Shown here: positions 1 to 61,219 of the stretch, in pieces | Position numbering within the stretch: the stretch's first letter is position 1 | Layout of the letters: each line of letters begins with the position of its first letter | Virus record (IMG/VR): IMGVR_UViG_3300017788_000001 | Coordinates: 1 to 61,219 of that record | Reading direction: 5' to 3' (one strand) | DNA from: a virus | DNA length: 61,219 nt | Notes under the pieces: generated by a model | The model's input: only the letters and a program-made list of their open reading frames with translations | What the model was told of the DNA's origin: nothing | Databases searched by the model: none | Translations under genes and position numbers: made by a program

Positions 1-123
1 AGAGGTGTCGATCACAGGCTGTGAGCCGGGTAACGCGCTGAATGGTCCCTGATAAAGCCATGATGTTTCTTTGTTAGGCGTGGTCAGAATGTCTGTGTCG
101 GCTGTGGTGTACTTAGCTGCGCC
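1..123. repeat. Terminal direct repeat, left copy (identical to 61097-61219)
   Basis: Bases 1-123 are identical to 61097-61219. Removing one copy joins two pieces of one leftward reading frame with no frame change, so this is most simply the overlap left by assembling a circular or circularly permuted molecule. It could also be a genuine short terminal repeat, but a physical end inside a gene would be unusual. Unique length is then about 61,096 bp. Confidence 0.95.
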
Positions 124-390
124 GACAGATCTGTCATAACCACCGCGTGCGGAAGTAGTGACTCTATCGACAGCCTTGCCAAGATCACTTAAGAACCCAC
201 CAGTTTCTTCGCTAGGAGCAGCCGTGCCTGTCCGGCCCCTGCGCGGCTCTGCGGCCGGGGGCGATATACCAGTGAGGGCAGCAAAGTCCTCAAGCTGGCG
301 ATCTGAGATGTCACCATTCTCGTACATCTCGCGATAACGAGGCGACAGACTGGCGACAATCTTACTCTTGTAACTATTGGACAACGGCAT
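1..390 (-). CDS. Polyvalent giant virion protein, N-terminal 130 codons (continues at 61096-54842)
   Basis: This is the 5' end of the 2,214-codon gene whose main part is at 54842-61096. The start ATG is at 388-390, preceded on the minus strand by an AGGAG ribosome binding site, and the frame stays open down to base 1. It then continues in frame at 61096. The N-terminal residues are hydrophilic, starting MPLSNSYKSKIV, with a Pro/Arg/Gly-rich stretch near residues 45-60 and no signal peptide. See the entry at 54842-61219 for domains. Treating the right-hand part as complete would give a wrong start at a GTG within the repeat. Confidence 0.9.
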   Translation of the reverse strand, partial: MPLSNSYKSKIVASLSPRYREMYENGDISDRQLEDFAALTGISPPAAEPRRGRTGTAAPSEETGGFLSDLGKAVDRVTTSARGGYDRSVGAAKYTTADTDILTTPNKETSWLYQGPFSALPGSQPVIDTS

Positions 391-402
391 GAAAGCTCCT
401 TT

Positions 403-1092
403 TTATTCGCTCTTTGGTTTACCGAACACAGCCTCTTCAGCTCTTAGACGAGAACGTGTGTCTATGCCTCTACGGACGGACGGCGTACGCAAGAACTCAG
501 TCTCGAATCTACGCAGCCACGCCTCGTCCTTACCCTCATCAATGCCCTGCTTCATTCTAGTGTAGGCCGCCACACGCTCCATGTCCGACAGATTGTAATC
601 TTTCATGCTGTCGGCGATTCTAGCAGCAAGGGCGTGTAGCTCTGGTTTAGTACGGGCTGGGTTGGTTTCTTTGGAACCTCCGCCACCACCTCCACCACCT
701 CCACGATCAAGCCCGAGCAGATTGGTCGCTTTACGCTTATATGCGTTTTCAAGGCGCTTGCCTTCTATATCTAGACGACCGGCCTCCTCGGCCAGCAGCT
801 CGCTTGATGTGGCCTCGCGTCTACCGATCACCTGTCCTTCCGAGTTGACCATCACATACTGCTTAGCCTTCGGATCTAGATAAGACTGCCTTGCGTCTAC
901 AGACTTGAGGGAGTCAGTGCGATTGCGATTGTACTCGTAGTCGCTGGTCTCACGGCGCAGCGCTTCTACTGCACGGATCTTTGCGAGTTCACGCTCGTCT
1001 CCCGCAATAGCAGCGTCGCGCTTTTCTTGCTCTCTTTGCTGACGGAGTAGTTCGTTGCTTGCTCCGCCTAGAAAACTCCAGAAGTCTGTCAT
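403..1092 (-). CDS. Putative virion-associated protein with poly-Gly linker
   Basis: A 229-residue protein of unknown function in the late leftward operon, ending 12 bases before the start of the giant polyvalent protein. It is charged and likely helical (EQEKRDAAIAGDERELAKIR near residues 22-41), with a run of nine glycines at about residues 131-139 that separates two helical halves. Its start overlaps the stop of the gene at 1092-1553 by one base, indicating coupled translation. Position between tail genes and the giant protein suggests an internal virion or tail-associated protein; that is inference from context only. Confidence 0.75.
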   Translation of the reverse strand: MTDFWSFLGGASNELLRQQREQEKRDAAIAGDERELAKIRAVEALRRETSDYEYNRNRTDSLKSVDARQSYLDPKAKQYVMVNSEGQVIGRREATSSELLAEEAGRLDIEGKRLENAYKRKATNLLGLDRGGGGGGGGGSKETNPARTKPELHALAARIADSMKDYNLSDMERVAAYTRMKQGIDEGKDEAWLRRFETEFLRTPSVRRGIDTRSRLRAEEAVFGKPKSE

Positions 1093-1553
1093 TACATACC
1101 TCCCATGCCCTGCAGGCCGGGCTGCTGAGGCACCTGTTGCTCGGGCGCGGCGCCTGCCATCTGTTCATCGCCCTGCATTACGACAGCCTTGACAATCTCC
1201 ACAACCTCCGCATACACCTGCTCTGAGAACTCTGGAGGAAGCATGAGCTTCTGCTCAAGGTAGTCAAGCATCTCCTCTAGGAACCCGCCCTTAGCTAGGA
1301 AGGCGCGAGGATCAAGCTGCAACTGTCCTACAATCTCTTCACCCATCTTCATGATGAGCTGCGCCATGAACTGCCCGACAACCTGTGCGGGATCTTGGCT
1401 TGTGTCGAGAGCCTGCTTGATAACGCCCAGACCGCCCTGTCCCAGCAACTTAATACCAGAACGCACGAGCAGCTCGACATCCGTATCAGGTACAGGCTTG
1501 TCGCCCATCTCTTCCACAGCTCTGTTTGTCAATCGCTGGTCTATACTAGCCAT
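1092..1553 (-). CDS. Putative virion protein, Gln/Met-rich C terminus
   Basis: A 153-residue protein not recognised by family. It is mainly helical with hydrophobic segments around residues 35-50 and 60-75, and ends in a Pro/Gln/Gly/Met-rich tail. It sits in the late operon between two other small virion-type genes and overlaps the next one (403-1092) by one base. Probably a minor structural or ejected protein. Confidence 0.7.
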   Translation of the reverse strand: MASIDQRLTNRAVEEMGDKPVPDTDVELLVRSGIKLLGQGGLGVIKQALDTSQDPAQVVGQFMAQLIMKMGEEIVGQLQLDPRAFLAKGGFLEEMLDYLEQKLMLPPEFSEQVYAEVVEIVKAVVMQGDEQMAGAAPEQQVPQQPGLQGMGGM

Positions 1554-1555
1554 TA

Positions 1556-1921
1556 TTACCCCGCGTTAGGTTTGTTAGGAACTACAGGCAGGGCCGGTAG
1601 AGTGTAGTCATCAGGAGCATACGTCCCTAGCTTTGAGAAAGAACCGTAAGTGTCGAGCGCTCTGCGCTTGTCCAGCTTATCTTTCTGCTTGTAGTAGTAG
1701 TCTAGATCCTTCTCAAAAGCGCTAGTGCGTCTAGCCTCAAGACCCTGCAGTCCTACGATTTCCTTTTGTGCTTTTGTGTCATTCTTCCGGCCCTTGCTGT
1801 CGGACCTGCTCTGGGAGTAGGAAGAGATACCTGACAGGATAGCGCCCCACCAGTTAGTCCCGCTCCCACTACCACCAGAACCATAACTGTCACCGCTGAA
1901 CAAGCTGCTATACCATGCCAT
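1556..1921 (-). CDS. Small Gly/Ser-rich putative virion protein
   Basis: A 121-residue protein starting MAWYSSLFSGDSYGSGG, with a Gly/Ser-rich N terminus followed by a charged helical centre (KAQKEIVGLQGLEARRTSAF) and a Pro-rich tail. The N terminus followed by WWGAILSGISSYSQS is the pattern of small internal virion proteins in podophages, but no family is recognised. The gene is two bases from both neighbours in the late operon. Confidence 0.65.
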   Translation of the reverse strand: MAWYSSLFSGDSYGSGGSGSGTNWWGAILSGISSYSQSRSDSKGRKNDTKAQKEIVGLQGLEARRTSAFEKDLDYYYKQKDKLDKRRALDTYGSFSKLGTYAPDDYTLPALPVVPNKPNAG

Positions 1922-1923
1922 GA

Positions 1924-2904
1924 TTAACCCCTAGGTCTGTTGCCGTACTGCGGGAAGTACGTACTCAGAATCTGAGCGAAATTCTGGTTGAAGAAATTGC
2001 TCATACCGCTGATGACTTCCGCTGTATACACTTCTGGATTTTCCAGAGCATACGTCTGAATCAGGCTGTTCAACTGATAGGCAGAGTTGATAGGCATCAT
2101 GCTGAGCACGCCATAAAACTCTCTATCGAACTGTCTTGAATTGGCCCAGTCTTCAAGCTGTGCTCGTGTATAGTCTCTATTACGCTCAAGTCTGTTCTGT
2201 TCGCCTTGGAAAGCAAATCCTTCTCGTTGCCCATGCAGCTGCATAGCCGCATTGAACAGAGGCGCTGCGCCCTCTAGAGCTGCCCGCTGGCTAGCACCCG
2301 CTGCAATGGAACTGCCAGCTCTGTTGCCTCTGCCTGCCGCTTGTTCAAGACCCCTCATCCTAGCGTTACGTATGTAGGCACCATTAGGATCTATGATCTG
2401 ATTCATGGTGTCCGTGACTACGTTTGCCGGCGAGAATCCACCTTGCAGGTTAACCTGAGAGGGATTTGGCGGTAAGTTACCGCCTGTGCCCTGCGTGCCC
2501 TGAGGAGGCTTACCTCCTCTCCACTGCGACGGGTCGGAAGGAACCGCTGGATTATTACCACCAGTGCCTTGCGTTACAGGAGGTTTCAACGGTAGAGCCG
2601 GCGCATGACCGCCAGATCCTATTGGATACTTACCTCCTTCCCATGGTGTGAGCGAAGCCGGGTTGTTGCCTCCAGTGCCCTGTGTAGGTGTGGGAAGTGC
2701 AGGAGCGTTCCCTCCTGTCCCTATGGGGTACTTGCCGCCTTCCCACGGAGTTAGTAACGCCGGGTTATTTCCTCCTGTACTTACAGTAGGCGGCGGTGGC
2801 TGTATCCATGAATTACCCTGTAGCTGAGGCGGCGTGTTGCCACCCGTCAGAGGTGTTCTGGGGGCTGAAGGTAAAGCACCACCAGTCCCTTGTGTGATAT
2901 ACAT
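1924..2904 (-). CDS. Virion protein with tandem Gly-Asn-Pro repeats
   Basis: The N-terminal third consists of imperfect tandem repeats of the form TGGNNPALLTPWEGGKYPIG, at least five units by eye, followed by a charged helical domain (about residues 170-326). I chose ATG 2904 because it has a GAGGGG ribosome binding site seven bases upstream; an ATG at 2952 would overlap the previous stop and has no usable site. The repeats resemble low-complexity linkers of virion proteins. A related Gly/Pro-rich protein lies at 53640-54842, and the motif TGGNLPP recurs in the small secreted protein at 47859-48065. Confidence 0.75.
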   Translation of the reverse strand: MYITQGTGGALPSAPRTPLTGGNTPPQLQGNSWIQPPPPTVSTGGNNPALLTPWEGGKYPIGTGGNAPALPTPTQGTGGNNPASLTPWEGGKYPIGSGGHAPALPLKPPVTQGTGGNNPAVPSDPSQWRGGKPPQGTQGTGGNLPPNPSQVNLQGGFSPANVVTDTMNQIIDPNGAYIRNARMRGLEQAAGRGNRAGSSIAAGASQRAALEGAAPLFNAAMQLHGQREGFAFQGEQNRLERNRDYTRAQLEDWANSRQFDREFYGVLSMMPINSAYQLNSLIQTYALENPEVYTAEVISGMSNFFNQNFAQILSTYFPQYGNRPRG

Positions 2905-2944
2905 ATCATCCCCTCTGTAAAGATGATTTTTCTTATGGAAGCCA

Positions 2945-5497
2945 TTAACCATCCTGATGTCCCTCCACTCTCGGATAAACTACCATGACTTGTACTATGT
3001 GGGAAGGCTCTACGGTTGATAGGTTACTCGCCTGCCCACCTTCTATTCTAAGGGACACACCTAGGCCCCAGTTCGCATGATCCACAAAGTTAGTGACATC
3101 TTGCTTACTTCTGTAGAAGTGCGCCGGAGGTGTGTACGGAAGGGAGATGTCCTGACTAGCCGTGGTGTAAGATTGATCGAAGTCTCTCTCTATACCCTTG
3201 GCTTTTACAACAAGATTCGCCATACCGTGACTTTTACCGAACAGCCGTATACCCTCCACGCCTAAGAAGTTGGACGCGTTGTCATTGTAAAGATGCGCCA
3301 ATTCAAAGTAATGGGTAAACGTAATACCGTTGAAGCCCCATCCTGAGTCCAGCTCATACACCCTAGTGCCGTCAACAGGATCATTAGATTCCACGTAAGG
3401 GTAGTCTGTAGCAGCATATCTACCGTAGAACACATCCCACACGACGTGCATACGTTCTTGCCCGTTGTCCTGTACTTGACTACTCCATGCCAGAGGCAAT
3501 CTGGCTACACCGTCATTGCTATAGTTTGACATAGCAATCAGAGGCTGCTCCCCTGTCATACAGAACGAATAGACATCACCTGAACGCAGGAATAGTCTGT
3601 ACTGATTCTTGCCTCTCACAGGCATCGCGCAATGCACACCGCCGATCTCTGTATCAAATAGTGACACAACCATCTTAGGCTTGAGCTGCGCCTGTACCTT
3701 GTCGCTAGCCCTGTACCCCATAAAGTCGGAGTACGTGCTGCTCTGCTCTAGGACGCTCACACCATTCTGATCAGCGAATACAGGGACCCTGCCGACATTG
3801 ACGCAGCTGTAAGGTAGTGCTCCGCTGTCAGGAGATATTGTCTCTGTAGCTATGTTGTCACCAATACCTGCCAGTCTGCTGATAGAACGCCTGCCGAACA
3901 CAAGCGTGGAATCGCCCACGCCTTCGAGCAGTCCCGTGATTTCATCGCCCATGGGAAACGTCTGCGCGCCATCTATACCAGAGAAGTTGGAAGGCTCGTT
4001 AGGTACAGACAAGTTCACAGTGCCTCCCAAATACCCTAGAGACAGGCAGAGTCTAGCATGCCTTCCTGCCCACTTCGGCTTGTCGTTTGCCTCCACATCT
4101 GGGTCAGTGATAATGGAACCGTAGGAAGCATAACGTTCCAGCCCAAGCTCTAATACGTCAAGCGGCACAGCGTAGCCCGTACGAGGCGGGCTGTAAAACT
4201 TAGCCCAAACAGCACGTGATGCACCTGTGGCCAAGTACGCCTCAGCATCCTCATCAATGCCGTAGAAGTTGGCGGTCAGTCCGACAAAGTGAGATTCGTA
4301 CTGCCTCAGCTTCTTGGTACCGGCAACGTTCGTTCTAATGATGGAGTCGACTGTGAGAATGTTGTTACCGTTTATTCTTACGACATCACCTACAACTATC
4401 TTGTTGTATGCGCCGGGACCGGAAGCACCGCTCAATGGGTCTAGCGGGTTGAACGGTATCAGCTCCACGCGACCTGTGGCATTTCCTGCACTCCAACTAC
4501 CGCTAGTCAGTACCACGGATTTGATAAGCATTTTGTAGTGGTTGGAGGCGAAGGCTGGTCCGACGTTGACAATATCTCCCACACTAGGATCAGCGCTTGC
4601 CGCCTGCGTCCCGTTGTCAAACGTCACGATAATCGAACGGTACATCCTAGCAGCGCCTCTGCTCTCATGTGTTTGAGGGGTGTGCCGTGCTACACAGTAA
4701 GACCAGTCAGACTCACCCGAATGCTCTGTGACAGAAGAGGCAGTAGCCGTGGAAGCTGCTGTGTTATCTTTATTACGGACACTAATTGATGTAGAGGCGG
4801 TACCTTCTACATAGGGCTCTATCCACACAGTCAAAGGTGACGTAGTTTTTGCTATGACAAGCCCATCAATAGTGCCTATTCTAAGTGTGTCGCCTACTTC
4901 CGTGAAGCTATTGGACACACCGTTTAATACGTAACTAGGAGCATCTCTGAACTCAAGCAGGTTGTTCCTGAACCAGTGCAGCCCACACACAGGGGTAGGT
5001 GAGGTCTCTATAGACGCCCTGAGTATAGTGGCGATAGCGCGTACCAAGTCTACGTAGTTGTCTACCGTCTCAGTGCTGTGCCTGCCAACGGCGTCACTGA
5101 TCGTATTAGCATCGACTGTAGAACCGCCGTCAACAATGATCTCGTCACCAGCACGTAGAACGGATTGGTCTTTAGTTATTGGGCAGTACAGAAGTTCATT
5201 ACCGCCGTGAGAGATATACACGCCTACATTGAACGTGCCCTGATCGGTGATAAGCTTTATGATGTCACCGGCCTGCACAGAAGAGAAAGCACCCGCATCA
5301 CTGATGCTGATGTTAACTGCCCATACATCAGTCAGGGCACCATTAGCCCAGCCGTCGTAAAGCTCAGTGCCGTCAATACGGCTGATGCCTCCGAGGGTTG
5401 TAAACTCATAATTCATGCAGCCGATTAGACTCCCCGGCTCTTTAGCCATGGCAGGGGAGGTGTGGTCTAGTCCTTTGTTTAGGGCAATGGTCAGCAT
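2945..5497 (-). CDS. Tail tube/nozzle (packaged-DNA stabilisation-like) protein
   Basis: An 850-residue beta-rich protein, the size and position of the tail tubular protein B or gp10-type nozzle of short-tailed phages. It starts MLTIALNKGLDHTSPAMAKE and contains segments typical of this group, such as DVWAVNISIS near residue 58 and VFADQNGVSVLEQ near residue 575, where a user-facing hub protein reads the sequence of queries on tail geometry. It overlaps the adaptor gene upstream (5491-6471) by seven bases. Role: forms the lower tail channel through which DNA leaves. The assignment rests on size, order and general resemblance, not on a catalytic motif. Confidence 0.75.
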   Translation of the reverse strand: MLTIALNKGLDHTSPAMAKEPGSLIGCMNYEFTTLGGISRIDGTELYDGWANGALTDVWAVNISISDAGAFSSVQAGDIIKLITDQGTFNVGVYISHGGNELLYCPITKDQSVLRAGDEIIVDGGSTVDANTISDAVGRHSTETVDNYVDLVRAIATILRASIETSPTPVCGLHWFRNNLLEFRDAPSYVLNGVSNSFTEVGDTLRIGTIDGLVIAKTTSPLTVWIEPYVEGTASTSISVRNKDNTAASTATASSVTEHSGESDWSYCVARHTPQTHESRGAARMYRSIIVTFDNGTQAASADPSVGDIVNVGPAFASNHYKMLIKSVVLTSGSWSAGNATGRVELIPFNPLDPLSGASGPGAYNKIVVGDVVRINGNNILTVDSIIRTNVAGTKKLRQYESHFVGLTANFYGIDEDAEAYLATGASRAVWAKFYSPPRTGYAVPLDVLELGLERYASYGSIITDPDVEANDKPKWAGRHARLCLSLGYLGGTVNLSVPNEPSNFSGIDGAQTFPMGDEITGLLEGVGDSTLVFGRRSISRLAGIGDNIATETISPDSGALPYSCVNVGRVPVFADQNGVSVLEQSSTYSDFMGYRASDKVQAQLKPKMVVSLFDTEIGGVHCAMPVRGKNQYRLFLRSGDVYSFCMTGEQPLIAMSNYSNDGVARLPLAWSSQVQDNGQERMHVVWDVFYGRYAATDYPYVESNDPVDGTRVYELDSGWGFNGITFTHYFELAHLYNDNASNFLGVEGIRLFGKSHGMANLVVKAKGIERDFDQSYTTASQDISLPYTPPAHFYRSKQDVTNFVDHANWGLGVSLRIEGGQASNLSTVEPSHIVQVMVVYPRVEGHQDG

Positions 5498-6471
5498 GAT
5501 TTATCGAATCTGTGTAAACCCAAAGTTATGGTAGGCAGAGAATCTCTGCGCATGATGTAATCCCACTTGTCATACTCCTTCTTTGCACGAGAGTACAGCT
5601 GTGTGTTCCTGTCATAATCTGCGTAAGACATGATGGCACCCCACATAATCTTCTCGTCGTACATAGGGTCTAGCAAGACGGGCGTGTCGTTGTACAACGT
5701 CATGGACGACGCGTCCTGAGTGTAAGAAAACGACACATCATATGGAACATTAGGACGTGGGTAGAAGTCATACAGGCCGTCGTCTGTGCGTACAATATAT
5801 CCCGGCCTACCGGACGGTGTATTGAACGCGTCAAACCTGCCTACCCAGTTTTCAACCGGCAGTGCGATAAGAGAAGGGGCTGCTTGCAGATCACCCGGAG
5901 ATGGGGAAGACGCTGTGGCCACTGTAGGCTGGATGTACACAGAGCGTTCATCAAGCTCATCAAACCCTGTCACAAGCTCGTGAAAGCTGTACCGTCCACG
6001 GCCCTTTATGCTACCTAGTTCAGGGGTAGGGCTCGGACTAACTCTGTCAAACTTCTCGTTCAGGATGAGGTTGTCTGCTTCTGATGGATCACCGACGTAC
6101 TCCACGGAAACCGTGTACTCAGTCAGAAGGTTAAGCTCTGCATCTTCTGTGGAATGCACAGCTACTACTTCAAACTGTACACCAGATGATGTCCCTTCTA
6201 AAACGTTACCGACCGAGACAATACCCGGTCCGGGCAGTATCAGCTGTAGACGTGGGTGGATAGTTACGGTGGTGCGTTCCTTGCGGAAGTACCACTCATT
6301 TCTATCAATAAGAATACTGCGATAAGCACGATTTGTCCACTTCTTGAACAGATTGTACAGAATCGTCCTAGGTGGCGATGCAAAATTCAAAGAAGTCAAA
6401 GGGTCCAACGACACCTTGCACTCGTCGATTGCATCATTAACAAGTTCCATGTATGTTTTGTGGGCAGGCAT
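5491..6471 (-). CDS. Head-tail adaptor / tail tubular protein A-like
   Basis: A 326-residue protein between the capsid genes and the tail nozzle gene. It begins MPAHKTYMELVNDAIDECKV and carries an early RTILYNLFKKWTNRAYRSIL segment, then WYFRKERTTVTIHPR, a layout seen in podophage tail tubular A or gp4/gp11-like adaptors, which bind below the portal. The central region (about 80-180) is a beta-rich insertion. Overlap with the nozzle gene fits the usual TubA-TubB pair. Family assignment is by context and general pattern. Confidence 0.65.
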   Translation of the reverse strand: MPAHKTYMELVNDAIDECKVSLDPLTSLNFASPPRTILYNLFKKWTNRAYRSILIDRNEWYFRKERTTVTIHPRLQLILPGPGIVSVGNVLEGTSSGVQFEVVAVHSTEDAELNLLTEYTVSVEYVGDPSEADNLILNEKFDRVSPSPTPELGSIKGRGRYSFHELVTGFDELDERSVYIQPTVATASSPSPGDLQAAPSLIALPVENWVGRFDAFNTPSGRPGYIVRTDDGLYDFYPRPNVPYDVSFSYTQDASSMTLYNDTPVLLDPMYDEKIMWGAIMSYADYDRNTQLYSRAKKEYDKWDYIMRRDSLPTITLGLHRFDKSC

Positions 6472-6490
6472 TATTGGACCCTTCTATTCA

Positions 6491-7144
6491 TTACTGCTTG
6501 AGTGCTAGATGTCTTTCGACAGTCTGCAGTTCTCTTTCGTTGCGCTCAAACTCCATCAGTTCACCAACAGTCGGCCACTTGCCGATAGCGTCGTAGAACT
6601 TCTTCTTGCGAGCGTAGTGAGCGCCGCGTTGGTCAAGCTGCGACTTGAATCCAGAATCCTTGGTGTGGGGGCGGACCCTCAGCACTTGGAACGGATAGCT
6701 ATAAATCTCTTCCTCCTTGACCACACCTTCCGGCTTGTGCAGGCTGGGCGCCTCTATCTGTCTAAGGATAGAAGCTTTGGCGTCTGCAAGCACTCCGATG
6801 AATTCAAGAGGAATGACGAACTCAACGCCTCGTGGAGCGATGAACATACGACCGTTCAAGCCCAGAGGAATTGAAGAATTATTGTGTCCGGGAGTAGGAT
6901 CACGCATAATCAAAATCTTCGCGTGTCCCGGCGGTAGATCGTCCTGATCCTTTTCATCTTCAGCCGCGCTATAAAGAGCAGACGCTGACTGCTTCAGCTT
7001 GATAGCAGCGATGAAATCATTCTTATCCCAGTCTCTACGGGCGCTGATACCCATCAGCTTCGCGTACATACGCAGCTCAGACATACCGAGCGAGTCTAGG
7101 GTATCTTCGGACTCATCCTTTTGAGTCATAGTGTTCTCTGACAT
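6491..7144 (-). CDS. Conserved structural-module protein with SAP-like N terminus
   Basis: A 217-residue protein whose residues 17-48 (DSLGMSELRMYAKLMGISA, then NDFIAAIK) look like a SAP-type helix-extended-loop-helix motif. The rest is mixed alpha/beta and ends in a charged helix (ELMEFERNERELQTVERHLA). In N4-type phages a protein of this sort follows the capsid genes, but its role is not known to me. It has a good ribosome binding site (GGAG) and lies 20 bases from the adaptor gene. Confidence 0.65.
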   Translation of the reverse strand: MSENTMTQKDESEDTLDSLGMSELRMYAKLMGISARRDWDKNDFIAAIKLKQSASALYSAAEDEKDQDDLPPGHAKILIMRDPTPGHNNSSIPLGLNGRMFIAPRGVEFVIPLEFIGVLADAKASILRQIEAPSLHKPEGVVKEEEIYSYPFQVLRVRPHTKDSGFKSQLDQRGAHYARKKKFYDAIGKWPTVGELMEFERNERELQTVERHLALKQ

Positions 7145-7162
7145 TTGTGTTTCTCCAAGGTG

Positions 7163-7187
7163 AAAGGGGCCCCGACATCGAGGCCCC
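7163..7187 (-). terminator. Weak hairpin between two virion genes
   Basis: On the minus strand GGGGCC pairs with GGCCCC around a ten-base loop, followed by only three T residues. It may give partial termination after the gene at 7199-7753. Confidence 0.4.
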
Positions 7188-7198
7188 CATTGTTACAC

Positions 7199-7753
7199 TT
7201 ACGCGTTCTTGTACTTGGTGGAATTGAACTCAGTGTAGATCAGCGGAGCGGTCTGCTGCTCGCCGAGGAACACTGCTTCAAGGATGATGTCAACATCACC
7301 ATCGGCCACCGAAAACGCACCAGCACCCGAGGGGGTGAGGGTGACGTAATACGGCGCCCAGTTCTGGACATCGGCCACAGTGTCTACCTCAGTGAAGGTC
7401 GCCATCTCGTCAGTGGTCAGAGCAGTAGATGCCCCGAGACGAGTGTCCGATTCAGTCACAGGAGTGAACACAGTTCCATCCGGCCGCGTGAGGTTGCTTG
7501 CCGAGACCGGCGAAATGCCAACCGAGAAGCTCGGATTGGTCAGCACCGGAGTACCACTAACCTCCTTGATCAGCACGGTGATGCGGATCGGACGAACATT
7601 CTCGCCAGCCGGTACCATACGAATCAGATCAGAAGTGGCGATGGAGCCACCGGCAGCCACACGCACGCGCGCGGAAACCGACTGCTCCTTACCATTGGCA
7701 AGGCCGCGATGGCGGACGCCCTTTACGACAAGATCACTATCAAAATTAGCCAT
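7199..7753 (-). CDS. Putative capsid decoration or head-associated protein
   Basis: A 184-residue, beta-rich, Thr/Val/Ala-rich protein encoded directly after the major capsid gene. No signal peptide or catalytic motif. Composition (many Thr, Val, Gly; few Cys) and position match capsid decoration or head-completion proteins, which are made in large amounts; the gene sits between two hairpins that could set its dosage (7764-7792 upstream, 7163-7187 downstream). Start ATG 7753 has a GGAG site (GGAGAAATACAA before ATG). Function inferred from position. Confidence 0.6.
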   Translation of the reverse strand: MANFDSDLVVKGVRHRGLANGKEQSVSARVRVAAGGSIATSDLIRMVPAGENVRPIRITVLIKEVSGTPVLTNPSFSVGISPVSASNLTRPDGTVFTPVTESDTRLGASTALTTDEMATFTEVDTVADVQNWAPYYVTLTPSGAGAFSVADGDVDIILEAVFLGEQQTAPLIYTEFNSTKYKNA

Positions 7754-7763
7754 TTGTATTTCT

Positions 7764-7792
7764 CCAAAAAGGGGCTAGACGACACTAGCCCC
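7764..7792 (-). terminator. Intrinsic terminator after the major capsid gene
   Basis: On the minus strand GGGGCTAG pairs perfectly with CTAGCCCC around the loop TGTCGT, followed by five T residues. It lies just past the capsid stop codon (7801) and would lower read-through into the downstream tail genes. Confidence 0.8.
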
Positions 7793-7800
7793 ACTTCTCA

Positions 7801-9776
7801 TTAGAGGGCCGAAGCGGCAACCTCAAGACGGAACATCCAAGCCTCGTTGAGGCGGACACCCGCATACCACATCTTCCGTCTACTGTTACTTCAGCGCCGT
7901 GGTGAGCGCCTTAGGACCTAGATAACTATCTAGGCGGGTAGCTGTTTCCACTACCTCCGGTAATTTCGTACCGGGACAGACTATATCATCACCTTTACGA
8001 TGCTCAGTAAAGGGCGTCACGTTGTATCAACTACGGGCTAATCAGGCCCTTGTGGGTGATAAATCTATCTTATACCGCATACTATGGTGGACATAAGGCT
8101 CGATCATGGCTAGGAACTTAACGGCATTTGTCCTGTTCATAACCAAGTTGTACGTGCCTTTACCCGACTTATGTATAGCCACGTCTAGGCTGTGCACCAC
8201 CTTAAAGTACCGTTGCATTATGTAATGCTCTTCTAGAGAGAAGCCTTGCGTACACAGCTTTACACGTAAGCGGGCCAGTCTTTCTTCTCCGCTGGAATTA
8301 GTGTAGAACTTTTTCTCAAGACATCCGTCATCCATGTACCATATAGCCAGCCCTAGAGGACTTAACATGTTTAGCAGCTTTCGTGTGACCTTCTTGGGAT
8401 GACCACACAACTCAAGGAAAGGATTGAGCTTATTGATATGCTTTGACACTGCGTAGCATATCAGCCTTTCTTTTCCAAAACTGCTGGATGTCTGCGTCTT
8501 TACCCCGGAGCCTCTTAGATCACCTAGTAGAGAATCCTTCCACTTTAGATAATCTAGCTGCTTTATTCCGTGCCTCCAGCGCAGGGCTGTGTTACTTGTA
8601 GGTCCATTGGATCTTCTTAGGTGACCATCACCCAGTATGCTCCCTAAGATTAGTTGCTTTTGATTTTCAGATACTGGATATTTCATCCTTATCCTTTATG
8701 TAGTTGATTAGTCGTTGAGGGGAGGACTTTCACCTCTTCCCTGCTGATTGTCCTCGGCACCCTTGCCTTGGGCCGTTAGGAGTTTCCAGCATATAGTGAC
8801 GTTTTAGTTGCGCAGAAGATTAGGCCGCGAGGGCTAGTTCTTGTGTTAACGCAACGTAGCCACGCTGACCCAGCGGATCTTCGTAGGTCTCACCCATCTT
8901 GGGATTCTTGACCACGACATTAGCCGAGGAGCGTCCCTTCAGAGCAGTTGCAGCGAAAGCGTCCTGACCGAAGAACACGACAGGATACACGTCAACGTTG
9001 GTACCGTTGTGCAGGATACCAGTGGTGACGGCGGCGCCAGCACCAGCGAAGTAGGTCAGGTGAGGAAGCAGAATGAATCTGACATCCTGAACCTTACCGA
9101 TCTCCATATCGTGCAGCAGCTTTGTGGAGTCCGAGTAGTGCTCACGCGGGACGAAGCCCGAGACCGCGCGGATGTCCTGCTCAAGATTGGTGTGACCGAA
9201 AGCCACATAACCCGGAGCAACCGGCTGAGTGCTGATCTTCTCACTGGCAGTGATGATCTTGGTGATCGGCTTGGCCATCGCAACCTTGAGGGCGCGAGTA
9301 GCAAGCTGAACATCGCCGAGATCGATCGGAGCCTGCACAGTGGCACGAGAAGTGGCAGCACCGGAGTACGCCACGTTAGTGCCTGCGACGAGGGTGTTCC
9401 ACAGGATACGCTCCTTGGTAAGAGCGGCCTGTTCACCAGCGCCCATCGTGAACTGACGAAGATTGTCGTCTTCATGAGTTTCGATCAGAATGTCGGTGAA
9501 AGGAATCCACGCGCCGTACTGAGCGATGGTGCTGGACACATCTTCGTACACAACGCCGGTCGGCGAAGGAGTGATACCTTCGACCAGCTGTTCCATCGAA
9601 GCATTGAACGGAACCAGTCGACGCCACTTGACCAGCTGACCACTCTTCATGGGAACTTCAACCAGCTGCGCGAACTTCTCCAGCGCCAGCATCGGCTGGG
9701 CATGGGCGAGGAACTGCGCTACTGCATATAGACCAATGCGTACGCCGAGGTCCGCATATTGAACGCCTGAAAACAT
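7801..9776 (-). CDS. Major capsid protein (N4 gp56-like), split by a group I intron
   Basis: Exon 1 runs 9776-8848 and exon 2 runs 7876-7801, giving a 334-residue product. Without splicing, the frame stops at 8820 soon after DPLGQRGYVA. The missing C terminus lies 971 bases further on: KMWYAGVRLNEAWMFRLEVA and a stop, which matches the conserved end of N4-type capsid proteins. Joining after the second T of GCGTT and before GAAGATG leaves an open frame, puts U at the 5' exon end and G at the intron end, as group I introns require. A splice one base earlier (giving Trp instead of Leu) would leave C as the last intron base and is less likely. Preceded by the scaffold gene. Confidence 0.88.
7877..8847 (-). 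mobile_element. Group I intron in the capsid gene
   Basis: This 971-base insert separates the two capsid exons and holds a LAGLIDADG endonuclease gene (8042-8686). On the minus strand its 3' part reads GATATAGTCTGTCCCGG followed by a GGAGGTAGTGGAAAC segment, as in group I P7/P9 regions, and its 5' part has GGTGAAAGTCC and AACGACTA. Equivalent segments occur in the reductase intron at 45315-46147. Boundaries are inferred from the protein and from the U/G splice rule and could be off by one base. Confidence 0.85.
8042..8686 (-). CDS. LAGLIDADG homing endonuclease in capsid intron
   Basis: A 214-residue protein with two LAGLIDADG-type helices: LILGSILGDGHLRR near residues 12-25 and LGLAIWYMDDGCLEKK near residues 112-127, each with its acidic residue. 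Such single-chain enzymes cut an intronless allele at the insertion site and cause spread of the intron. It is carried wholly within the intron on the sense strand, ending about 165 bases before the 3' splice site, so it does not overlap the conserved 3' core. Expression probably depends on the unspliced capsid transcript. Confidence 0.9.
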   Translation of the reverse strand: MKYPVSENQKQLILGSILGDGHLRRSNGPTSNTALRWRHGIKQLDYLKWKDSLLGDLRGSGVKTQTSSSFGKERLICYAVSKHINKLNPFLELCGHPKKVTRKLLNMLSPLGLAIWYMDDGCLEKKFYTNSSGEERLARLRVKLCTQGFSLEEHYIMQRYFKVVHSLDVAIHKSGKGTYNLVMNRTNAVKFLAMIEPYVHHSMRYKIDLSPTRA

Positions 9777-9787
9777 TTGCTATCTCC

Positions 9788-10786
9788 TTAACGGATATTG
9801 TTCTCTTTGAGAATATCCTGATAAATCTGAGAATACAAAGCATCTTCATCTACCGGCCTGTTACCCTGCTTGTTAGCAGGAGAACGTGTAGTAGCCGTAG
9901 ACGCCAGTTTACGCTTACGAGCCTCTTCCACCGGATTAGGCTGAGTGGTCTCTTGGCTCTGCTGTGTAGTGCTCTGTGTCTCTTTTTGAGTGGACTGATT
10001 GAGAATCTCTACTACGCGAGGAAAGTCAGCCTTGAACGCCGACACAGCCATGGAGTATTCGTTGGCGAAAGACGACTCAGCAAGAGCGCGGTGCTCGGGC
10101 TGCAACATCTCCTTCCACTTGTCCCAGTAGTAACGCATGTCGCCTCCCGGCAAAATACGATCCACGTCTGGGTGAATCCTCTTGACTACTGCCAGCTCTT
10201 CTTCCAGATCTACTCCGTCATCGTCTACCTCAAGCTGGGGCGCGGCCTTGGTGGCGGCGTACTCCTCTCGCATTGCGGCAAGTGCATCGGCTAGGTCTTC
10301 GTCTGCGGCCCTCACTTCGTTAATCTTCTCTTCAGCCTTACTAGGCTTGCTAGCAGCAGTTTCTGCGGCTTGCTTCTTGTATTTGTCGACTTCTCTCTTT
10401 AGTCGTGACAACTCTGACTGCAGATGATTTACACGCCCGCTATTCGAGGACAGCGCATGCAACTGTCTCTTTAGGGCTTCAATCTCCTTAGCCAGAGGAT
10501 TGTCGGCGTCGGGCGTCGAGTTCTCGACGACGGACTGGTCTTCTTCCCCCTGCTCTTCTTCCTTCTTTTCCGCATTCTCGTCGGCAACAGCGTCAGCGTT
10601 GTCAGGCGGAGTTTCCTCGGACTGCTCCTGCTGTTCGCCTTGCTCAACTGAAAGCTTCATCAGACGATCGATTTCTTTATCATCGCCGTCACTCACGGCC
10701 TTGTTAAGGGCGGCGAAGTAGGCGTTATCGTCCATAACTGAGTTGGTATCCTGTTCAGTATCAGGCTGGTTCTTTTCGGTATTCAT
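9788..10786 (-). CDS. Capsid scaffolding protein
   Basis: A 332-residue, highly acidic and Gln/Glu-rich protein with a long coiled-coil region (about residues 95-145: KEIEALKRQLHALSSNSGRV, LSRLKREVDKYKKQ) and a basic C terminus. This composition and the place between the portal and the major capsid gene are standard for phage scaffolds, which shape the procapsid and are then lost. The C-terminal positively charged segment probably contacts the capsid protein. There is no visible protease domain. Confidence 0.8.
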   Translation of the reverse strand: MNTEKNQPDTEQDTNSVMDDNAYFAALNKAVSDGDDKEIDRLMKLSVEQGEQQEQSEETPPDNADAVADENAEKKEEEQGEEDQSVVENSTPDADNPLAKEIEALKRQLHALSSNSGRVNHLQSELSRLKREVDKYKKQAAETAASKPSKAEEKINEVRAADEDLADALAAMREEYAATKAAPQLEVDDDGVDLEEELAVVKRIHPDVDRILPGGDMRYYWDKWKEMLQPEHRALAESSFANEYSMAVSAFKADFPRVVEILNQSTQKETQSTTQQSQETTQPNPVEEARKRKLASTATTRSPANKQGNRPVDEDALYSQIYQDILKENNIR

Positions 10787-10803
10787 TGGTTAATCTCCGG
10801 TTC

Positions 10804-11016
10804 TCATCCTTGGGGTGGCGGTGTATACGGCCCCTTACCTAGACCAAGCAGCTTGTTTATAAAAGCGGCTTTGCCTCTCAGCTGCTGCGTCTCTTCAGCT
10901 GTCGTATCATGTGCGGCTAGTTTCTTGTAGACTGACTGGAGTTCATTCTCCAGCCAGCCCGTGAATTTAGCCCATTCCCCAGAGCTGGGCTCTGGTCTGA
11001 AGTGAGCATACATCAT
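10804..11016 (-). CDS. Small protein between portal and scaffold genes
   Basis: A 70-residue protein (MMYAHFRPEPSSGEWAKFTG) with a helical centre and a Pro/Gly tail. It starts at the last base of the portal gene stop, so it is translationally coupled. Not recognised; small genes here in other podophages often encode head-assembly helpers. Confidence 0.6.
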   Translation of the reverse strand: MMYAHFRPEPSSGEWAKFTGWLENELQSVYKKLAAHDTTAEETQQLRGKAAFINKLLGLGKGPYTPPPQG

Positions 11017-13163
11017 CAGATACCTGTTCCTTTCTCTCTCTTGAGTTCCAGTTCTTCCGATATTAGCAGCTGATCAATCTCCTTCTGCTGCCCTCTCATT
11101 CCTTCGATGAAGATCTTGGCTTGGCTGTCATTCTCCTTGATCATCAGCTTGGTTTCAACATCAAGTTGCTTCTCTTCTCTACGAGCGGAAAGCTGAATCA
11201 TTTCCTTTTCTACCTCTGCTCTAGCCTTGATCACCTGCGCCTGAGCCTCTTGTACTCGGGCGTAGTTTGCAGACATTCTCTCTTCGTGCTCCCACGCTGC
11301 GCGTTGCTGGGCCTCCTGCATTTCAAACTGCAGTCTTGCCTCATTTAGCGCAAGTTCCCTATCAGCTCTCTGTCCTTCAGCTGCTTTGATTTCAAGCTCA
11401 ATCATCTGGGGATTAGGCTGCTGCTGGGCCTGCTGCGCTGCCTGCTGATACTCTTCTTCAGTACGAATGATCTTGCCCGGAGGCAGGCTCATCGTGTGTA
11501 GACGGGTGCGAGCAAGTTCGTCAACATTCACCCACAACGCAAGAGCCGGGTTCTGGGCTGTCTCCATGGATAGGCGCTCAAGGTCTCTGACATACAGCTG
11601 CTTGTTCTTGTAAGCAGAGCTAGATCTGACATCGATCGAGTAGTCACCCTTGATCTCTTCCTTCGGATTGTACTGCATATTCCAACCGTACATACGACGA
11701 ATGATCTTCTCCGTGATGTGGTCGTCCCACTCTTCCGACAAGAAGTCCAGAAGTGTGGTGGAGTTCTGCTGCATCACCAGCTGTCCTGTAGCCGACTCAG
11801 CTGCTTGCGGAGAAGGCATACCAGAAGCAAGTGCTGTCGTAGCTGACTCCTCCTCTGCGAACTGACGTGCCAGCTGTAGCATCGGCATAATGTTGGCAAT
11901 AACGTTAGTCGGATACCAGAACTTGATGGCGTCATCCATTTTGGCTGACGGGTCTGTCAGCAACCACACCTTGTTAGGCGTGATGTCCCACACACCGTCT
12001 GCTGGCTGAATGTACTGATGGTACATGCTAACCTGTGGACCGGAAGTCAGCGAAGCGTTGTCGAGCATCATGTGGTACGCCTGCGTCACGACATGCTGTG
12101 CATCTCCAAGAAGCAGTGGATGACCAAACCCAAACGGAGACGTGGGGTCTTCCTTCCATACAGAAACTGCGTACGGAGTTTCACAAGCGCCCTCAATGTT
12201 CTCAAGCTCCATGCGAATGATCTTGCCGCAGCATACCCACACTTCACCGTAATACTCAGAGGTAGGCGTTTCGTACGTGGGCTCAAGGCCCAGCTTCGCC
12301 ACCACGTCATACGACACCGGGCCGTGATACTCGATCACAGTGTATCTGTCTTTGTACATGTGGGGCTGGCCCCAAGTCAGTGCGTTTATCTTTGACAGAT
12401 AGTTAGAGTTATAGTGGCTGGCCTTTACGCCACGTTCCTTGGAGAGGACATCCGCGATAACCGATGCATCAAAGCCTCTACTGCGTCTCAGAAGAGACAG
12501 GTCTAGGGCTGTCATAGGATGCAACTCTATGTCGGACATGGACTCCGCATGCCTCTGAACGCTCAGATCGGGGTAGAACCGCCACAGGCTGACGTGCTCG
12601 ATGCCGGGCTTCTTGTCCTCGACGAATTCAGGCACCCAGACCTCGCCCTGCTTGACGTACTTTGTGCGCAGCTTACCTGTGTTAACAGGTCCCTTGAGTA
12701 CACCCGAACCAAGAATAACGCGTTCCGCCATCGCCCTACGGGCGTGCATGGGATACTTACATTCCTCAAGCTGCGCCGCAATCTCCTTCTCCATACCACG
12801 GCACTTTTCGGCTGTTTCCTTGGTGTCGTCGTTGGCCGGCGGCCACAGATCCCAGTTCTTGTCACCAATGGCAAACTGCATGGACACACAATTAGCCACA
12901 GCTGTGTCACACTTGGTGCGCACAATGTTAGGGGTAGGGCGTCTACGACGCGTGTCTGACTCGAAAGGACGGTCAGGATTGAAGTACCCATCGTCTGTCA
13001 GCGGGCTGTTGTACAACCTAATGCACTCTTGCCACTGACGCTCTTTTGCAACACGGTCATTAGCCCGCAAACAGAATTCATCTTCTATCTGCTTGGCCAG
13101 CCCTGCCAGAATAGCCTCACGCTCTGCGTCGCCAGTCTCGGGCTTCTTGTCGTTTTCAGACAT
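11016..13163 (-). CDS. Portal protein (head-tail connector)
   Basis: A 715-residue portal of the large podophage type. The N-terminal half has the expected mixed alpha/beta stem and wing pattern (RRRPTPNIVRTKCDTAVANC near residue 76; VSLWRFYPDLSVQ near residue 195), and the C-terminal part from about residue 575 is a long Gln/Glu-rich helix like the barrel helix of P22-type portals. It overlaps the large terminase gene by eight bases. Twelve copies would form the DNA entry channel at one capsid vertex. Confidence 0.85.
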   Translation of the reverse strand: MSENDKKPETGDAEREAILAGLAKQIEDEFCLRANDRVAKERQWQECIRLYNSPLTDDGYFNPDRPFESDTRRRRPTPNIVRTKCDTAVANCVSMQFAIGDKNWDLWPPANDDTKETAEKCRGMEKEIAAQLEECKYPMHARRAMAERVILGSGVLKGPVNTGKLRTKYVKQGEVWVPEFVEDKKPGIEHVSLWRFYPDLSVQRHAESMSDIELHPMTALDLSLLRRSRGFDASVIADVLSKERGVKASHYNSNYLSKINALTWGQPHMYKDRYTVIEYHGPVSYDVVAKLGLEPTYETPTSEYYGEVWVCCGKIIRMELENIEGACETPYAVSVWKEDPTSPFGFGHPLLLGDAQHVVTQAYHMMLDNASLTSGPQVSMYHQYIQPADGVWDITPNKVWLLTDPSAKMDDAIKFWYPTNVIANIMPMLQLARQFAEEESATTALASGMPSPQAAESATGQLVMQQNSTTLLDFLSEEWDDHITEKIIRRMYGWNMQYNPKEEIKGDYSIDVRSSSAYKNKQLYVRDLERLSMETAQNPALALWVNVDELARTRLHTMSLPPGKIIRTEEEYQQAAQQAQQQPNPQMIELEIKAAEGQRADRELALNEARLQFEMQEAQQRAAWEHEERMSANYARVQEAQAQVIKARAEVEKEMIQLSARREEKQLDVETKLMIKENDSQAKIFIEGMRGQQKEIDQLLISEELELKREKGTGI

Positions 13164-14748
13164 TGTATCTAGTTCCCTTGTAGTTTACGCCAGCAATGGG
13201 CCCCGTTGTTTTTCTGGAGATCATTCTGTTCATATTATTGATGACATACCGTGCAGCGTCCATCAAGTGATCGTCTTCATCGACGACATGCCCTCGCTGG
13301 TCACGTCTGTACAGCATATACTCTTTCTGGAAGTTTGTGAGAGTGCTAAAGACTCGGGCCTTACCTGTAGCGAAACGCTGTGCCAGTGCTTGAATCCCGG
13401 ACTCCCTTTCATTCTTGGCTAGGAACAGCTTGAGTCCCATTCCCTTGTACATAGTCCAGAGCTTCTTGCCGTCTGTCTGGCTACGTCCGCGAGTCGCGGG
13501 ATCAATCGCTCCGTTAATCCACTCACCCATACTCTTGATCGCATGAGCGTGAAGGTAAGGCTCGTCGCCTCCCTTGTAATGCTCGGCGTAGAAATAGAGG
13601 GTATCTGAGTTGGGGTCTAGAGCAGCCCATATAACAGCTGTCCTGTTCCAGCCCACGTCCATTCCATACATCCTAGGCCACGAATCTGGAATCTCGAATG
13701 GAGGACACACAACCTGCTCGATCGGTGTAGAAAACACGTTACCTGCTCCCATTGATGGAATACCCTTGGATCGCGCAGCGCGCAGGTGCTCAGGAGTATC
13801 TTCCAGAAGTCGTGCCTTGGTTGCTGCCGTGAGCCATGGAGCGTCGTCCCAGCCCGCCTGTATCACTGCCTTCTTCTTGGTAGCCCCTACGGCCTCCTCT
13901 CCCTCAGCGTCCTCTTCGTCAGACAAGGCCACGATAGGCTTTGCTCCTAGAAGGAAATCCGCCTTTCGGCAGAAGTTAACCACCATGCGGGTAAGACCTT
14001 CCAGCGGCGTGAATGTCGCGAAAATGATACCATCTGTGGTAGCTGTACGGATGTTACATTCGTTCCATATCTCGATAGGGCATTCTTCGTCACACCAGAT
14101 CCAGTGCATCTGCGTTCCCATGAACGCCTGAATATCCTGCTTGTAGTTCTTGAACCCGATTGTAGACCAGCCGCCGGACACGTGCTTGATGCGTATCATG
14201 TCTACAGCGCCTGTAACGCCCTGCAGAGCCGTGCAACGTCCCAGCGTGTGTGCCGGTAGCATACCAGTGCCCCACGATCCTATGTCACCTAGCAGCTCTT
14301 TTTGCACAGTGTCGCGAACAGTACGTGCGTCAGGTCCAGCAACCCAGCCCTGTGTCGGGCCGTCAAAACGCCTACCACTCCACCAGCTCGGATATAAACC
14401 AGTTGCATGAACAGCCGCTTCATACGCCCCGCATACAGACTTTCCTACGCGGTTAGCCGCCATGAACAGACGTTCAGGGTAGATGATACCTGCGTCAAAG
14501 AATGCCTTGTGTTTCGGTGTCGCTTCGAGAGGGTAGCCGGACGCCTCAGAGAACCACTTGTCCATGCCGCTGGCGGTCTTCATGCCTTGCAGCTGTCGTG
14601 CCAGTTCTACAGCACGGGCAAGATCTCTAGCGTATCCAGCGGATGTCTGGTTAGACGGCAAGGACTTCAACAAATCCTCACCGTCATCGAAGGAAGGGAT
14701 GGAAGCGAGGAAGTCCAGACTTAATTCTTGTGAAAATTTCTCGCTCAT
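13156..14748 (-). CDS. terL: Terminase large subunit
   Basis: A 530-residue packaging motor. The ATPase domain has a Walker A-like AANRVGKS near residue 96 and a Walker B HWIWCDEECP near residue 216, with the coupling segment TFTPLEGLTRMV near residue 246. The nuclease domain begins with YGMDVGWNRTAV near residue 363, which supplies the first catalytic Asp. It translocates DNA into the prohead and cuts concatemers. It follows the small subunit gene by seven bases and overlaps the portal gene. Length is normal. Confidence 0.95.
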   Translation of the reverse strand: MSEKFSQELSLDFLASIPSFDDGEDLLKSLPSNQTSAGYARDLARAVELARQLQGMKTASGMDKWFSEASGYPLEATPKHKAFFDAGIIYPERLFMAANRVGKSVCGAYEAAVHATGLYPSWWSGRRFDGPTQGWVAGPDARTVRDTVQKELLGDIGSWGTGMLPAHTLGRCTALQGVTGAVDMIRIKHVSGGWSTIGFKNYKQDIQAFMGTQMHWIWCDEECPIEIWNECNIRTATTDGIIFATFTPLEGLTRMVVNFCRKADFLLGAKPIVALSDEEDAEGEEAVGATKKKAVIQAGWDDAPWLTAATKARLLEDTPEHLRAARSKGIPSMGAGNVFSTPIEQVVCPPFEIPDSWPRMYGMDVGWNRTAVIWAALDPNSDTLYFYAEHYKGGDEPYLHAHAIKSMGEWINGAIDPATRGRSQTDGKKLWTMYKGMGLKLFLAKNERESGIQALAQRFATGKARVFSTLTNFQKEYMLYRRDQRGHVVDEDDHLMDAARYVINNMNRMISRKTTGPIAGVNYKGTRYNV

Positions 14749-14755
14749 ACTTTCC

Positions 14756-15172
14756 TTATGCTGCGTTAGTGGTCAGGTGACGCACAAGCTCAGGGTCTTT
14801 CTCTTGAAGCTTCTTGACCAAGGACGAGAATTCGCTACGCAGCTGGTCAGCGCTGATGTCGCCTGTACCGTCCTGCGAAGTTTCCACCTTGTCCTTCCAT
14901 CCATACATGTTCTTCATGGCGAAGTTGAACAGAGCGGTGTTGAATCCCTGCTTGGTGAAGCTCTTGCGTAGAGTTTCCATGTACCATGCGTGCGCTATGG
15001 TGCGGCCATGATCGATTAGATTGGCGAAAGCCTCACTATCGGCATACATCCTGTCAAAACGACTACGCGTAATACCTAGAAGCTTGCAGATCTCAACATC
15101 AGAGGCGCCTTGCTCGTACAGATCCAGTACCTCGTCCCACTTATTCGGTGATTTCTGTGGAGACTGGCTCAT
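14756..15172 (-). CDS. terS: Terminase small subunit
   Basis: A 138-residue protein with an N-terminal helix-turn-helix (WDEVLDLYEQGASDVEICKL, then GITRSRFDRMY), which would bind the packaging site, and a FNFAMKNMYGWKDK segment near residue 80 that is common in small terminases. The C-terminal helix is acidic and probably joins the large subunit. Directly precedes the large subunit gene in the same operon. Its start overlaps the end of the gene upstream by 32 bases. Confidence 0.88.
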   Translation of the reverse strand: MSQSPQKSPNKWDEVLDLYEQGASDVEICKLLGITRSRFDRMYADSEAFANLIDHGRTIAHAWYMETLRKSFTKQGFNTALFNFAMKNMYGWKDKVETSQDGTGDISADQLRSEFSSLVKKLQEKDPELVRHLTTNAA

Positions 15173-15482
15173 TGTCTGCTCCTACGCTGCTGGGCGGGAT
15201 GAACGCTTGCGAAGTATCCTGATTCAGGATCTCTGCAATCGGATAAACCTCTGCATCACCGTCCTCACCCCTGTTCAGACCCACCAGAAGCATCACTGGA
15301 GCGTTGTCTGTCTTCCTTTTAGCGGTCATTACGCCGATTGTGTTGGTGAATACACCACGATAGAACAGATCTAGTACCTGAAAGGGTGCTGGGTTATCCT
15401 GCTCGTCCGTGAAAACCCACGGAATCATCTCGTTTTCGAGAATCGTTGGTGCATTATTTGCAATTTCATTGGTCTCTGCCAC
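15141..15482 (-). CDS. Hypothetical protein upstream of terminase
   Basis: A 113-residue acidic protein, not recognised. It has a beta-rich centre (VLDLFYRGVFTNTIGVMTAK, then PVMLLVGLNRGE) and no membrane segment or signal peptide. It ends within the small terminase gene (overlap 32 bases) and starts just after a structured 73-base inverted repeat, so it may belong to the packaging sub-operon. Confidence 0.65.
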   Translation of the reverse strand: MAETNEIANNAPTILENEMIPWVFTDEQDNPAPFQVLDLFYRGVFTNTIGVMTAKRKTDNAPVMLLVGLNRGEDGDAEVYPIAEILNQDTSQAFIPPSSVGADNEPVSTEITE

Positions 15483-15508
15483 TGTCTTTCTCCTGATTGA
15501 GTAAGGTT

Positions 15509-15581
15509 GTGTGGGCGGACAACGCTAGCCGAGTGCTTTTCCGTACTATTGTCGTCCACCGCTGCCTGTTGCCGCCCACAC
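15509..15581. other. Long inverted repeat between endolysin and terminase genes
   Basis: GTGTGGGCGG (15509-15518) and CCGCCCACAC (15572-15581) are perfect complements. The enclosed 53 bases can extend the stem further (GGAC near the left arm, GTCC near the right). On the leftward transcript this gives a stable cruciform or hairpin in the only clear gap of the late operon (15483-15587). It lacks a T-tract, so a processing site, packaging site or attenuator are all possible. Confidence 0.7.
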
Positions 15582-15587
15582 GATTCA

Positions 15588-16145
15588 TTAAACCTGATGC
15601 TCTCTGGCTATTTTGCCTGTCTCAAGACGCTCTACAAGCTCTTTGGCCCTATTACCTACCTGTTTAAACCACAACGACTTGCGTAGATTGGTACCTGCTG
15701 CTGCATACTTTCCGCTGTTCAACAGACTTAGTGTCGTGTCAAACTTGGACAAGCGTTCTGTTCCCATATTAAAGATCAGATTAGCCACTACCGTCTGTGC
15801 GTAAAGAGGGAACTTCGTTCTCCATCCCGGAGTGAGGCTGTCAAGACCCTTCACGTGATCGATCACTTCCTCTTTTAGACGCTCGACGGACCGTGTGTGA
15901 GTGATCGTGCTGTTCACATTCACACCTCTGGTGAAGCCGTGACCAACAGTCCACGGTCTTCCGTTAACCTCGTTAAGGTTCAGCTCCTTCAAAATCTCAG
16001 CTGCCGGGCGAAGACCCCACTTGCGGGCTCTGCCGCCAAACGCCTTACCGATTTTTGAAAGAGGGTCTGGGTAGGCGTATGGCCTAAACCCTTCGTGTCT
16101 CTCAAGATCGGACAACACCTGCTTCATGTATGCTGGATCAGCCAT
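15588..16145 (-). CDS. Endolysin, T4-lysozyme-type (GH24)
   Basis: A 185-residue muramidase. Residues 12-27 (LERHEGFRPYAYPDPL) carry the catalytic Glu followed by the AYPD segment, and WTVGHGFTRGV near residue 65 replaces the usual TxGYG motif. The C-terminal part (NLIFNMGTERLSKFDTTL, then ELVERLETG) is the GH24 helical lobe. About 30 residues are inserted between the AYPD and GHG motifs. No signal peptide or membrane anchor is seen, so export would rely on the holin at 53224-53628, which is far away in the same late block. Confidence 0.85.
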   Translation of the reverse strand: MADPAYMKQVLSDLERHEGFRPYAYPDPLSKIGKAFGGRARKWGLRPAAEILKELNLNEVNGRPWTVGHGFTRGVNVNSTITHTRSVERLKEEVIDHVKGLDSLTPGWRTKFPLYAQTVVANLIFNMGTERLSKFDTTLSLLNSGKYAAAGTNLRKSLWFKQVGNRAKELVERLETGKIAREHQV

Positions 16146-16492
16146 TATAGTTCCACCTCTAGTTCCGCCGTCACGGTATCAGATGCCGCATAACTACCGT
16201 TACCTGTGTCAGTGACTTCACATTTCAACACGCCAGACCGTAGCCCGGCAGCGCCTGTATCGGTGATGATAGTACACGTCGCTGACGTGGAGTTTAAAAT
16301 ACTCATACCAGAGCCTCCTGAGTCCCACGACCACGCATAGGTGAATGCGCCCACACCGTCTGTCACATTAGCTGTGACAGCTGCAGACGCCTGCGACGGA
16401 GCTGCGGAGGAACTGTAAACAGGGTCCGGTGTTATATTAACCGTGTGATTTGTTACACCACTTCTATGCATCATCAACTGCACTACGGCCAT
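16145..16492 (-). CDS. Ig-like domain virion protein
   Basis: A 115-residue protein with an immunoglobulin-like fold pattern: alternating beta strands with FTYAWSWDSGGSGMSIL near residue 50, then CTIITDT and GVLKCEVTDTGNGSYAASD, close to the PKD/Ig-like domains added to phage tail and head surfaces. It starts at the last base of the fibre gene stop and ends on the start of the endolysin gene. Probably a surface-exposed adhesion or decoration domain. Confidence 0.7.
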   Translation of the reverse strand: MAVVQLMMHRSGVTNHTVNITPDPVYSSSAAPSQASAAVTANVTDGVGAFTYAWSWDSGGSGMSILNSTSATCTIITDTGAAGLRSGVLKCEVTDTGNGSYAASDTVTAELEVEL

Positions 16493-17658
16493 CAGGTCAC
16501 CCCTGCGCCCGACACAATCGCCTCAGATGCGGACTGGAAATAGATGTAAGCCACGCCATAGGGCGCCAGCGTTCTATTACCTGTCGTGGCCGTGCCTCCG
16601 AGTCTGAGCGTGACACCAGACCCTTGGGCAATAGTGATGTTGCCGGACGATCCGTTGTTAACCACCGTGATCACGTCCCCTGCGGCATGGACGCTGTTGT
16701 CGACTGTGTACGTGTAGGCCGTTGTATTAGTCTTACGCCGAGCGTTACCGGCGTCACTTGCTACAAATGTGTATGTGGCGTTCTGGTCCGTGAGCGGCAC
16801 CTGCCCCAGCCGTGTCGTAGCGATAGCGCTCCAATTCTGCAGGTTGGTGCTCAGCGTTAGAGTGATTGACCCACTGCCTGTGACAGGGCCGCCTGACGGC
16901 GTGATACCCGTGCTGCCTGTGATATCCACGGAGGTCACAGTACCCGCGCCTGCAGGCGTGGCCCACGTCCCATCACCTCTCCAGAATGTAGAAGCGCTGG
17001 CGCTTGTTCCGCTGTTAAGTCGTGTGACAGCGAGATTACCCGTCAGGTCTGCTGCACTACCAGAGGTGGCGACAGTTGCCAATCCTGTGATGGTGCCCGC
17101 TGCCTGCGTCCCTGTGTGCGTGCTTCTATCTCTGAGCTGAGCGTTCGTGGCATTGGCTGTCGCTCCGGTGGCTACGCCGTCCAGCTTGTTCTTATCTGCG
17201 GCTGACATAAAACCAGCCGTAGCACCTGTGGCGTCAGAGTGCGTGTGACCGGCTGCAGCAAAGTCACCAGAGTTGGAAGTGGCGGCTGTGCCCAGTCCGA
17301 GCGTAGATCTAGCAGCGGCAGCGTTAGCGTCATCCAACAACGTGAGAGCAAATGCTGAAACGTCCCCAGCTGTAAGGCTGGCGGCGGCCAGCTCCTGAAG
17401 AGCGTCCTCTACAGTGGTTGCCGTAAAGTGCCCGCCAAGATCAGTGATGCCGATCAAATCAGCGCCGGCCGTGCTTTGTATTTCCGACATGAAGTCGTAG
17501 AAGTTCTCAAAGTCCGGGGCAAAGTCGTCCCGGACAAAATCTCCCAGTCTGTCCGACATCCTCACTAGAGCCATCTGCGCCTCCCCCATGTAATATGGGA
17601 CAAGCGCTTCCGTCAGAGAAGATGCCCCAGCTGGGGTGAGGTACAGATAATTAGCCAT
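16492..17658 (-). CDS. Tail fibre protein
   Basis: A 388-residue fibre. The N-terminal part (about 1-90) would attach to the virion. The shaft contains motifs typical of phage fibres: AAAGHTHSDATGATAGFMSA near residue 134, with the HxH iron- or metal-binding pattern, then a DKNKLDGVATGATANATNAQ segment. The C-terminal region (about 230-388) is Thr/Gly/Asn-rich beta structure that would bind the host receptor. It overlaps the neighbouring genes by one base at each end. Confidence 0.85.
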   Translation of the reverse strand: MANYLYLTPAGASSLTEALVPYYMGEAQMALVRMSDRLGDFVRDDFAPDFENFYDFMSEIQSTAGADLIGITDLGGHFTATTVEDALQELAAASLTAGDVSAFALTLLDDANAAAARSTLGLGTAATSNSGDFAAAGHTHSDATGATAGFMSAADKNKLDGVATGATANATNAQLRDRSTHTGTQAAGTITGLATVATSGSAADLTGNLAVTRLNSGTSASASTFWRGDGTWATPAGAGTVTSVDITGSTGITPSGGPVTGSGSITLTLSTNLQNWSAIATTRLGQVPLTDQNATYTFVASDAGNARRKTNTTAYTYTVDNSVHAAGDVITVVNNGSSGNITIAQGSGVTLRLGGTATTGNRTLAPYGVAYIYFQSASEAIVSGAGVT

Positions 17659-17939
17659 TAGAAAGCCTCTTGAATCACAGTGGCAGTACGAAGAGAGATC
17701 AGCAGATTATTGTAGGCAGTGATCACATCACCTAGCGTAGCGCCTCCGCTTAGCTCCCCGGGGTCAGTACCTTGCTTGACAGTTCCGAAGGTAGTGACAG
17801 TGGCTTGCGGAGTGGGTTCTGCGGCCTCTGGTTCGGGTAGAACGTCCAGCGCCTTCAGGAGTCCTCTGACCTGTCCCTCCGCCATCTCGGTTTGAAGAGC
17901 CTCGACTACAGATCGTCTAACGGTAGCTGAGATAGCCAT
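17658..17939 (-). CDS. Head-fibre-like protein, paralogue B
   Basis: A 93-residue protein from ATG 17939, one base after the stop of its paralogue. A TTG at 17954 is possible but overlaps that gene. Its C-terminal part (FGTVKQGTDP then GGATLGDVITAYNNLLISLR) aligns with that of the next gene: GxVK, GGATL and a closing helix. This is the short pattern seen at the end of phi29-like head fibres. Possibly a trimeric anchor for the long fibre encoded just downstream. Confidence 0.65.
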   Translation of the reverse strand: MAISATVRRSVVEALQTEMAEGQVRGLLKALDVLPEPEAAEPTPQATVTTFGTVKQGTDPGELSGGATLGDVITAYNNLLISLRTATVIQEAF

Positions 17940-17940
17940 A

Positions 17941-18210
17941 TCAACGATCCACAAAATCCATGACGCCTGCGTCCTGCATGTCAGTACGCAAGGTGTTCAG
18001 CCACGTGATCACTGTCTCCAGTGTGGCGCCTCCTGCAAGGGCTCCCACATCATCAACCATCTTCACAGAACCCCGCTCTGTGGGAGAGGCATTCTTGGGG
18101 TTGTCCGCCCCGATGTCGAAGCATTGGGCAATCGCTTGCTGTTCAAGGGTGTCGAAGTGCCCGTTAAGGGCTTGTACAATCTGCTGCTTTGCTGCAGTGC
18201 TGAGTGGCAT
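17941..18210 (-). CDS. Head-fibre-like protein, paralogue A, first late gene
   Basis: An 89-residue protein with RGSVKMVDDVG, then GGATLETVITWLNTLRTDM, matching its downstream paralogue. The start ATG 18210 has AGGAGA seven bases upstream and lies about 40 bases after the leftward late promoter and its operator. It is therefore the first gene of the late operon. Tandem duplication is clear from the shared order of motifs; function as head fibre or fibre anchor is inference. Confidence 0.65.
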   Translation of the reverse strand: MPLSTAAKQQIVQALNGHFDTLEQQAIAQCFDIGADNPKNASPTERGSVKMVDDVGALAGGATLETVITWLNTLRTDMQDAGVMDFVDR

Positions 18211-18230
18211 ACGTCTCTCCTATGTGTATG

Positions 18231-18246
18231 GATTACGTTTGTAATC
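18231..18246. promoter_or_regulatory. Operator-like inverted repeat GATTAC-N4-GTAATC (copy 1)
   Basis: A perfect 6-bp inverted repeat with a 4-bp spacer, just downstream of the -10 box of the leftward late promoter (18257-18262) and upstream of the first late gene. The same repeat occurs once more, at 19388-19403, in the equivalent place of the other leftward promoter, which suggests a shared regulator. Confidence 0.75.
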
Positions 18247-18256
18247 GCGAGGGTAT

Positions 18257-18288
18257 AGTATACACATAAGTGCTGAACCTAAGCTGAA
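18257..18288 (-). promoter_or_regulatory. Leftward late promoter (TTCAG-type)
   Basis: On the minus strand: TTCAG, six bases, TTCAGC, nine bases, TATACT. The two TTCAG words are 11 bases apart, one helical turn. There is no good -35 hexamer, so an activator or a phage-modified polymerase is likely. Faces the late genes. Two other copies with identical spacing are at 18334-18365 and 41175-41206. Confidence 0.75.
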
Positions 18289-18333
18289 TAGAATCATTGT
18301 ATCTAGATTGATTGCGTAATGCGCTTGGTTTCG

Positions 18334-18365
18334 TTCAGGCTCAGTTCAGCGGCTATATGTATACT
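18334..18365 (+). promoter_or_regulatory. Rightward TTCAG-type promoter
   Basis: TTCAG at 18334, TTCAGC at 18345 and TATACT at 18360, with the same spacing as the late promoter 70 bases to the left, in divergent orientation. It points away from the late genes into a 450-base stretch with no gene on this strand, and so probably drives a noncoding RNA or opposes the leftward gene at 18819-19370. Confidence 0.7.
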
Positions 18366-18800
18366 ATACGTATGTCACCGTCGCATCGCTTCGCCTGCTT
18401 TTGAGCAGGGAAGGGTCCGGGACTTGTAGGTGCCGCTCGTCACTTTAATCCGAGCCTCCGGTAGTGGAGAGGACTACACGACACACTGGCTCTGTCGACT
18501 CGAACCAGCGTTGTATACAGCGGGTATGTGCTGACCTACATACCGCCAAGGTTCTGCGGGACAATCGGCAGGGACTTTGGGACAATGCCTCTACTGTGGA
18601 GTGATCTAACAGAGGCGAACGTGGGCGAATCGAGCGCGTAGATCGGGGGAGAACCTCTTCTCTAATTAGCTTCGATAAAACCTGATACCTCATTCTCATG
18701 TATCCGGCGAGCCATTCTTCCCCATCACGGTGGGGAGGGATGGCTTTGCCCTAACGTTTCCTCTTCTCATATATCCTAAAGAACACGTTACACCGAACGC
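18366..18800 (+). ncRNA. Candidate structured noncoding transcript
   Basis: No convincing gene is found in 18366-18818 on either strand. The stretch begins right after a rightward promoter and holds several hairpins; the strongest is GCCATTCTTCCCC pairing with GGGGAGGGATGGC (about 18713-18745). Near 18799-18815 ACGCTCT pairs with AGAGCGT. No T-tract terminator is clear. I cannot match it to a known RNA family; it might instead be a long 3' untranslated region of the leftward gene that ends at 18819. Confidence 0.4.
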
Positions 18801-18818
18801 TCTGTAAGAGCGTCGTAT

Positions 18819-19370
18819 TTAAAGCGGGGTAGAAGCGTCCGTAGAATCCAGAACAGCTCCCATACGTCTAAGGGCATATTCGTGTCCATCGAAATAAACA
18901 ACGCCCGTCTGCCTGTCCTTCACGAGAATGGACTCCAAGCAGATGGGCTTTTTTGTGTCCAGCCTCCACACTGTCGGCACCTGTCCTTCCGGCACCTTCA
19001 CGTTCTCTTCCCACTCCTGTCGCGTCATCAAAAATTTCGTACCCCTCTTCTTCCATCTACGGACGTAGTAGCTGTACCAATCCCCCGCCTCCAGCTCCTT
19101 GCGCATCATCGGGACAGTCACGTTCCTGTACCGTGCAGCCATGTAGGGCCTCATGTACTCCCTGTTCTTCTTGAGGCGTGTCTTCCAATGATCCTTCTTC
19201 CTCTTGGGCTTGCGTGCCTTGGCCAGAGCGTCCTTGGTGCTCTTGGTCTCCATCATCCTCAGAAGCTTCTCCCTTTCCGTAGGAACCACCTCCGGGAGAT
19301 CTGCTCTGATCTTTTCCGCCTCCATCACTTTCAGGATGCGGACAATCTGTTCCGGTGTCATCTCCGTCAT
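18819..19370 (-). CDS. Basic protein of unknown function, separately regulated
   Basis: A 183-residue Lys/Arg-rich protein, not recognised. It has an N-terminal helical, acidic section (MTEMTPEQIVRILKVMEAEK) and then a very basic stretch (ALAKARKPKRKKDHWKTRLK, residues 49-68), with RRWKKRGTKFLMTRQEWEEN near residue 102. Nucleic-acid binding is likely. It is the only leftward gene outside the late block and has its own sigma70-like promoter with a palindromic operator at the start site, plus GGAGG before ATG 19370. A regulator of late transcription is a reasonable guess from these facts, not more. Confidence 0.7.
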   Translation of the reverse strand: MTEMTPEQIVRILKVMEAEKIRADLPEVVPTEREKLLRMMETKSTKDALAKARKPKRKKDHWKTRLKKNREYMRPYMAARYRNVTVPMMRKELEAGDWYSYYVRRWKKRGTKFLMTRQEWEENVKVPEGQVPTVWRLDTKKPICLESILVKDRQTGVVYFDGHEYALRRMGAVLDSTDASTPL

Positions 19371-19387
19371 TCGTGTTCCTCCTCATC

Positions 19388-19403
19388 GATTACACGTGTA
19401 ATC
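19388..19403. promoter_or_regulatory. Operator-like palindrome GATTAC-N4-GTAATC (copy 2)
   Basis: GATTACACGTGTAATC is a perfect 16-bp palindrome immediately downstream of the -10 box at 19404-19409 (minus strand). It shares both half-sites with 18231-18246. A bound protein would cover the transcription start. Confidence 0.8.
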
Positions 19404-19432
19404 ATTATACGTATTCGGGTGTGCCTTGTAAA
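19404..19432 (-). promoter_or_regulatory. Sigma70-like promoter of the leftward basic-protein gene
   Basis: On the minus strand TTTACA (19432-19427), 17 bases, TATAAT (19409-19404): five of six matches to the -35 consensus and a perfect -10. The strong host-type promoter suggests early expression of the gene at 18819-19370. Confidence 0.85.
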
Positions 19433-19863
19433 CAAGAGGGCGATGTGTCGTTAAGCTTTTGTTCACTCTTGTGTCAATCGCGTAGAAAATTGCTGGTGGG
19501 GCCCCACTCACCGGCCGGACAAGGCCGGGGGTCGAAGGGGATACCCCCCGGGGTCAAAACCCGCGACAACGGGCACGGACACGGCACCAAAACACGCGCC
19601 CCCTTTTTTTTCGTGTGCCCTAGAACGCACGCACGCGCCCGTCACGCCACGCACGCGGGGACCGTGGGGTGTAGCCCACCAGAACCCGGCCCCACGACCA
19701 CGCACGCCCCTAAGCACGGCACGCAATATGCGAACATTTCACCTAGGCATTACATAGGACAGGGTGTTTAACGACTAAACGTCCTCAGCCGACGAGCGGT
19801 CATCTAATGGCTTTCGTTTCCTGTATACTGCACGCACGCCCCAAGAACAGGACTCGCCGACAA
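19433..19863. other. GC-rich intergenic region with CACGCACGC repeats
   Basis: No convincing gene. The plus strand is C-rich between about 19490 and 19720, with GC hairpins (for example GGCCGG segments near 19510-19530), a T8 run near 19604-19611 and four copies of CACGCACG-type words (near 19626, 19648, 19698 and 19830). An imperfect TTAACGACTAA element is at 19768. It divides leftward and rightward transcription and could hold an origin or protein-binding sites. Confidence 0.5.
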
Positions 19864-20019
19864 ATGAACGCTCGCCTGATATCCCGCAACATTCACTCAC
19901 GTCGTGTGTTCCGGCCCGTCGGCCGGTTCAAGCTAACCCGTGCCATGGCATGCGCTGGCCGTGTCGTGTGGTGCGGAACCAAGGCCGGTATATACAAATT
20001 CATCACATTGGAGGACTGA
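19864..20019 (+). CDS. Small basic hypothetical protein
   Basis: A 51-residue Arg-rich protein (MNARLISRNIHSRRVFRPVG). The frame is open back to 19807, but the first ATG there has no ribosome binding site; ATG 19864 has only a distant AGGA. The gene ends four bases before the next start, and the GGAGG that serves that start lies within its end. Probably the first rightward early gene, but weakly supported. Confidence 0.4.
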   Translation: MNARLISRNIHSRRVFRPVGRFKLTRAMACAGRVVWCGTKAGIYKFITLED

Positions 20020-20023
20020 CACC

Positions 20024-20206
20024 GTGCAATCGCCCGAAGTCGTGTTTCAGCTTCCCGGTTATGATGTCCTGTTCATCATGCTGTCATACGCTGAGCTATT
20101 GTTGCTCGCGCTCAAGCTTGGCCTAATGTGGGCGGGTTGGGCGTGCCTGTCCGAAGTGTGTAAATGCCTGCGCATCCTGCGCAACCAATGGGAGAGTGAG
20201 AAATGA
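20024..20206 (+). CDS. Small membrane protein
   Basis: A 60-residue protein starting at GTG 20024 with GGAGG nine bases upstream. Residues 17-43 (LFIMLSYAELLLLALKLGLM and following WAGWACL) form one long hydrophobic segment, followed by a charged tail. Its stop overlaps the next start (ATGA). Early phage membrane proteins of this kind often act in superinfection exclusion or host takeover; no specific function can be assigned. Confidence 0.65.
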   Translation: MQSPEVVFQLPGYDVLFIMLSYAELLLLALKLGLMWAGWACLSEVCKCLRILRNQWESEK

Positions 20207-20385
20207 GCATCTTTCGTACAATCGTCGCCGCTGTCGTCGGGGCATACGTCTACGTCATGACATGGGTCGGGGCGTTCTTGGGCGCCATCATGTATCCCGT
20301 GGCCTATGGGTACAGGCTGGCACAGATGCGACTTGCCCTGATCGATGCCGAGCGCAAGGTGAGACGCGGCGAAAGCCACATGTGA
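20203..20385 (+). CDS. Small membrane protein
   Basis: A 60-residue protein with one or two hydrophobic segments (IVAAVVGAYVYVMTWVGAFL, then GAIMYPVAYGY) and a basic, amphipathic C terminus. ATG overlaps the stop of the preceding membrane-protein gene, and GAGAG lies upstream. A perfect terminator follows directly, so this is the end of a short early operon. Confidence 0.7.
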   Translation: MSIFRTIVAAVVGAYVYVMTWVGAFLGAIMYPVAYGYRLAQMRLALIDAERKVRRGESHM

Positions 20386-20392
20386 ACAAACG

Positions 20393-20415
20393 GCCCGGGG
20401 AGACCCGGGCTTTTT
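20393..20415 (+). terminator. Intrinsic terminator
   Basis: GCCCGGG, loop GAGA-type, CCCGGGC, then five T residues, directly after the membrane-protein pair. Confidence 0.9.
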
Positions 20416-20459
20416 GTTGCCCGTAGAAAGATGTTAAGAATATGTTAATGAACAGAGGC

Positions 20460-20502
20460 TTAACTTAACGTTTATTTAACACGCTTTTAACGGACATTTA
20501 AC
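20460..20502. repeat. TTAAC iterons with 11-bp phasing
   Basis: TTAAC begins at 20460, 20465, 20476, 20487 and 20498; the last four are exactly 11 bases apart, so they lie on one face of the helix. More TTAA words flank them (20433, 20445). TTAAC is the half-site of the palindrome scattered through 20.6-38.5 kb. The array overlaps the -35 region of a promoter and the region is AT-rich, so a regulator array or replication origin is possible. Confidence 0.75.
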
Positions 20503-20519
20503 GAATAAGGGCGTATGAT
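20491..20519 (+). promoter_or_regulatory. Sigma70-like promoter overlapping the iterons
   Basis: CGGACA (20491-20496), 17 bases, TATGAT (20514-20519). Four of six matches at -35 and five of six at -10. It would transcribe the structured region 20527-21015, which ends in a terminator. Confidence 0.55.
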
Positions 20520-20526
20520 TGCATCC

Positions 20527-21015
20527 ATGAAGAGTGAGCGGGGCGCATAGGCCGCCGCTCGCGATTCATCTACCGTCGCGTGACGTGCCGTGTCCGGGAC
20601 TGACCGGAGCGCGTTATAGCTATACGGGGTATGGCCGGCGGTAGGCTTTAACAGTTAATCGCAATCTTCGAATGTTAAGTAAGTCGATTAGCTGTTGTGG
20701 AGGTGTCTCGGAGACATCGAGCAAACCCGGCCCACGGATGGGTCACCAATTCAGCTAAGCCGGTGTGTCGAATGCTGGCAGGACTACATTTTTTGGGAAT
20801 GAATACGTCCTGCTGTCCCCTTGTCGGCATGCCGGCCCCTTTGTCCCGCTCATGCGTGTTTGTAGGGCATGAGAGAGCAAGCAAGCCCCGCTAGGGTCGG
20901 CCGCAATCGCGTCCGCTTCCATGCCCTACCCTGTCACGCTCTACAGGGTGCCCGGTTCGATTCCGGGACGCGGGGACGTATGTATAGACAAGACGCGCGC
21001 TGTCGCGTCTTTTTT
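20527..21015 (+). ncRNA. Candidate long structured RNA with tRNA-like T arm
   Basis: About 490 bases without a plausible gene lie between a promoter and an intrinsic terminator. Visible structure: a hairpin GAGCGG...CGCTC near 20534; GTAGGGCATG (about 20862) pairing with CATGCCCTAC (about 20920); CCCTGT...ACAGGG near 20930-20950; and a perfect tRNA-type T arm, CCCGG-TTCGATT-CCGGG (about 20951-20967). Six bases CCCCGC/GCGGGG could form an acceptor-like stem, but D and anticodon arms do not fold properly. No known family is recognised (tmRNA was considered). Contains one TTAA palindrome (20648). Confidence 0.5.
20992..21015 (+). terminator. Intrinsic terminator of the structured region
   Basis: GACGCG, six-base loop, CGCGTC, followed by TTTTTT. 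Confidence 0.88.
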
Positions 21016-21099
21016 ATGCGTATGAACAAAGTTTAAGCGTTAAACCATACCGTTTGTCGGGAAAGTGTTGCAAAGGACGGGGTGTGTGGTAGGCTATGT

Positions 21100-21118
21100 A
21101 TGTCGGATGTCCCGACAT
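21100..21118. promoter_or_regulatory. Inverted repeat in the leader of the 21140 gene
   Basis: ATGTCGG, five bases, CCGACAT: a perfect 7-bp inverted repeat 21 bases before the start codon. A weak promoter (TTGCAA near 21069, TAGGCT near 21091) precedes it. Could be an operator or a translation-controlling hairpin. Confidence 0.55.
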
Positions 21119-21139
21119 CAACCTACAGGAACCAAGACC

Positions 21140-21886
21140 ATGCAACTTGACAAAACATCCCGCATCATGTTCGGTATCGTGGAAGCCATTTCGGCGAATC
21201 GTGCCGAACTGCTGGCAAAGATCGACGCCGAAGCCTCCGCACTCGCCGGTATCAAGCAAACGGCCAGCGAAGCGAGCAGGGAAGCCCGTGAATCCGCTTC
21301 TCCGGCCTTGTGGACTTCCGTCGTCGAGCTGGCCGAAAGTGTCACCAACGCGGCCGGCTCCGAGGAGTTGGACGCCGCGCAGCGCAACGTCGTCTTTGCA
21401 GCGCTCATCACGGACGCCGTAAAAGGTGGGGAACCTGCCGTCAAGAGCGTCAAGGCGTACACCAGTACGGCGAAGTCTTGCATCTCCGCTGTCACCGCCG
21501 GGAAGCTGAATTGGCACCAAGTGCGTTCCAAGCTGGTGAAGGAAGGCGATGAGATGCGCGAAGCTTCCGTGACGTATAAGGAAGTGCGCGACATGCTCAA
21601 GAGCGGCGGCCAAAAGGAACTTGACGCACTGTGCAAGCAAATCGAGACGGACTTGCGCGAACTTCGCGGACGCGAAAACGATACGCGTTCAGTCGACTCG
21701 CGCATGGCCGACCTGCGATCGCTGCACGATCTGATTGCGCCGATGGCCGCGAAAGTACGCGAAGTGCGGGAAATGGCGAAGTCTGCCAACAAGCGGGCCG
21801 CAGCCGTCAACAGCCTGCGACAGCAGCAGCCGGCCGGACCGATGACCACGGAAGTCACGGCCAAGCCCGAAGCCGTCGCCGCCTAA
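21140..21886 (+). CDS. Helical hypothetical early protein
   Basis: A 248-residue, Ala/Glu/Lys-rich, almost wholly helical protein with no membrane segment. Heptad-like stretches suggest coiled coil (AELLAKIDAEASALAGIKQT near residues 18-37; KELDALCKQIETDLRELRGR near residues 159-178). I chose ATG 21140, which has AGGA upstream and lies just after an inverted repeat; the frame is open further upstream but without a start signal. It is a single-gene unit, with its own weak promoter and hairpins after it, so it is probably well expressed. Not recognised. Confidence 0.75.
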   Translation: MQLDKTSRIMFGIVEAISANRAELLAKIDAEASALAGIKQTASEASREARESASPALWTSVVELAESVTNAAGSEELDAAQRNVVFAALITDAVKGGEPAVKSVKAYTSTAKSCISAVTAGKLNWHQVRSKLVKEGDEMREASVTYKEVRDMLKSGGQKELDALCKQIETDLRELRGRENDTRSVDSRMADLRSLHDLIAPMAAKVREVREMAKSANKRAAAVNSLRQQQPAGPMTTEVTAKPEAVAA

Positions 21887-21910
21887 AGCTGCGACAGCAG
21901 CGCCCTACCC

Positions 21911-21987
21911 TAGCCCCTTCGATAAGAGGGGGCTAGCTCTGCATCCTTAGCAGGGAACTAAGCTAACACCTTGTCAACAGGGTGTTA
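21911..21987 (+). terminator. Two hairpins after the helical-protein gene
   Basis: CTAGCCCC (21911) pairs with GGGGCTAG (ending 21936), and CTAACACC (about 21962) pairs with GGTGTTAG (ending about 21987). Neither has a proper T-tract, so they may be Rho-assisted terminators or processing sites before the gene at 22023. Confidence 0.5.
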
Positions 21988-22022
21988 GCGTGGCAATCCT
22001 GCCATGCACCGGAGCATTACAT

Positions 22023-22205
22023 ATGTCCATCGCAGCAGCCAAGCGTCGCAGGCGGCAAGTCGCGAAATGCAATCGTCACCTTGCCAAGATTGGGCGCCCC
22101 GGCACCCCGAAGAAAATCAGCGCTAGCAAGAGCGCGGCACGCCTGCAACGTGTCATCAACAAGCAAAAGCTCATCGCCCTGCGCAGGGGCCAGAAGAACC
22201 GCTGA
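22023..22205 (+). CDS. Small very basic protein
   Basis: A 60-residue Lys/Arg-rich protein (AAAKRRRRQVAKCNRHLAKI), probably nucleic-acid binding. ATG 22023 has GGAG nine bases upstream; a GTG at 21990 is possible but poorer. A perfect terminator follows, so it is a single-gene unit. Not recognised. Confidence 0.6.
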   Translation: MSIAAAKRRRRQVAKCNRHLAKIGRPGTPKKISASKSAARLQRVINKQKLIALRRGQKNR

Positions 22206-22223
22206 TCCCTGCCACAAGACACT

Positions 22224-22245
22224 AGCCCGCTCCGGCGGGCTTTTG
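22224..22245 (+). terminator. Intrinsic terminator
   Basis: AGCCCGC, four-base loop, GCGGGCT followed by TTTT, 19 bases after the small basic-protein gene. Confidence 0.88.
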
Positions 22246-22296
22246 TCGTGCCTGAAAAACAGGAAAGCGAAGAGATTAACAGTTAAAAGGATGAGC

Positions 22297-22452
22297 ATGT
22301 ACTACCGCTACCGAGAGCCTCACAAGCACAGAGTTGCATGGTCGCGATATGGCTTTTGGTACGCCGTGTCACCGTGTAATAACGGGCGCACGTTCGCCTT
22401 CGCACAGATGCTTAACAAACTCAATGTGCCTGCTAGCCCCTACTGGCACTGA
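22297..22452 (+). CDS. Small aromatic-rich hypothetical protein
   Basis: A 51-residue protein (MYYRYREPHKHRVAWSRYGF), rich in Tyr, Trp, Arg and His. ATG 22297 has AAGGA at good spacing; an in-frame ATG six bases earlier lacks room for it. A TTAACAGTTAA palindrome lies just upstream. Function unknown. Confidence 0.55.
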   Translation: MYYRYREPHKHRVAWSRYGFWYAVSPCNNGRTFAFAQMLNKLNVPASPYWH

Positions 22453-22608
22453 AGGACACAGACATGTCTAACGAAAACAAACAGATAGCGCGACTGAAGA
22501 CGGGATAAGTCCCCGAAAGACCCCCGGCGCTAACAATGTAATCCGAGCCGGCAACCAACCCGGCCCGCACCACCCTATCATCCGTTTAACCATTAAACAG
22601 GTGCAATC

Positions 22609-22800
22609 ATGAGAGACTACCAACCGCTTCGCCAGTTCAAGGGCCCGGGAAGCCGGGCAAAGAAAGGACTTCCGTCGTTCGCCGAGATGAGCAAGACAGC
22701 GGCAAATCTGACACCCGCACAAATCGAGGAAAAGTACAGATTCCGCTGCTGCCGCTATGGAAAGACTCATCGCGATCACCAGAAACAGCCGAGTCTGTAA
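22609..22800 (+). CDS. Small hypothetical protein
   Basis: A 63-residue basic protein (MRDYQPLRQFKGPGSRAKKG) with a Cys pair near its C terminus (FRCCRYGKTH). The TTAACCATTAA palindrome lies 13 bases before the start and AGG serves as a weak ribosome binding site. Not recognised. Confidence 0.55.
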   Translation: MRDYQPLRQFKGPGSRAKKGLPSFAEMSKTAANLTPAQIEEKYRFRCCRYGKTHRDHQKQPSL

Positions 22801-22806
22801 GCGTTC

Positions 22807-22981
22807 CCTGCCGTCCCTGCAAACTAGCCTTTTCTAGATAATGCGTTATCGTTCCGATGAGGGGATCAGGAAAAGTCCGGGGACGGCAGGCTTTGGTTTT
22901 TTGGAAAGTGGACTTGTTCATGGCAGGTACGCGACTGTCCGTCATAATAGATGCTCGTTCGGAAAGCCGAGCCTCTGACGG
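22807..22981 (+). other. Structured intergenic region
   Basis: Between the genes at 22609 and 23081 there is no gene. CCTGCCGTCCC (22807) can pair with GGGACGGCAGG (ending 22892), followed by a T-rich run (TTTGGTTTTTTGG), which would make a long-range terminator. A nested hairpin follows: CCGTCA (22939) with TGACGG (22976), enclosing GCTCG/CGAGC. Could be an attenuator or small RNA. Confidence 0.55.
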
Positions 22982-23080
22982 ATAGGATGTGTGGCGCGGA
23001 CGTTGTGGACGAGTCCACCTCCTAAAGAGTCAATGATTAACGATTAAACGTAGCAGCCAGTGACATCAGGAGAAAACAAC

Positions 23081-23644
23081 ATGCTTCACACCACATTAAA
23101 GCACCTGCGTTATCATTTCGCTTGTATGCCACGCTATAGGAAGCTGCGTGAAAGTCTCCCGCGCGATCATGCTTCTGATACGCCTATCAGCCTGTTGCAT
23201 GTCCTTGAATTCAATGGAATCAAGGATGCCGTGTGGGCGCTCCGGGCGACGATCGAGCCAGACGGAGAGACGATGGCTCGGGAGTTCATCTGCCGCGTTA
23301 CCGAGAATGTATTACCTACCTTCGAGGGGCTGTTCCCAGACGACAAGCGTCCTCGCGAGGCAATTGAAGCTGCTCGCGCCTACAACAAAGGCACGATCTC
23401 CGCAGCGCGTCTCCATGCGAAGTACCTCGCCGCCCGCGATGCATACATCAGCGTCTGCGCCCTCCGTGCGCTCTATGCCACAGGCGTCGGAAGAGTCCCT
23501 CACTTCGCCCTTCTTGCCACCGCCCAACACTCCTGCCACTATGGTGCCCGCACTGTTCTCGATTTCACTTACTCTCCTGTCAGACGAAAAGCATGGACGG
23601 CTTGCTTCCGTGAACTTCTGGAGCAGTACGGTGCTCAGCCATGA
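23081..23644 (+). CDS. Hypothetical protein resembling Imm5-like phage proteins
   Basis: A 187-residue helical protein. ATG 23081 has AGGAGA at correct spacing; the open frame upstream (to 23060) has no such signal. The stretch LFPDDKRPREAIEAARAY followed by SAARLHAKYLAARDAYISVC, and the C-terminal VRRKAWTACFRELLEQYG, resemble a family annotated as putative immunity protein Imm5 found in many phages. That family's function in phages is unknown. A TTAACGATTAA palindrome lies 34 bases upstream. Confidence 0.65.
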   Translation: MLHTTLKHLRYHFACMPRYRKLRESLPRDHASDTPISLLHVLEFNGIKDAVWALRATIEPDGETMAREFICRVTENVLPTFEGLFPDDKRPREAIEAARAYNKGTISAARLHAKYLAARDAYISVCALRALYATGVGRVPHFALLATAQHSCHYGARTVLDFTYSPVRRKAWTACFRELLEQYGAQP

Positions 23645-24162
23645 GCGGTGAACCGATGAGCGCGGCGGAGGTGCTGGCCAGTCTGCAGCAGTACGTCCCG
23701 TACGTGCAGAAACACAGCGCCGCCCGCAAGGGCTACGTCGTCGGCATGCGCCGCAAGAACAAGCGCGACGAACTCGACGAAGTGCACACATACCTGCACG
23801 CGCCCAGCGCTCGCATCGCCGTCGCCGCCCTGATCGCCCGCGTCGATGCGCTGGAGGCCGAGAACAGGGCGCTGCGGGACATGCCTTTCGTTCGCACTGG
23901 CACATTCGACAGAAACGGCCGCGGGATTCTGGCCGGGGACCGGGTTCTCTACATCGGCAAAAGCAAACATACCAAGCGCGAATACTGGTTTCCCGAATAC
24001 ATCGTCGAATGGCGTGCGCCAAGGTTCCGCCTGAGCTATGCCGGCGGAGACAAAGACAACTCGTCGGCTCACTTCGCTTTCGAGCACACCCACGACGATA
24101 GCTGGCGGGCTGAGCTTGAAGTGATCGACGCAGCCCGCGCGGAGGCCGGCAGCCATGGCTAA
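23641..24162 (+). CDS. YopX-like hypothetical protein
   Basis: A 173-residue protein; start overlaps the previous stop (ATGA). Residues about 85-140 (GTFDRNGRGILAGDRVLYIG, then EYIVEWRAPRFRLSY) follow the YopX-type pattern of a small beta barrel with a DxxGxxIxxGDxV motif. The N-terminal half is helical and basic. GC-rich compared with neighbours, like accessory genes of other phages. Role unknown. Confidence 0.6.
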   Translation: MSGEPMSAAEVLASLQQYVPYVQKHSAARKGYVVGMRRKNKRDELDEVHTYLHAPSARIAVAALIARVDALEAENRALRDMPFVRTGTFDRNGRGILAGDRVLYIGKSKHTKREYWFPEYIVEWRAPRFRLSYAGGDKDNSSAHFAFEHTHDDSWRAELEVIDAARAEAGSHG

Positions 24163-24361
24163 GAGAATTTTTTCTGACATCGCGTACATGGCGACGCTCA
24201 TCGCTACCGCATACGGGCCGACTGTTGGTTCCGATATCTACGACCGGCACCACTCAAGCCGCATCAATTCGCGTCGCACGAAGTCTCGCAAGACGACCAC
24301 TGTCGCTGCGATGAAGCGCGAGGCCAAGAAACGCCGCGACAGGAGAAAGAGCCATGGCTAA
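24155..24361 (+). CDS. Small basic hypothetical protein
   Basis: A 68-residue protein with a hydrophobic N-terminal half (DIAYMATLIATAYGPTVG) and a very basic C terminus (KREAKKRRDRRKSHG). Overlaps both neighbours by eight bases, so it is part of a tightly coupled set at 23641-24772. Unknown. Confidence 0.55.
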   Translation: MAKRIFSDIAYMATLIATAYGPTVGSDIYDRHHSSRINSRRTKSRKTTTVAAMKREAKKRRDRRKSHG

Positions 24362-24554
24362 GGACGCATGTTGCCGCATTCCGCGATACGAAGCCGAGCA
24401 ATTCGCCGGGATGCTCGTTTTTCGAGTGGTCAAAGGCCTCAAGAAGTATCGGTGCCGATGCGCAAGCTGCGGAACAACCAAAGATGTTGGAGCTATCGAG
24501 GCTCAGCGGATAACACGCCGTGCCACCCTCGCAGCGTGCAGGGGGATTTCATGA
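24354..24554 (+). CDS. Small zinc-ribbon-like protein
   Basis: A 66-residue protein with Cys pairs consistent with zinc binding (DACCRIP near residue 4, CRCASCGTTK near residue 34). AGGAG lies ten bases before the ATG. Overlaps both neighbours. Possibly a small regulator; unrecognised. Confidence 0.6.
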   Translation: MAKDACCRIPRYEAEQFAGMLVFRVVKGLKKYRCRCASCGTTKDVGAIEAQRITRRATLAACRGIS

Positions 24555-24772
24555 CCCGCTTCCTCGCCCGTCTGCTCGCTGCTAACGGATTACAGCCGCC
24601 ACGCACTCATGAGAACGCGTTCAAGCAATCACTCGAACAGCATTGCGAAAGCAATCCGAGCTATCAAACACACTCGCTCATCGAGAAGAATCCGTGGGAC
24701 GGCGTGCCTGTCAAATGCGATATGGAAGCTGCCGGGTTCAAGTTCGACGAGAGCTGGAAACTAGAAGATTAA
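24551..24772 (+). CDS. Small hypothetical protein
   Basis: A 73-residue protein (MTRFLARLLAANGLQPPRTH) from ATG 24551, which overlaps the preceding stop and has AGGGGG upstream. Its own stop lies in a TTAACCGTTAA palindrome that precedes tRNA-Arg. Unrecognised. Confidence 0.55.
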   Translation: MTRFLARLLAANGLQPPRTHENAFKQSLEQHCESNPSYQTHSLIEKNPWDGVPVKCDMEAAGFKFDESWKLED

Positions 24773-24783
24773 CCGTTAATCAT

Positions 24784-24861
24784 TCCGTCTATAGCTCAAC
24801 TGGATAGAGTAGCGGCCTTCTAAGCCGTGGGTTGGGGGTTCGAGTCCCTCTAGGCGGACCA
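24784..24861 (+). tRNA. tRNA-Arg (TCT)
   Basis: Full cloverleaf with seven-base acceptor TCCGTCT/AGGCGGA, anticodon loop CTTCTAA (anticodon TCT at 24819-24821), T arm GGGGG-TTCGAGT-CCCTC and encoded CCA. Reads AGA codons. Confidence 0.93.
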
Positions 24862-24882
24862 TCCATTCAAAGGAACAATCAC

Positions 24883-25215
24883 ATGACTGACAAGTTCATT
24901 CCCGGACAGACGTACAAAGACCGTGAAGGTCGTGAGTACGTATTCGTAGGCTACGCCCCGCATGCACTAGAAACCGTTCGTGCTGTGTTCACGATAGGTC
25001 AGCACTTGACCGGCAGGTACGAGGACGGCAAGAGCAGTTTTCGCGAACACGATATCGTGCAGACAAAGGACGTATGGGTGAATGTCTACCGTTGCCCATT
25101 AAACACGACCGGCGTGAGATGTTCTGTCGCCACCTACTCATCTGAAGGAGAGGCAGCGCGGTACGCCCACGACGGCGGCTACCTGTCCCCGCAGAAGATT
25201 ACGGTTACCATCTAG
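24883..25215 (+). CDS. Hypothetical protein
   Basis: A 110-residue soluble protein (MTDKFIPGQTYKDREGREYV) with a small beta-barrel-like start (GQTYKDREGREYVFVGY). ATG 24883 has AAAGGA upstream and lies just after tRNA-Arg. No membrane segment or motif. Unknown function. Confidence 0.65.
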   Translation: MTDKFIPGQTYKDREGREYVFVGYAPHALETVRAVFTIGQHLTGRYEDGKSSFREHDIVQTKDVWVNVYRCPLNTTGVRCSVATYSSEGEAARYAHDGGYLSPQKITVTI

Positions 25216-25326
25216 TCGCAGCCTATCTGGACATCTCATGAAAACTCCATTCTTTCCTTTCACGCTTCGCGCCAACGACAGTTCGTGCAAGCGATGACTG
25301 GTATGCTTAATTAATAGGAGACAGTC

Positions 25327-25506
25327 GTGGAACCAAAAGAACAGCAAAGCGAGACTCCCAAGATCGTCATCACTTCGATCATGATCGAGAGGGCTGCTGA
25401 GGCGTACCACAATTTCAGAGATCCGACACTCTCAGCCTCATTGTCGGCGTTTGCATACGATGAAATTCGTATGGCTCATGCTCTGGCTGCGGCTATTAAT
25501 CGTTAA
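25327..25506 (+). CDS. Small helical hypothetical protein
   Basis: A 59-residue protein from GTG 25327 with AGGAG eight bases upstream; too short for many gene finders. Sequence MEPKEQQSETPKIVITSIMI then helical, ending FAYDEIRMAHALAAAINR. Its stop lies within a TTAATCGTTAA palindrome. Unknown. Confidence 0.6.
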   Translation: MEPKEQQSETPKIVITSIMIERAAEAYHNFRDPTLSASLSAFAYDEIRMAHALAAAINR

Positions 25507-25512
25507 TCTCTC

Positions 25513-25824
25513 GTGTCCAAGAAACAACGCCAAAGCATTACAGCTTATGCCTTCGACAAGAAGGGCAGGCTGCTAGGCGTAGGACGTAACTCCTACACCA
25601 AGACGCATCCTCTGCAGCTGTGGTATGCCAAGCGTTGTGGGCTGGATCACAAGATGTATCTGCACGCTGAGATTGCAGCACTCATCAAGACGCGCGGGCA
25701 CAAGGTTCACAAGCTAGTCATCGTGCGTGTAGGGAAGGACAAGAGCTTGCTCAACGCAAAGCCTTGCCCTGTGTGCCAACTCGCAATAGAAGAGTTTGGC
25801 GTCAAGGTTGTAGAACATTCATAG
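25513..25824 (+). CDS. Cytidine-deaminase-fold protein
   Basis: A 103-residue protein with the zinc-dependent deaminase signature: MYLHAEIAAL near residues 48-57 (His ligand and catalytic Glu) and KPCPVC near residues 83-88 (two Cys ligands). Substrate is unclear: free nucleotide, tRNA or nucleic acid are possible. It is shorter than typical dCMP deaminases. The start is GTG 25513 with no visible Shine-Dalgarno sequence; it follows the preceding stop by six bases, so translational coupling is probable. Confidence 0.8.
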   Translation: MSKKQRQSITAYAFDKKGRLLGVGRNSYTKTHPLQLWYAKRCGLDHKMYLHAEIAALIKTRGHKVHKLVIVRVGKDKSLLNAKPCPVCQLAIEEFGVKVVEHS

Positions 25825-25873
25825 CTGTTAGTCGTGTTTAACTGTTAATCGCACGGCCTAGTCGTGCTCATCC

Positions 25874-25951
25874 GGGCCTATAGCTCAATTGGTTAGCAGT
25901 AACGGGCTCATAACCCGTAGGTTGCAGGTTCGAGTCCTGCTGGGCCCACCA
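25874..25951 (+). tRNA. tRNA with CAT anticodon (Met or Ile2)
   Basis: Acceptor GGGCCTA/TGGGCCC, anticodon loop CTCATAA, T arm GCAGG-TTCGAGT-CCTGC, encoded CCA. The G1-C72 pair argues for an elongator Met or Ile2 (lysidine-modified, reading AUA), but the anticodon stem CGGG/CCCG equals that of initiator tRNA. The D stem is only three pairs. A TTAACTGTTAA palindrome precedes it. Confidence 0.9.
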
Positions 25952-25974
25952 ATCAACACACGAAGGATACGACG

Positions 25975-26256
25975 ATGGACAGGTTGTACGAGGGGTGCAA
26001 GGTAAGGATTGATCCGGCGTATGCCACGGTGTTCCAGCTCCCTGTCGACACCGAAGGTATCGTCGTGACACGATCTCCTATCGTTAGTGACAGATGGGTG
26101 GTGCAGTTCGGGACGTTGCCCCGCCCCCTTCATCTACAGGACAACCGTCTCATCGCTCTATCTCCCGCACGACGCGAGCAAACCGTCACCATAGACGAAC
26201 TGGTCGCCGCCGTCCCCTACGCCAGTCGTGCCCTTTCCATTCCTGATCCGGAGTAA
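25975..26256 (+). CDS. Hypothetical protein with SH3-like barrel
   Basis: A 93-residue protein with a pattern of short beta strands (GCKVRIDPAYATVFQLPVDT then GIVVTRSPIVSDRWVVQFG) like small SH3-type barrels. AAGGA lies before the ATG and tRNA-CAT just upstream. Unknown function. Confidence 0.6.
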   Translation: MDRLYEGCKVRIDPAYATVFQLPVDTEGIVVTRSPIVSDRWVVQFGTLPRPLHLQDNRLIALSPARREQTVTIDELVAAVPYASRALSIPDPE

Positions 26257-26259
26257 CAC

Positions 26260-26649
26260 ATGCATTTCTTTTTCTACGGCACATTGATGTCGGGATTCTA
26301 CAACAACAACTTTCTCACGAAGTTACCGGGCAGCAAGAAACTGTTCGACGCGACAGTGAGGGGCTACAAGCTGTGGGGTACGGGACGTATTCCCATCGCT
26401 GTCAAGAGCAATGACCGAGACGAGCTGACGCACGGCGAAGTGTGGGAAGTGAGCAATCCGTATGCTGTCGCTGCTCTGCATCAGATGGAAGTGCGTGCCG
26501 GATACAAGGCCGTGGAAGTCACGGCTGCGAACGTACCTGAAGCAGAGTATATGGAGGGTGTCTACATGTACGTCCACGACGAGCAACACGTGCTCGGCGA
26601 CTGGATGAAGCCTATCCCCAACAATAACTATCGAGAGTGGAGAAAGTGA
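26260..26649 (+). CDS. Gamma-glutamylcyclotransferase-like protein
   Basis: A 129-residue GGCT/AIG2-fold protein. It begins HFFFYGTLMSGFYNN, the family's signature (YGTLM with the substrate-binding loop), and has the expected strand YKLWGTGRIPIAVKS and the acidic segment GEVWEVSN. The fold removes gamma-glutamyl groups as 5-oxoproline from amines or peptides. In phages such genes occur with amidoligases and ATP-grasp ligases, which this genome has at 29.2-33.7 kb. The catalytic Glu is likely within the GEVWEV or later ALHQMEV segment; I cannot place it with certainty. Confidence 0.82.
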   Translation: MHFFFYGTLMSGFYNNNFLTKLPGSKKLFDATVRGYKLWGTGRIPIAVKSNDRDELTHGEVWEVSNPYAVAALHQMEVRAGYKAVEVTAANVPEAEYMEGVYMYVHDEQHVLGDWMKPIPNNNYREWRK

Positions 26650-26801
26650 TGGAAATCCTCTATGGCCCGGCGGCATTCCTCATCGTCCTCGCGGCAGCAA
26701 TTCTGATTTCTGGTGGTGTAGCTATCATCGTGATGGTGGTGAGTCTCACCATTCGCATGATGTGGGACATCATCACTAAGCCGAAGCAGTCACGTTATTA
26801 A
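26649..26801 (+). CDS. Small membrane protein
   Basis: A 50-residue protein, one long hydrophobic segment (FLIVLAAAILISGGVAIIVM and following VVSLTI) with a short basic tail. Start overlaps the previous stop (TGATG) and the stop lies in a TTAACAGTTAA palindrome. Too short for usual cut-offs. Unknown. Confidence 0.6.
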   Translation: MEILYGPAAFLIVLAAAILISGGVAIIVMVVSLTIRMMWDIITKPKQSRY

Positions 26802-26821
26802 CAGTTAAACAGGAGTGTGTC

Positions 26822-27049
26822 ATGAAAATCGTACTGTTGTTGATATTCCTGCTTTACGTCTTGCCGATGGTGACCGTTCTGACAGTGCTCGCCTCCGAAT
26901 ACCGTAAGGGCAGGCTAGAGAAGAATCTGGTGTTCAATGGCGTTATTGTCGCCATCACACCGACTCTTAATCTGGTCTGTCTGTTGTGGGCCGTGGGGTC
27001 AAGACTTGTGGACATCATCTCACACGCAATCACCGGAAGGAAGCGCTGA
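26822..27049 (+). CDS. Small membrane protein, two hydrophobic segments
   Basis: A 75-residue protein with segments at about residues 3-24 (IVLLLIFLLYVLPMVTVLTV) and 38-58, separated by a basic loop (EYRKGRLEKN). AGGAG lies upstream of ATG 26822, and a palindrome precedes it. Overlaps the next gene by one base. Unknown. Confidence 0.65.
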   Translation: MKIVLLLIFLLYVLPMVTVLTVLASEYRKGRLEKNLVFNGVIVAITPTLNLVCLLWAVGSRLVDIISHAITGRKR

Positions 27050-27351
27050 TGAAATTTCCTGTACGTGCTGTTGACAATCGCCCGTCCATCACCGCACAAG
27101 AACGTCTGTTCGTGCGTCAGTTTGGGGACAAACCTGCTGTCGTGAAATACACGGGGCGTGAGAGCCTTGTCGGGCTACGTGTGCTGGGTAAGCATAGCGG
27201 CTTACGAATCGAGCAGAACGCAGACGGACGGTACATCCGTGCCCTTGACATCGTGAACGGTGTTGAGGTTCCTACCACCAGAAAGCTCAAGCTTCGTTTC
27301 CGGGACAGCGCCAAGATGCTGGTGCCCGGTGTGCGTAGCTGGGTGAGATAA
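27049..27351 (+). CDS. Basic hypothetical protein
   Basis: A 100-residue basic, beta-rich protein (MKFPVRAVDNRPSITAQERL). ATG 27049 has AAGGAAG upstream and overlaps the previous stop (TGATG). No motif recognised. Confidence 0.65.
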   Translation: MKFPVRAVDNRPSITAQERLFVRQFGDKPAVVKYTGRESLVGLRVLGKHSGLRIEQNADGRYIRALDIVNGVEVPTTRKLKLRFRDSAKMLVPGVRSWVR

Positions 27352-27371
27352 CCAAAGGAAATAACAACCAA

Positions 27372-27473
27372 GTGAAACGTAACAGTCATGAAATGAGCCA
27401 CCTGCTGGCTCTCTTGATCGGCGTAGGCATGATTTGTGCCTGTGTCATCGCCTCCGCAGCAGTTATGAAGTAA
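27372..27473 (+). CDS. Very small membrane peptide
   Basis: A 33-residue reading frame from GTG 27372 after AAGGAA, encoding MKRNSHEMSHLLALLIGVGM and a Cys/Ala-rich hydrophobic end. One membrane helix. Supported only by the start signals and hydrophobicity. Confidence 0.4.
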   Translation: MKRNSHEMSHLLALLIGVGMICACVIASAAVMK

Positions 27474-27545
27474 GTTGCAGGCTCGCCTGCTCCTCGTTTT
27501 AACGATTAAACCCAACACATCCACTACACTTCAAGGAACAACATC

Positions 27546-27959
27546 ATGAACGACAACTCCGTCCGCTTCCTCCACTATCGTGCCTTCGCGAATGACGGCA
27601 CAGTCCTTCCCTACGGCGGCGCCACTGTCGCCTACCGCAAGATCGGTCCGGGCCAAGTGGCTTACGCCGTGGCACGCTGCCGTGACAAGACCAAGACGCC
27701 GGAAGTCAAGAGCGCCTACTCCGACAACTTCAACCGTCGTCGCGGCCGTGACATCGCTCTCGGTCGTCTGATGGACGACAGTGCAGGCAAGCGTCAGGAA
27801 ATCGGTACAGCTCCGGGCAATGAGCAGGCTACGTTCTGGGAATACATGGACCAGCGTATGCAGGACAGTCTCAGTTACAAGCGCCGTCGTCGTGCAGCCA
27901 CTCCGCTGTCGCCCGTCGATGAGAGCAGCTGCGCATGCGCCGCGTCATCCTGCTGCTGA
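27546..27959 (+). CDS. Hypothetical protein with Cys-rich tail
   Basis: A 137-residue soluble, Arg-rich protein with a C terminus ESSCACAASSCC, unusual for a cytoplasmic protein and possibly metal binding. AAGGA before ATG 27546; a TTAACGATTAA palindrome lies 37 bases upstream. Overlaps the lipoprotein gene that follows. Unknown. Confidence 0.65.
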   Translation: MNDNSVRFLHYRAFANDGTVLPYGGATVAYRKIGPGQVAYAVARCRDKTKTPEVKSAYSDNFNRRRGRDIALGRLMDDSAGKRQEIGTAPGNEQATFWEYMDQRMQDSLSYKRRRRAATPLSPVDESSCACAASSCC

Positions 27960-28162
27960 TCGCGGCCATTATGGCTGCTGCGTGTACTGAACACGCCGTA
28001 GTAGCAGAAAAAGAAATAGCCAATGCATATAAGGTGTGCGCAGACAACGGAGGTCTCGCGGAAGTCAGGGCCTCTAATGTAGGCCCATCTTATCAGTGGG
28101 TTAGTCAAGCCTACTGCCGGAATGGCGCCCGTTTTTACTTTCCTCACAAGGTATCACAATGA
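27935..28162 (+). CDS. Putative lipoprotein
   Basis: A 75-residue protein with a signal peptide and lipobox (VILLLIAAIMAAACTEH, Cys at about residue 17), so it would be lipidated and exported. The mature part has further Cys residues (KVCADN, AYCRNG). It overlaps the preceding gene by 25 bases and has no obvious ribosome binding site. Exported phage lipoproteins outside the lysis module often act in superinfection exclusion; here that is inference. Confidence 0.6.
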   Translation: MRRVILLLIAAIMAAACTEHAVVAEKEIANAYKVCADNGGLAEVRASNVGPSYQWVSQAYCRNGARFYFPHKVSQ

Positions 28163-28335
28163 TTCGTCCATGTGTTTCTTCCTGCGGCAAGAAGCCGCGC
28201 AGCCAAGATCAGCTTCATGGTCAGGGCAATCGCGTGTTCAACGAGCAGCCCGCTAAAGATGGCCAGCAGGCGTTCAAGTGCACCGTCTGTGGTGCGATCA
28301 TCACCCAGTCCGTATCATCGAAGGAATCCAAATGA
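28159..28335 (+). CDS. Small zinc-ribbon protein
   Basis: A 58-residue protein with CVSSC near the N terminus and CTVCG near residue 42, a four-Cys zinc ribbon. Starts on the preceding stop (ATGA) and its own stop overlaps the next start. Unknown role, perhaps a regulator. Confidence 0.6.
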   Translation: MIRPCVSSCGKKPRSQDQLHGQGNRVFNEQPAKDGQQAFKCTVCGAIITQSVSSKESK

Positions 28336-28583
28336 GCAAGACCACCAAGTTCATCAAGACCAGCAAGTTCCCCATCACCTTCGACCGCCTGCATCCGGGC
28401 AGTACGTTCATCATCCACGCCGAGCGTAGCCGTGGGTTCAACTTCTCTCGCGACTACACCGTCTACCGCAAGGCCACGGACGCTGAAGGCTTCTACGCCT
28501 ACCCCGCGCACGACAAGACCAAGGCAGCATGCCTCATGCCTTCCGACATGGTGTGGCCGGTGAAGGAACAAAGGAGCAGCTAA
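28332..28583 (+). CDS. Small hypothetical protein
   Basis: An 83-residue basic protein (MSKTTKFIKTSKFPITFDRL) with a compact beta pattern. ATG 28332 overlaps the previous stop and has AAGGA nine bases upstream. Unknown. Confidence 0.6.
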   Translation: MSKTTKFIKTSKFPITFDRLHPGSTFIIHAERSRGFNFSRDYTVYRKATDAEGFYAYPAHDKTKAACLMPSDMVWPVKEQRSS

Positions 28584-29230
28584 TGGCTCGCATTTTCACA
28601 TGTGATGCAGTGATGTGCTCGAAGCTGCTTCACACCAGACGTGAGCAGCTGGCGCGCGCCGGGCTAACGGTCATGGACATCGTGTATGTACCGGGCTTGT
28701 GGGCAGGGACAGCCAAGGCTTCGCAAGCGCTTTACATGGAGGATATCAACGAGGAACGAACTGCCGCTCATGGTGGCGCCCTTGGTATCATCTATGACAC
28801 GCAGGTAGAGCTGCCGGCGTCACTTCGAGAAGTAGGCTTCACAGGTACAGGTACCTTTTGCTGCCAGTCTATCTGTGAGTCGGGACCTTTGGGAAATAAC
28901 TTCTATCGCGCAGCTGCTCTCCTTCCGTGCACGCTGTTGCCTCTCTATAATCTCAATGACGAGAGTATGGGGCGCACAGCGTTTTATGGAACACCGACGG
29001 GCGCTTTTAAACGAGTGCATTACCCGTCAGTCGGTCCCTCTCGTTCTTCGCACGCATTCGATCGTGCACGAATGACCAGCACCTCTGAGGCTGTGGACAG
29101 ACTCGGATCGGCAGGCCGTATTGAGGCGAGTGTTCTTCTTGCCAGTGCGTTTCGAAGAAGTAAGCGTTCCATCCTCACCGATAGTAGCTACGAAACTTCT
29201 CTCCCATCATCGTTGCAAGGTACCATTTAA
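28583..29230 (+). CDS. Hypothetical protein
   Basis: A 215-residue protein, not recognised. ATG 28583 overlaps the previous stop (TAATG) and has AAAGGAG. The first 115 residues look folded (ARAGLTVMDIVYVPGLWAGT), while the last 100 are Ser/Arg-rich and less regular, as if the frame had drifted or the tail is disordered. Its stop lies in a TTAACGGTTAA palindrome. Confidence 0.55.
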   Translation: MARIFTCDAVMCSKLLHTRREQLARAGLTVMDIVYVPGLWAGTAKASQALYMEDINEERTAAHGGALGIIYDTQVELPASLREVGFTGTGTFCCQSICESGPLGNNFYRAAALLPCTLLPLYNLNDESMGRTAFYGTPTGAFKRVHYPSVGPSRSSHAFDRARMTSTSEAVDRLGSAGRIEASVLLASAFRRSKRSILTDSSYETSLPSSLQGTI

Positions 29231-29242
29231 CGGTTAAACATC

Positions 29243-30124
29243 ATGACAATTCTCATCACGAAAGAACGATACGAACAGGAACTGACCAATGCGCCTAACG
29301 GTGCGTTACTGCGAAACTTCGCCAGCATGCTCGGCAGAACCCCCACGGCTGCAGACTACAAGACGCTGCAGACGCGTTACATGACGCACCTCCATATGGC
29401 TGCTGAAGATCCTGCGGACGTTAGGAACTGGTCGCCTCACTGGCTGAAGTTCGGCAAGAGTACACGACCGTGGCACTTCGTCAGCCCCGCGTCTGTCCTT
29501 CCCGCCGATCAAGTGTGGGTGGGGTTCGAGGTGGAGACAGGCTATCACTCACGAGAAGCCCTAACCACTGCGCTGGGCAAGCTAGCTCGTTGCAAGCAGC
29601 TCATCGCGCTGGACGTGGAGGGTAGTGGCAGGCAGCCTATCGAAGTGACATTCTTCCCTGTCGCACTGGCTGATATGGAGAAGAAGGGCGGTCCGTCTCG
29701 TATCATCAATATGTCTACTTCTGTTCCCCCAGCAACGCACGATCCTGACCGTCTGGTTGGCACGCACTTCAACTTCAGCACACCTACCATGCGTAGCTCC
29801 GGTATACAGTTCGATGTGAATGGGGTTGGACATGCTATTCAAAACCTCACTGGCGAGCAGCGTGAGCTTCTGTTCGGTAGATCACGTGTGTACGGCCCCA
29901 CTCCCTACTGGCAAGGCACGCACGTCGAGTGCAAGTGGTTCAACACCACATACAACAAGAGCATGTGGAAGCGCTATTGCCGTGTCATGCGTGCGTTCAT
30001 TGCTGAAGTACAGGCTGTGGAGGCAGGTGCTCCCCAGCGCTGGGGCGCCTTCTTCAACACGCTCGCTGGGCGTGAACAGACACGTCTCATCAGAGAGGCG
30101 AACAGGAGCCGCCGTGCTAGCTAA
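29243..30124 (+). CDS. Amidoligase-family enzyme A (COOH-NH2 ligase)
   Basis: A 293-residue protein of the glutamine-synthetase-fold amidoligase type. VGFEVETGYHS near residue 92 is the GxExE metal-binding strand, QPIEVTFFPV near residue 131 the second acidic strand, and GTHFNFSTPTM near residue 173 the HxN-type strand. Such enzymes join carboxyl and amine groups using ATP. It starts the cluster with the ATP-grasp gene (overlap 11 bases) and class II amidotransferase genes. The start lies six bases after a TTAACGGTTAA palindrome. Substrate unknown. Confidence 0.75.
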   Translation: MTILITKERYEQELTNAPNGALLRNFASMLGRTPTAADYKTLQTRYMTHLHMAAEDPADVRNWSPHWLKFGKSTRPWHFVSPASVLPADQVWVGFEVETGYHSREALTTALGKLARCKQLIALDVEGSGRQPIEVTFFPVALADMEKKGGPSRIINMSTSVPPATHDPDRLVGTHFNFSTPTMRSSGIQFDVNGVGHAIQNLTGEQRELLFGRSRVYGPTPYWQGTHVECKWFNTTYNKSMWKRYCRVMRAFIAEVQAVEAGAPQRWGAFFNTLAGREQTRLIREANRSRRAS

Positions 30125-30965
30125 CATCCTTCGACGACGTGGGCTGGGCAAGGGCAGCACGTCTGCTATTCACGCCATGAGTGAGGGCAGGATCGGGGTT
30201 GTCCGTAGTGACGATGCTGTCGCCGTGGCCGCGCTCGACTCTTCCCTTCCCCTGATTCGCTGGGGCTGCACGTCACAAACCCGACACCGAGGCCCCCAGC
30301 TGAATACGTCCGCATCAATCCACTGGTGCAACGACAAGCGCAGCGGCAGACTTGCGATGCAGGACGCTGGTGTGTCTGTGCCGGAAACGTGGGACGCTGG
30401 TGATTTTCTGTCAGCGAACAGAGAAGCGCTGTCTTATGTGGCGCGCCCTGTACATCACGCTCAGGGACGCAATCTGCTGGTCTTCGACGGTAATCGCCCA
30501 GAGCAACTGAGGGATTTCGTGAGCCGGACCGGAGGTGGTTATGTGTCACGTCTTATCGACAAGGTGGCGGAGTATCGCGTGTTCGTGTGCCGTGGCCGTG
30601 TTGCATGGGTGGCTCGCAAGCATCCGGGCAATCCCGACGACGTGGCGTGGAACGTGGCACGTGGCGGACGTTTCGAGAACGTGCGCTGGAACGACTGGCC
30701 GATGGAGTCCATCAAGCAAGCTCTTGCTGCAGCCCGTCTCAGTGGCACAGACTTCTGCGGTGTGGATGTGATGGTGGATGCTGACAACAGGGCTTACGTT
30801 CTGGAGGTCAACAGCGCTCCCTCGCAGACCAGCGAGTACCGCCAGCGCTGCACCACTAAGGCACTGCTGTACACGCTGGAGAACATGGACCAGACGTTCG
30901 AGTCCCCAACTAGATGGCGTTCATACAAGGATGTCATCCATCCAGCACTGAACACAGGAAACTGA
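30114..30965 (+). CDS. ATP-grasp ligase (RimK-like)
   Basis: A 283-residue ligase starting at GTG 30114, with AGGAG six bases upstream; the longer open frame before it is not translated as its start lies inside the amidoligase gene. Conserved segments: VARPVHHAQGRNLLVF near residue 105 (nucleotide-binding Lys/Gln loop), EYRVFVCRGRVAWVARK near residue 150, and DFCGVDVMVDADNRAYVLEV near residue 212, which holds the Asp and Glu that bind magnesium; NSAP follows. It would form a peptide or amide bond through an acyl phosphate. Neighbours suggest joint action with amidoligase and glutamine amidotransferase. Confidence 0.88.
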   Translation: MLANILRRRGLGKGSTSAIHAMSEGRIGVVRSDDAVAVAALDSSLPLIRWGCTSQTRHRGPQLNTSASIHWCNDKRSGRLAMQDAGVSVPETWDAGDFLSANREALSYVARPVHHAQGRNLLVFDGNRPEQLRDFVSRTGGGYVSRLIDKVAEYRVFVCRGRVAWVARKHPGNPDDVAWNVARGGRFENVRWNDWPMESIKQALAAARLSGTDFCGVDVMVDADNRAYVLEVNSAPSQTSEYRQRCTTKALLYTLENMDQTFESPTRWRSYKDVIHPALNTGN

Positions 30966-30966
30966 T

Positions 30967-31587
30967 ATGTGCGTAGCAATTGTAATCCCGGCAGGTAAGC
31001 GTATCTCACTTCAGCAGGTACGTGCCTGCCACACATCCAACGATGATGGGTGTGGCCTCGCCTATGTCAAGGGCAAGACGGTCAAGATCATCAAGGGGCT
31101 GTTCGAGCCCGACGAGTTCTACCAGAAGTATCTGGAAGTAGCAGACACGTATGGCGACAAGGCCATGCTCATGCACTTCCGTATCGCTACGATGGGCAGG
31201 GTGGCCGACAGGAACTGCCATCCGTTCTCTATCTGCGGGGGTGCCATGATTCACAACGGCAGTCTGTGGAGCGGACCGCTCACCAACGACAAGTCGGACA
31301 CTGCGGAGTTCGCGGAAATGTTCGGCAAGATGATGAAGGAGAAGTACGTATCCGCATCGCTGGACAAGATCGACAAGGCCGTTAGCTACAACAAGCTGGC
31401 CATGCTATATGGGTCTGGTAGGTACTACATCACCAACAGTAACCAGTGGCATAATATCGACGGCGTATTATTCTCCAACATCAACTGGAAAAGATTCGTC
31501 GACCAGTCTCCTACGCTTACGCAAGCCATGATCGACGAGGCGTGGGACGAGCACTATGCGTGGGGCGGCAGGGGAGGTGCTCACTGA
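30967..31587 (+). CDS. Class II glutamine amidotransferase A
   Basis: A 206-residue Ntn-hydrolase. Cys2 after the initiator Met is the nucleophile (MCVAIVIP), HFRIATMGRVADRNCHPFSI near residue 76 has the conserved Arg and His-Pro-Phe, and MIHNGSLW near residue 96 the oxyanion Asn-Gly. It would release ammonia from glutamine. No synthetase domain is attached, so the ammonia acceptor must be another protein, most likely a cluster ligase. Starts one base after the ATP-grasp gene. Confidence 0.88.
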   Translation: MCVAIVIPAGKRISLQQVRACHTSNDDGCGLAYVKGKTVKIIKGLFEPDEFYQKYLEVADTYGDKAMLMHFRIATMGRVADRNCHPFSICGGAMIHNGSLWSGPLTNDKSDTAEFAEMFGKMMKEKYVSASLDKIDKAVSYNKLAMLYGSGRYYITNSNQWHNIDGVLFSNINWKRFVDQSPTLTQAMIDEAWDEHYAWGGRGGAH

Positions 31588-31949
31588 TGAAAGACAACAT
31601 GCACAACTACCGTGTATGCTTTCGCAAGAAAGGTGTCAACAAGGAAGTTGCCATGAGCATAGGCGTCGATGATCCGCAGCGTCTGGAAAAGATCGTCATG
31701 GACGTTGCGGGGGTCAAGTCGCTCGACGAGCTGGATCAGTTCGAGAGCCACCTCATCAAAAGCGACGGTACGACAGAGATCACGCAGCATGTCAAGGAAA
31801 AGCCCGTACCCTCTTCTATCATTACTACTCTACCGTCTCGTCCCGGCGATCTGTTCCACGAAAGCAACAAGAACAAACTTCCATCACCGATGGGAGTTCT
31901 CACCCGTTTCTTCAAGACAGCACCTGCGCAGGTAAAAGCATATGCCTAA
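31587..31949 (+). CDS. Hypothetical protein in the ligase cluster
   Basis: A 120-residue protein (MKDNMHNYRVCFRKKGVNKE) from ATG 31587, overlapping the previous stop (TGATG). Compact alpha/beta start, then a disordered Pro/Ser linker and a basic end (VLTRFFKTAPAQVKAYA). It overlaps the next gene by eight bases. Might be the substrate or a carrier of the modification system, but nothing in the sequence proves it. Confidence 0.6.
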   Translation: MKDNMHNYRVCFRKKGVNKEVAMSIGVDDPQRLEKIVMDVAGVKSLDELDQFESHLIKSDGTTEITQHVKEKPVPSSIITTLPSRPGDLFHESNKNKLPSPMGVLTRFFKTAPAQVKAYA

Positions 31950-32583
31950 TCTGGCTCAATCCCTAGGCTCCTCTTATTTCTCCGAGAGAATGAGTGGGGT
32001 CTTGTTAGTACGTGATGGTCGCATCCTGAGCATCACGTCCTACCACACCCGTGACAATTCCATCGAATGCCATGTCGTCGCCTCTCCCGATCACTCGGGC
32101 GAAGGTGAGTCTGTCCGCATCGACGCAGACCTCATCAATTCATATGACGACGTGAGTACGCCTGCCATGGGCTACGTGCGTGTAGGCGATCATCTATGGC
32201 GTGCTACACGAAACAGTTCGGGCCGCGCCGCTGGCGGATTCCTTCAGAGCGGCGTGCGCTGGGAACCGTCACAGCTCACATACCTCATGCAGCTCAGCGG
32301 TGCGGGTGTGTCAAACGCGCCTCCGGCTAGAGATGGGTTGATGTCCCTCTACTTCCCGGCGCACAACACGTTGTCGGAGTGGAGCGCTATGGTTGAGGGA
32401 GAGCTGTCCGGTCTCGTCTTGTCCAAGGACATCATCATCGAACCTACGGTGCGTAACGACCGTGACGAGTACGATGTGTTCGTGAAGGGCATCAACATCG
32501 GAGCCCTTAACCCGGACATGAAGATTAACCGTTATACCCCCAAAGAGAACCGTGACACCATCAAGGAGATTCTTGCGTCATGA
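31942..32583 (+). CDS. Hypothetical protein in the ligase cluster
   Basis: A 213-residue soluble protein (MPNLAQSLGSSYFSERMSGV), beta-rich in the first half. No motif is recognised. Overlaps genes on both sides by 4-8 bases, so it belongs to the same translational unit as amidoligase B and the amidotransferases. Confidence 0.65.
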   Translation: MPNLAQSLGSSYFSERMSGVLLVRDGRILSITSYHTRDNSIECHVVASPDHSGEGESVRIDADLINSYDDVSTPAMGYVRVGDHLWRATRNSSGRAAGGFLQSGVRWEPSQLTYLMQLSGAGVSNAPPARDGLMSLYFPAHNTLSEWSAMVEGELSGLVLSKDIIIEPTVRNDRDEYDVFVKGINIGALNPDMKINRYTPKENRDTIKEILAS

Positions 32584-33656
32584 GTAAGAAGCCTGTACAT
32601 ATGTACTGCGGTGGCCGCAGGATGCCGCGTTTAAGTACGGTGTCCGGTATGTGGCCTGACAGCAGCCTGTTCATCGGACTTGAGATCGAGGCAGAGAACC
32701 TGCGATACTCAAATCGTTCGCGGACAAGCGACGACGACTATAACACGCTTGCTGAAGGTGGCTGGTGTGTCGACAATGACGGCTCATTGCGCGACGACGG
32801 TCGTGAGTTCAAGTTCGCCGGCCCTCTCTGTGGTATGGACATCACCACAGCGCTGGACGCGTTCTTCAACGTGGTGTCGTTCACTCCGTGTCACCGCGCA
32901 GGCATTCACATCCACGTGGACTGGACGACGGTCGATGACGCGGACAGTCTGGCCACACTGATGGCTATCGCCTACGGTCTGGAGCCCGCGCTGTTCAGCA
33001 TCGCCGGCGAGGGGCGTAAGGAATCTTCATTCTGCCGCCCTCTGCAGGACATCGACCCAGAAAAACTGGCAGGCGCAGTTCGTTCTGGCTCATTCGAGTG
33101 GATGCACAACAATCTATTGCCGGGTATCGGGCGCTACTATGGCGTCAATCTCGCGTCTATTGCCAAACACGGTACGGTAGAGTTCCGTCACTTCCCTTCC
33201 TTGTGCGACAGACAGAAGATCGAAACGTGGATTAAGCTTGTGATGCTATTCCGCATCGCAGCCACCAATCCCTCACTGACTCCTGTGAAGGTGTGTGAGA
33301 TGATGTCTACTCCGGCAGGTATCCATGAGTTCTGTCGTGCCTACTTCGGGTTCCATGACCTGCACACACTGCTGCTGGACAACATGGACATCGGTGCTGT
33401 GGCTCAGCGCATGAAGCTGATGCACGGTTTAATTCGTGTCAGACCTGTCGCAAAGGCTACCGTCACCCGCTCTCATGCAGACAAGCTCAGCGTTTCTGCC
33501 CGTCGTTTCATCGACAAGAAATACCCACAACTACGTCAGCAGCGAGCGCGCGCTGCGGAACTGGTAAAGGAACTGGTCAATCCGAACGTGCATGAGTTCC
33601 AGAGATTCCAAGAAGATATAATGGCACGAGTGACTTCCGGCGTGGAGACGATCTAA
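32580..33656 (+). CDS. Amidoligase-family enzyme B
   Basis: A 358-residue amidoligase. FIGLEIEAENLRY near residue 31 is the GxExE strand; DGSLRDDGREFKFAGPL near residue 66 the second acidic strand; AGIHIHVDWT near residue 103 the HxH strand; and HGTVEFRHFPSL near residue 196 the final EFR motif. These are the glutamine-synthetase-fold active-site elements, more complete than in amidoligase A. A C-terminal helical part (from about 290) is extra. It overlaps the second amidotransferase gene by one base, implying shared stoichiometry. Confidence 0.85.
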   Translation: MSKKPVHMYCGGRRMPRLSTVSGMWPDSSLFIGLEIEAENLRYSNRSRTSDDDYNTLAEGGWCVDNDGSLRDDGREFKFAGPLCGMDITTALDAFFNVVSFTPCHRAGIHIHVDWTTVDDADSLATLMAIAYGLEPALFSIAGEGRKESSFCRPLQDIDPEKLAGAVRSGSFEWMHNNLLPGIGRYYGVNLASIAKHGTVEFRHFPSLCDRQKIETWIKLVMLFRIAATNPSLTPVKVCEMMSTPAGIHEFCRAYFGFHDLHTLLLDNMDIGAVAQRMKLMHGLIRVRPVAKATVTRSHADKLSVSARRFIDKKYPQLRQQRARAAELVKELVNPNVHEFQRFQEDIMARVTSGVETI

Positions 33657-34987
33657 TGTGCGGTATCATCGGTTTCATCAACGCCATGCCTCTATCCGGC
33701 ACCACTGGCGAGCGTCATGTCAGCTATCTCACCAAGGCAGATGACGTGATGACCAACGGTGTCGTGGCGTGTAGCGTGCGTGGTATGGACAGCACTGGCG
33801 TGTTTCAAGTGAACGGTAAGGGCAAGGTATTCGTCCACAAGCTTCCCGTGAACGCTTCCATGTTCATTCAGGATAAGGTGTCGAAGCAGTTCCTGAAGGA
33901 CACTATGACCTCCCCAATCACCGTGTTCCACACGAGAGCAGCGACTGAGGGCCGAGTGAACCTGAATAACGCCCACCCATTCACTGCGCTGGATTCCAAG
34001 AACAGGCTGCTGGTGGGCGTGCATAATGGCACACTGTCCGGGTGGAAATCTGCCAAGGATTCCGGCCGCTTCGAGGTGGATTCTGAGTGGGCCATGAACA
34101 GGCTCGCTCAAGATCCGTTCGATGCATTCGAGGATTTCCGTGGAGCATGGTCTTTCGTCTATTGGAAGGAAGAGCAGCCGAGCGTGCTGTATTTCGCTCG
34201 CAACAAAGAGCGCCCTATGTGGATGCTGTTCACCAAGAACCGCAAGCACGCGATCTTTGGCAGCGAGCCGGGCATGCTGAGCTGGATTGCCCAGCGCGAG
34301 AACATCGACGTGGAAGACACTGTGTATGAACTTCCGGTTGACCATGCCGTGATTGTGGATGTACACGCAGACACGCTGGAAATCAAGCACGCATTCAACA
34401 GTCAACTGCCTGCCCCTAAAACGGTGTACGTTCCTACAGGCAGTTACAGCTCGACGACCATCTATCGTGACTCGCGTAAAGACACACTCAGCGCCACAAT
34501 GGCCAAGATTCTTAGCGAAGCTGCCGAGGCGTTTCGTAAGGGCATCAATACTACTGCTGCTCCGACCGCTGTTCAGCAGCCTGCTGCGGAAATTCCGTTC
34601 GAGGCTGGCGAGATCGCGCCCCTGACTCCAGACATGTTCGACAACGGAGTCGCCACCGACTCCGAGAAGAAGATGGCCGAGCAGGAGGGACTGTATGGAC
34701 AGGTGGTGGCGTTCACTCCTACTGATGCTCGCAAGAACTCCGTGTCCGGTACGATCACCGTGCTACGCAACGAGGGTGAACTTGCAGAGGCTGATGCATT
34801 CCTACGACACGGGCAGGAGGACCTGCCGCTAGAGGCTGTAGTGGAACAGTTCGCGTGGGTAGCTATCGCCGGTATGTACACTGTCAAGGACGTCCTGATC
34901 TATGTACTCGCTCCGCTCAATGAGATGGGCGAGGACACGATTGCCGACGAGGTAGCGTCGTACGTCAGCGATGATCTCCCGCGATGA
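33656..34987 (+). CDS. Class II glutamine amidotransferase B, extended
   Basis: A 443-residue protein with an N-terminal Ntn-type glutaminase domain (about 1-245): MCGIIGFINAM with Cys2, FHTRAATEGRVNLNNAHPFT near residue 93, GVHNGTLSGW near residue 121 and GSEPGML near residue 202, as in asparagine synthetase or GFAT. The remaining 200 residues lack synthetase motifs and are acidic, possibly a partner-binding region. Starts on the last base of the amidoligase B stop. Confidence 0.88.
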   Translation: MCGIIGFINAMPLSGTTGERHVSYLTKADDVMTNGVVACSVRGMDSTGVFQVNGKGKVFVHKLPVNASMFIQDKVSKQFLKDTMTSPITVFHTRAATEGRVNLNNAHPFTALDSKNRLLVGVHNGTLSGWKSAKDSGRFEVDSEWAMNRLAQDPFDAFEDFRGAWSFVYWKEEQPSVLYFARNKERPMWMLFTKNRKHAIFGSEPGMLSWIAQRENIDVEDTVYELPVDHAVIVDVHADTLEIKHAFNSQLPAPKTVYVPTGSYSSTTIYRDSRKDTLSATMAKILSEAAEAFRKGINTTAAPTAVQQPAAEIPFEAGEIAPLTPDMFDNGVATDSEKKMAEQEGLYGQVVAFTPTDARKNSVSGTITVLRNEGELAEADAFLRHGQEDLPLEAVVEQFAWVAIAGMYTVKDVLIYVLAPLNEMGEDTIADEVASYVSDDLPR

Positions 34988-35784
34988 GCGTCGCTGACTC
35001 AATCTCCCTTTCCTATTCGTACTTGCGTGAAGGGGAGTCCATCAATAGTCAGCTGTGCCCCGCTTGCGGGGGTGGGCACAGCAAGGAGAAATCGCTCACA
35101 GTCAGCCGTAGAAAGAGCAGGCTGGTGTGGCGCTGCTGGAGGGATGGGTGTCAGTCCGTAGGTATGTGCAACGACGGCGGTAGTTTAATCGTTAAACACG
35201 TCACCAAGCAGACTAAGTGGCTCAACTACAGGCTGCGTAAAATTCCGGAGGATCGATGCGAGCTGCTGCAGAACAAGGTATGTAACCGTCTGCTAGACGA
35301 TTGTCTGTGGACCGACGATCTCGGAGGCAGGTATGCATTTCCTGTGTACGATGCGTCTGGTAGTCTGAAAGGCAGAGTGCTGCGGTCATACGACAAAGAC
35401 AGTGCGCACACTAAAGCTTTGATAGACGTAGGTGATTACACGGGCTGCGCGTGGTCCGTGAACGGCGAGCATCCTGACATCGTGATGGTTGTAGAAGACA
35501 TCCCGTCAGCAGCAAGATGCGCCACGGAGCCCGGCGTAACGGGCTGTGCGTTGATGGGAACACACATCAGTGACGGTAAGGCGGAGGACATCAAGGACTC
35601 CAAGGCTCGCAGGTATTACATCTGCCTTGATCCGGGAGCTTTGAGCAGCGCGGTCAGGCAGACTGTGATGCTGCGTAACTCCCTTCCTCTAACTGTCATC
35701 CCTCTGTCGAAAGACATTAAAGATATGTCGCCCGAAGAGTTCGAAGCTCTGATGGCTAGCTTGAAGGAACACAAAGATGATTAG
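34984..35784 (+). CDS. DNA primase (zinc finger and TOPRIM-like)
   Basis: A 266-residue primase of the T7 gp4 N-terminal type. The zinc-binding domain shows LCPACGGGHSKEKSL and WRCWRDGCQSVG (four Cys; about residues 22-61). The TOPRIM-like core has IVMVVEDIPSAARCA near residue 162 with its Glu, and YYICLDPGAL near residue 210. In that last motif the usual DxD reads DPG, so the second Asp is absent. It is separate from the helicase gene, two genes on. Includes a TTAATCGTTAA palindrome (35185). It overlaps the amidotransferase gene by four bases. Confidence 0.82.
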   Translation: MSVADSISLSYSYLREGESINSQLCPACGGGHSKEKSLTVSRRKSRLVWRCWRDGCQSVGMCNDGGSLIVKHVTKQTKWLNYRLRKIPEDRCELLQNKVCNRLLDDCLWTDDLGGRYAFPVYDASGSLKGRVLRSYDKDSAHTKALIDVGDYTGCAWSVNGEHPDIVMVVEDIPSAARCATEPGVTGCALMGTHISDGKAEDIKDSKARRYYICLDPGALSSAVRQTVMLRNSLPLTVIPLSKDIKDMSPEEFEALMASLKEHKDD

Positions 35785-36439
35785 ATTCACGGTGGTTGAC
35801 AGACTGGTGCGCCTAGCGATGGCCGCCCTGTCACCGAGAGAGTGCGTGTACATGATGTACATTCTCGGGATCAGGAATGGCATACATCCGGGAGGCGCTT
35901 ATCTAGTAGGTGGTAACGAGATAGAAATTGAGAATGACCTGCGTACTAGAGACGCCGCGATGGGTGTACAGGAAGGCGTGTTCGAACTGCCTGACAGTGA
36001 GCGTCAAGTACAGGCTCCTCGTGGTAGGGGAGACGTAATGGGGCTTCTCAACACCGGCGCTGTTGGTACGATTATCTGTTTAGGCGTCCCGCATGAAGAC
36101 AGAGCACATGTGCGATGGACAAATGAATATGGGCCTTTATACCGAGATGCTACAGCTGATAATAGCAGGGGACAGACAAACGATCCTTATGAACAACCTG
36201 TAGTGCAGGAAGTCACGGGGTCTAGCACAGTATTCACAGCTCCTACACCGCAAGACGTGTGGATGGAGGAAGATGCACACCTGCATCTGGCCGAGCTGGA
36301 TGCGCGTAGAGAAGTGATTCAGGGCAGAACGCGCATTGTAGCTGTGGACGTAGAAGCGCCCGGTGCGAACATGTCTACAGAGCAGGTGAACGTGGCCTAT
36401 AGAGTGCTTGACACAGACTGTGACAACAGGAGACGTTAA
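35777..36439 (+). CDS. Hypothetical protein between primase and helicase
   Basis: A 220-residue acidic protein, not recognised. The first 50 residues are basic and helical (MIRFTVVDRLVRLAMAALSP); the remainder is beta-rich and acidic. It overlaps primase by eight bases and ends on the start base of helicase, so it may be a replication accessory, for example a helicase loader, by position only. Confidence 0.6.
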   Translation: MIRFTVVDRLVRLAMAALSPRECVYMMYILGIRNGIHPGGAYLVGGNEIEIENDLRTRDAAMGVQEGVFELPDSERQVQAPRGRGDVMGLLNTGAVGTIICLGVPHEDRAHVRWTNEYGPLYRDATADNSRGQTNDPYEQPVVQEVTGSSTVFTAPTPQDVWMEEDAHLHLAELDARREVIQGRTRIVAVDVEAPGANMSTEQVNVAYRVLDTDCDNRRR

Positions 36440-37650
36440 TGGAGAAAGTGCTGCTCAGCTCCGCACTGAATAGCCGTGAGGCGTTCTCGATATTCGCCAA
36501 GCACCTTGACCCCAAGGTAAAGAGTCGCGAATATCAGATTGTCATGCGGGCTATCAGCGACTATTACGCACGGGACGGTGACTGCACCAAAGTGGACCCT
36601 GCTGTACTGACAGAGCAGGTGATGGCTACGCTGCAGAATCCGAAGCACAAGGAGCGATTCGCGTCGCTCCTTGCCGAAGTGATTGCGCTAGACAGCTCAC
36701 CACCCAACGTCATCGAGCTGGTACTTGATGCCAAGCGTAACGAGCTGGCCGATCGCGTGGCCGTAGCACTAGCCAATAGGGACAAGGACGCAGACGAGCT
36801 AATCGACGAGTACAGGGAACTGCAGCGCGTGTCGTCTCTGGACGACATGATGTTCGAGGACGTTGTGTTCTTAGACTCCTCCAACATCGACGAAATTCTT
36901 AGCGAGGTGGTTAGCCCTGTCAATTACATGAAGCTCTACCCGCTGTCGGTCAACTCACGCGTCGATCAGAGACTGGCACCGGGCCATCACATCCTCACCT
37001 ACGGCCTGCCCGAGATGGGCAAGACTGCCCTTAACGTGACGTTCTCTGCGGGCTTCTGCTCGCAGGGCAAGAAGGTGATCTATTTCATCAACGAGGATAA
37101 GAACGAAGACATCTACACGCGTCACATGTGCTGTCTGTCAGGCATGTCCTACGACGCCATCCGTGCTAACCCGCAGAAAGCCAAGCAACTGGCGATGGAC
37201 GCGGGTCTTGAGAACCTCAAGGTGGTGGGCATATCGCCGGGTAACTTAACGATTATTGAACGCGTCATCGAGCTTGAGGAGCCCGACGCAGTATTCATCG
37301 ACCAGCTCATGAACCTGAACGAGAAGGGCGACGGGCTCACACAAGTGATGGGCCGAGGCTCGCGCGGAGCGCGTAAGCTTGTGAAGAAGTACGGCATCTT
37401 GGGTGTCAGTACAGCGCAGGCTGCGGACAGTGCGTCAGGCAAGGCAGTGCTGGATATCGGCGACGTTTACATGTCTAACATCGAAGTTCCCGCACAGTTC
37501 GATGTCATGATTGGAATCGGTGGTACGCCGGATCAACTCGCTACAGGACGGAGAGTCCTGTCCTTTGCGAAGAACAAGACGACAGGCGATCATAACCCTG
37601 TCGTCGTTAAGCTTCACCCGAGCATCAGTCGTTACACGGATGATGCGTAA
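36439..37650 (+). CDS. Replicative DNA helicase (DnaB/RecA-type)
   Basis: A 403-residue hexameric helicase. Walker A is GLPEMGKTALNV near residues 189-200, a form seen in phage DnaB-like proteins; NEDKNEDIYTRH near residue 218 is the expected catalytic Glu region; Walker B is AVFIDQLMNL near residue 285; and STAQAADSAS near residue 324 is the H3 sensor strand. It unwinds DNA at the fork with the separate primase. It starts on the stop of the gene before it (TAATG) and ends this operon. Confidence 0.88.
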   Translation: MEKVLLSSALNSREAFSIFAKHLDPKVKSREYQIVMRAISDYYARDGDCTKVDPAVLTEQVMATLQNPKHKERFASLLAEVIALDSSPPNVIELVLDAKRNELADRVAVALANRDKDADELIDEYRELQRVSSLDDMMFEDVVFLDSSNIDEILSEVVSPVNYMKLYPLSVNSRVDQRLAPGHHILTYGLPEMGKTALNVTFSAGFCSQGKKVIYFINEDKNEDIYTRHMCCLSGMSYDAIRANPQKAKQLAMDAGLENLKVVGISPGNLTIIERVIELEEPDAVFIDQLMNLNEKGDGLTQVMGRGSRGARKLVKKYGILGVSTAQAADSASGKAVLDIGDVYMSNIEVPAQFDVMIGIGGTPDQLATGRRVLSFAKNKTTGDHNPVVVKLHPSISRYTDDA

Positions 37651-37684
37651 GTGAATCATAAATAAACGTGCTTATATCAGACTA

Positions 37685-37713
37685 TTGCTTTTTGCTCCGA
37701 AATCTGCTACAAT
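37685..37713 (+). promoter_or_regulatory. Sigma70-like promoter
   Basis: TTGCTT (37685-37690), 17 bases, TACAAT (37708-37713). It begins a new unit after the helicase gene. A hairpin GCTCCCC/GGGGAGC (37742-37761) lies in the leader. Confidence 0.75.
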
Positions 37714-37833
37714 ATGTGTTGCTTTTAACGAGAGAGCGACAGCTCCCCTCTAATGGGGAGCGCAGCACGCGGTGCGATAGCGAACGAGTAAGCGACGATG
37801 TGTTATCGAAAACGAGAACACGAGGAGCGTGAC

Positions 37834-38286
37834 GTGGAAGTTAGTGTAAAAACGTACAGACGCACTGTTAACTTCGATCAAGACCCAGAACCGTACGGTG
37901 ATTGGCACGAAGACCTAGAGTCAGGAATACATTCTGTGTCGCTGCGCAGCCGGAAGTCCGGGCGCGAACGTGACTGGGATCTAGAAGAGGAAGTGTTCAA
38001 CATTCTTGAAGGGTCTACGGAATGTCACGTAGTAGTTGTGTACTATTCGGACGGTGACAGCTTCGGGAGATGCTCCGGAAAGATGGAAGTTGTATGGGCA
38101 TTCGGTGATGCTGCTAAGGCACGTGAGTGCCACAAGGCATACAGAGAGGCTATAGATAAGGACGCATACAGTGTTGTGTTTCTAGACGATCACGGCGTAG
38201 AGGTTACGCAGAACAATGTGTGCTTTGATTACTTCGCTCACGAAGACAGCCTTGACATTACGACATACACACTAAAAGGTAAGTGA
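37834..38286 (+). CDS. Hypothetical acidic protein
   Basis: A 150-residue protein from GTG 37834, chosen because GAGGAG lies at good spacing; ATG 37798 would add twelve residues but has no clear ribosome binding site. The centre (STECHVVVVYYSDGDSFGRC) and the end (HEDSLDITTYTLKGK) fit a small alpha/beta fold with aromatic strands. Similar proteins occur in several phages without known function. First gene after a promoter. Confidence 0.65.
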   Translation: MEVSVKTYRRTVNFDQDPEPYGDWHEDLESGIHSVSLRSRKSGRERDWDLEEEVFNILEGSTECHVVVVYYSDGDSFGRCSGKMEVVWAFGDAAKARECHKAYREAIDKDAYSVVFLDDHGVEVTQNNVCFDYFAHEDSLDITTYTLKGK

Positions 38287-38287
38287 C

Positions 38288-38467
38288 GTGAGAATACGAA
38301 TCCGTGCTAAAGTAGCAGATCTTACCGCAGAGCACGCGTGGTGGGCGTGGTATCCAGTTGTGGCCAAAGACAACAACGGTAACTTCTACATTGTCTGGCG
38401 AGAGCATGTAAGACGCCAGCTGTCGGGCACTAACGACTACTTCTTCTATGAATACAAGGTGTGGTGA
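38288..38467 (+). CDS. Small hypothetical protein
   Basis: A 59-residue protein from GTG 38288, rich in Trp and Arg (MRIRIRAKVADLTAEHAWWA). Missed by size cut-offs. It lies one base after the preceding stop and three before the next start. Unknown. Confidence 0.55.
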   Translation: MRIRIRAKVADLTAEHAWWAWYPVVAKDNNGNFYIVWREHVRRQLSGTNDYFFYEYKVW

Positions 38468-38470
38468 TTA

Positions 38471-38854
38471 ATGATTAAAATGCCGAAGGAACTGAAGCAG
38501 CGCTGGGTAGACGCACTGCGTTCTGGTAAGTACAAGCAAGCGCAAGGTGCACTGAAGAAGGACGGAGGCTATTGCTGTCTCGGTGTTCTGCAAATGGTAG
38601 TTGATGGTGAGGTGGAAATGGATCTACGAGAGGATCGGTACGGCGAAGATTACGCAGCCTCCGCCTGTTTGCCGTCGGAAGAGTGGTGCCAAAAAAATAA
38701 GATAGAGCACGATAAGTGGGAAATCCACGAGGTTGTAGAAGATTCGTATGGTAATGAAGATGATTATTATGACCTCCCTTCTTTGAACGATGAGTCATGC
38801 CTATCTTTCAAAGATATTGCAGGCATCATTGAAGAGCAGGTGGAGGGCGTATGA
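38471..38854 (+). CDS. Tandem paralogue 1 (Cys-Cys-Leu-Gly phage protein)
   Basis: A 127-residue protein with WVDALRSGKYKQAQGALKKD near residue 12, GGYCCLGVLQ near residue 32 and a closing SFKDIAGIIEEQV. The next gene repeats the same order of motifs. This small family is common in phages and has no known function. The start overlaps the TTAATGATTAA palindrome (38468-38478). Confidence 0.75.
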   Translation: MIKMPKELKQRWVDALRSGKYKQAQGALKKDGGYCCLGVLQMVVDGEVEMDLREDRYGEDYAASACLPSEEWCQKNKIEHDKWEIHEVVEDSYGNEDDYYDLPSLNDESCLSFKDIAGIIEEQVEGV

Positions 38855-39192
38855 TTCGCATGCCACAATGGATGAAAGACAAGTGGGTTGCTGCCCTTAG
38901 GTCCGGTGAGTATGAGCAAGGTCACCATAGGCTAAAAACAGGATATGGATACTGCTGCTTAGGTGTCCTGCAGCACAGTCTTTACGGAGATGTTGAACGA
39001 CACAAGAATGGAGCGTCTAGGCCTACACCTTCCCCTAAGTGGTGTACGGATAATGGCGTAGAATTTGAGCAAAGAACTAGTCCATGGGTTCCTAGTAATC
39101 TTAACATAAGCTTGGTGATTTTGAATGACCGTGGAGAGGCTACCTTTGACCAAATCGCTGATATCATCGAGAAAGGTGTAGAGGGATATTGA
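38851..39192 (+). CDS. Tandem paralogue 2 (Cys-Cys-Leu-Gly phage protein)
   Basis: A 113-residue paralogue of the preceding gene: KWVAALRSGEYEQGHHRLKT, GYGYCCLGVLQ and TFDQIADIIEKGVEGY. It starts within the upstream stop codon (ATGA). The pair is a local duplication that has diverged, mainly in the middle. Confidence 0.75.
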   Translation: MIRMPQWMKDKWVAALRSGEYEQGHHRLKTGYGYCCLGVLQHSLYGDVERHKNGASRPTPSPKWCTDNGVEFEQRTSPWVPSNLNISLVILNDRGEATFDQIADIIEKGVEGY

Positions 39193-39194
39193 TT

Positions 39195-39449
39195 GTGTCT
39201 AACGACTACGACGAGACGATAGACTACAATCTATCCGAGCGCGACTACAGCCTGCTGATCTCGGCGGGCTTCCGCAGCCAAGGACTATACTGGGACTTGA
39301 TGTGGGCTAGCGATACACAGGGTAACATCTGGCAAGCCTCTCTCGACGAGCACGAGCTTGTTCAGTTCTACGCCCACGGCCAAGACATGAAGCGGGAAAG
39401 CTCGCGATGCATGTTACGGTCTGAGTTCTGCCAATTGTTTGGAGTGTGA
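39195..39449 (+). CDS. Small hypothetical protein
   Basis: An 84-residue acidic protein. GTG 39195 follows GAGGG; TTG 39189 is an alternative that overlaps the previous stop. Contains SERDYSLLISAGFRSQGLYW and WDLMWASDTQG. Unknown. Confidence 0.55.
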   Translation: MSNDYDETIDYNLSERDYSLLISAGFRSQGLYWDLMWASDTQGNIWQASLDEHELVQFYAHGQDMKRESSRCMLRSEFCQLFGV

Positions 39450-39450
39450 T

Positions 39451-39672
39451 GTGAGTGTTAACTACAATAAGGTGTTAAAAGTTCAGCTGAAGAAAGTACA
39501 GGAACACGCTGATGCTTTATACAAACTGGTCTCGCAGAGCTGCCCGGACGGTAACATGTTTCGCGGGGAAACAGAGCAAGACAAGCGAATAGGCCAGGCC
39601 GTGTGGCACGCTCATGAAGTGAGCAAGTACCTGTCAGCGGCTCTGTACAACATAGAGAAGCGAGATGAATAA
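39451..39672 (+). CDS. Small helical hypothetical protein
   Basis: A 73-residue helical protein from GTG 39451 with GGAG upstream, one base after the preceding stop. Ends in EVSKYLSAALYNIEKRDE. Unknown. Confidence 0.55.
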   Translation: MSVNYNKVLKVQLKKVQEHADALYKLVSQSCPDGNMFRGETEQDKRIGQAVWHAHEVSKYLSAALYNIEKRDE

Positions 39673-40201
39673 AATTGTATCGCGCGCCATGTCCGCCGGG
39701 AGGGTGGATAAGCGGACGCCGATTGCGTGGGCGGAAGATTGTGACTACGGGCGCGGGTACTCGTTCGCCGAGGAGTTTTTCGAGGCGTTCCCGACGTTCC
39801 CGAACCCGCCCGCCGACCCCGCCAAGGCCAGCGAACACGAGCGGGACATGTTGGCGAACGCGATCCGTGACGCGGCAATCAAGGCCGGAATCGCCCGCGA
39901 AGATGTTGTGTTGACTGGCCCTCACCTGCTGATGCTGTGCGACGACCTTGCAACCGCAGCCAAGGCCGGCGGCAGCGCGCCGGAGGTGACGGACCACGAT
40001 CTCCATCACGCGACATCGGCCGTCATCAACGATCCACACCACAATGGTGGCGCGGCTTGGCAATGGCAGCGCGGCGTCCTGCATCACAAGAGCGTGGGTC
40101 ACTCGAATTGGGTGAAGGTTTCCAGCATGAGTCCGACGCCGAAACGGATTCTTGCTATCTCCGCCGCCCTCACCGCAGCCCTGCAGGAGAAGAGCCCGTG
40201 A
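39665..40201 (+). CDS. Hypothetical protein of a GC-rich accessory block
   Basis: A 178-residue protein (MNKIVSRAMSAGRVDKRTPI). It is clearly richer in GC and Ala than its neighbours, as are the next two genes, which suggests recent transfer. Contains GPHLLMLCDDLATAAKAGG in the centre. Function unknown; overlaps genes on both sides by 4-8 bases. Confidence 0.6.
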   Translation: MNKIVSRAMSAGRVDKRTPIAWAEDCDYGRGYSFAEEFFEAFPTFPNPPADPAKASEHERDMLANAIRDAAIKAGIAREDVVLTGPHLLMLCDDLATAAKAGGSAPEVTDHDLHHATSAVINDPHHNGGAAWQWQRGVLHHKSVGHSNWVKVSSMSPTPKRILAISAALTAALQEKSP

Positions 40202-40404
40202 GCAGCAGGACATGCAAGTGTGGGGACGCAAGAGGGCACGCAAGAGCGGTCGAGTCCGCTGTATTTCAGGCCCTGCAGAACGCATGCGCACATCCGGAGC
40301 GAGAAGGCTACTGGCGCGCACACGCAGACAGGCTTGAGCGCAAGTTCATCACGGAACACGGTGCACACATGTACGAATTCACGAAGAAGGAGCCGCAGCC
40401 ATGA
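40198..40404 (+). CDS. Small hypothetical protein of the GC-rich block
   Basis: A 68-residue protein from GTG 40198 (AGGAGA nine bases upstream, start overlapping previous stop). CKCGD near residue 5 and a basic helix (EGYWRAHADRLERKFITEHG). Unknown. Confidence 0.55.
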   Translation: MSSRTCKCGDARGHARAVESAVFQALQNACAHPEREGYWRAHADRLERKFITEHGAHMYEFTKKEPQP

Positions 40405-41045
40405 GCAGCAAAGGCCTGGATGCGCTGGTCCTCCGTCTGAAAATCCATGCGGACGAACTGGCCGCACGAGGAAACGGATCGGTGAACGACCGTTTGGAAA
40501 TCGACCTGCGCAACGCTTCGCGCGAACTCGCCCGCCTGCAGCCGGCGCGGGTGCCGGAGGGGTGGATGCTGGTGCCGCGTGAGCCGACCAAAAGCATGCT
40601 GGATGCCGCCGACAGGGTTGGTGACTGGGGGCAAGACGCCCTGAGCATGCCGTACGACAATGGAAACGGCGGTGAAATATGGGATGCCATGCTCGCCGCC
40701 GCCCCTGCGCCCGACCATTCCGAGCAGGCCCTCGATATGGTCGCTGCGCCAACCCCCGGCGACTCGCTGCACGGGGGCGACGCTCACGCAGACGCCCGGT
40801 GCGCTGCGCTGCAGGCCGAACGCGACGCAGCATGGGCTGAGTATCATAAAAGTCAAGAGGCGGCGATTCGGCTTAAGTGCGAAGCGGACATGGCGATACT
40901 GGAACGCGACGCGCTCGCTGCGGATGCTAGGCGGTATCGGTGGCTGCGGGACTTGCCCATCGGAAATGAGTACGAGTACATCGGGAACATGCCCGGCGAT
41001 ACTTGGGATGAGCTGATCGACGCGGGCATGGAGGACGACTCGTGA
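40401..41045 (+). CDS. Prophage-type hypothetical protein
   Basis: A 214-residue protein with two segments common in genes of temperate phages of proteobacteria: WMLVPREPTKSMLDAADRVG near residue 55, usually followed by WDAMLAAAP as here, and DARRYRWLRDLP near residue 187. The middle is a helical linker (ALQAERDAAWAEYHKSQEAA). High GC, as in the two genes before it. Function of this family is unknown. Confidence 0.65.
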   Translation: MSSKGLDALVLRLKIHADELAARGNGSVNDRLEIDLRNASRELARLQPARVPEGWMLVPREPTKSMLDAADRVGDWGQDALSMPYDNGNGGEIWDAMLAAAPAPDHSEQALDMVAAPTPGDSLHGGDAHADARCAALQAERDAAWAEYHKSQEAAIRLKCEADMAILERDALAADARRYRWLRDLPIGNEYEYIGNMPGDTWDELIDAGMEDDS

Positions 41046-41064
41046 TACAGACATTCGGGATTAA

Positions 41065-41205
41065 CACGCAGGGGACAGACTACGTTGTCGCTACGAGAAC
41101 GTCACTTACATTGACACAGGTGCGGTGTTTGGCGGGCCTATGACAATCTTAAATCTGAACGCCCTATTCACGGATTCACCTCAAGTTCAGCAGCAATCCG
41201 TATAA
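41065..41205 (+). pseudogene. Remnant of a serine/threonine phosphatase C terminus
   Basis: One frame reads YENVTYIDTGAVFGGPMTIL and ends FTDSPQVQQQSV-stop at 41205. IDTGAVFGG-x-hydrophobic is the closing strand of PP2A/lambda-type protein phosphatases. Nothing upstream supplies the catalytic part: an in-frame stop lies at about 41062, and the prior gene is unrelated. The end overlaps the promoter at 41175-41206. Confidence 0.6.
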
Positions 41206-41206
41206 T
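41175..41206 (+). promoter_or_regulatory. TTCAG-type promoter of the polymerase operon
   Basis: TTCAC (41175), TTCAGC (41186-41191), nine bases, TATAAT (41201-41206). Spacing equals that of the two promoters at 18.3 kb, so the replication and late units may share control. Drives the DNA polymerase gene through a 150-base structured leader. Confidence 0.75.
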
Positions 41207-41360
41207 GTGTTTCATGGGATGAATGCGCAGGCTGATGCGCTTGGGTTATGAACGTAGACTGCTTAGCAGAAACCGGCTTGGACCCGGGTTCCAGATCGTA
41301 GACGCGACAAGCCGGAGATCAGCACCGGCCATCCCTCCTTACATAAAAGGAATCATATGA
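41207..41360 (+). promoter_or_regulatory. Structured leader of the DNA polymerase operon
   Basis: Three hairpins are visible: GCGCA/TGCGC (41225-41240), CTGCT/AGCAG (about 41259-41269) and CCGGCTTG/CAAGCCGG (41273-41315), the last enclosing GGACCCGGGTTCC. An out-of-frame ATGAGTGAGTGA micro-frame (41357) overlaps the polymerase GTG start. Could be a regulatory leader; I recognise no riboswitch class. Confidence 0.5.
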
Positions 41361-43265
41361 GTGAGTGATTTGCCGTGGTTCATTACAGACCCTCTACGCG
41401 CCATTGATCGTTACATCACTCCCGGCAAGTACATTGTCCTCGACTTCGAGACAACAAACGTCGAGAGAGGGACACCGATTAACGATGAAAATTTCATCGT
41501 GCTGGCAGCGTGGTATGTCGTAGAGGGCGATCGCGTTACAAAGAAATACAAGTTTGCCGATCAGTACGGACAGGCAGAACTAGAAGAAGACATCCGTGCT
41601 GCCGACTTCATCGTCGCGCACAACGCCAAGTTCGAGCTTGGCTGGATTAGGCGTATGGGGATGGAGCTTCGCGACATTCTCTGTTACGATACATTCCTAG
41701 GTGAGTGGGTACTTGGCGGTAACACGTTCAAGCCATCCGATCTAGGACTAGATGCATCTGCCGCGCGATACGGCATAGGCACAAAGATCGCCTTAGCTGG
41801 TACGATGGTGAAGGGCGGTGTATGTCCAACAGAGATTCCGAAGAGATGGCTGTTGGACTACTGCTTTCAAGATGTTGAGCTTTCGTATCAGCTATTCAAG
41901 AAGCAGATAGCTTTGCTGCAAGAACGTCAGTTGATGCACATCGTTCTGGTGCGTAACCTGACGTGTGCTGTTCTGGCAGACATCGAATTCAATAGCTGCG
42001 AGCTGGACCCTGAACGCGTGCTCAAGGAATATGACGCCACCGTAGCGGAGTACAGGACGATACAAGAGAAGCTGTCCGTCGTAGCAAGTGGCGCCAATCT
42101 ACGCAGCGGGGCACAGCTAGCCAAGCTGTTGTACGAGACGCTGGGGTTTAGTCCACCCATCGATCCCAAGACGCGCAAGCCTGTCAAGACAGCGACAGGC
42201 AGGCTGTCCACCAACGCAGACACGCTGAAGAAGCTGAAGGTAGAGACACAGGCGCAGAGAGAGTTCATCGAGCTGTACACACGGCAGAACACGCTGGCAG
42301 CCCTGTTGTCCAAGAACCTAGAGTTCTTCAAGGGTGTCGTGACAGACTACGACGCCAAGTTCGTAGGCGTATTCAATCAAGGATTCACCGGCACGCACAG
42401 ACTGTCATCATCTGGCAGACCGCTAAGCTTCAAGGGTAAGAAGAAACTATCCGCCGCACAACTGCAAAATCTTCCACGAATATACAAGAAGTTGTTTTGG
42501 GCGGAGCATGCTGATTACCTGATCGGAGAGGCAGATGGAGCACAGCTGGAGTTCCGTGTAGCCGCAGAGCTGAGCCGTGATCCTGTGGCTATAGCTGACA
42601 TCGAGAACGGAGAGGACATCCACAGCCACACAGCCAAGGTCTTGACTGACGCAGGCGAGCAGGGCTTCAGGGAAGCGGCTCCAAAGGAACGTAGACAGAT
42701 GGCGAAGCCTCAAACATTCGCCCCTCTCTACGGAAGTTCAGGGAAAACAAAAGCAACAAAGGCTTACGCGAAGTTCTTCCGGGAAAAGTACAACAGTCTT
42801 TTTGAAGAACAAACGAGATGGACTAGAGAGGTACTAAACACCGGAAAGCTTCGCACTTCTTACGGGATGATCTTCTATTGGCCCGGCACTCGGATGAGTT
42901 CCACTGGCTACATAGACAACACCACGCAGATCTACAACTTCCCTATTCAGGGAATGGCGACTGCAGAGATCATTCCTATAGCACTTGTACACTTCTGGCA
43001 TCGTACCAGAGACCTCCCCATACAAGTGTGGAACACCGTACACGATAGCATCGTGTCTCGTATTCACAAGGACTACGTGAGTGCGTACGAGGAAATAAGC
43101 AAGCAGTGCCTCACACACGACGTATATGAGTTCTTGCGCGTTGTGTACAACTACGACTTCGTTGTCCCACTGGGTGTGGGCGTGAAGGTAGGCAAGCACT
43201 GGGGTGAGGGTGAAGAGAAAGTCTGGTCCGTGTGGCCAGACGGAAGAGAAACACTAAAACAATAA
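41361..43265 (+). CDS. DNA polymerase, family A
   Basis: A 634-residue replicative polymerase. The 3'-5' exonuclease domain has IVLDFETTN near residue 28, IVAHNAKFELGWI near residue 86 and DYCFQDVELSY near residue 168. The polymerase domain has motif A GEADGAQLEFRVAAEL near residue 390, motif B RRQMAKPQTFAPLYG near residue 449 and motif C NTVHDSIVSR near residue 560. No 5' nuclease domain; a separate FEN-like gene is at 49431. The GTG start is set by AAGGA ten bases upstream, and a stop codon lies directly before it in frame. Shorter than T7 polymerase (704) but complete. Confidence 0.95.
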   Translation: MSDLPWFITDPLRAIDRYITPGKYIVLDFETTNVERGTPINDENFIVLAAWYVVEGDRVTKKYKFADQYGQAELEEDIRAADFIVAHNAKFELGWIRRMGMELRDILCYDTFLGEWVLGGNTFKPSDLGLDASAARYGIGTKIALAGTMVKGGVCPTEIPKRWLLDYCFQDVELSYQLFKKQIALLQERQLMHIVLVRNLTCAVLADIEFNSCELDPERVLKEYDATVAEYRTIQEKLSVVASGANLRSGAQLAKLLYETLGFSPPIDPKTRKPVKTATGRLSTNADTLKKLKVETQAQREFIELYTRQNTLAALLSKNLEFFKGVVTDYDAKFVGVFNQGFTGTHRLSSSGRPLSFKGKKKLSAAQLQNLPRIYKKLFWAEHADYLIGEADGAQLEFRVAAELSRDPVAIADIENGEDIHSHTAKVLTDAGEQGFREAAPKERRQMAKPQTFAPLYGSSGKTKATKAYAKFFREKYNSLFEEQTRWTREVLNTGKLRTSYGMIFYWPGTRMSSTGYIDNTTQIYNFPIQGMATAEIIPIALVHFWHRTRDLPIQVWNTVHDSIVSRIHKDYVSAYEEISKQCLTHDVYEFLRVVYNYDFVVPLGVGVKVGKHWGEGEEKVWSVWPDGRETLKQ

Positions 43266-43275
43266 CAGGAGACAC

Positions 43276-43830
43276 ATGCTAGTACAAGGCGTTGTTCAAA
43301 ACATTCAAGCTCGTCAGACGAGCGTCGGCACTATGTACGACATCATCGTTGACGGTCAGTCGTACGGGAACGGTAAGTACGCCCCGCGTGATATTCAGGC
43401 AGGCGACACCGTAACGTTCACTGCCGAGATCAAGGGGAATTACAGGAATGTTGGACGCGGTACCCTGCGTAAGCTGAGTGCTCAAGCTAACACGGGCTCT
43501 GTTCCTCAGCCTTACTCGCCGCAGGCTGCTCCACAGCCTGCTACCAAGCAGCCAGCGGTAGTGTTCGATGATCGGCAGGCTGTCATCAGCAAGCAGGCAG
43601 CTCTCAACACGGCCCTTACGATGGTGGAAATCCTGCTCAGCAAGGACGCTGTAGCTCTGCCGAAGGCGGCTGCTGACAAGGCTCCGGCTATCGAAGCTCT
43701 TCTGGCGAATTACGTGGACAAGTTCCATACGTTCTCTACAGGTAAGAGCGCCAAGCTTGCGACGGATGGCATCACTGATAGTGGCGACGCTCCGTTCGAG
43801 GACGATGCTCTACCTCCGCTAGGCGGTTAA
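43276..43830 (+). CDS. Single-stranded DNA-binding protein (OB-fold type)
   Basis: A 184-residue protein. The first 75 residues form an OB-like beta barrel (MLVQGVVQNIQARQTSVGTM, then VTFTAEIKGNYRN); a Pro/Ala linker and a helical region follow; the last residues are the acidic tail FEDDALPPLGG, as in SSB proteins that use it to recruit partners. It lies directly after DNA polymerase with AGGAG before ATG. Likely the phage's own SSB. Confidence 0.75.
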   Translation: MLVQGVVQNIQARQTSVGTMYDIIVDGQSYGNGKYAPRDIQAGDTVTFTAEIKGNYRNVGRGTLRKLSAQANTGSVPQPYSPQAAPQPATKQPAVVFDDRQAVISKQAALNTALTMVEILLSKDAVALPKAAADKAPAIEALLANYVDKFHTFSTGKSAKLATDGITDSGDAPFEDDALPPLGG

Positions 43831-43831
43831 T

Positions 43832-44044
43832 GTGAGCGTCGGGCTCATGGTGGGGGCCGGTCTAGTAGGACTGGCCCTATTAGTGGCTTACGTGTGGGGG
43901 CGTATTGTGGGCAGTAGAAAAGATGTCTATCACGACAGAGAGTTCAAAGAAGGGCTGGACGATCGTCATGTCTCGCCTCGCGCGCATCTTGCCGCTATTA
44001 GAGAAGCAGAGCGTATTTTAGGGAGGCAGCGTGACGACAGCTAA
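43832..44044 (+). CDS. Small membrane-anchored protein
   Basis: A 70-residue protein from GTG 43832 with an N-terminal membrane helix (LMVGAGLVGLALLVAYVWGR) and a charged cytoplasmic tail. Overlaps the next gene by 14 bases. Unknown. Confidence 0.6.
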   Translation: MSVGLMVGAGLVGLALLVAYVWGRIVGSRKDVYHDREFKEGLDDRHVSPRAHLAAIREAERILGRQRDDS

Positions 44045-44315
44045 CGACATCTTAGACGAGGCGGCCGGGATGCTCAGTGCCCGAGCCAACGACAGGGACC
44101 AGCCTGACGGTGAGCGCAGCATGGGCAAGATTGTTGAATGCTTCAACATTGCAACAGGGCACAACCTGTCCGAACGTGACGGCTGGCTGTTCATGGTGTT
44201 TCTCAAGGCTGTAAGAGCCGCGACCACACCGCAAGGAAAGCTTGACGACTATGTTGATGGGGCTGCATACTTCGGCCTAGCCGGAGAGGCTGGACACAAA
44301 GGAGGTGACGTATAA
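44031..44315 (+). CDS. DUF6378-like phage protein
   Basis: A 94-residue protein from GTG 44031. It has the conserved pattern RANDRDQPDGERSMGKIVEC, FNIATGHNLSERDGWLFMVF and YVDGAAYFGLAGE, typical of a phage family known as DUF6378. That family is often encoded near nucleotide-metabolism genes, as here before the reductase, but its role is unknown. The AAGGAGGT of the reductase start lies inside its end. Confidence 0.75.
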   Translation: MTTANDILDEAAGMLSARANDRDQPDGERSMGKIVECFNIATGHNLSERDGWLFMVFLKAVRAATTPQGKLDDYVDGAAYFGLAGEAGHKGGDV

Positions 44316-47040
44316 CAACGCCATGGAGCAGTATTGGGCTAATTACGTACAAGCGTACATACGCTAGGACGAACGAAGATGGCGTTGTCGAGGACTGGCC
44401 TGACACAATTGAGCGAGTGATTGCAGCATCTGACACACAGCTGAACGTAGGGTTCACGGATGAAGAGAAGGAAAGACTGCGTGGCTACATGACGCAACTC
44501 AAGGGCACTGTCGCTGGTAGATTCCTGTGGCAGCTGGGCACTAGCACGATTGACAATCTCGGACTTCCTTCCCTGATGAACTGTGCAGCAGTTGTCGTTG
44601 ACTCCCCCGTCCGCCCGTTCACTTGGACATTCGAGAAGTTGATGCTGGGGTGTGGTGTAGGATTCAACATCCAGAGAGAGAACGTAGACAAGCTTCCTCC
44701 TGTATTCTTTGGATTCAAACCGCCCATTCGTCAGGACGACAGCAGTGCAGACTTCATTGTCCCTGATACTCGCGAAGGCTGGGTCAAGCTTCTTGAGCTG
44801 ACGTTGGAGAGTGCGTTCTATGGAAAGCGCCCCACACCGTTCACCTATTCAACACAGTTGATTAGAGGTAAGGGTGTCCCCATCAAAGGATTTGGCGGGG
44901 TGGCTAGTGGACCAGAAGACTTGTGCTGGGGCATCGAGAAGATCAGTCAGATCTTGATGAAGCAGGCCGGTAAGAAGCTGCGTCCCATCCACTGCCTCGA
45001 CATCATGAACATCATCGGAAGTGTCGTGGTGAGTGGTAACGTCAGGCGATCTGCACAAATCGCTATTGGTGATGCCACGGACATCGAGTATCTGAAGTCG
45101 AAGCGCTGGGACTTGGGAAGCATCCCCAACTGGCGTGCGATGTCTAACAACTCTGTTGTCTGCGACGACATCAACACATTGCCCGACGAGTTCTGGGAGG
45201 GGTACAACGGCAAGGGAGAGCCATTCGGTTTGATCAACCTAGAGCTGTCAAGGAAGTGCGGAAGGATTGGAGATGAGCGTTATCCTGATCCTGATGTGAT
45301 AGGCTACAATCCGTTAAAGTTAGCGGCCTTGCTGAGTAATCAGCATTGAATAATCAATCAAAAACGGTGAAAGTCCAGACCGGGCAATGCCGTGCCAATC
45401 CGATATGGAAGGTGTAACGACTATGAGTGATCCTAAAGAACTAATGAAGCGCGTCTCTTTTATGGTAATGGGAGATGGCGGTGTGTACAGAGGCGGCAAA
45501 GAGCACTACTTCGCCATGAACATGCTAAAGAAGAATATCGATTACGTCGAGTATTGCAGAAACACGCTGAGCGAGATCACAAACGCGACAGTGTACGAAC
45601 GCACTATCAGACCAGAAACAGACGGATTCCTGAGACAAGATCAAGTAAGGTTGCAGACTAGTTCTCACCCTTACTTCTCTAGAATCAGAGAGCGTGTGTA
45701 CGTTGACTCCTACAAGGGTCTTGATCCACACGCTATGAAACTTCTTGATCCAGAAGCGCTAGCTATCCTCTATATGTGTGATGGTAGTTGCTACACCAAG
45801 AAGGCAGGAGTCAGTCGCCTTGTAAACAACAGTTATTCAGTGAGTTTAAATATGAAGAGACTGTCATACGGCGACCAATTGTTTCTGAAGCGGGCACTAA
45901 GAGATAAGCTAGGGCTGGAATGGAATGTGAACAAGCACGGTTCTTACTGGTACCTACGTCTGAGGACGAAAGACATACCTGCTTTCTCTGCTATGATCGA
46001 ACCTTTCATCTTTGATAGCTTTAGGTACAAGCTCCCTTGGTTGAGATCCTCGCCAGAGGATCGTGAGATAGTCTGTTCCGTGCAGGAATGTGCGGAGGTT
46101 GACGGAAACGATCAGCCCCTGCTCGCAAGAGCAGAGTAACAATAAAGGTGCAGAACAAAGCCTTAACAACTTCGAAACGTGTTGTCTGGCGGAAGTGTTC
46201 CTTCCGAACAGTGAGTCGTATGACGAACTGCTGGATGTGCTGACACTGTTGTATCGCATCAACAAGCACTCGCTACGCTTGCCTTGTGTCACTGCTCCTG
46301 AGACGGAGAAGATTGTCCACAAGAACATGCGTATGGGCATCGGGATGACTGGCTATCTACAGGCCACGGAAGAACAGCGTGGCTGGCTAGCGCCTGCTTA
46401 CGATCAACTCCGTAGCTTCGATGCCTACTACAGCGATTTGAAAGGCTGGCCGCAGTCGATCAAGTTGACCACGACGAAGCCGTCAGGTACGTTGTCATTG
46501 CTACCGGGTGTCACTCCGGGTGTTCACCCGGGCTACGCTCAGTACATGATCAGGCGCATCAGAATCTCCGCAGACCATCCACTTGTGGAAGTGTGCAGGA
46601 GTCACGGGTATCACGTGGAGTATCAGCGTAAGTTCGATGGAACGGACGATTACAACACTGTAGTGGTGGAGTTCCCGTTCAGCTATCCGGAAGGCACGGT
46701 GCTTGCTAAGGACGTGAGCGCTATTGACCAGCTTGAGTTTGTCAAGAGAATGAACACGGAGTGGAGCGACAATTCAGTCAGCTGCACGGTGTACATCAAG
46801 CCTGACGAGCTTGATGGCATCAAGGCGTATCTCGCCGAGCACTACAAGGACAACTTCAAGTCGCTCAGCTTCCTGCTACATCAAGGTCATGGATTCGACC
46901 AAGCTCCTCTTGAGGAGATCAGCAAAGAACGCTACGATGAACTCGTGGCAAACACTCGCCCCATCGTGAACACAGAGCTTACGACGTATCTGGAGATGGG
47001 TGATGATGAATGTGTGTCGGGCGCATGCCCTGTAAGATAA
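44312..47040 (+). CDS. nrdJ: Class II (B12-dependent) ribonucleotide reductase, intron-split
   Basis: Exon 1 is 44312-45314 and exon 2 is 46148-47040, 631 codons after splicing. It matches the monomeric RTPR type: TPWSSIGLITYKRTYAR at the N terminus, LMNCAAVVVDSPVRPF, LGCGVGFNI, SGNVRRSAQIAIGDA, DPDVIGYNP then CAEQSLNNFETCCLAEVFLP, KPSGTLSLLPGVTPGVHPGY, and C-terminal ECVSGACPVR with the redox Cys pair. It makes dNTPs from NTPs using adenosylcobalamin and needs no oxygen. Homology demands translation upstream of the first GTG (44417); the only start-like site is ATA 44312, six bases after AAGGAGG. The intron falls within the codon for the radical Cys of NPCAEQ. Confidence 0.9.
45315..46147 (+). 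mobile_element. Group I intron in the reductase gene
   Basis: An 833-base insert after CCG-T and before GT-GCA, so splicing restores Pro-Cys-Ala-Glu-Gln. The 5' exon ends in T and the intron in G. The 5' part has GGTGAAAGTCC and AACGACTA, and the 3' part GAGATAGTCTGTTCCG and GCGGAGGTTGACGGAAACG, both shared with the capsid intron. Confidence 0.9.
45423..46139 (+). CDS. LAGLIDADG homing endonuclease in reductase intron
   Basis: A 238-residue protein from ATG 45423; an upstream ATG (45387) lacks a better signal. Two LAGLIDADG-type helices: VSFMVMGDGGVYRGG near residue 9 and LAILYMCDGSCYTKK near residue 112. It would cut the intronless reductase allele. Unlike the capsid intron gene, this frame runs through the conserved 3' core of the intron and stops eight bases before the splice site, so its last 25 residues are constrained by ribozyme sequence. 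Confidence 0.88.
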   Translation: MSDPKELMKRVSFMVMGDGGVYRGGKEHYFAMNMLKKNIDYVEYCRNTLSEITNATVYERTIRPETDGFLRQDQVRLQTSSHPYFSRIRERVYVDSYKGLDPHAMKLLDPEALAILYMCDGSCYTKKAGVSRLVNNSYSVSLNMKRLSYGDQLFLKRALRDKLGLEWNVNKHGSYWYLRLRTKDIPAFSAMIEPFIFDSFRYKLPWLRSSPEDREIVCSVQECAEVDGNDQPLLARAE

Positions 47041-47051
47041 AAGGAACAACT

Positions 47052-47204
47052 ATGCGTTACACTCTGATTAACAAGAACACTGGTAAGATTATGGGCGCTG
47101 GCAAGCTCAACTCCCGAGAGGCTGCTCGCAGCATGAAGCGTCGTCAGAAGAACCCCCTAAACTGGCGTATCATGGACGAGCGTAGCGGTCGCTACGTCCG
47201 CTAA
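47052..47204 (+). CDS. Small basic protein
   Basis: A 50-residue protein (MRYTLINKNTGKIMGAGKLN) with a basic helix (ARSMKRRQKNPLNWRIMDER). AAGGA before ATG 47052, 11 bases after the reductase stop. Unknown. Confidence 0.6.
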   Translation: MRYTLINKNTGKIMGAGKLNSREAARSMKRRQKNPLNWRIMDERSGRYVR

Positions 47205-47214
47205 GGAGAACACA

Positions 47215-47361
47215 ATGTCCGATACTATTGGCTTCTTACGAGCAGCGGCTAGTCACTACAAGTCTGTGATAAAGTCGAAGTGGAACGCTTTGACCAAGAA
47301 AGAGAAGATTACTGCGGCTGTCGGTCTTGGCGCTGTAGTCATGCTGATCGTAATCTTCTAA
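47215..47361 (+). CDS. Small membrane protein
   Basis: A 48-residue protein with a basic, helical N terminus and a C-terminal membrane segment (ITAAVGLGAVVMLIVIF). AAGGAG nine bases upstream. Too short for many gene finders. Unknown. Confidence 0.6.
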   Translation: MSDTIGFLRAAASHYKSVIKSKWNALTKKEKITAAVGLGAVVMLIVIF

Positions 47362-47370
47362 AGAGGTAAA

Positions 47371-47446
47371 GCGGGCATAGTTCAGTTGGTAGAACACAAC
47401 CCTTCCAAGGTTGGTGTCGTCGGTTCGAGTCCGACTGTCCGCTCCA
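47371..47446 (+). tRNA. tRNA-Gly (TCC)
   Basis: Acceptor GCGGGCA/TGTCCGC, anticodon loop CTTCCAA, T arm GTCGG-TTCGAGT-CCGAC and encoded CCA. First of a tRNA cluster. Confidence 0.93.
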
Positions 47447-47450
47447 TTCA

Positions 47451-47538
47451 GGAAGCGTGAGCGAGGGGTTTATGCTAGAGCTTTGCTAAAGCTCCGGCCC
47501 GAAAGGGTCCGTAGGTTCGAATCCTACCGCTTCCGCCA
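47451..47538 (+). tRNA. tRNA-Ser (GCT)
   Basis: Acceptor GGAAGCG/CGCTTCC, anticodon stem GAGCT/AGCTC with loop TTGCTAA, long variable arm around GGCCCGAAAGGGTC, T arm GTAGG-TTCGAAT-CCTAC and encoded CCA. Confidence 0.92.
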
Positions 47539-47541
47539 TAC

Positions 47542-47618
47542 ACAGCGTTAGTTTAATTGGTTAGAACAACAGACTTTCAATCTGTACGATGCGGGTTCGA
47601 CTCCCGTACGCTGTACCA
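47542..47618 (+). tRNA. tRNA-Glu (TTC)
   Basis: Acceptor ACAGCGT/ACGCTGT, anticodon loop CTTTCAA with stem ACAGA/TCTGT, T arm GCGGG-TTCGACT-CCCGT and encoded CCA. Confidence 0.92.
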
Positions 47619-47621
47619 TTA

Positions 47622-47679
47622 TGGGGTAAGAAATTCAAGTGAGCTTGAATTCCTCCGTTCGATTCGGAGCACCCCACCA
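47622..47679 (+). tRNA. D-armless tRNA-like element
   Basis: A 58-base unit in line with the tRNA cluster: acceptor TGGGGT/ACCCCA, a single long hairpin AATTCAAG/CTTGAATT in place of D and anticodon arms, a perfect T arm CTCCG-TTCGATT-CGGAG and encoded CCA. The middle hairpin loop is too short for an anticodon. A degenerate tRNA or a functional tRNA mimic. Confidence 0.6.
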
Positions 47680-47691
47680 ACAGGAAAACAA

Positions 47692-47859
47692 ATGACTGAA
47701 GTCACAATAACCAAGAAGCGTCTCGACGACCTACTTAAGGCGGAGGCAGAGCTAGACGCGCTACACGCTGGCGGTGTAGACAACTGGGAGTGGTATTACG
47801 AGTCCCTTAAGAACGCTGACCTAGCGGAAGACGACGATGAAGACGACGAGGAGGATTGA
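47692..47859 (+). CDS. Small acidic protein
   Basis: A 55-residue protein from ATG 47692 with AGGA upstream. A helical start (KKRLDDLLKAEAELDALHAG) and a tail of almost only Asp and Glu. Could mimic DNA or bind a basic partner; unknown. Confidence 0.6.
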   Translation: MTEVTITKKRLDDLLKAEAELDALHAGGVDNWEWYYESLKNADLAEDDDEDDEED

Positions 47860-48065
47860 TGAAGAAGCTTGCAATTCTAGCCCTAGCTCTTCTGCTGGCG
47901 GCTAATGTTAGCGCAGCCAGCAAGCCGCGAATCACGGGCGGCAATCTACCCCCGATCCCGAGCAAGCCACGTATCACAGGTGGTAATCTCCCGCCTATCC
48001 TAGCAGATTACATCTGCGTTCCGTCAGCGCCTCGTGCTATTCGGCGCTATTGTCAACCGAGGTGA
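47859..48065 (+). CDS. Small secreted repeat protein
   Basis: A 68-residue protein with a clear signal peptide (MKKLAILALALLLAANVSAA) and two copies of KPRITGGNLPPI in the mature part, then Cys residues (YICVPSAP, RRYCQPR). Start overlaps the previous stop (TGATG). The motif TGGNLPP also occurs in the repeat-bearing virion protein at 1924-2904. Periplasmic or virion-associated; role unknown. Confidence 0.65.
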   Translation: MKKLAILALALLLAANVSAASKPRITGGNLPPIPSKPRITGGNLPPILADYICVPSAPRAIRRYCQPR

Positions 48066-48068
48066 TTC

Positions 48069-48386
48069 ATGTGTGTAGTCAGTATGGTGGGCGATCACTT
48101 CAACGACCGCTTTAGAAAAGAGCCTGATTGGCAGAAGTACTTCCCTAGCAGCCCGGTGGCACCTACTCCTAGAGATGGCTGCAGACCTCTACTCCCTATA
48201 GATCGCGAAGAGTTTGACAGACTAAAGAAGCAGGTAGAGGAAATGCACGAGCTGCTCCGCAAGGCTAAGCAGTATGACGAATCCACTAACCAGTCTCATT
48301 GCGAGATGGAAGATAAAGTTGCCCTGCTGAAGCATATAGCCAAACAGTTTGGCGTTGACATGAAGGATGTATTCCCCTATGATTGA
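48069..48386 (+). CDS. Conserved phage hypothetical protein
   Basis: A 105-residue protein with MCVVSMVGDHFNDRF at the start and a coiled-coil segment (EEFDRLKKQVEEMHELLRKA). The CxVSMVGDHF start is common in small phage proteins of unknown function. Overlaps the RNA ligase gene by eight bases. Confidence 0.7.
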   Translation: MCVVSMVGDHFNDRFRKEPDWQKYFPSSPVAPTPRDGCRPLLPIDREEFDRLKKQVEEMHELLRKAKQYDESTNQSHCEMEDKVALLKHIAKQFGVDMKDVFPYD

Positions 48387-48927
48387 TACGGTAGATTTTT
48401 TAGAGTTCCCGAAGATGGCCCGTCTGTCACGCGAGTGCGTGATCACCGAGAAGATTGACGGCACTAACGCACAGGTATATGTCTCCGAAGACGGCGTAGT
48501 GATGGCAGGTAGTCGCAATAGATGGATCACGCCAGAGCAGGACAACTTCGGCTTCGCAAAATGGGTCAAGGATAATGAGGAGGAGCTACGCAAGCTCGGC
48601 CCGGGTCATCACTACGGTGAGTGGTGGGGCGCTGGTATTCAGAGACGTTATGGCCTAGATCACAAGAAGTTCTCCTTGTTCAATGTAGACAGATGGCAGG
48701 AAGACAGGCCTGTGTGTTGTGACGTGGTGCCTGTCCTTTACCGTGGTGTGTTTGATACTGCTGAGGTAGAACGTTGCATAGATAGTCTATGTGCTAATGG
48801 TAGTGTCGCAGCTCCCGGCTTTATGAACCCAGAAGGTGTAGTTGTCTACCACGTCGCCGGTAGAGTCGGTTTCAAAAAGACAATAGAGAGAGACGAAGTT
48901 CCAAAGACCCTTCAGGTGACACAATGA
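48379..48927 (+). CDS. RNA ligase (Rnl2-like nucleotidyltransferase)
   Basis: A 182-residue ligase. Motif I is ITEKIDGTNAQVYV near residue 21, with Lys as the AMP acceptor; motif Ia GSRNRWITP; motif III GEWWGAGI near residue 75; motif IV NPEGVVVY near residue 154; motif V VGFKKT. The C-terminal domain is missing, giving the small nick-sealing type used to repair RNA, for example cleaved tRNAs; the tRNA cluster is just upstream. ATG 48379 is preferred to 48367 because the latter is too close to AAGG. Confidence 0.82.
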   Translation: MIDTVDFLEFPKMARLSRECVITEKIDGTNAQVYVSEDGVVMAGSRNRWITPEQDNFGFAKWVKDNEEELRKLGPGHHYGEWWGAGIQRRYGLDHKKFSLFNVDRWQEDRPVCCDVVPVLYRGVFDTAEVERCIDSLCANGSVAAPGFMNPEGVVVYHVAGRVGFKKTIERDEVPKTLQVTQ

Positions 48928-49079
48928 TTATAACGATCACTGTGCCTAGCAAAGAGCACGACGTAGAGCACGCAGTATCTGTCCCTATCAGCCGTTACGA
49001 AGAGCTGCTACAGGCAGAAGCGCTGCTACGTTCTCTAGATGACTTATGTCCTTCGAGTAATCATGACCGAGAAACCTAA
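48924..49079 (+). CDS. Small hypothetical protein
   Basis: A 51-residue protein from ATG 48924, overlapping the ligase stop (ATGA). Contains ISRYEELLQAEALLRSLDDL, a helical motif common in small phage proteins. Below usual size cut-offs. Confidence 0.5.
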   Translation: MIITITVPSKEHDVEHAVSVPISRYEELLQAEALLRSLDDLCPSSNHDRET

Positions 49080-49230
49080 GTTTAGACGAGGCCCATTGCC
49101 TGATCTGAGCAAGCCGTCGAAGCTACGCAATCCCAAGAAGAAGGCGCAGTTCGCTGGAACGTTCGCAGAAGACAACATCAAGCCTAGGCACAAGCCATAC
49201 AAGAGAAAGAAGGTGGTAACAGATGACTGA
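49063..49230 (+). CDS. Small basic protein
   Basis: A 55-residue, Lys/Pro-rich protein from ATG 49063 (MTEKPKFRRGPLPDLSKPSK), probably disordered and nucleic-acid binding. Overlaps both neighbours. Confidence 0.5.
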   Translation: MTEKPKFRRGPLPDLSKPSKLRNPKKKAQFAGTFAEDNIKPRHKPYKRKKVVTDD

Positions 49231-49456
49231 TCCGTTTTTCAATCCAGACAGCTACGGCACTATCACAGCGTTCGCTAGAAACATGACCACAGCTGAGCTG
49301 ATCGATCGTGCGAAGGACAAGTACTGGCTGGCGTCTCTCGACAAGAACGACCTGCGAGAGCTGGTGAGCGAGCTGGCGGACAGAGCCGAAGGGCTGGAAG
49401 AGTACGTCAATAGACAGCACGACAGGCCCGATGAATACTCACTCATTGACGACTAA
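49223..49456 (+). CDS. Small acidic helical protein
   Basis: A 77-residue acidic protein (MTDPFFNPDSYGTITAFARN) with two helices. Overlaps the exonuclease gene by 26 bases. Unknown. Confidence 0.6.
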   Translation: MTDPFFNPDSYGTITAFARNMTTAELIDRAKDKYWLASLDKNDLRELVSELADRAEGLEEYVNRQHDRPDEYSLIDD

Positions 49457-50222
49457 TCTACAGCCGTTAGTTGATGGCGACGTGCTGCGCTACAGGTGCG
49501 GCTTTGCTGCCGATTCCCAGAGAAGGAAGCAGCTGAAAGAGCAGCACCCCGACCTGAGTGAGGGCGACATAGAACAGCTGCTCTCGGACGAAGACTACTT
49601 AGGCTACGCCCTGAGTAACGTCAAGGAGTCCCTCACATCCACGCAGGAGATGTTCACCCTTCCGCCCCTACAGCTTTACCTGTCAGGCTCTGGCAACTTC
49701 CGAGAGCAAGTGGCTACCATCCTCCCGTATAAGGGTAATCGCACAGCGCGTAAGCCCAAGTATTACGAAGAGATAGGGCAGTACATGAAGGACGTATGGC
49801 GCGCTATTGTCGTGGAAGGGCAGGAAGCCGATGACGCTTTGGGCATCGAGCAGTACGGACGTACAGATAACAGCACTGTGATTGTGTCCATCGACAAAGA
49901 CTTGGACATGATTCCCGGCTGGCATTACAATCTCATGCGTAAGGAACTGTACGAGGTGAGTGAACGTGATGCTGATATCCAGCTGTTCCGTCAGATGCTC
50001 ATAGGAGACAGGACGGATAACATCCCGGGTATCGAGCAAGTAGGGGATGTTAGAGCAGAGAAGCTGCTGGCTTCCGTGGACTATGACGTAGATGCTGTGC
50101 GCAGCCTTGTCAAGGCCAAGTACCAAGAGCAGTATGCCAACGATTGGGAACGTGCATACAGGGAAGTGGGGACGTTGCTGTGGATCAGGCGTGAGCCTGA
50201 GCAGGAGTGCGTGCTACTGTGA
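49431..50222 (+). CDS. 5'-3' exonuclease, FEN/T7 gp6-like
   Basis: A 263-residue structure-specific nuclease. PLVDGDVLRYRCGF near residue 12 gives the first Asp pair; VEGQEADDALGIEQ near residue 128 the second acidic cluster; VIVSIDKDLDMIPG near residue 147 the third; and LIGDRTDNIPGIEQVGDVRA near residue 191 the helix-three-turn-helix region with further Asp. It removes RNA primers and, in T7-like phages, degrades host DNA. Complements the polymerase, which has no such domain. Confidence 0.88.
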   Translation: MNTHSLTTNLQPLVDGDVLRYRCGFAADSQRRKQLKEQHPDLSEGDIEQLLSDEDYLGYALSNVKESLTSTQEMFTLPPLQLYLSGSGNFREQVATILPYKGNRTARKPKYYEEIGQYMKDVWRAIVVEGQEADDALGIEQYGRTDNSTVIVSIDKDLDMIPGWHYNLMRKELYEVSERDADIQLFRQMLIGDRTDNIPGIEQVGDVRAEKLLASVDYDVDAVRSLVKAKYQEQYANDWERAYREVGTLLWIRREPEQECVLL

Positions 50223-50419
50223 ACAAGGAGCGCTGGGAATCGCTGATGGAACTCGGCGGTCCTTTGACAAAGGAAGAGAAAGAGCAAGGCTGGCATTTCT
50301 GTCCAAGCCTTGACTACGCAGTGGTTGGTCCCGATCACATGTCTTGGGACTTCTGCGAGTGTTACCACATAAAGGATAGAGTTAATGACCGTAAAGAAAG
50401 GAACAAGAGTGAAGGTTAA
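50219..50419 (+). CDS. Small hypothetical protein
   Basis: A 66-residue protein from GTG 50219, which overlaps the exonuclease stop (GTGA). Contains Cys residues (WHFCPSLDY, FCECYHI). Unknown; overlaps the next gene by 35 bases. Confidence 0.5.
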   Translation: MNKERWESLMELGGPLTKEEKEQGWHFCPSLDYAVVGPDHMSWDFCECYHIKDRVNDRKERNKSEG

Positions 50420-50609
50420 CAAGGTGAAGTACGTCAATGTACTTTCAGAGCGCGCTGTCAAATGGTGGCCCGGTCCGTGGAAGGTAATTGAGGTTTTGCC
50501 GGATGATCCGAAGATGCTTGAAGAGAGGCTGACGTTTCTCAGAAACGATGCATTCATGCAGGAACGTGCCCACGAAGTGAGGGTGGATAGGGCGGTGTAT
50601 CGTGGGTAA
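50385..50609 (+). CDS. Small basic beta-barrel-like protein
   Basis: A 74-residue protein (MTVKKGTRVKVNKVKYVNVL) with alternating basic and hydrophobic residues, as in small SH3-like or KOW-type domains. Unknown; overlaps the frameshifted HNH gene by eight bases. Confidence 0.55.
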   Translation: MTVKKGTRVKVNKVKYVNVLSERAVKWWPGPWKVIEVLPDDPKMLEERLTFLRNDAFMQERAHEVRVDRAVYRG

Positions 50610-51029
50610 TAAGACTCCCCCTTTCCGGAGTGGCCAGCATGGAGTAGCGCTAAGTTCTGGTCGTTTGTACGATCAGGACTGAGAGCCAAGTGGACCCGCT
50701 GGCCGCCGAAATACGCAGCACTAGCCGCTGCCCGTAGAGCTAGCAAGAGCAGTAACAAGCGTCTCAAGCACGAGTTTCAATGCAACAAATGTAAGGACTG
50801 GTTTCCACAGAAGAATGTTAGTGTGGATCACATAGTGCCATGCGGCACTTTGAAATCATTTGATGACCTACCAGCCTTTGTCGAGAAGCTATTTGTCGGA
50901 CAAGACAAGCTGCAGGTTCTCTGTCATCCATGCCACCTGATAAAGGGAGCGGAAGACAGGAAGCTAGCGGCAGATAACAACAAAGAGGAATGCAGCCATA
51001 AAACTAAAGAACCTAGAAAACGAAAGTGA
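50602..51029 (+). CDS. HNH endonuclease, apparent -1 frameshift
   Basis: The main frame encodes FPEWPAWSSAKFWSFVRSGL, KWTRWPPKYAALAAARRASK, FQCNKCKDWFPQKNVSVDHI and LQVLCHPCHLIKG: an HNH nuclease with two CxxC pairs and the VDHIVPCG active site. This frame has two stop codons at 50607-50612 and no start before GTG 50823, which is past the conserved N terminus. GTG 50602 in another frame gives MGNKTPP and joins the main frame by -1 slippage, or one extra C, at CCCCC (50617-50621). Either a sequencing error, true mutation or programmed shift. Confidence 0.7.
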
Positions 51030-51261
51030 ACAGGAGTTCACCGCAAAGATTGTGTTCACCAGCAAGGGCGTGTCGCCGATGGTGACGTTCTCTGTAGAGA
51101 CCAGTCACGACGTTGACGACGACGAGGGCCCTGTGAATCTTAGCGATCTCCCGGCGTCCTACCAAACCGTCGACCGGGTGATGGCTATCATCACACAGAT
51201 GGCTGGGCAGAATGCTCCTGAAGACTCGTTCATGGAAATCGCAGAGCGTACACTGAACTAA
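50998..51261 (+). CDS. Hypothetical protein with apparent ATA start
   Basis: An 87-residue acidic protein. The first standard start in frame, GTG 51052, has no ribosome binding site and cuts a continuous strand (EFTAKIVFTSKGVSPMVTFS). ATA 50998 follows AGAGGA by eight bases and gives KLKNLENESEQ before it. Sequence centre is VETSHDVDDDEGPVNLSDLP. Overlaps the HNH gene by 32 bases. Unknown role. Confidence 0.55.
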   Translation: MKLKNLENESEQEFTAKIVFTSKGVSPMVTFSVETSHDVDDDEGPVNLSDLPASYQTVDRVMAIITQMAGQNAPEDSFMEIAERTLN

Positions 51262-51271
51262 GGAGACTGTT

Positions 51272-52024
51272 ATCAAGATCTTGATTCTTGACATAGAAAT
51301 CTCTCCAGTGCTTGCTACGATCTGGGGCCTGTTCAACCAGAACATCGGCATCAATCAGATCACAGGTAACTCAGAGGTGATGTGCTGGGCCGCCAAGTGG
51401 CATGGGAGTGATGACGTGTATTTCTCCTCCATCGAGCTGACTTCCAAGAAGCGCATGCTCAAGGAGATGTACGATCTGATCGAGGAGGCTGACGCAATTG
51501 TCACGTACAATGGCAAGGCTTTCGACCTCAAGATTCTGAACAAGGAGTTTGCTCTGCAGGGATGGGCTGCACCTAGTCCTTACAAGAACATCGACATGCT
51601 CGGAGTCATGAGGAAGCAGTTCAGGTTCACGTCCAACAAGCTGGGCTATGTGGCCGAGCAGCTGAAGCTCGGGAAGAAGCTCAAGCACCAAGGTCATGAG
51701 CTGTGGCTGCACTGCATGAATCCAAAGTCCGAAGAGTACAAGAGCAGCTGGGACATCATGGAGGAGTACAACATTCAGGACGTATTGCTGCTTGAGTCTC
51801 TGTACGACAGACTCCTTGGCTGGATTCACAATCACCCCAACCATTCCACTGAGACAGGTGAGCACGTGTGTCCTAACTGTGGAGGTAGTCACTTGCAGAG
51901 CAGAGGCACATACACAACGGCGTCTCTGAGCTACAGGCGTTATCAGTGCAGGGACTGCGGTAAGTGGTCTCGTTCTCGTCTAGCCGACAAGGACAAGAAG
52001 GGTCGTCAGGTCGTAGGAGTGTAA
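51272..52024 (+). CDS. RNase H-fold 3'-5' exonuclease with zinc ribbon
   Basis: A 250-residue protein. ILILDIEISP at the start has the Asp-x-Glu motif; VTYNGKAFDLKILN near residue 74 the second; YNIQDVLLLESLYDRL near residue 162 the closing Asp. Residues 205-240 are a zinc ribbon (HVCPNCGGSH, YQCRDCGKWS). Polymerase-proofreading or DNA-processing nuclease of the YprB/DnaQ sort. The expected N terminus is MKILILDIE, but the first codon is ATC (51272), six bases after AAGGAG; TTG 51281 would shorten the first strand and is badly spaced. Confidence 0.8.
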   Translation: MKILILDIEISPVLATIWGLFNQNIGINQITGNSEVMCWAAKWHGSDDVYFSSIELTSKKRMLKEMYDLIEEADAIVTYNGKAFDLKILNKEFALQGWAAPSPYKNIDMLGVMRKQFRFTSNKLGYVAEQLKLGKKLKHQGHELWLHCMNPKSEEYKSSWDIMEEYNIQDVLLLESLYDRLLGWIHNHPNHSTETGEHVCPNCGGSHLQSRGTYTTASLSYRRYQCRDCGKWSRSRLADKDKKGRQVVGV

Positions 52025-52506
52025 TGACAACGACAGTGTGGTACGGAAAGGAGAAGATCTTGTTCTCTGATCGGCAGATGGGACAAAGGAAAGTCGATGT
52101 CTGCAAGATCATCCCAGTGACGAACGGCTGGCTCACAGGAGCAGGCGACTACGATGTGCTGCAGGAAGTGGCAATGTGGGCTGAAGGGAATGGTGGCTTC
52201 GGGGACGGGGATCGTCCACAGCGCAGTGAGTGGGATGAACGTTCTCTTAACACTGACCTACTGTTCGTGAATGAGAAAGGAGAAGCGTTCATGATCACAC
52301 TGCCCTACCTACGTGCAATTCCTATACAGGAAGACGTGTGGGCTACAGGGTCTGGAGGAGACCTAGCCACAGGCGCTCTCGTAGCGTCTGGTGACATCCT
52401 CACGGCTATGTCCGTAGCACACAGCTACGATGCGACGACTGGCAGACAATTCGACGTAATCAAGATCGAGGACGCCATAGTCAATTCCTACATGGTGGAA
52501 GTATGA
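52024..52506 (+). CDS. Proteasome-beta/HslV-like Ntn hydrolase
   Basis: A 160-residue protein beginning MTTTVWYGKEKILFSDRQMG: after Met removal an N-terminal Thr can act as nucleophile, with the following Asp-Arg as in HslV and proteasome beta subunits. AIPIQEDVWATGSGGDLATG near residue 98, then ALVASGDILTAMSVAHSYDA, is the conserved core of the fold. Phage versions exist without a known target; a role in protein turnover or virion maturation is possible. Starts within the exonuclease stop (TAATG). Confidence 0.75.
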   Translation: MTTTVWYGKEKILFSDRQMGQRKVDVCKIIPVTNGWLTGAGDYDVLQEVAMWAEGNGGFGDGDRPQRSEWDERSLNTDLLFVNEKGEAFMITLPYLRAIPIQEDVWATGSGGDLATGALVASGDILTAMSVAHSYDATTGRQFDVIKIEDAIVNSYMVEV

Positions 52507-52697
52507 TCGTAGACGCGTCAGATAGATTTGCGCAGGAAGCAGCAAAGACGCTGTTGTCTCTTGAATGGGCGTCGGATGTAGAATCCGAGATGAAAAAAAG
52601 GGCGGCACATTGGCCGCCCGAATTTAAACGAAGAGTGTTTCTGTGGATCAAGTACCTGAAAGATCAACCTCCGGGTGAGCCCGAAGGACGCAGTTAA
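52503..52697 (+). CDS. Last rightward gene, small protein
   Basis: A 64-residue protein (MIVDASDRFAQEAAKTLLSL) overlapping the hydrolase stop (ATGA). Its middle codes for KRAAHWPPEF over the hairpin that terminates the leftward late operon, and its end overlaps the 3' end of the spanin gene by 50 bases. Unknown. Confidence 0.55.
   Translation: MIVDASDRFAQEAAKTLLSLEWASDVESEMKKRAAHWPPEFKRRVFLWIKYLKDQPPGEPEGRS
52593..52619 (-). terminator. Intrinsic terminator of the leftward late operon
   Basis: On the minus strand GGGCGGC, loop CAATGT, GCCGCCC, then seven T residues. It lies 29 bases past the last late gene and inside the coding region of the last rightward gene. Confidence 0.92.
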
Positions 52698-52950
52698 GCA
52701 GCTCTTGATACGCAAAGTTTAATGTTCCATATTGCTTGATTTGTGCCGCCGTTTGCCTCTTCAGACTAACGTAGTCCGGGGAAGTGAGCGGCGGCATTTT
52801 GCGTTCTGCGTCAGACAGGTATGCCTGTGGTGTGCATATGAATGGCTGCTTAGGAGGCGTTGGCTGCGTCAATAGCCTCGTTGAACTCCCGCAACTCGTC
52901 AGTGCTAAGAGTGCAGTCAGCACTAGCAGGTGCTTTAGATATCGCATCAT
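52648..52950 (-). CDS. Outer-membrane spanin (Rz1-like lipoprotein)
   Basis: A 100-residue lipoprotein: signal peptide and lipobox LLVLTALLALTSCGSS (Cys about residue 20), followed by a Pro-rich segment (RLLTQPTPPKQPF) typical of o-spanins. It overlaps the inner-membrane spanin gene in another frame by 101 bases. The pair fuses inner and outer membranes in the last step of lysis. Confidence 0.85.
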   Translation of the reverse strand: MMRYLKHLLVLTALLALTSCGSSTRLLTQPTPPKQPFICTPQAYLSDAERKMPPLTSPDYVSLKRQTAAQIKQYGTLNFAYQELLNCVLRAHPEVDLSGT

Positions 52951-53227
52951 TAACTCCTTGGATCTCTCGATCTAGTTTATCTGCCTTGGCTTCTACGCGA
53001 TTGGTAGCTTTTATAGCTTCATTGCTGTCTTTTGCAACCTGTCGTGCCGCCTTGTCGGCTTGTTTGATTACACCCTTGGTCTGTCCAGCCAACATACTGT
53101 CTTCTTTCCTGTCAGCTCCTATGAAGAAGCCCGAGAAGAATATGACAGCAGCGGCTGCGGCAGTGTAACCGATCTTGCGCAGGTTAGCTGTGGCAGCCCA
53201 TGTCTTTAGTCCAGCGTAGCTTATCAT
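52850..53227 (-). CDS. Inner-membrane spanin (Rz-like)
   Basis: A 125-residue protein with an N-terminal membrane helix (IGYTAAAAAVIFFSGFFIGA, residues 18-37), a long periplasmic coiled coil (QADKAARQVAKDSNEAIKAT) and the closing CTLSTDELREFNEAIDAAN, the usual i-spanin end. Overlaps the holin gene start by four bases. Confidence 0.88.
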   Translation of the reverse strand: MISYAGLKTWAATANLRKIGYTAAAAAVIFFSGFFIGADRKEDSMLAGQTKGVIKQADKAARQVAKDSNEAIKATNRVEAKADKLDREIQGVNDAISKAPASADCTLSTDELREFNEAIDAANAS

Positions 53228-53628
53228 TTAGTTTCCTCATAATGCTGCGTATCAACCTCTATGATGATGGGCACCTCAATACCAGACGCTTTCATCAGAG
53301 ACTCTAGTCGCAGGATATGTAGCTCCAACTTCTTGTTCAGCAGCTCCAGTCGACGGCTATGCCTGCGCTCCGTGTCAAGCTCTTGTCGAAGTTGCTTGAC
53401 ATCACCGTCGAGAGCCTCCACACGTTTACTGAGAGAATCGTAGACAATCAGCTGAGCATCCGATACTGTCTTGTCAGCGTCAGATGCAGCAACGTCTGCC
53501 CCGAGCTTCGCTACACGCGCCTTGTGTTTCATCACAGCCCCGTACGCGATGCCCCCTATTGTCCCTAAGCCGGCCACCAAGCCGACAACAGCCTGTCCTA
53601 TCTTCTCCCAATCAACACTCTCAAACAT
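53224..53628 (-). CDS. Putative holin, one membrane helix with coiled coil
   Basis: A 134-residue protein with one hydrophobic segment (AVVGLVAGLGTIGGIAYGAV, residues 13-32) and a long coiled coil (LDGDVKQLRQELDTERRHSR and beyond). This layout, beside the spanins, is that of a class III-like or pinholin-type holin. The endolysin is encoded far upstream in the same late block. Assignment by topology and place. Confidence 0.65.
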   Translation of the reverse strand: MFESVDWEKIGQAVVGLVAGLGTIGGIAYGAVMKHKARVAKLGADVAASDADKTVSDAQLIVYDSLSKRVEALDGDVKQLRQELDTERRHSRRLELLNKKLELHILRLESLMKASGIEVPIIIEVDTQHYEETK

Positions 53629-53639
53629 ACCGCCCCCTG

Positions 53640-54842
53640 TCAGTTAGCTGCGTTACTATATTGGGCATTATTCCATATCCCGTCTTTCATACCTTCCCAC
53701 ATAGCACGAGCAGCATCTCCCTGTATCGCCGTAGCGCCCCACGGCGTGAATCCGCCAGCAGCAGCCAGTCCTACTCCGTGGCCTAGACGCCCATTTCGTG
53801 CAGTAGCTTGTCTGCTTACATCATGAATCTCACGTGCGGTGAACGTCCTACCCGTGGCGGGATTGACGCGTCCCTCAAGGGCGGCCACGCCTCCTTGTCT
53901 AAAGGCATCTATATTTCTCTGCTGCGCGCTGGAGAAGTTGGTGAGTCCTCTTACGAAGCCAGCACCTACAGACTGTCCCGTGCGGGCGGTCTCCTGTTGC
54001 CTCTGCTGCTCAAGCCACGGGAACGCGTCAGCCATCCATCCTGTGCCTGCTGTGGCTGTGTACCCATTCTGGTTATACCAGTCCTGCATGGCAGCGGCAT
54101 CATTTTCCCCTTCCCAGTTGCGCAACCATCTAGCCACCGCATTAGGAGAATTTTGCGCCCAGTCGGTGTTGGCCAACCAGCCCAGCCCTCGTGTGATAGG
54201 AAGACCTGTATACTGGTCCACTATACCCAACCCTAGATTAGCCCAGTTGATATGACCACCCTGCACGGCGTCACCGGGCAAGAACCAGTCAATAACATTG
54301 CCTAACAATCCGTTCATACCCCAACGACTTGTGTTAAACCCAGACGTGTTAGGCAGGCCAGTAGAGATGGCGCTGTAGTTTGGGATACCCGTCCCGCCCC
54401 ATCCAATATCAACACCTAGCCCACGTCTCTGTCCGCCCAGCAGGGAAGGCCCTACCTGCGGGCCTCCGGGCGGTACAGTCGGACCGCCTGTAGGAGGAGT
54501 TACTGTAGGCCCTCCAGTAGGAGGCGTGGTTGGCGGGCGTGTAGGAGGGCGCCAGTTACCTCCGCCGCCTGACGGTACGTTAGGCATGGGGAAGCCGTTA
54601 CCTCCTATCCCCCAATCAAACCCTCCCGTCAAGAAGCCACCCCCTCCGCTAAAGCCGGGGTTTATTCTCCATTGGTCGTACGCGTTAGCCACAGGGGGGA
54701 GGTATCCCCCCATAGGCGGGTTGTTGTACACAGTGTTAGGATTGCCGTTGTTAGCGATGAGCGGTTGAGCATTCTGCGCCACAGACTGCGTGCCTGCACT
54801 GTTTTGTATAAAGCCCTGAGTAAGGGACTGCGGTGTTGACAT
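53640..54842 (-). CDS. Gly/Pro-rich virion protein
   Basis: A 400-residue protein with a low-complexity N-terminal half (GGGGNWRPPTRPPTTPPTGG and PTGGPTVTPPTGGPTVPPGG near residues 93-130) and a helical C-terminal half with Trp-rich segments (WLRNWEGENDAAAMQDWYNQ). Starts within the stop of the giant protein (one-base overlap). Likely an ejected or tail-associated virion protein, comparable to the repeat protein at 1924-2904. Confidence 0.7.
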   Translation of the reverse strand: MSTPQSLTQGFIQNSAGTQSVAQNAQPLIANNGNPNTVYNNPPMGGYLPPVANAYDQWRINPGFSGGGGFLTGGFDWGIGGNGFPMPNVPSGGGGNWRPPTRPPTTPPTGGPTVTPPTGGPTVPPGGPQVGPSLLGGQRRGLGVDIGWGGTGIPNYSAISTGLPNTSGFNTSRWGMNGLLGNVIDWFLPGDAVQGGHINWANLGLGIVDQYTGLPITRGLGWLANTDWAQNSPNAVARWLRNWEGENDAAAMQDWYNQNGYTATAGTGWMADAFPWLEQQRQQETARTGQSVGAGFVRGLTNFSSAQQRNIDAFRQGGVAALEGRVNPATGRTFTAREIHDVSRQATARNGRLGHGVGLAAAGGFTPWGATAIQGDAARAMWEGMKDGIWNNAQYSNAAN

Positions 54843-57800
54843 TAGTCAGCTCTCCTTTCAAATAGAAGCTCTAGTTTCTTTATCACGTCTTTGCGACGCT
54901 TGGCTTCCTCTTTCGCTTCCTCTTCAGAGAGTCCACGATCTTGGAAGGAGCCTGATTTCATGATGGAGTCCGCATCAATCAAGCTGGTCACATTGTCCGG
55001 TATCGATGCCTTCTTAATCAAGGCAATGTCCTGTGCCTGCACTTTGTTATCCTTCAAAATGGCCGTAGCCTTTGAAGGGCTGTACCCCATGCCTAGAAGA
55101 GCATCATACGTTTCTTTCAGCTTGAAATAAGCATCCAGCTCCGCCTGCCTCAAATCATCGTACTTGGCAAGAGCCGCGTACGGACCACGTAGTTCCAGTG
55201 TCTCGGCGATCTGGGCACGCCCTTCTTTTTGCAACGTGTCAAGTCTACTGCCCGCAATGAACGACGCCATGCCCGGATCGGCCACGTCCACCCTACCACC
55301 AGTGAACAATACGCTGGCGGCCAGCGCCCTCTCGTGAGGATCGATGTCTGTCACAGGCGTAGCACTCTCCTGATCGAACGCATTCATGACGCCCGGAAGG
55401 AAGCCGTCCACCACCTGAATAGCGGCTTCAGCCGTGCCGTAGTCGGCAGGCAGAGCGTTCTTGAAGGCAAGAGACGTGGCGGGGAACAGGCGTTCCAGCT
55501 TCGTTTTCTTGTTCTTGACAGGATCGTCCGTGAAGACGCTGGCCACGAACTTGGCTGTATCAGCTGTCGTGCGGGGCATGATCCACAGTTCCTTCAAGTG
55601 CTCCATGATTGCCTTAACCTTCACGTCTTCCGAGTCGTCAGATATGGCGATACGAATCATATCGTTCACCGGACCGTTAGGATCGAGACGTGACAGCCGC
55701 AAGAACACAGGATTGCCCTTCTCGTTCTTGCCTAGGTAGATGCCATCGCCGTAACGTCCTTCCGAGTACAGGAGCTTCTTCGCGGCCTCGATGTACTCCT
55801 CGTCATCATCATCGTTCAGCGCCTGAGCCAGTGCCTTGGTAGCGAATGCTGCCCCTGTCGTGGCTGCTGTAGCGCCTGCCAGACGCTTCGCGCCTTCCAG
55901 TGCATAGAGTAGCTTACCTTCAGGTGTCTGCGCTCTAGCGGCCTCTAGGAAGTCCTTGGCGGCCTGTCCATAAGCGTAGCCTGTGCTGCGGAACACGCCT
56001 TGGATGTATGTGGCGTACCACGTCAGAGGGAGCCTTTCAGCTAACTTGACTGCAGGAGCACCGCGCTGGAACGTAATCGTGGTGTCCTTGGTCATGTCAG
56101 CCGCCTGCTGTTCGATCTGTTCCTGTGTCCAGCCCTTACCCTCAGCCTTGTTGATGCGGTCGAGGAACCTCACGCGAGACAGAAACACAGCGGGCTTGAC
56201 CCACGCGTCGGACAAAGCAAACAGCTCAGTGACGAAGTTCTTGGCATTACCTGTCTTATCCGCAGCAGCTCTCAGGAGCTTGTTAGCTTCAGCCAGAGTC
56301 GTTGCCGATTCAAGCTCCACGACTAGCTTCTTGAGGAACTTCGTAGGCGTGGCCCTGAGTTCTTGACCGACCGCTGAATCAAGCAACGTGTACTTCAAGA
56401 ACAGCTCAAGGTCCGCGTCACGCGTCATGGGCGTGATCTTACCTACCACACCGCCCGGGGCAAGCTGATTGTTCAGCATGCGGGCCGACGCCTTCAGCGC
56501 TCTGAGCATGTCATCGGGAGTAGCGCCACCATTCTGCGCAATAACAGACCACGATCCTAGGAAATTAGCTGCTGTATTGAACGGCGAAAGGACGATCTGA
56601 ATGAACTTCTGCAGACTCGAAGTCTTGCGCAGAGCAGTCATCAGCTTGTTACCTGTAGCCTCAGCCGCACGATCCACAGTAGCGTGTGCCTGTGCCAGAG
56701 CGTTGGACAACGGAGTGAATATATCAAGTCCGTCATTCAATGCTGCCGCAATCTCAGGTGTTACACGCATACCGTTGAGTGGACCCCAGTCTTCACCAGT
56801 CAACTCTTCCGTAAATCGAGCATACTCGTCACTACTCCTATACGTCTCTGGATCTACAAACCACTTCTTGTTCCCGTTCTCGTACACTGTAGCCATCATA
56901 CGCATTCTGGAGGCTAGTTCACCCTGCTTCGCCAGAGTGATGGCAATCTTCGTGGGAAGATCTTCGATCTCTCCGAACAGCTGCAAGATTTCATTCGGGA
57001 TGTCCTCACGAGTCTTGAGTATAGAGCGGTCCTGTTTCATGCCTCTGTAATAACTCATCACCGGATTGCTCTGCTCATTCAAACCTAGCAGTCCGTTCAC
57101 AAGATATTCACCCTCCCTCTCCAGCTGATCCTTGTTGACACTCTGTCCAGCAGCTGCGATCTGCGCCTCTGCGAGCGCCCTGTACGCCTGACGCCTGTTA
57201 TGATCACCCTTGATCGACACGTCGTTCCTGATCTGCGTACGCAACTTCTCAGGATTCCCAACCCACAACGAGTACAGATAGTCCAGCTTGTCAAGCGACT
57301 GCTTGGCCAGCATCTCAGGATCGAACACACCGATGTCGTTGTTGATGACAAAGCGCACAGCGTCAGCATAGATCTTGTACGCATGCTTGTACTTGGACGA
57401 CACTTCCTTACCAGCGGCTTTCTGAGCCTTGGCAAGCTTGGCCTCTCTTTCAAGACGACGATTGCGTAGCTCTCCTTCCCTTCCTTGGAACGCAGCAAAG
57501 GTACGGGTGAAGTAGTTGTATCGATTCTTGATGATCGCTGAATACTTGCTAAGCTCCTCTTCCGTCATGGGACGTGGGTCACGCACACGAGCAGCGACGA
57601 TAGCCTTGGACTGTGCAGCGATGTTATCCAGCGCATCTAGCAGAGGACGTAGCTCCTTGTTCTTGTTGACATAAGAAGCAATGTGCTGTCTACGGGCGTC
57701 AACATCCTTGATGTCTGCTGCCTGCTTCAGCATCTGACCCACGTCGCTCTTCACCTGCTGTACGGACTTTCCGAGACGCTTGGCCATCTTCTCCATCCCG

Positions 57801-60800
57801 AACGCTGTGCGGTAGTAGTCACCTTCCGCCACGTAAGCGATGGAAGCAGCCTGCCCTTCCGCAAGCTCCTTGAGGTTGCCCAGCTCACGCCCCAGCACAC
57901 CGAAGCCAGAGAACTGGCCCAGCGCATTCTTTGCCGTGAACACGGACGCCTTGCCCTTCAGGGCTGCCTCGGCTTCCGCCAGAGCGTCAGCGCTAGCGCC
58001 CTTGAACTTGTCGAAGTTCAGGCTAGCCAGAGACAGCGTACGCATAGGCGTAGTCAGGTCGTTGGCAGCGATGATCACATCCCCCTTGTACTGAGGGCGG
58101 ACCATAACATCCAGTTCTTCCTGTGTACGTGAGGAGTTCTCACCAGTGAAGCGCGCTTCGCGCTCGCCTAGGAGGTCTAGATACTTCTGGTAAGTCTTCG
58201 CACGAATAGCCTTAGCTTTGCCGAGCGTGTATGTCACGTTGTTCGTAAGCGTAGAAAACTCATTGACGATGTTCTCGACTTCAGGAGTCTTCATAGGGTC
58301 GGCGTTGATTAGAGCCTTGATCTCTGTTGCTAGTTCACGACGTGTGATAGCACCGGACCTCACATCCGACTTCGCTTTCTCGATCAAATCCTCAGTTATA
58401 GGAGTGAGCCCCCAGCCATTCATCTGTCCGTTCTTTGCAAACACCTTGTGGTACATGTTGCTATACTTGGCTTCAAGCTTGGTGACTAGATCAAGGATCT
58501 TCTGGTCAGCCTTAGTTACGAACTCAGACTGGTTACCACCGCGAGCGAAGTCCTCGGCCGCCTGCACAGCGTGCTGCAACTCATGTAGCACGATGTTCGT
58601 AGCCAGAGTAGGGTCTTGTCTTGAACTCTCCAGCATGCCCTTTCCGAGCATGATCTCACGGCCGACAGCGTTGTCTGCATTACGCAGCTCCCCGTACAGC
58701 TCAGTGTTCTCAACGACAATTGGGATGTCTCCGAACAGGGCGTAATCTCCCGTAAACGCAGGAACGTCAATGATGTCCTTGACCTTTGTAGGAGTACCTG
58801 ATAGCAGACGATCCACAGACTCAGGTGACACGAAAGCACCGTCATCAGAGATGAGCGTCTTTTCCATGTCGTCGTAGTCTACGAACGTCTTGCCCTCTGC
58901 CTTGCGCTTATTGAACGCCGGGTGCCCGGGACCAACAACCATCTGAAGACTGGTGTCCTGCTGCGCAGCCACACTTCCGTTACTGATAGCAATCTCCTCA
59001 ACGAGCTTGTTGGCTAGATAACCAACGTCATTGAGATTGATGTCAGACTTACCAGTGATGTTCTTGTAGCCCGTACGTACGGACGATACGATGTCACGCA
59101 GGGCATTTGTGAGCACGCCTTTACCGGCCCTGTTGCTCATCGCAGCAGAGACGTAGTATGCGGGCAGCTCAAGAGCGAATATAGCCTCGTCGCCATTAGC
59201 GCCTTGTGTAGCGGCGGCGACAGCTGCCTGAGCGTCTGCATCACCCTTACCAGCTAGGTCGACAATCTTCTTGTGGATACGGGCGTTAGCCTCCTCACCG
59301 ATGAAGTGCCGAAGACCCGTAGCACCTTGAGCGCCGGCAACGTCACCAACGTGCTTGGCTTCGTGAGCCGCCACAACCATCAGACTGCCCTTGATGTTTT
59401 CAGGATCAAGCTGATCGGCCATCAGGTACATACGCTCACCGTCGTAGAAGCCCGCGCTGCCGTGCAGCGAAGGATCGTAGTTCGGGAGCTGTGTGGCGTC
59501 ATCAAGAAGTACGAGCTTACCGTCAGCCACCATCTTGCCAAGCGCAGCGGCCTCGCGGCTACTACCAATCTTGGACTGAATGCTGGACACAAGTTGTTCC
59601 GCTCTGCCGCCAGTCGTCTGTTGCCCACGGCTAGCCAGTCCGAATTGACGGATTGCGTCCTCAGACATCTCGGCTTGTGGGGCAGCTGGTTGTGCTGGCT
59701 GCTGTGTGACGACAGGGGCAACGGTTTGCTCGGGCTGCTGAACAGCCGGCTTAGGAGCCACAGTGTCCTTGGTAGGAACAGGGTTAGCCTCTGTCCAAGA
59801 CTTCAGGCCGCTGGCGACGAATCTAGCACGCTGCTCCTGTGGCATGTCCTTCGTGCTTTCCATAAGACGCTTCAGTTCACGCGAGCGGTCGTTTGTGTGC
59901 CTTGTCTTCGCCCTCTTCAGGGCCGCTGCTGCGTCCTTGTCGATGGTCTTCTGCGCTTCTTTAACGAAAGGAGAAAGAGCCGCCTCGTCGACCTTGGCAG
60001 CATCATCACGCGCCTGCTGGGCTTGAAGATCAAGACTCGCCTGACCCTGCTCAGCAGTGAGCGGAGCCGCCGGCTGAACCGGCACTCTCTCAGTGACACC
60101 TGCATAACGCTCAACGCGGTCGCGAGGCAGCGCGGCGTCACGTTCCATAGACATGAAGCCGGCTTCTTGTTCAGCTAGCTTTCTGGCAGCATCTTGTTCC
60201 TGCTGAAGATCACGCTGTGTGTAAGCCGTTTCTATGTCCAGACGCTTGTTAATCTCAGTAATGCGATCCGACGTTGCTCTAGTAGCGTCAGCAGCTCTGC
60301 GTTCGTTTGCACGCTGTCTGATCACAGCGCCGACTTCCGAATCACCACGAGCGACTTCGCGGGCACGACGGCCATTCTCTGCCGCCACTTCTAGCGGAGA
60401 GGTAACGGAACGAATAGCACCGCCTCCTACCATACCAGCCTTGAAGCTACGCCACGTGTCGGCAAATATGTCAGTAGATGCACGACTCTCAGCATAACGG
60501 CTTTCCTGCGCATTGTCTGATCCAGCGAGTATGGTGTTAGCACCTTCCTGAGCAAGTGTAGTTACTGCCTCAGACACACCTTCCTTGAACGCAGTACCGG
60601 CTACATCACCGACAACGCGACGGGTAGTAGTCTGGATAGCTCTACGTCCGCCTAGCTTTGCTAGAGCGCCGCCAGTCGGGATAGCAGAGATACCACCTTC
60701 TACGCCTGCCATGATAGTGGCGCGCTTTTCGGCCAGCTCTCTAGGAAGGCCCGCAGCTCTAGCGGCAGTGTATTCTTGGTTCCACACGTCTGCGGCGGGG

Positions 60801-61219
60801 ATAGTAGAAAATACACCGCCGGGCAGTGACGCAAGAGACGACGGACTACCGGCCACGTCTGCCACTGGCTCAGAGATAGAGCGTAGAAATCCGCTGGACA
60901 TAGACGCACCTAGCTGCTCAGCTCGTGCGCCGGCCTCTTCGCCGCGTCTGTATAGGGCGTACGCCTCCTCACGTCGCGCAGGCTGCTCTGCTACGTAACG
61001 TTCGATCTTAGCCTTCTCACTAGTGGCGTCACGGAACAAAGAACTTCTAGCACGCTCAGCGGCAAGCGCTTCGATCTTCTGCTGCTCTGACATACGAGAG
61101 GTGTCGATCACAGGCTGTGAGCCGGGTAACGCGCTGAATGGTCCCTGATAAAGCCATGATGTTTCTTTGTTAGGCGTGGTCAGAATGTCTGTGTCGGCTG
61201 TGGTGTACTTAGCTGCGCC
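54842..61219 (-). CDS. Giant polyvalent virion protein with two HExxH metallopeptidase motifs
   Basis: Main part of a 2,214-residue protein that starts at 390 and runs through the junction (61097-61219 repeats 1-123). The N-terminal third is helical and Ala/Arg-rich, with Gly-rich membrane-active-looking stretches (about residues 195-330). Residues about 700-715 read VVAAHEAKHVGD and residues 960-975 IVLHELQHAVQAAEDF: two separate zinc-metallopeptidase HExxH motifs. The second is followed by ARGGNQSEF, as in the peptidase-like domain of large polyvalent phage proteins. The C-terminal 700 residues, with LPLTWYATYIQGVFRSTGY near 1823, resemble polyvalent-associated domain LPD38. No RNA polymerase motif is visible. 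Such proteins are packaged and injected. Confidence 0.8.
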   Translation of the reverse strand, partial: GAAKYTTADTDILTTPNKETSWLYQGPFSALPGSQPVIDTSRMSEQQKIEALAAERARSSLFRDATSEKAKIERYVAEQPARREEAYALYRRGEEAGARAEQLGASMSSGFLRSISEPVADVAGSPSSLASLPGGVFSTIPAADVWNQEYTAARAAGLPRELAEKRATIMAGVEGGISAIPTGGALAKLGGRRAIQTTTRRVVGDVAGTAFKEGVSEAVTTLAQEGANTILAGSDNAQESRYAESRASTDIFADTWRSFKAGMVGGGAIRSVTSPLEVAAENGRRAREVARGDSEVGAVIRQRANERRAADATRATSDRITEINKRLDIETAYTQRDLQQEQDAARKLAEQEAGFMSMERDAALPRDRVERYAGVTERVPVQPAAPLTAEQGQASLDLQAQQARDDAAKVDEAALSPFVKEAQKTIDKDAAAALKRAKTRHTNDRSRELKRLMESTKDMPQEQRARFVASGLKSWTEANPVPTKDTVAPKPAVQQPEQTVAPVVTQQPAQPAAPQAEMSEDAIRQFGLASRGQQTTGGRAEQLVSSIQSKIGSSREAAALGKMVADGKLVLLDDATQLPNYDPSLHGSAGFYDGERMYLMADQLDPENIKGSLMVVAAHEAKHVGDVAGAQGATGLRHFIGEEANARIHKKIVDLAGKGDADAQAAVAAATQGANGDEAIFALELPAYYVSAAMSNRAGKGVLTNALRDIVSSVRTGYKNITGKSDINLNDVGYLANKLVEEIAISNGSVAAQQDTSLQMVVGPGHPAFNKRKAEGKTFVDYDDMEKTLISDDGAFVSPESVDRLLSGTPTKVKDIIDVPAFTGDYALFGDIPIVVENTELYGELRNADNAVGREIMLGKGMLESSRQDPTLATNIVLHELQHAVQAAEDFARGGNQSEFVTKADQKILDLVTKLEAKYSNMYHKVFAKNGQMNGWGLTPITEDLIEKAKSDVRSGAITRRELATEIKALINADPMKTPEVENIVNEFSTLTNNVTYTLGKAKAIRAKTYQKYLDLLGEREARFTGENSSRTQEELDVMVRPQYKGDVIIAANDLTTPMRTLSLASLNFDKFKGASADALAEAEAALKGKASVFTAKNALGQFSGFGVLGRELGNLKELAEGQAASIAYVAEGDYYRTAFGMEKMAKRLGKSVQQVKSDVGQMLKQAADIKDVDARRQHIASYVNKNKELRPLLDALDNIAAQSKAIVAARVRDPRPMTEEELSKYSAIIKNRYNYFTRTFAAFQGREGELRNRRLEREAKLAKAQKAAGKEVSSKYKHAYKIYADAVRFVINNDIGVFDPEMLAKQSLDKLDYLYSLWVGNPEKLRTQIRNDVSIKGDHNRRQAYRALAEAQIAAAGQSVNKDQLEREGEYLVNGLLGLNEQSNPVMSYYRGMKQDRSILKTREDIPNEILQLFGEIEDLPTKIAITLAKQGELASRMRMMATVYENGNKKWFVDPETYRSSDEYARFTEELTGEDWGPLNGMRVTPEIAAALNDGLDIFTPLSNALAQAHATVDRAAEATGNKLMTALRKTSSLQKFIQIVLSPFNTAANFLGSWSVIAQNGGATPDDMLRALKASARMLNNQLAPGGVVGKITPMTRDADLELFLKYTLLDSAVGQELRATPTKFLKKLVVELESATTLAEANKLLRAAADKTGNAKNFVTELFALSDAWVKPAVFLSRVRFLDRINKAEGKGWTQEQIEQQAADMTKDTTITFQRGAPAVKLAERLPLTWYATYIQGVFRSTGYAYGQAAKDFLEAARAQTPEGKLLYALEGAKRLAGATAATTGAAFATKALAQALNDDDDEEYIEAAKKLLYSEGRYGDGIYLGKNEKGNPVFLRLSRLDPNGPVNDMIRIAISDDSEDVKVKAIMEHLKELWIMPRTTADTAKFVASVFTDDPVKNKKTKLERLFPATSLAFKNALPADYGTAEAAIQVVDGFLPGVMNAFDQESATPVTDIDPHERALAASVLFTGGRVDVADPGMASFIAGSRLDTLQKEGRAQIAETLELRGPYAALAKYDDLRQAELDAYFKLKETYDALLGMGYSPSKATAILKDNKVQAQDIALIKKASIPDNVTSLIDADSIMKSGSFQDRGLSEEEAKEEAKRRKDVIKKLELLFERRAD
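61097..61219. repeat. Terminal direct repeat, right copy
   Basis: Identical to bases 1-123. See the left copy. Confidence 0.95.

Follow-up and report, generated by a model that had tools for sequence, protein, structure and literature searches.

What is the function of the TTAAC words that begin at position 20460 of this virus record? The window, i.e., the whole record of 61,219 bases, has a left arm on the minus strand with capsid, portal and terminase genes and a right arm on the plus strand with early and replication genes. A preliminary description took the TTAAC words for a candidate replication origin or a master control site. Our reading of the whole locus is that they form the transcription-control site of a Y RNA gene, served by an OmpR/PhoB-like activator, with the Ro60 protein of the host as the target of the RNA. 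We offer this reading tentatively, at slightly less than an even chance.

Among named phages, the podophage Stenotrophomonas phage StenR_269 (OR838459) is closest, with 57% identity in TerL and 53% in DNA polymerase. Both phages have the two-arm layout and a dispersed palindrome restricted to the early arm, but the StenR_269 palindrome lacks the center base (TTTAACGTTAAA), and StenR_269 has neither the 11-bp array nor a Y RNA.

A phased TTAAC array beside a promoter-like sequence

Direct inspection of the sequence places TTAAC on the plus strand at 20460, 20465, 20476, 20487 and 20498, as previously described. The last four copies (20465–20502) are YTTAAC-N5 direct repeats with an exact spacing of 11 bp, their units reading CTTAACG, TTTAACA, TTTAACG and TTTAACG with 4-bp spacers between them. 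The additional copy at 20460–20464 begins 5 bp ahead of the next one and therefore falls on the opposite helical face, so the proposal that all copies share one face holds for the four in-register units and fails for this one. Two inverted half-sites on the minus strand (20433–20448), which appear as GTTAA at 20433 and 20444 and are also 11 bp apart, were absent from the preliminary description. The complete cluster comprises seven half-sites within 70 bp and is the densest in the window; the next densest 80-bp stretch contains three.

The array is not due to chance. A same-strand run of four half-sites at 9–12 bp spacing, as observed here, never arose in 20,000 dinucleotide-preserving shuffles of the 100 bp around the array, in which the best run, of three, was seen once and the count of seven half-sites by itself was matched once. 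When the whole window was shuffled 300 times, no run exceeded two. Pairs of the form TTAAC-N6-TTAAC with at most one mismatch number 8, versus 1.38 expected. The surrounding DNA is AT-rich, as had been noted: the A+T content of positions 20421–20520 is 67%, a value equalled by 0.05% of the 100-bp stretches in the window.

A terminator-like hairpin that would end the preceding small genes is located at 20392–20411 on the plus strand (8 pairs, 7 of them GC, followed by TTTTTGTTG), which bears out the earlier placement of the array just past a terminator. On the other side, 20502 is the final base of the last TTAAC, and a -10-like hexamer, TATGAT, occupies 20514–20519 on the same strand, 11 nt past that TTAAC and 10 nt past the end of the last 7-mer unit. 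A poor -35 sequence, CGGACA (20491–20496, plus strand), can be paired with it by consensus matching. The resulting promoter-like pair at 20491–20519 does overlap the end of the array, as claimed, but it is a weak match (9 of 12 positions), and with two such sites found versus 1.5 expected it is not significant alone. No known RNA family reaches its curated Rfam score at the array itself.

A Y RNA and a tRNA-like domain downstream of the array

The putative noncoding transcript would run on the plus strand from the array promoter, with an inferred start at 20526, to a second terminator-like hairpin identified by a hairpin scan at 20990–21011 (fold z = -3.34 for 20526–21012). It contains the structured RNA that had been reported to follow the array, which can now be named: from its sequence and predicted fold, the element at 20761–20834 (plus strand) is a Y RNA. 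Y RNAs are small RNAs that cells use together with the protein Ro60. The window RNA has the conserved lower stem of the Ro60-binding type, as predicted from the sequence CGAAUG...UUGUCG, followed by CGAAUGCU, the upper stem GGACUACAU...GUCC, and CUUGUCG. It thus shares with bacterial and phage Y RNAs (YrlB and YrlA, partners of Ro60/Rsr) the succession CGAAUGCU...ACUACAU...CUUGUCG and the covarying lower and upper stems.

Comparison sequences were gathered with a Y RNA motif pattern, which found 21 stretches in viral contigs and 45 in genome contigs. In these 66 loci 67 pattern matches were re-found, 30 of which passed a filter for lower-stem pairing. The resulting alignment consists of 29 RNAs, the window and one poorly folding RNA (L162) being left out, and shows compensated changes on both strands at 13 of the 18 consensus pairs. 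A covariance model built from these 29 other Y-like RNAs was run on the window together with 25 segments from relatives (469,951 bases in all). It gave the window RNA 60.9 bits (E = 1.6e-13), a score that partly reflects motif identity because the 29 RNAs were found through the same exact motif words and are therefore identical in them; the next best matches had E values of 0.31 and 1.9. The independent Rfam match and the fold agree with this call. In Rfam, YrlB matches 20760–20835 with 36.2 bits (E = 1e-5; gathering score 97) and YrlA scores 23.1 bits (gathering score 69). Neither gathering score is reached, and we therefore file the element as a Y RNA rather than as YrlA or YrlB.

The segment 3′ of the Y RNA (20886–20975, plus strand; fold of 20884–20985) forms a tRNA-like cloverleaf with a 6-bp acceptor-like stem (20886–20891 paired with 20970–20975) and a canonical T-arm (20951–20967); neither ARAGORN nor Rfam calls a tRNA or tmRNA there. 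In YrlA, the tRNA-like domain sits in the loop of the Y RNA, which fits the insertions in the Rfam model match. An associated tRNA-like domain, as reported for YrlA (PMC7790460), is thus shared by the window RNA, but in the window the cloverleaf follows the Y RNA stem on its 3′ side instead of occupying its loop.

A Ro60 gene in the same genome is usual for a Y RNA, though not universal in phages. Unlike such Y RNA/Ro60 systems, the window record has no Ro60 (TROVE) gene that we could find, and a TROVE gene is present in two of the 11 other phage records that contain Y-like RNAs, some of these records being fragments. In bacteria, among 14 genomes chosen out of the 45 Y-motif loci, 10 have a TROVE match with E <= 0.001 (6 of the 14 above the family cut-off), compared with 1 of 14 control genomes, so the Y motif tracks Ro60 there. 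Y RNAs have been reported from mycobacteriophages, and Ro60-type proteins from a phage of Listeria and from some jumbo phages, among them one of Vibrio; the available excerpts of these reports leave unexplained why a phage would have a Y RNA without the partner protein (PMC12282133, PMC7765460, PMC7824862). Inspection by eye of the flanks in four phage contigs (L147, L148, L155 and L159) revealed apparent further Y RNA-like motifs in tandem, often amid tRNA genes.

Candidate functions of the array

The geometry of the array matches that of the direct-repeat operators of OmpR/PhoB-type response regulators, and we therefore read it as a transcription-control array. In Escherichia coli, PhoB recognizes 8-bp repeats with a 3-bp linker, positioned 10 bp upstream of the -10 sequence, and the cyanobacterial SphR box, CTTAACCT, occurs in at least three tandem copies (PMC1906773). 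Mycobacterial PhoP requires a strict 4-bp spacer between its 7-bp motifs and forms trimers or tetramers on longer arrays (PMC4832192), and Salmonella PmrA binds a direct repeat of YTTAAK (PMC10927774). The window has tandem direct repeats with an 11-bp period, for which two units are enough to define such an operator, and its last unit ends about 10 nt before a -10 sequence that is itself only a consensus match. Like the Pho, SphR and PmrA boxes, it consists of a short AT-rich word directly repeated in three or more units, with no good -35. It differs from them in its word, YTTAAC(G/A), in its additional units (two inverted, one off-phase), and in belonging to a record without a recognized regulator gene. 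On this analogy the array is probably an operator of the activator type. The earlier suggestion of a control site at a promoter, ahead of a structured RNA, is borne out.

From this arrangement we infer that the promoter is used and that the bound protein activates rather than represses. One subunit of the protein would bind each 11-bp YTTAAC-N5 unit head-to-tail, in the manner of OmpR/PhoB-family response regulators, until the four in-register units are filled. Once bound, the protein could retain RNA polymerase at the -10 hexamer, which begins 11 nt past the array and has no good -35. The transcript, of about 0.5 kb, would include the Y RNA and the tRNA-like cloverleaf and end at the terminator at 20990–21011. 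Since no Ro60 gene was found in the record, the Ro60 targeted by the Y RNA would be that of the host, and the trimming or degradation of host or phage RNA might be altered during infection.

Two observations bear on the candidate binding protein. No OmpR-type DNA-binding domain (Trans_reg_C) was found in the window record, so that a factor of this family would have to come from the host. On the other hand, the half-site is common to the palindromes of the phage itself, which points toward a phage-specific factor and against a host regulator. A literature search for a TTAACA PhoP box yielded nothing useful. A comparison of the array among relatives, as had been recommended, found it in none of those examined. 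The relatives identified by TerL mostly supply late-arm DNA, and searches with the left-hand neighbor protein, the right-hand neighbor protein and the DNA of the region returned no matches, so this comparison covers only part of the relevant set. Complete records of more distant relatives contain no array, no palindrome family and no Y RNA, with single palindrome sites in two of them; at most one such site each was found in the records searched for six more distant relatives. Neither TTAAC nor GTTAA occurs within 400 bp upstream of any of the 11 other phage Y RNA loci. The array is thus absent from the relatives examined and its word from other phage Y loci, and conservation lends the reading no support.

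Similar arrays do occur in other viruses. Viral contigs contain at least 119 stretches with four TTAAC copies at 11-bp spacing, versus 43 for the reversed word in a complete scan. Among the matches listed, a look-alike filter kept 79 of 123 TTAAC arrays and 33 of 44 reversed-word arrays. Hexamers agreeing with the -10 consensus at 5 or more of 6 positions follow the 79 listed TTAAC arrays at offsets of 11, 21 and 22 in 4, 5 and 4 cases, respectively, where the background averages 1.11 per offset; the 33 reversed-word arrays have no such excess. Offset 11 had been fixed beforehand by the window, and offsets 21 and 22 were picked after seeing the data. Among background offsets the highest count is likewise 4, an upstream control gives 6 at offset 11 with a looser threshold, and several of the matches resemble another promoter type (TATATTTG). 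As support for an operator, this phasing is suggestive only. The absence of TTAAC arrays from open reading frames (0 of 126, versus 17 of 47 in the control) was rejected as a sign of function, because it is mechanical: TTAA at 11-bp steps creates stop codons in all six frames. As a separate observation, six viral contigs (L054, L098, L010, L100, L006 and L037) have TTAAC arrays that range from 4 to 13 units, and the units in L054 and L098 are CTTAACCT-N3, identical to the cyanobacterial SphR box as printed.

TTAAC was correctly described as half of a dispersed palindrome. A motif scan for TTAACNGTTAA with at most one mismatch found 13 sites versus 0.71 expected, all within 20648–35195, with the consensus TTAAYNRTTAA in the early arm. 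Most lie 5–36 nt ahead of a start codon or tRNA: those at 22586–22596 and 23037–23047 are 12 nt upstream of an ATG and a GTG, respectively, and those at 25496–25506, 26798–26808 and 27499–27509 are 6 nt upstream of a GTG, 13 nt upstream of an ATG and 36 nt upstream of an ATG. The site at 29227–29237 overlaps a stop codon 5 nt upstream of an ATG, and two others precede tRNA-Arg by 5 nt (24769–24779) and tRNA-Met by 25 nt (25838–25848). The remaining sites are located within the noncoding RNA region (20648–20658, TTAACAGTTAA), ahead of the open reading frame that starts at 21140 (21033–21043, one mismatch), at 22276–22286, and within genes (32525–32535 and 35185–35195, one mismatch each). StenR_269 has 10 exact copies of TTTAACGTTAAA, none outside its early arm and the majority at gene junctions, and palindrome-based control would therefore be common to two diverged phages as a second regulatory layer. 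The main text of the StenR_269 paper (PMC10747016) does not contain the words "palindrom" or "promoter". In StenR_269 (L131, 159–24578), TTTAACGTTAAA often abuts a ribosome-binding site, e.g., TTTAACGTTAAAGGAGATACGATG at 24567.

N4-type promoters are hairpins with a strong stem and conserved bases up to the start site. The palindromes were considered as hairpin promoters of this type, or as RNA hairpins more generally, and this was rejected: the inner pair is not kept, and no common sequence was seen by eye between palindrome and start codon. With respect to a virion RNA polymerase, the 2089-aa protein of the window matches no family.

The shared half-site raises the alternative that the array is the high-affinity nucleation site, in effect the master site, of a phage DNA-binding protein that also occupies the TTAAYNRTTAA palindromes, acting in the manner of operators and "stoperators" mainly as a repressor or road-block. 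The word (T/A)TTAAC is common to both kinds of site, and because the inner C/G of the palindromes varies (C..A, T..G) while the outer TTAA is kept, they are better understood as DNA sites than as RNA hairpins; a phage protein that binds this system, shared as it is with StenR_269, might bind the array as well. Many copies of one site in the short intergenic spaces of early genes also recall mycobacteriophage L5. However, the palindromes are inverted, with half-sites head-to-head at a 6-bp offset, whereas the array is direct and head-to-tail at 11 bp, and its units are not half-made palindromes, since only those at 20465 and 20498 come within two mismatches. The palindromes of StenR_269 come with no array, which shows that one can exist apart from the other. 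The stoperators of L5 are asymmetric and bound to the orientation of transcription (PMC9283540), but the window sites are symmetric, are confined to a single arm and occur in a phage without a recognized repressor, and no candidate DNA-binding protein was recognized among the subset of open reading frames scanned. Weighing these points, we regard a master site of this kind as somewhat unlikely.

Replication initiation is a far weaker candidate. The array lies between two divergent gene arms, and few 100-bp stretches of the window are as AT-rich as the one with its phased repeats, as would suit iterons on which an initiator binds and opens the DNA. However, there is no DnaA box near the array (the window has a single loose match, at 14300), no adjoining initiator gene was recognized, and the primase, helicase and polymerase genes are 14–21 kb away. 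Cumulative GC skew stays low over a broad span of about 20–35 kb, reaches its minimum near 30 kb and tracks gene direction. In StenR_269, the stretch corresponding to approximately 19.4–21.1 kb of the window is the inter-arm region, where its genome paper (PMC10747016) places the genome ends, and it contains no such array. We therefore rejected the origin as unsupported and consider it very improbable. The repeats could instead be simply an AT-rich upstream element, either curved or easily melted DNA or a UP-like polymerase contact, with no dedicated protein. Blocks rich in A+T that recur at a near-helical interval ahead of a -10 sequence would fit, as would the absence of the words from all of the relatives examined. 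TTAA steps are not A-tracts, however, and the exact pentamer repeats go beyond A+T content, as shuffles with the same dinucleotides fail to reproduce them; such an element appears improbable.

The preferred reading, a transcription-control array for the Y RNA gene, has a more specific form in which a host two-component regulator, exploited by a lytic phage through a Pho-box-like 11-bp array, turns on a viral Y RNA with a tRNA mimic that captures host Ro60. We judge this version unlikely as a whole. If true, the virus would couple host stress signaling to host RNA-quality control. In either form, this locus of a StenR_269-like podophage, with its clear regulatory array and the Y RNA that follows, is a small, testable unit.

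Other features of the record

Several further features of the record were observed. A class II-type ribonucleotide reductase at 44417–47040 is split over two open reading frames (44417–45349 and 46090–47040) that cover positions 76–375 and 386–697 of phrog_367. The two halves flank an open reading frame for a LAGLIDADG endonuclease (45387–46139), which is therefore probably an intervening homing element; a second LAGLIDADG endonuclease is encoded at 8042–8686, adjoining the capsid gene. The open reading frame at 51964–52506 matches phrog_1040, a phage family that bears the name peptidase HslV (E = 3e-20), and that at 23060–23644 has a match to an Imm-5-like immunity-protein domain (E = 1e-8). 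A cluster at 29820–34987, which StenR_269 has in common with the window, comprises ATP-grasp (R2K/RimK-like), amidoligase and two glutamine amidotransferase-like genes. Just past the last late gene, a G+C-rich stretch (19480–19700) contains GGGGATACCCCC; such a stretch is also found near the StenR_269 genome end (L132, 33215) and near the end of another contig (L169, 97), making it a candidate packaging or terminus site.

Follow-up and report, generated by a model that had tools for sequence, protein, structure and literature searches.

The window, a 61,219-nt stretch of viral DNA (IMG/VR record IMGVR_UViG_3300017788_000001, positions 1-61,219), carries a genuine gene cluster at positions 26260-34987, and we estimate a probability of about 0.7 that it is a divergent variant of the podophage cassette of gamma-glutamyl cyclotransferase (GGCT), glutamine amidotransferase (GATase), amidoligase and ATP-grasp genes. 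As a variant of this podophage 'peptidoglycan modification cassette', the enzyme combination is already known and is not new. An earlier reading made from the sequence only had described a set of peptide- or amide-forming enzymes with an unproven target, and this description holds: ATP-dependent amide or peptide bond formation is well supported as the chemistry of the cluster, while any target, peptidoglycan included, is putative. The variant reading is supported by the families and catalytic residues of the cluster proteins, by the retention of most neighbours of the gene order found in relatives, by the identity of the partner protein U and the fold of its representative, and by the translational overlaps. 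Counting against it are the absence of the COOH-NH2 ligase (PF14395) and the class I glutaminase, and the identification of protein A as an amidoligase by motif only. Because the COOH-NH2 ligase is absent, we name the cluster a variant and not a plain member. A nucleotide search of a phage collection gave zero matches.

Gene content and operon layout

The cluster genes and the replication genes that follow them as context are listed below.

26260-26649, + strand: GGCT (GGCT/AIG2-like), 129 aa (PF06094, E 5.7e-14)
29243-30124, + strand: protein A, divergent amidoligase-like protein with the amidoligase motif order, 293 aa
30114-30965, + strand: RimK-like ATP-grasp ligase, GTG start, 283 aa (PF08443, E 1.5e-7)
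30967-31587, + strand: GATase A, small stand-alone class II glutamine amidotransferase, 206 aa (PF13230, E 6.4e-6)
31587-31949, + strand: orphan ORF X, 120 aa, without a Pfam family (weak PHROG 20810 match, E 0.015)
31942-32583, + strand: U, conserved cassette partner protein, 213 aa, 4-nt overlap with amidoligase B
32580-33656, + strand: amidoligase B (Amidoligase_2), 358 aa (PF12224, E 2.7e-11)
33656-34987, + strand: GATase B, class II glutamine amidotransferase with a C-terminal extension, 443 aa (PF13522, E 6e-10)
34984-35784, + strand: DNA primase (PHROG 47, E 5.4e-14), 4-nt overlap with GATase B, same transcription unit
36439-37650, + strand: DnaB-like replicative helicase (PHROG 19, E 1.4e-34)

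Pfam matches and catalytic residues confirm the coordinates and the identities that the sequence-only reading had given to the GGCT, the ATP-grasp ligase, amidoligase B and both GATases. The GGCT retains the YGxL motif (as YGTL) and Glu77. The ATP-grasp ligase, whose start was set at the GTG at 30114 for the AGGAG just upstream, has conserved ExR, D and ExN motifs and matches the PHROG of S6 glutaminyl transferase (E 1.9e-19); the Pfam search of the cluster also gave R2K_2 and R2K_3 matches besides RimK. Both GATases begin with Met-Cys and retain the HxR, HPF and HNG motifs, with Cys2, HxR, HPF and HNG present in GATase A and Cys2, HxR, HNG and DS in GATase B, which also matches PHROG 4736 (E 1.1e-47). 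Relatives of GATase A occur in MEP401, StenR_269, Marvin and ChaoS9. All 19 columns of the catalytic motifs of amidoligase B are invariant in 12 homologues, and the protein matches PHROG 7469 (E 2.4e-26). Single-protein scans returned no relatives of amidoligase B or GATase B.

The overlapping or abutting of the genes from 29243, noted before, extends through 37650, with Shine-Dalgarno-like sequences before most genes. Positions 29243-34987 form a single overlapping operon that continues into the primase and DnaB helicase genes, so that the cluster lies directly ahead of primase/helicase as the podophage cassette does, and the GGCT gene sits 2.6 kb upstream of the operon. No hydrophobic segment suggestive of a transmembrane helix is present in the cluster products, all of which look cytosolic from their sequences.

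Comparison with podophage cassettes

The podophage peptidoglycan modification cassette was reportedly first described by Hardies et al. in 2013. The sequence-only reading had stated that such gene associations occur in phages, in agreement with the literature on podophages, where the cassette is named and conserved and is carried by RIO-1, PSA-HP1, phiEco32, 7-11, PA11, tf, LUZ24 and PaP3 (PMC5498523, PMC11945000). A large number of short-tailed phages carry such cassettes, among them candidates for phage therapy of Pseudomonas, E. coli and Klebsiella. What the cassettes do has been a matter of guesswork since the first comparative-genomics papers, and the papers cited here show no reaction for any phage member.

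In relatives, the gene order is G1-G2-C-U-B-AG-primase (C, COOH-NH2 ligase; B, Amidoligase_2; AG, ATP-grasp). Across 33 fully covered IMG/VR loci, G2, C, U, AG and primase are each present in 33/33, including the PF14395 ligase in all of these canonical loci, while a class I GATase annotated as peptidase C26 type is present in 29/33 and the GGCT is facultative (11/33). A pair of GS-like ligases, in most cases with a pair of glutaminases, is the rule in these loci; the doubled set of the window, earlier taken as unusual, is not exceptional. A GATase-GGCT fusion in the locus L072 links the two activities, which supports the variant reading.

The window shares with the podophage cassette the GGCT, the class II GATase (in two copies), Amidoligase_2, the RimK-like ATP-grasp ligase, U directly upstream of Amidoligase_2, and the placement before primase/helicase. 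It differs in lacking the PF14395 COOH-NH2 ligase and the class I GATase, in having an A-family protein, a second small class II GATase and the orphan ORF at 31587-31949, and in the position of the ATP-grasp gene, which is upstream of B in the window and downstream of B in the podophage cassette. PF14395 gave zero matches among the ORFs of the window or StenR_269 (E 1e-3 / 0.01), and neither a COOH-NH2 ligase nor a class I GATase was found elsewhere in the window.

The primase gene that follows in 33/33 covered loci, together with the conserved basic residues of U, could suggest that the cassette adds amino-acid-like groups to phage DNA or nucleotides. However, early transcription already explains the operon position, and no base-modification enzyme is present among the window proteins scanned, which leaves DNA modification very improbable.

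The partner protein U

The ORF at 31942-32583 was assigned to the U family by hhalign against a deep U profile (P 8.7e-7 alone, and P 9e-11 with the StenR_269 homologue added), while the best other window ORF reaches only P 0.0028. The U family is directly upstream of an Amidoligase_2 gene in 59/59 loci. The earlier view of this ORF as unrecognised and peculiar to the operon is not supported; the ORF belongs to a core family that stands beside Amidoligase_2 in every locus examined. The predicted structure of a U representative (pLDDT 96) has no PDB match, with an insignificant best Foldseek hit (E 0.08), and PDB sequence searches with the B and U profiles gave nothing useful. The family has a conserved Arg/Lys set, but neither a conserved acidic residue nor a fixed C-terminus, and no other residue that is an obvious acceptor. 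Because U is always beside Amidoligase_2 and has no conserved acceptor residue, it is predicted to be an obligate partner and not a substrate; the suggestion that the protein could be the substrate is unsupported, and a LysW-like carrier or tagged substrate is rejected for want of a conserved acidic or C-terminal residue. As a constant component beside Amidoligase_2, U offers a concrete handle, since the amidoligase might not work in vitro when U is missing.

U could also be a target adaptor if the cassette tags a host protein or ribosomal component with amino acids or peptides for takeover, in the manner of RimK or R2K. In phages, R2K ligases are predicted to tag proteins (PMC4431377, PMC7824862), and the RimK, R2K_2 and R2K_3 Pfam matches, the conserved Arg/Lys of U and its weak, non-significant Tudor/KOW-like matches are in line with tagging. 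Against this, the two glutaminases and the amidoligases suggest amidation and not tagging alone, and the Foldseek resemblance of U is insignificant. We consider host-protein tagging quite unlikely.

Protein A

The assignment of 29243-30124 as an amidoligase is the part of the earlier gene identification that Pfam and PHROG do not bear out, with zero matches, PF12224 and PF14395 included. The motif order of A (GxExE / D..E / HxN / ExK) is that of amidoligases. The ordered motifs (GxExE, D..E, HxH/N, ExR/K) occur in 3/3 A proteins and 69/70 B proteins; they also turn up in 31 of 20,000 shuffles of A and in 7 of the 1042 other ORFs with a length of 150 aa or more, for a pattern that was composed after inspecting the sequences. 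Alignment of A to the amidoligase B and COOH-NH2 ligase profiles by hhalign is non-significant (P 0.01 or worse), a weak test, as these two profiles likewise do not match each other significantly (P 0.04). Two StenR_269 proteins are the only homologues of A; scans of IMG/VR and GTDB genomes gave no confirmed relatives, a PDB sequence search with the A profile gave nothing useful, and a single-sequence AF2 model made with no alignment (pLDDT 45) is uninformative about the fold. In place of the COOH-NH2 ligase that canonical cassettes carry, the window and StenR_269 have the A family along with a second small class II glutaminase. This natural swap would mark an exchangeable step, with B, U, ATP-grasp and GATase retained.

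StenR_269 and minimal amidoligase-GATase pairs

Stenotrophomonas phage StenR_269 (OR838459), whose major capsid protein is 59% identical to that of the window, has a cluster called 'glutamine synthesis genes' (PMC10747016). Like the window, it carries GGCT, an A protein, a small GATase, ATP-grasp, U, amidoligase B, GATase B, primase and helicase, and it also lacks the COOH-NH2 ligase. Unlike the window, it has two A-family proteins, the second annotated 'L-glutamine synthetase', and tRNA genes within the cluster. ORF X, which the sequence-only reading had named beside U as a possible substrate, has no detectable homologue in StenR_269 or other loci, and its equivalence to the StenR_269 ORF at the same place is not supported, as the two are not detectably related.

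MEP401, Mycobacterium phage Marvin and a Christensenellales phage carry a GATase related to the small GATase A near or next to an amidoligase or amidoligase-motif protein, and ChaoS9 and phiCh1 possibly have such a pair too, with a weak amidoligase call (hhalign P 4.5e-4). U, ATP-grasp and COOH-NH2 ligase were not detected in the stretch examined around any of these pairs.

Possible function and target

The peptidoglycan precursor peptide, the published guess, is the likeliest single target, a tentative choice that we hold at well below even odds. Host cell-wall alteration by these cassettes is likewise a published guess, by which an altered precursor peptide would impair adsorption or injection by later phages or would tune lysis; the papers cited here report no experiment on a changed peptidoglycan side chain in cells infected by any cassette phage. 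Peptidoglycan as a general target is weakened because the haloarchaeal hosts of ChaoS9 and phiCh1, which are without murein, face viruses with the GATase and amidoligase-motif pair, an argument limited by the weak amidoligase call there and by the lack of U and ATP-grasp in both.

These minimal pairs in viruses of murein-free hosts are also consistent with a cassette that makes or degrades a small gamma-glutamyl or amidated peptide, directed at host metabolism or host defence and not at the cell wall. A GS-fold enzyme, an ATP-grasp ligase and a GGCT are the enzyme kinds of glutathione metabolism, most of the cassettes include the C26-type class I GATase, and all proteins look cytosolic. However, an ever-present U with conserved basic residues is unexpected for a simple small-molecule route, and no dedicated transporter or acceptor gene was seen, and we regard a small-peptide product as somewhat unlikely. 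It is on the whole unlikely that three things hold jointly: that U is a new-fold adaptor needed by all such cassettes, holding a negatively charged, possibly nucleotide- or RNA-linked substrate for B; that A represents a new family of ligases, substituted for the COOH-NH2 ligase in a single podophage lineage; and that the target is not peptidoglycan.

From the gene content, catalytic residues, operon structure and family relations of the proposed cassette variant, we infer the following reactions and step order. The two class II glutaminases would free ammonia from glutamine, and the GS-like ligases (B, and A if correctly identified) would activate a carboxylate with ATP for amidation or for coupling to an amine. 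U, translationally coupled to amidoligase B as its obligate partner, would probably present a negatively charged substrate. The RimK-like ATP-grasp ligase may add an amino acid via a further peptide or gamma-glutamyl bond, and the GGCT may turn unwanted gamma-glutamyl products into released 5-oxoproline. Transcription of the cassette precedes that of the replication genes, and its expression is probably immediate on infection; immediate expression is reported for the cassette of HP1 (PMC7082346). Mass spectrometry of SU10 preparations detected ATP-grasp, GATase and GGCT, and also a 23.3-kDa protein whose mass matches that of U (PMC4281155), and in a LUZ24-like phage each of the two evolved lines has missense changes in the amidoligase and the GATase (PMC11450229).

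Genome context and gene identities

The window's gene cluster is genuine and looks functional; it represents a diverged form of a cassette already known from phages. Two results should last: the ~190-aa protein U is a universal cassette component whose modeled fold is apparently new, and in the window lineage family A has taken the place of the COOH-NH2 ligase (PF14395). The window is a complete IMG/VR virus record (61,219 bases) from a podophage-like virus that shares 59% identity with Stenotrophomonas phage StenR_269 in the major capsid protein. The genes from 29243 had been described as overlapping or abutting, and this holds for a run of ten genes reaching 37650, most of them preceded by Shine-Dalgarno-like sequences. 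The gamma-glutamylcyclotransferase (GGCT) gene lies 2.6 kb upstream of the run, which is ordered as follows:

29243-30124 (+), protein A
from 30114 (+), RimK-like ATP-grasp
30967-31587 (+), class II glutamine amidotransferase (GATase) A
31587-31949 (+), orphan ORF X
31942-32583 (+), U
32580-33656 (+), amidoligase B (Amidoligase_2)
33656-34987 (+), class II GATase B
onward to 37650 (+), primase, an unknown gene and DnaB helicase

The GGCT, ATP-grasp, both class II GATases and amidoligase B named in the sequence-only reading are all upheld by Pfam, concordant PHROGs and catalytic residues. Both GATases contain Cys2, HxR, HPF and HNG, ATP-grasp contains ExR, Asp and ExN, GGCT contains YGxL and the Glu, and amidoligase B keeps each of the 19 columns that are invariant in the Amidoligase_2 alignment. 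For ATP-grasp, the most probable start codon is GTG 30114 and not the ATG at 29820, the first in the long ORF. No cassette product of the window has a transmembrane-like segment.

The cassette in other phages

Associations of these genes were indeed already known in phages. LUZ24-like UFV-P2 carries a COOH-NH2 ligase, a 186-aa hypothetical protein, amidoligase, GATase, ATP-grasp and GGCT ahead of primase/helicase (PMC3890496), and a seven-gene "peptidoglycan modification cassette" was described in HP1 and RIO-1 and listed for phiEco32, 7-11, PA11, tf, MR299-2, LUZ24, PaP3 and CW02 (PMC5498523). In a LUZ24-like phage under directed evolution, the genes for amidoligase and GATase had picked up missense mutations in both evolved lines (PMC11450229).

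We searched IMG/VR with Amidoligase_2 of three Zobellviridae phages, which gave 55 loci, and applied profiles from annotated phages to all of their ORFs. The census is confined to relatives of this clade of amidoligases. All 33 fully flanked loci encode class II GATase, COOH-NH2 ligase, U, ATP-grasp and primase; 29 encode class I GATase and 11 GGCT. The most frequent order (20 of the 33) is class I GATase, class II GATase, COOH-NH2 ligase, U, Amidoligase_2, ATP-grasp, primase. Two ligases with two glutaminases are therefore the rule, not the unusual doubling first supposed. One IMG/VR contig carries the U-Amidoligase_2 pair twice, as inverted copies (L029:5398-9807).

U is a universal partner of Amidoligase_2

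U lies upstream of Amidoligase_2 in 59/59 loci (12 references picked by position and 47 found by profile). The two genes abut or overlap, frequently by 4 nt, except in six loci where 200-480 nt separate them. The window ORF 31942-32583, previously called unrecognised, is a member of the U family (hhalign P 8.7e-7 by itself, 9e-11 with its StenR_269 homologue; best other window ORF, 0.0028), and the profile also matches HP1 gp44. U may already be among the seven genes counted by Hardies et al. 2013.

A model of PA11 U, built from 43 sequences including that of the window, reached pLDDT 95.7 and pTM 0.89. Among solved structures it has no significant match (best E 0.08), and its significant named matches in BFVD are all phage proteins. 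The conserved charged positions of U are Arg/Lys, and the family has neither a conserved acidic residue nor a fixed C-terminus. Such conservation is easier to reconcile with a partner that grips a negatively charged substrate than with a carrier or a tagged substrate; a substrate role had first been considered possible for U.

Mass spectrometry of SU10 preparations detected ATP-grasp, GATase, GGCT and a 23.3-kDa "hypothetical protein" (PMC4281155). SU10 U has the same mass; the two are matched by mass only, because RefSeq and that paper number the genes with an offset of one.

Family A replaces the COOH-NH2 ligase

Among the 59 loci, the COOH-NH2 ligase is missing only from the window and StenR_269, the remainder of which was also searched. 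Both encode family A proteins, together with a small, free-standing class II GATase of a type that is paired with amidoligases elsewhere (MEP401, Marvin and others). The canonical set, COOH-NH2 ligase included, is found in L077, a helicase relative; within the present sampling, the swap is therefore confined to one lineage.

The sequence-only reading called A an amidoligase. Neither Pfam nor PHROGs give a significant match to A, and the search for relatives yielded only two StenR_269 proteins, one annotated as hypothetical and the other as "L-glutamine synthetase". In profile comparisons neither B nor the COOH-NH2 ligases match A significantly, but these two families fail to detect each other as well. 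In its favor, A carries GFEVETG, D.EG.G..P.E.TFFP, GTHFNFS and HVECKWF in amidoligase order. This pattern occurs in 31/20,000 shuffles of A and 7/1042 other ORFs (one a true amidoligase), and is supportive rather than decisive since it was drawn up after inspection. A single-sequence structure prediction of A gave pLDDT 45.

A Manatee Spring podophage has a class II glutaminase domain and GGCT fused in one protein, downstream of a weak amidoligase-like gene (L072:7001-8218).

Proposed chemistry and target

Glutamine-derived ammonia would pass to the glutamine synthetase-like ligase(s), which would use ATP to amidate a carboxylate or to couple it; ATP-grasp would then add a residue, and GGCT would clear gamma-glutamyl products. 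Three unusual peptide linkages, with superinfection exclusion or endolysin target sites as roles, were suggested again for the cassette (PMC11945000), whose genes are switched on immediately post-infection in HP1 (PMC7082346); the literature surveyed reports no biochemical test. The published proposal, the cytosolic proteins and the early HP1 expression make peptidoglycan precursors our favored, tentative single target (about 35%).

In Halobacterium phage ChaoS9 (L070:7728-9381), uncharacterised gp45 with the amidoligase motif series adjoins a class II GATase, an arrangement kept in phiCh1. The hosts of these haloarchaeal viruses lack murein, so the minimal GATase/amidoligase-motif pair, at least, may need another substrate.

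Other genes of the window

An Imm-5-like putative immunity domain (PF21805, E 1e-8) is encoded in the early region at 23060-23644 (+). At 44417-47040 (+), ribonucleotide reductase occupies two ORFs (PHROG 367 positions 76-375 and 386-697) split by a LAGLIDADG endonuclease ORF in a different frame (45387-46139); there is no Rfam intron match, which leaves two possibilities, an intron that has escaped recognition or a gene split by the endonuclease. At 54842-61111 (-) is a 2089-aa late protein without a PHROG match, and StenR_269 has in a similar place a 2271-aa "putative virion-associated RNA polymerase". At 47371-48927 (+), tRNA genes for Gly, Ser and Glu are closely followed by an RNA ligase (PHROG 548, E 7.6e-34), which suggests tRNA repair.

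Follow-up and report, generated by a model that had tools for sequence, protein, structure and literature searches.

Translation initiation at AUA, AUC or AUU codons (AUH) is of a kind that is already known from Escherichia coli infC and from Staphylococcus aureus. The infC gene, which encodes initiation factor 3 (IF3), starts with AUU in E. coli and with AUA in S. aureus (PMC13009471). It resembles the phage genes described here in having a near-cognate start that departs from AUG at the third position, a strong Shine–Dalgarno (SD) sequence and an initiator tRNA that is mispaired at position 3. However, infC is an autoregulated cellular gene, whereas the phage genes encode a ribonucleotide reductase, an exonuclease, an amidotransferase and other products, and several AUH starts can occur in a single phage genome. 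In S. aureus, the starts of ccpN (AUA), citZ (AUA) and cvfC1 (AUU) have been measured at roughly 10–30% of AUG expression (PMC13009471). These genes likewise carry AUH behind an extended SD sequence, although they are cellular and conserve one codon, whereas phage relatives exchange A, C and T at the third position and have gained AUH repeatedly. Bacteriophage T4 gene 26 reportedly has an internal AUU start, which also places AUU initiation in a phage but yields an internal secondary product, whereas the AUH codons described here would be the main starts of enzyme genes. Finally, Streptomyces sigR uses a GTC start that is repressed by IF3 (PMC5472188); this non-canonical codon differs from AUG at two positions, a type not seen in the phages examined. 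The recurrence of AUH starts in phages appears to be undescribed in the open literature that we searched.

The window analysed here is the whole 61,219-nucleotide stretch of a metagenomic virus record (IMGVR_UViG_3300017788_000001). A sequence-only reading had proposed that three of its genes start with ATA or ATC, and the features concerned are as follows.

44031 to 44315, plus strand: upstream open reading frame of 94 amino acids with a GTG start, PHROG 474-like.
44299 to 44308, plus strand: extended SD sequence of nrdJ, AAGGAGGTGA, 10 nt complementary to the 3′ end of 16S rRNA.
44312 to 44314, plus strand: ATA at which nrdJ, the class II ribonucleotide reductase gene, starts, assigned by homology.
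44313 to 44315, plus strand: TAA stop of the upstream open reading frame, overlapping the nrdJ ATA (ATAA junction).
44312 to 45349, plus strand: first exon frame of nrdJ, ending at an in-frame stop inside the intron; splice site approximate.
46144 (approximate) to 47040, plus strand: second exon frame of nrdJ, matching PHROG 367 positions 390–697.
50984 to 50989, plus strand: SD sequence AGAGGA of a small gene, eight nucleotides before its ATA.
50998 to 51261, plus strand: small gene of 87 codons with an ATA start (50998–51000) and a homologue in locus L002.
51259 to 51265, plus strand: SD sequence TAAGGAG of the exonuclease gene, overlapping the small-gene TAA stop, six nucleotides before ATC.
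51272 to 51274, plus strand: ATC start codon of the exonuclease gene; relatives have ATA, ATT, ATC or ATG, GTG, TTG in the same column.
51272 to 52024, plus strand: DnaQ-like 3′–5′ exonuclease gene, 250 codons plus stop (PHROG 403, E = 8e-86; Pfam RNase_H_2).

In all three genes, the stretch from the preceding in-frame stop to the proposed start codon lacks ATG, GTG and TTG, which upholds the earlier observation. Each proposed codon differs from ATG at position 3 only. By homology, Met1 is placed exactly at ATA 44312 for nrdJ and at ATC 51272 for the exonuclease. The other genes of the window that we examined each have a usable ATG, GTG or TTG, except for an HNH gene (50602–51029) that looks frame-disrupted. 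AUH candidates followed within two codons by an ATG (16148, 1924, 2958, 53224 and G005 L113:1558) were left uncounted.

The leader of nrdJ consists of AAGGAGGTGA followed by CGT and then ATA. Its SD sequence is the strongest of all plus-strand gene starts (−11.2 kcal/mol for contiguous pairing, or −17.3 kcal/mol against a longer anti-SD sequence). The residues TPWSSIGLITYKRTYAR directly after ATA are homologous in about 80 relatives, in agreement with the earlier claim that homology requires them. The first exon matches PHROG 367 (E = 3e-66) and Pfam RNR_Alpha (residues 5–77). The equivalent start is ATC in L047/L048 and in L098, and an RNR-like gene of L097 starts with ATT. Strong SD sequences had been claimed for all three genes, and this holds for nrdJ and the exonuclease (−9.1 kcal/mol), whereas that of the small gene is only moderate (−6.0 kcal/mol). 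The case for the small gene therefore rests more on its L002 homologue, in which an equivalent ATA is preceded by AAGGAGAAGGA. The small gene of the window begins within the HNH frame, about 30 nt before that frame ends at 51029. The starts of nrdJ and the exonuclease lie −4 and +10 nt, respectively, from the upstream stop, within the limit of about 30 nt taken to indicate coupling.

The sequence-only reading had asked whether relatives carry ATG at the same place, and the answer is mixed: some have ATG, GTG or TTG, and others ATA, ATC or ATT. Six other phages have ATA, ATT or ATC as the first codon of their exonuclease gene, and L003 shares an AUH start with the window (ATA and ATC, respectively). 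Among 81 distinct exonuclease sequences, six lack a canonical start within −4 to +2 codons of Met1; these six have ATA, ATC or ATT exactly at Met1, all behind an SD sequence. A seventh case, with ATC, is found in GenBank MW202796.1. Trees require six start-class changes for the exonuclease and ten for the amidotransferase described below, which indicates that AUH starts have recurred independently. Comparison among relatives thus lends good support to genuine AUA and AUC initiation, as had been proposed.

We extended the search with a homology-anchored, tiling-filtered census of 203 loci (2.1 Mb), in which the aligned start codon was read; before filtering, the raw census consisted mostly of antisense and internal anchors. 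Genes with an SD sequence and no canonical start had ATT (4), ATA (3), ATC (2) or other codons (3), a distribution that goes beyond chance. Of these three others, one is the nrdJ case again, in a mis-anchored copy, and another has ATA as its next codon. An unfiltered count of codons behind the strongest SD sequence of each open reading frame proved too noisy, and a junction scan and the anchored census were used instead.

Class II glutamine amidotransferases provide a sharper yardstick because their catalytic Cys must directly follow Met1. Counting distinct real phage genes in IMG/VR that have an AGGAG SD sequence, we found starts of ATG (61), AUH (9), TTG or GTG (4) and CTG (0), and none of twelve A[ACG]N control codons preceded a real amidotransferase gene. 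Assignment drew on Pfam GATase_6 in L118 and L342 and on the residues ICGIV at the AUH start. In Kuravirus-type E. coli phages, the start is ATT in 7/7 records examined. Proteomics of one such phage, SU10, recovered nine amidotransferase peptides by mass spectrometry, which leave the N terminus unfixed, and the published mass of 63.8 kDa matches a version truncated to codon 114 (PMC4281155). In many unrelated phages, laboratory phages of E. coli among them, the same or other genes appear to begin with AUA, AUC or AUU. A further example may be an HslV-like gene of L003, in which ATC stands directly before Thr-Thr and relatives have ATG or TTG there. Its window homologue matches PHROG 1040 (E = 3e-19), neither gene gives a Pfam match, and Thr2 is common to the window, L002, L003 and L104.

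The downstream canonical codons, GTG 44417 in nrdJ (+35 codons), GTG 51052 in the small gene (+18) and TTG 51281 in the exonuclease (+3), could instead be used to make shorter proteins. In nrdJ, this would cut 35 residues, among them the ITYKRTYAR motif region that about 80 relatives conserve. In the window exonuclease, TTG lies 15 nt from the SD sequence and costs only three residues, and a shorter exonuclease could be made. However, the exonucleases of L003, L105, L108, L138 and L336, whose next canonical codon is 15–35 codons on, would lose their DxE motif, AUH amidotransferases would lose the catalytic Cys, and strong SD sequences would be left unused. We consider downstream initiation unlikely.

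The three window genes are, very probably, translated from AUA, AUA and AUC with initiator tRNA and formyl-methionine, with the SD sequence and stop-codon delivery compensating for the weak codon. For the parts of this explanation that we infer, namely fMet decoding, coupling, low output and IF3 sensitivity, the host initiator tRNA (anticodon CAU) would pair with A1 and U2 of AUH, the third-position mismatch would be tolerated and formyl-methionine would be inserted. A stronger-than-usual SD sequence would offset the codon and, in most cases, the stop codon of the upstream gene would deliver the ribosome. The expected outcome would be low expression, sensitive to IF3, of enzymes that are required only in small quantities. 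SD sequences are stronger in AUH exonucleases than in canonical ones (median −9.3 kcal/mol for AUH versus −4.3 kcal/mol for ATG; p = 0.003 versus all canonical starts), with a similar trend in nrdJ (p = 0.02), in a small comparison of five and four AUH genes, one of which (L094) is probably mis-anchored. The L094 ‘ATC’ lacks an SD sequence, and the codon entered for L098 lies four codons past its likely ATC start (4157).

That infection alters the initiation machinery, through an anti-IF3 factor or a changed ribosome, so that AUH works in infected cells only, is likewise improbable. This reading, raised earlier as a tolerance gained during infection, draws on the finding that AUH amidotransferases are seemingly far commoner in phages than in bacteria, with about three full-length candidates among 84,980 bacterial and archaeal species. 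However, no IF3 homologue was found in the phage and five relatives, AUH starts occur in several unrelated phage groups and E. coli phages use AUU under ordinary host IF3. The S. aureus measurements cited above, moreover, come from uninfected cells (PMC13009471). Because stronger SD sequences and known low-level AUH initiation explain these starts, no ribosome change is needed.

The window is a metagenomic contig from a single assembly, and errors might have turned ATG into ATA or ATC. This is highly improbable: AUH is found precisely at the start position across many assemblies made independently, in paired contigs of separate metagenome records (L047/L048, L208/L217 and L204/L219) and, as ATT, in isolated and repeatedly sequenced E. 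coli phages, whereas the control codons gave no real genes.

Initiation at AUA with isoleucine by a phage tRNA(CAT) (25874–25951) is hardly to be expected either. In sequence and fold it resembles tRNA-Ile2 at the pairs C4-G69 and C5-G68 and an initiator in its GGG/CCC anticodon stem but, in contrast to an initiator, it has full pairing along the acceptor stem (G1-C72). Furthermore, a lysidine-modified CAU reads AUA only, whereas AUC and AUU are also used, and the other phage loci that have AUH starts yielded no CAT tRNA. Enzymes with a catalytic Cys1 or Thr1 need Met removed, and Met at AUH therefore fits, whereas an N-terminal Ile would leave them unprocessed.

Decay into pseudogenes, suggested by the disrupted HNH neighbour, is barely tenable given the retained SD sequences, replacement by AUH and not by other codon classes, long open frames and dN/dS ratios of roughly 0.13–0.17 for the exonuclease (0.24/1.81 and 0.29/1.69) and 0.13–0.16 for nrdJ (0.34/2.15 and 0.30/2.30), which indicate purifying selection on both.

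More broadly, we tentatively suggest that tailed phages might use AUA, AUC and AUU as a regular start class, which would outrank GUG and UUG together in some early metabolic genes and give either low output dependent on IF3 or an output that follows the initiation capacity of the host; at present, we would lean slightly against so general a claim. Natural A, C and T exchanges behind strong SD sequences offer a ready test of start-codon position 3 and of IF3 in vivo, and the ATT cases are open to testing in isolated E. coli phages. If AUH is a regular class, many phage genes are truncated or missed by present gene callers, which usually allow only ATG, GTG and TTG, such that AUH genes lose their first residues. 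GenBank already lacks the exonuclease N terminus in MW202796.1, where the annotated coding sequence begins 54 codons too late, and the catalytic Cys is missing from the annotated amidotransferases of E. coli phages Paul, SU7, E20-1 and 1-6af.

Direct reading of the complete IMG/VR record (61,219 bases) bears out the three ATA or ATC codons that the sequence-only reading had proposed as starts behind strong Shine–Dalgarno (SD) sequences.

44312, + strand: ATA of nrdJ (class II ribonucleotide reductase, gene split by a LAGLIDADG-bearing intron); AAGGAGGTGA-CGT-ATA, where the ATA shares bases with the TAA that ends the preceding ORF; next canonical codon 35 codons on
50998, + strand: ATA of an 87-codon gene with no function assigned; AGAGGA-N8-ATA; next canonical codon 18 codons on
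51272, + strand: ATC of a DnaQ-like exonuclease gene (PHROG 403); TAAGGAG-N6-ATC, the SD overlapping the small gene's TAA stop; next canonical codon 3 codons on

All three genes lack an in-frame ATG, GTG or TTG between the preceding stop and the AUH codon (AUA, AUC or AUU), and the nrdJ SD is the strongest among all + strand gene starts of the window. Apart from a frame-disrupted HNH gene, each of the other genes examined in the window offers a canonical codon that could serve as its start, and thus AUH starts are local to these three genes rather than the product of an altered code. The nrdJ intron, with its LAGLIDADG endonuclease, spans 45350–46145 and matched no Rfam intron family at gathering score; a second LAGLIDADG gene lies at 8042–8695 (− strand), close to the gene for the major head protein.

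Whether relatives carry ATG at the same place, a check proposed in the sequence-only reading, has a divided answer: some have AUH, others ATG or another canonical codon. Among loci fetched from other genomes, the exonuclease begins with ATG in L002 and L104, ATA in L003 (taaggagaatactATAAAAATATTA) and L162, ATT in L105 and L138, and ATC in L108 (caaggaggtccgctATC). Across 81 distinct exonuclease sequences, starts are ATG (49), GTG (16) or TTG (10), and the six with no canonical codon near Met1 all have ATA, ATC or ATT exactly there. The published genome MW202796.1 provides a seventh AUH exonuclease (taaggagaattaaaATCAAAATTTTA), whose annotated coding sequence begins 54 codons too late. Initiation at downstream canonical codons is a rival: allowing codons up to four downstream assigns TTG to the window exonuclease and ATG to that of L162. 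These codons lie too distant from the SD to be favoured and are the less likely alternatives.

Although nrdJ starts are canonical in most of roughly 80 relatives, ATC is found in L047/L048 (taaggagatcaaactATC) and in L098, where it overlaps the gene upstream, and an RNR-like gene of L097 has ATT. The small gene also starts with ATA in L002, and an HslV-like gene in L003 opens ATC-ACT-ACG behind AAAGGAGG. A census of 203 loci (2.1 Mb), anchored by homologues with reliable starts and requiring an SD and no canonical start, selected ATT (4), ATA (3), ATC (2) and others (3); among these others, one was the window nrdJ case again, wrongly anchored, and another had ATA at the next codon. In two phages, a further gene (IIDPIT...) has ATC/ATA where the homologous start lies, preceded by GAGGAG.

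L029, 1246 (0-based, reverse complement), − strand: IIDPIT... gene
L140, 284 (0-based, reverse complement), − strand: IIDPIT... gene

Class II glutamine amidotransferases provide a yardstick, as their catalytic Cys must directly follow Met1. An IMG/VR scan for AGGAG-N5-9-codon-Cys-Gly-Ile-x-Gly with a long open frame yielded 68 ATG starts (61 distinct), 11 ATH starts (9 distinct: 8 ATT and 1 ATC) and 5 TTG/GTG starts (4 distinct), with none for CTG or for the 12 A[ACG]N control codons. In this phage family, therefore, AUH is commoner behind AGGAG than GTG and TTG combined. The AUH pattern occurred in 38 stretches of an 84,980-species prokaryotic genome set, three of which, by our own reading, are complete genes with no canonical start further upstream. 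From this AUH count, the bacterial rate would be very low. These three bacterial amidotransferase genes apparently start with ATA or ATC.

L226: Dyella monticola
L230: uncultured Clostridium
L246: Thermoanaerobaculales MAG

The window itself carries gamma-glutamylcyclotransferase-like, S6-glutaminyl-transferase-like, amidoligase and class II amidotransferase genes (26260–37647), a set resembling the amidoligase/amidotransferase pair of Kuravirus-type phages.

Cultured phages share the trait. The amidotransferase start is ATTTGTGG in all seven Gordonclarkvirinae-type E. coli phage records (Paul, PGN6866, Bas91, 1-6af, E20-1, SU10 and SU7), which speaks against sequencing error as the source of AUH codons. 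The ATT lies one codon after an in-frame TAG, with no canonical codon between them in these records, and marine phage T4S1 also has ATT. GenBank places the start at ATT in Bas91 and SU10, and at a later codon, without the Cys, in Paul, SU7, E20-1, 1-6af and T4S1. The SU10 protein was detected by mass spectrometry with nine peptides and a listed mass of 63.8 kDa (PMC4281155). A product shortened at codon 114 would have this mass, whereas the full product would weigh 76 kDa; thus, the peptides show translation of the frame, not its N terminus. A possible in-frame leader peptide ends one codon before the ATT and could couple or regulate that start.

L342, 360–401, and other Gordonclarkvirinae-type phages: nine-codon leader MKGFTLQVD-stop and ATT site

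Start codons of this kind are already known, T4 gene 26 having an internal AUU start, and the phage genes are new members. An open-access literature search found no report of recurrent phage AUH starts, and their repeated use at the level of gene families appears not to have been described previously.

Trees were built from 72 exonucleases and 73 amidotransferases (11 AUH rows). The former requires six changes between AUH and NUG (ATG/GTG/TTG-class) starts, with the window and L103 interspersed among relatives that have ATG, and an ATG gene as the sister of L138; the latter requires ten start-class changes. These counts indicate that AUH has been gained repeatedly, as GTG and TTG are, and is neither an inheritance from a single odd ancestor nor bound to one host. 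Purifying selection on the exonuclease and nrdJ (dN/dS about 0.13–0.17) speaks against reading the AUH genes as pseudogenes.

AUH exonucleases have stronger SDs than ATG ones (medians −9.3 versus −4.3 kcal/mol) and than all canonical starts (P = 0.003), and nrdJ compares similarly (P = 0.02), all from small numbers. An upstream stop lies −17 to +43 nt from most AUH starts. We propose that initiator tRNA would decode AUH as fMet, with strong SDs and coupling offsetting weak codon pairing, and that output would be low and IF3-sensitive. Met is the likelier reading than Ile, since in amidotransferases and HslV-type peptidases the methionine must be cleaved off to expose the Cys or Thr. In Staphylococcus aureus, ccpN and citZ (AUA) and cvfC1 (AUU) yield roughly 10–30% of AUG output behind extended SDs (PMC13009471). 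IF3 excludes weak third-position pairs (PMC10158994), and extra IF3 in E. coli reduces both re-initiation and non-canonical start use (PMC2268962). Initiation altered by infection is another, unlikely explanation; a search for a phage IF3 in six phage records found none. A phage tRNA(CAT) at window 25874–25951, despite its Ile2-like acceptor pairs (C4-G69, C5-G68) and initiator-like GGG/CCC anticodon stem, cannot explain AUC or AUU starts, and CAT tRNAs were not found in other AUH phage loci.

Two further oddities were also noted. After the Gly-Ser-Glu tRNA array, a tRNA-like element of about 60 nt (47622–47680), called by neither ARAGORN nor Rfam, has an acceptor stem, T arm and CCA, with a single 8-bp hairpin replacing the D and anticodon arms (−20.6 kcal/mol). 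The HNH endonuclease gene (50602–51029) has a frame from 50613 without ATG, GTG or TTG before 50823; its natural N terminus, VGNKTPPF, lies in a different frame, which starts at GTG 50602 and is joined across CCCCCTTTC. The cause would be an indel of one base or else −1 frameshifting at CCCTTTC.
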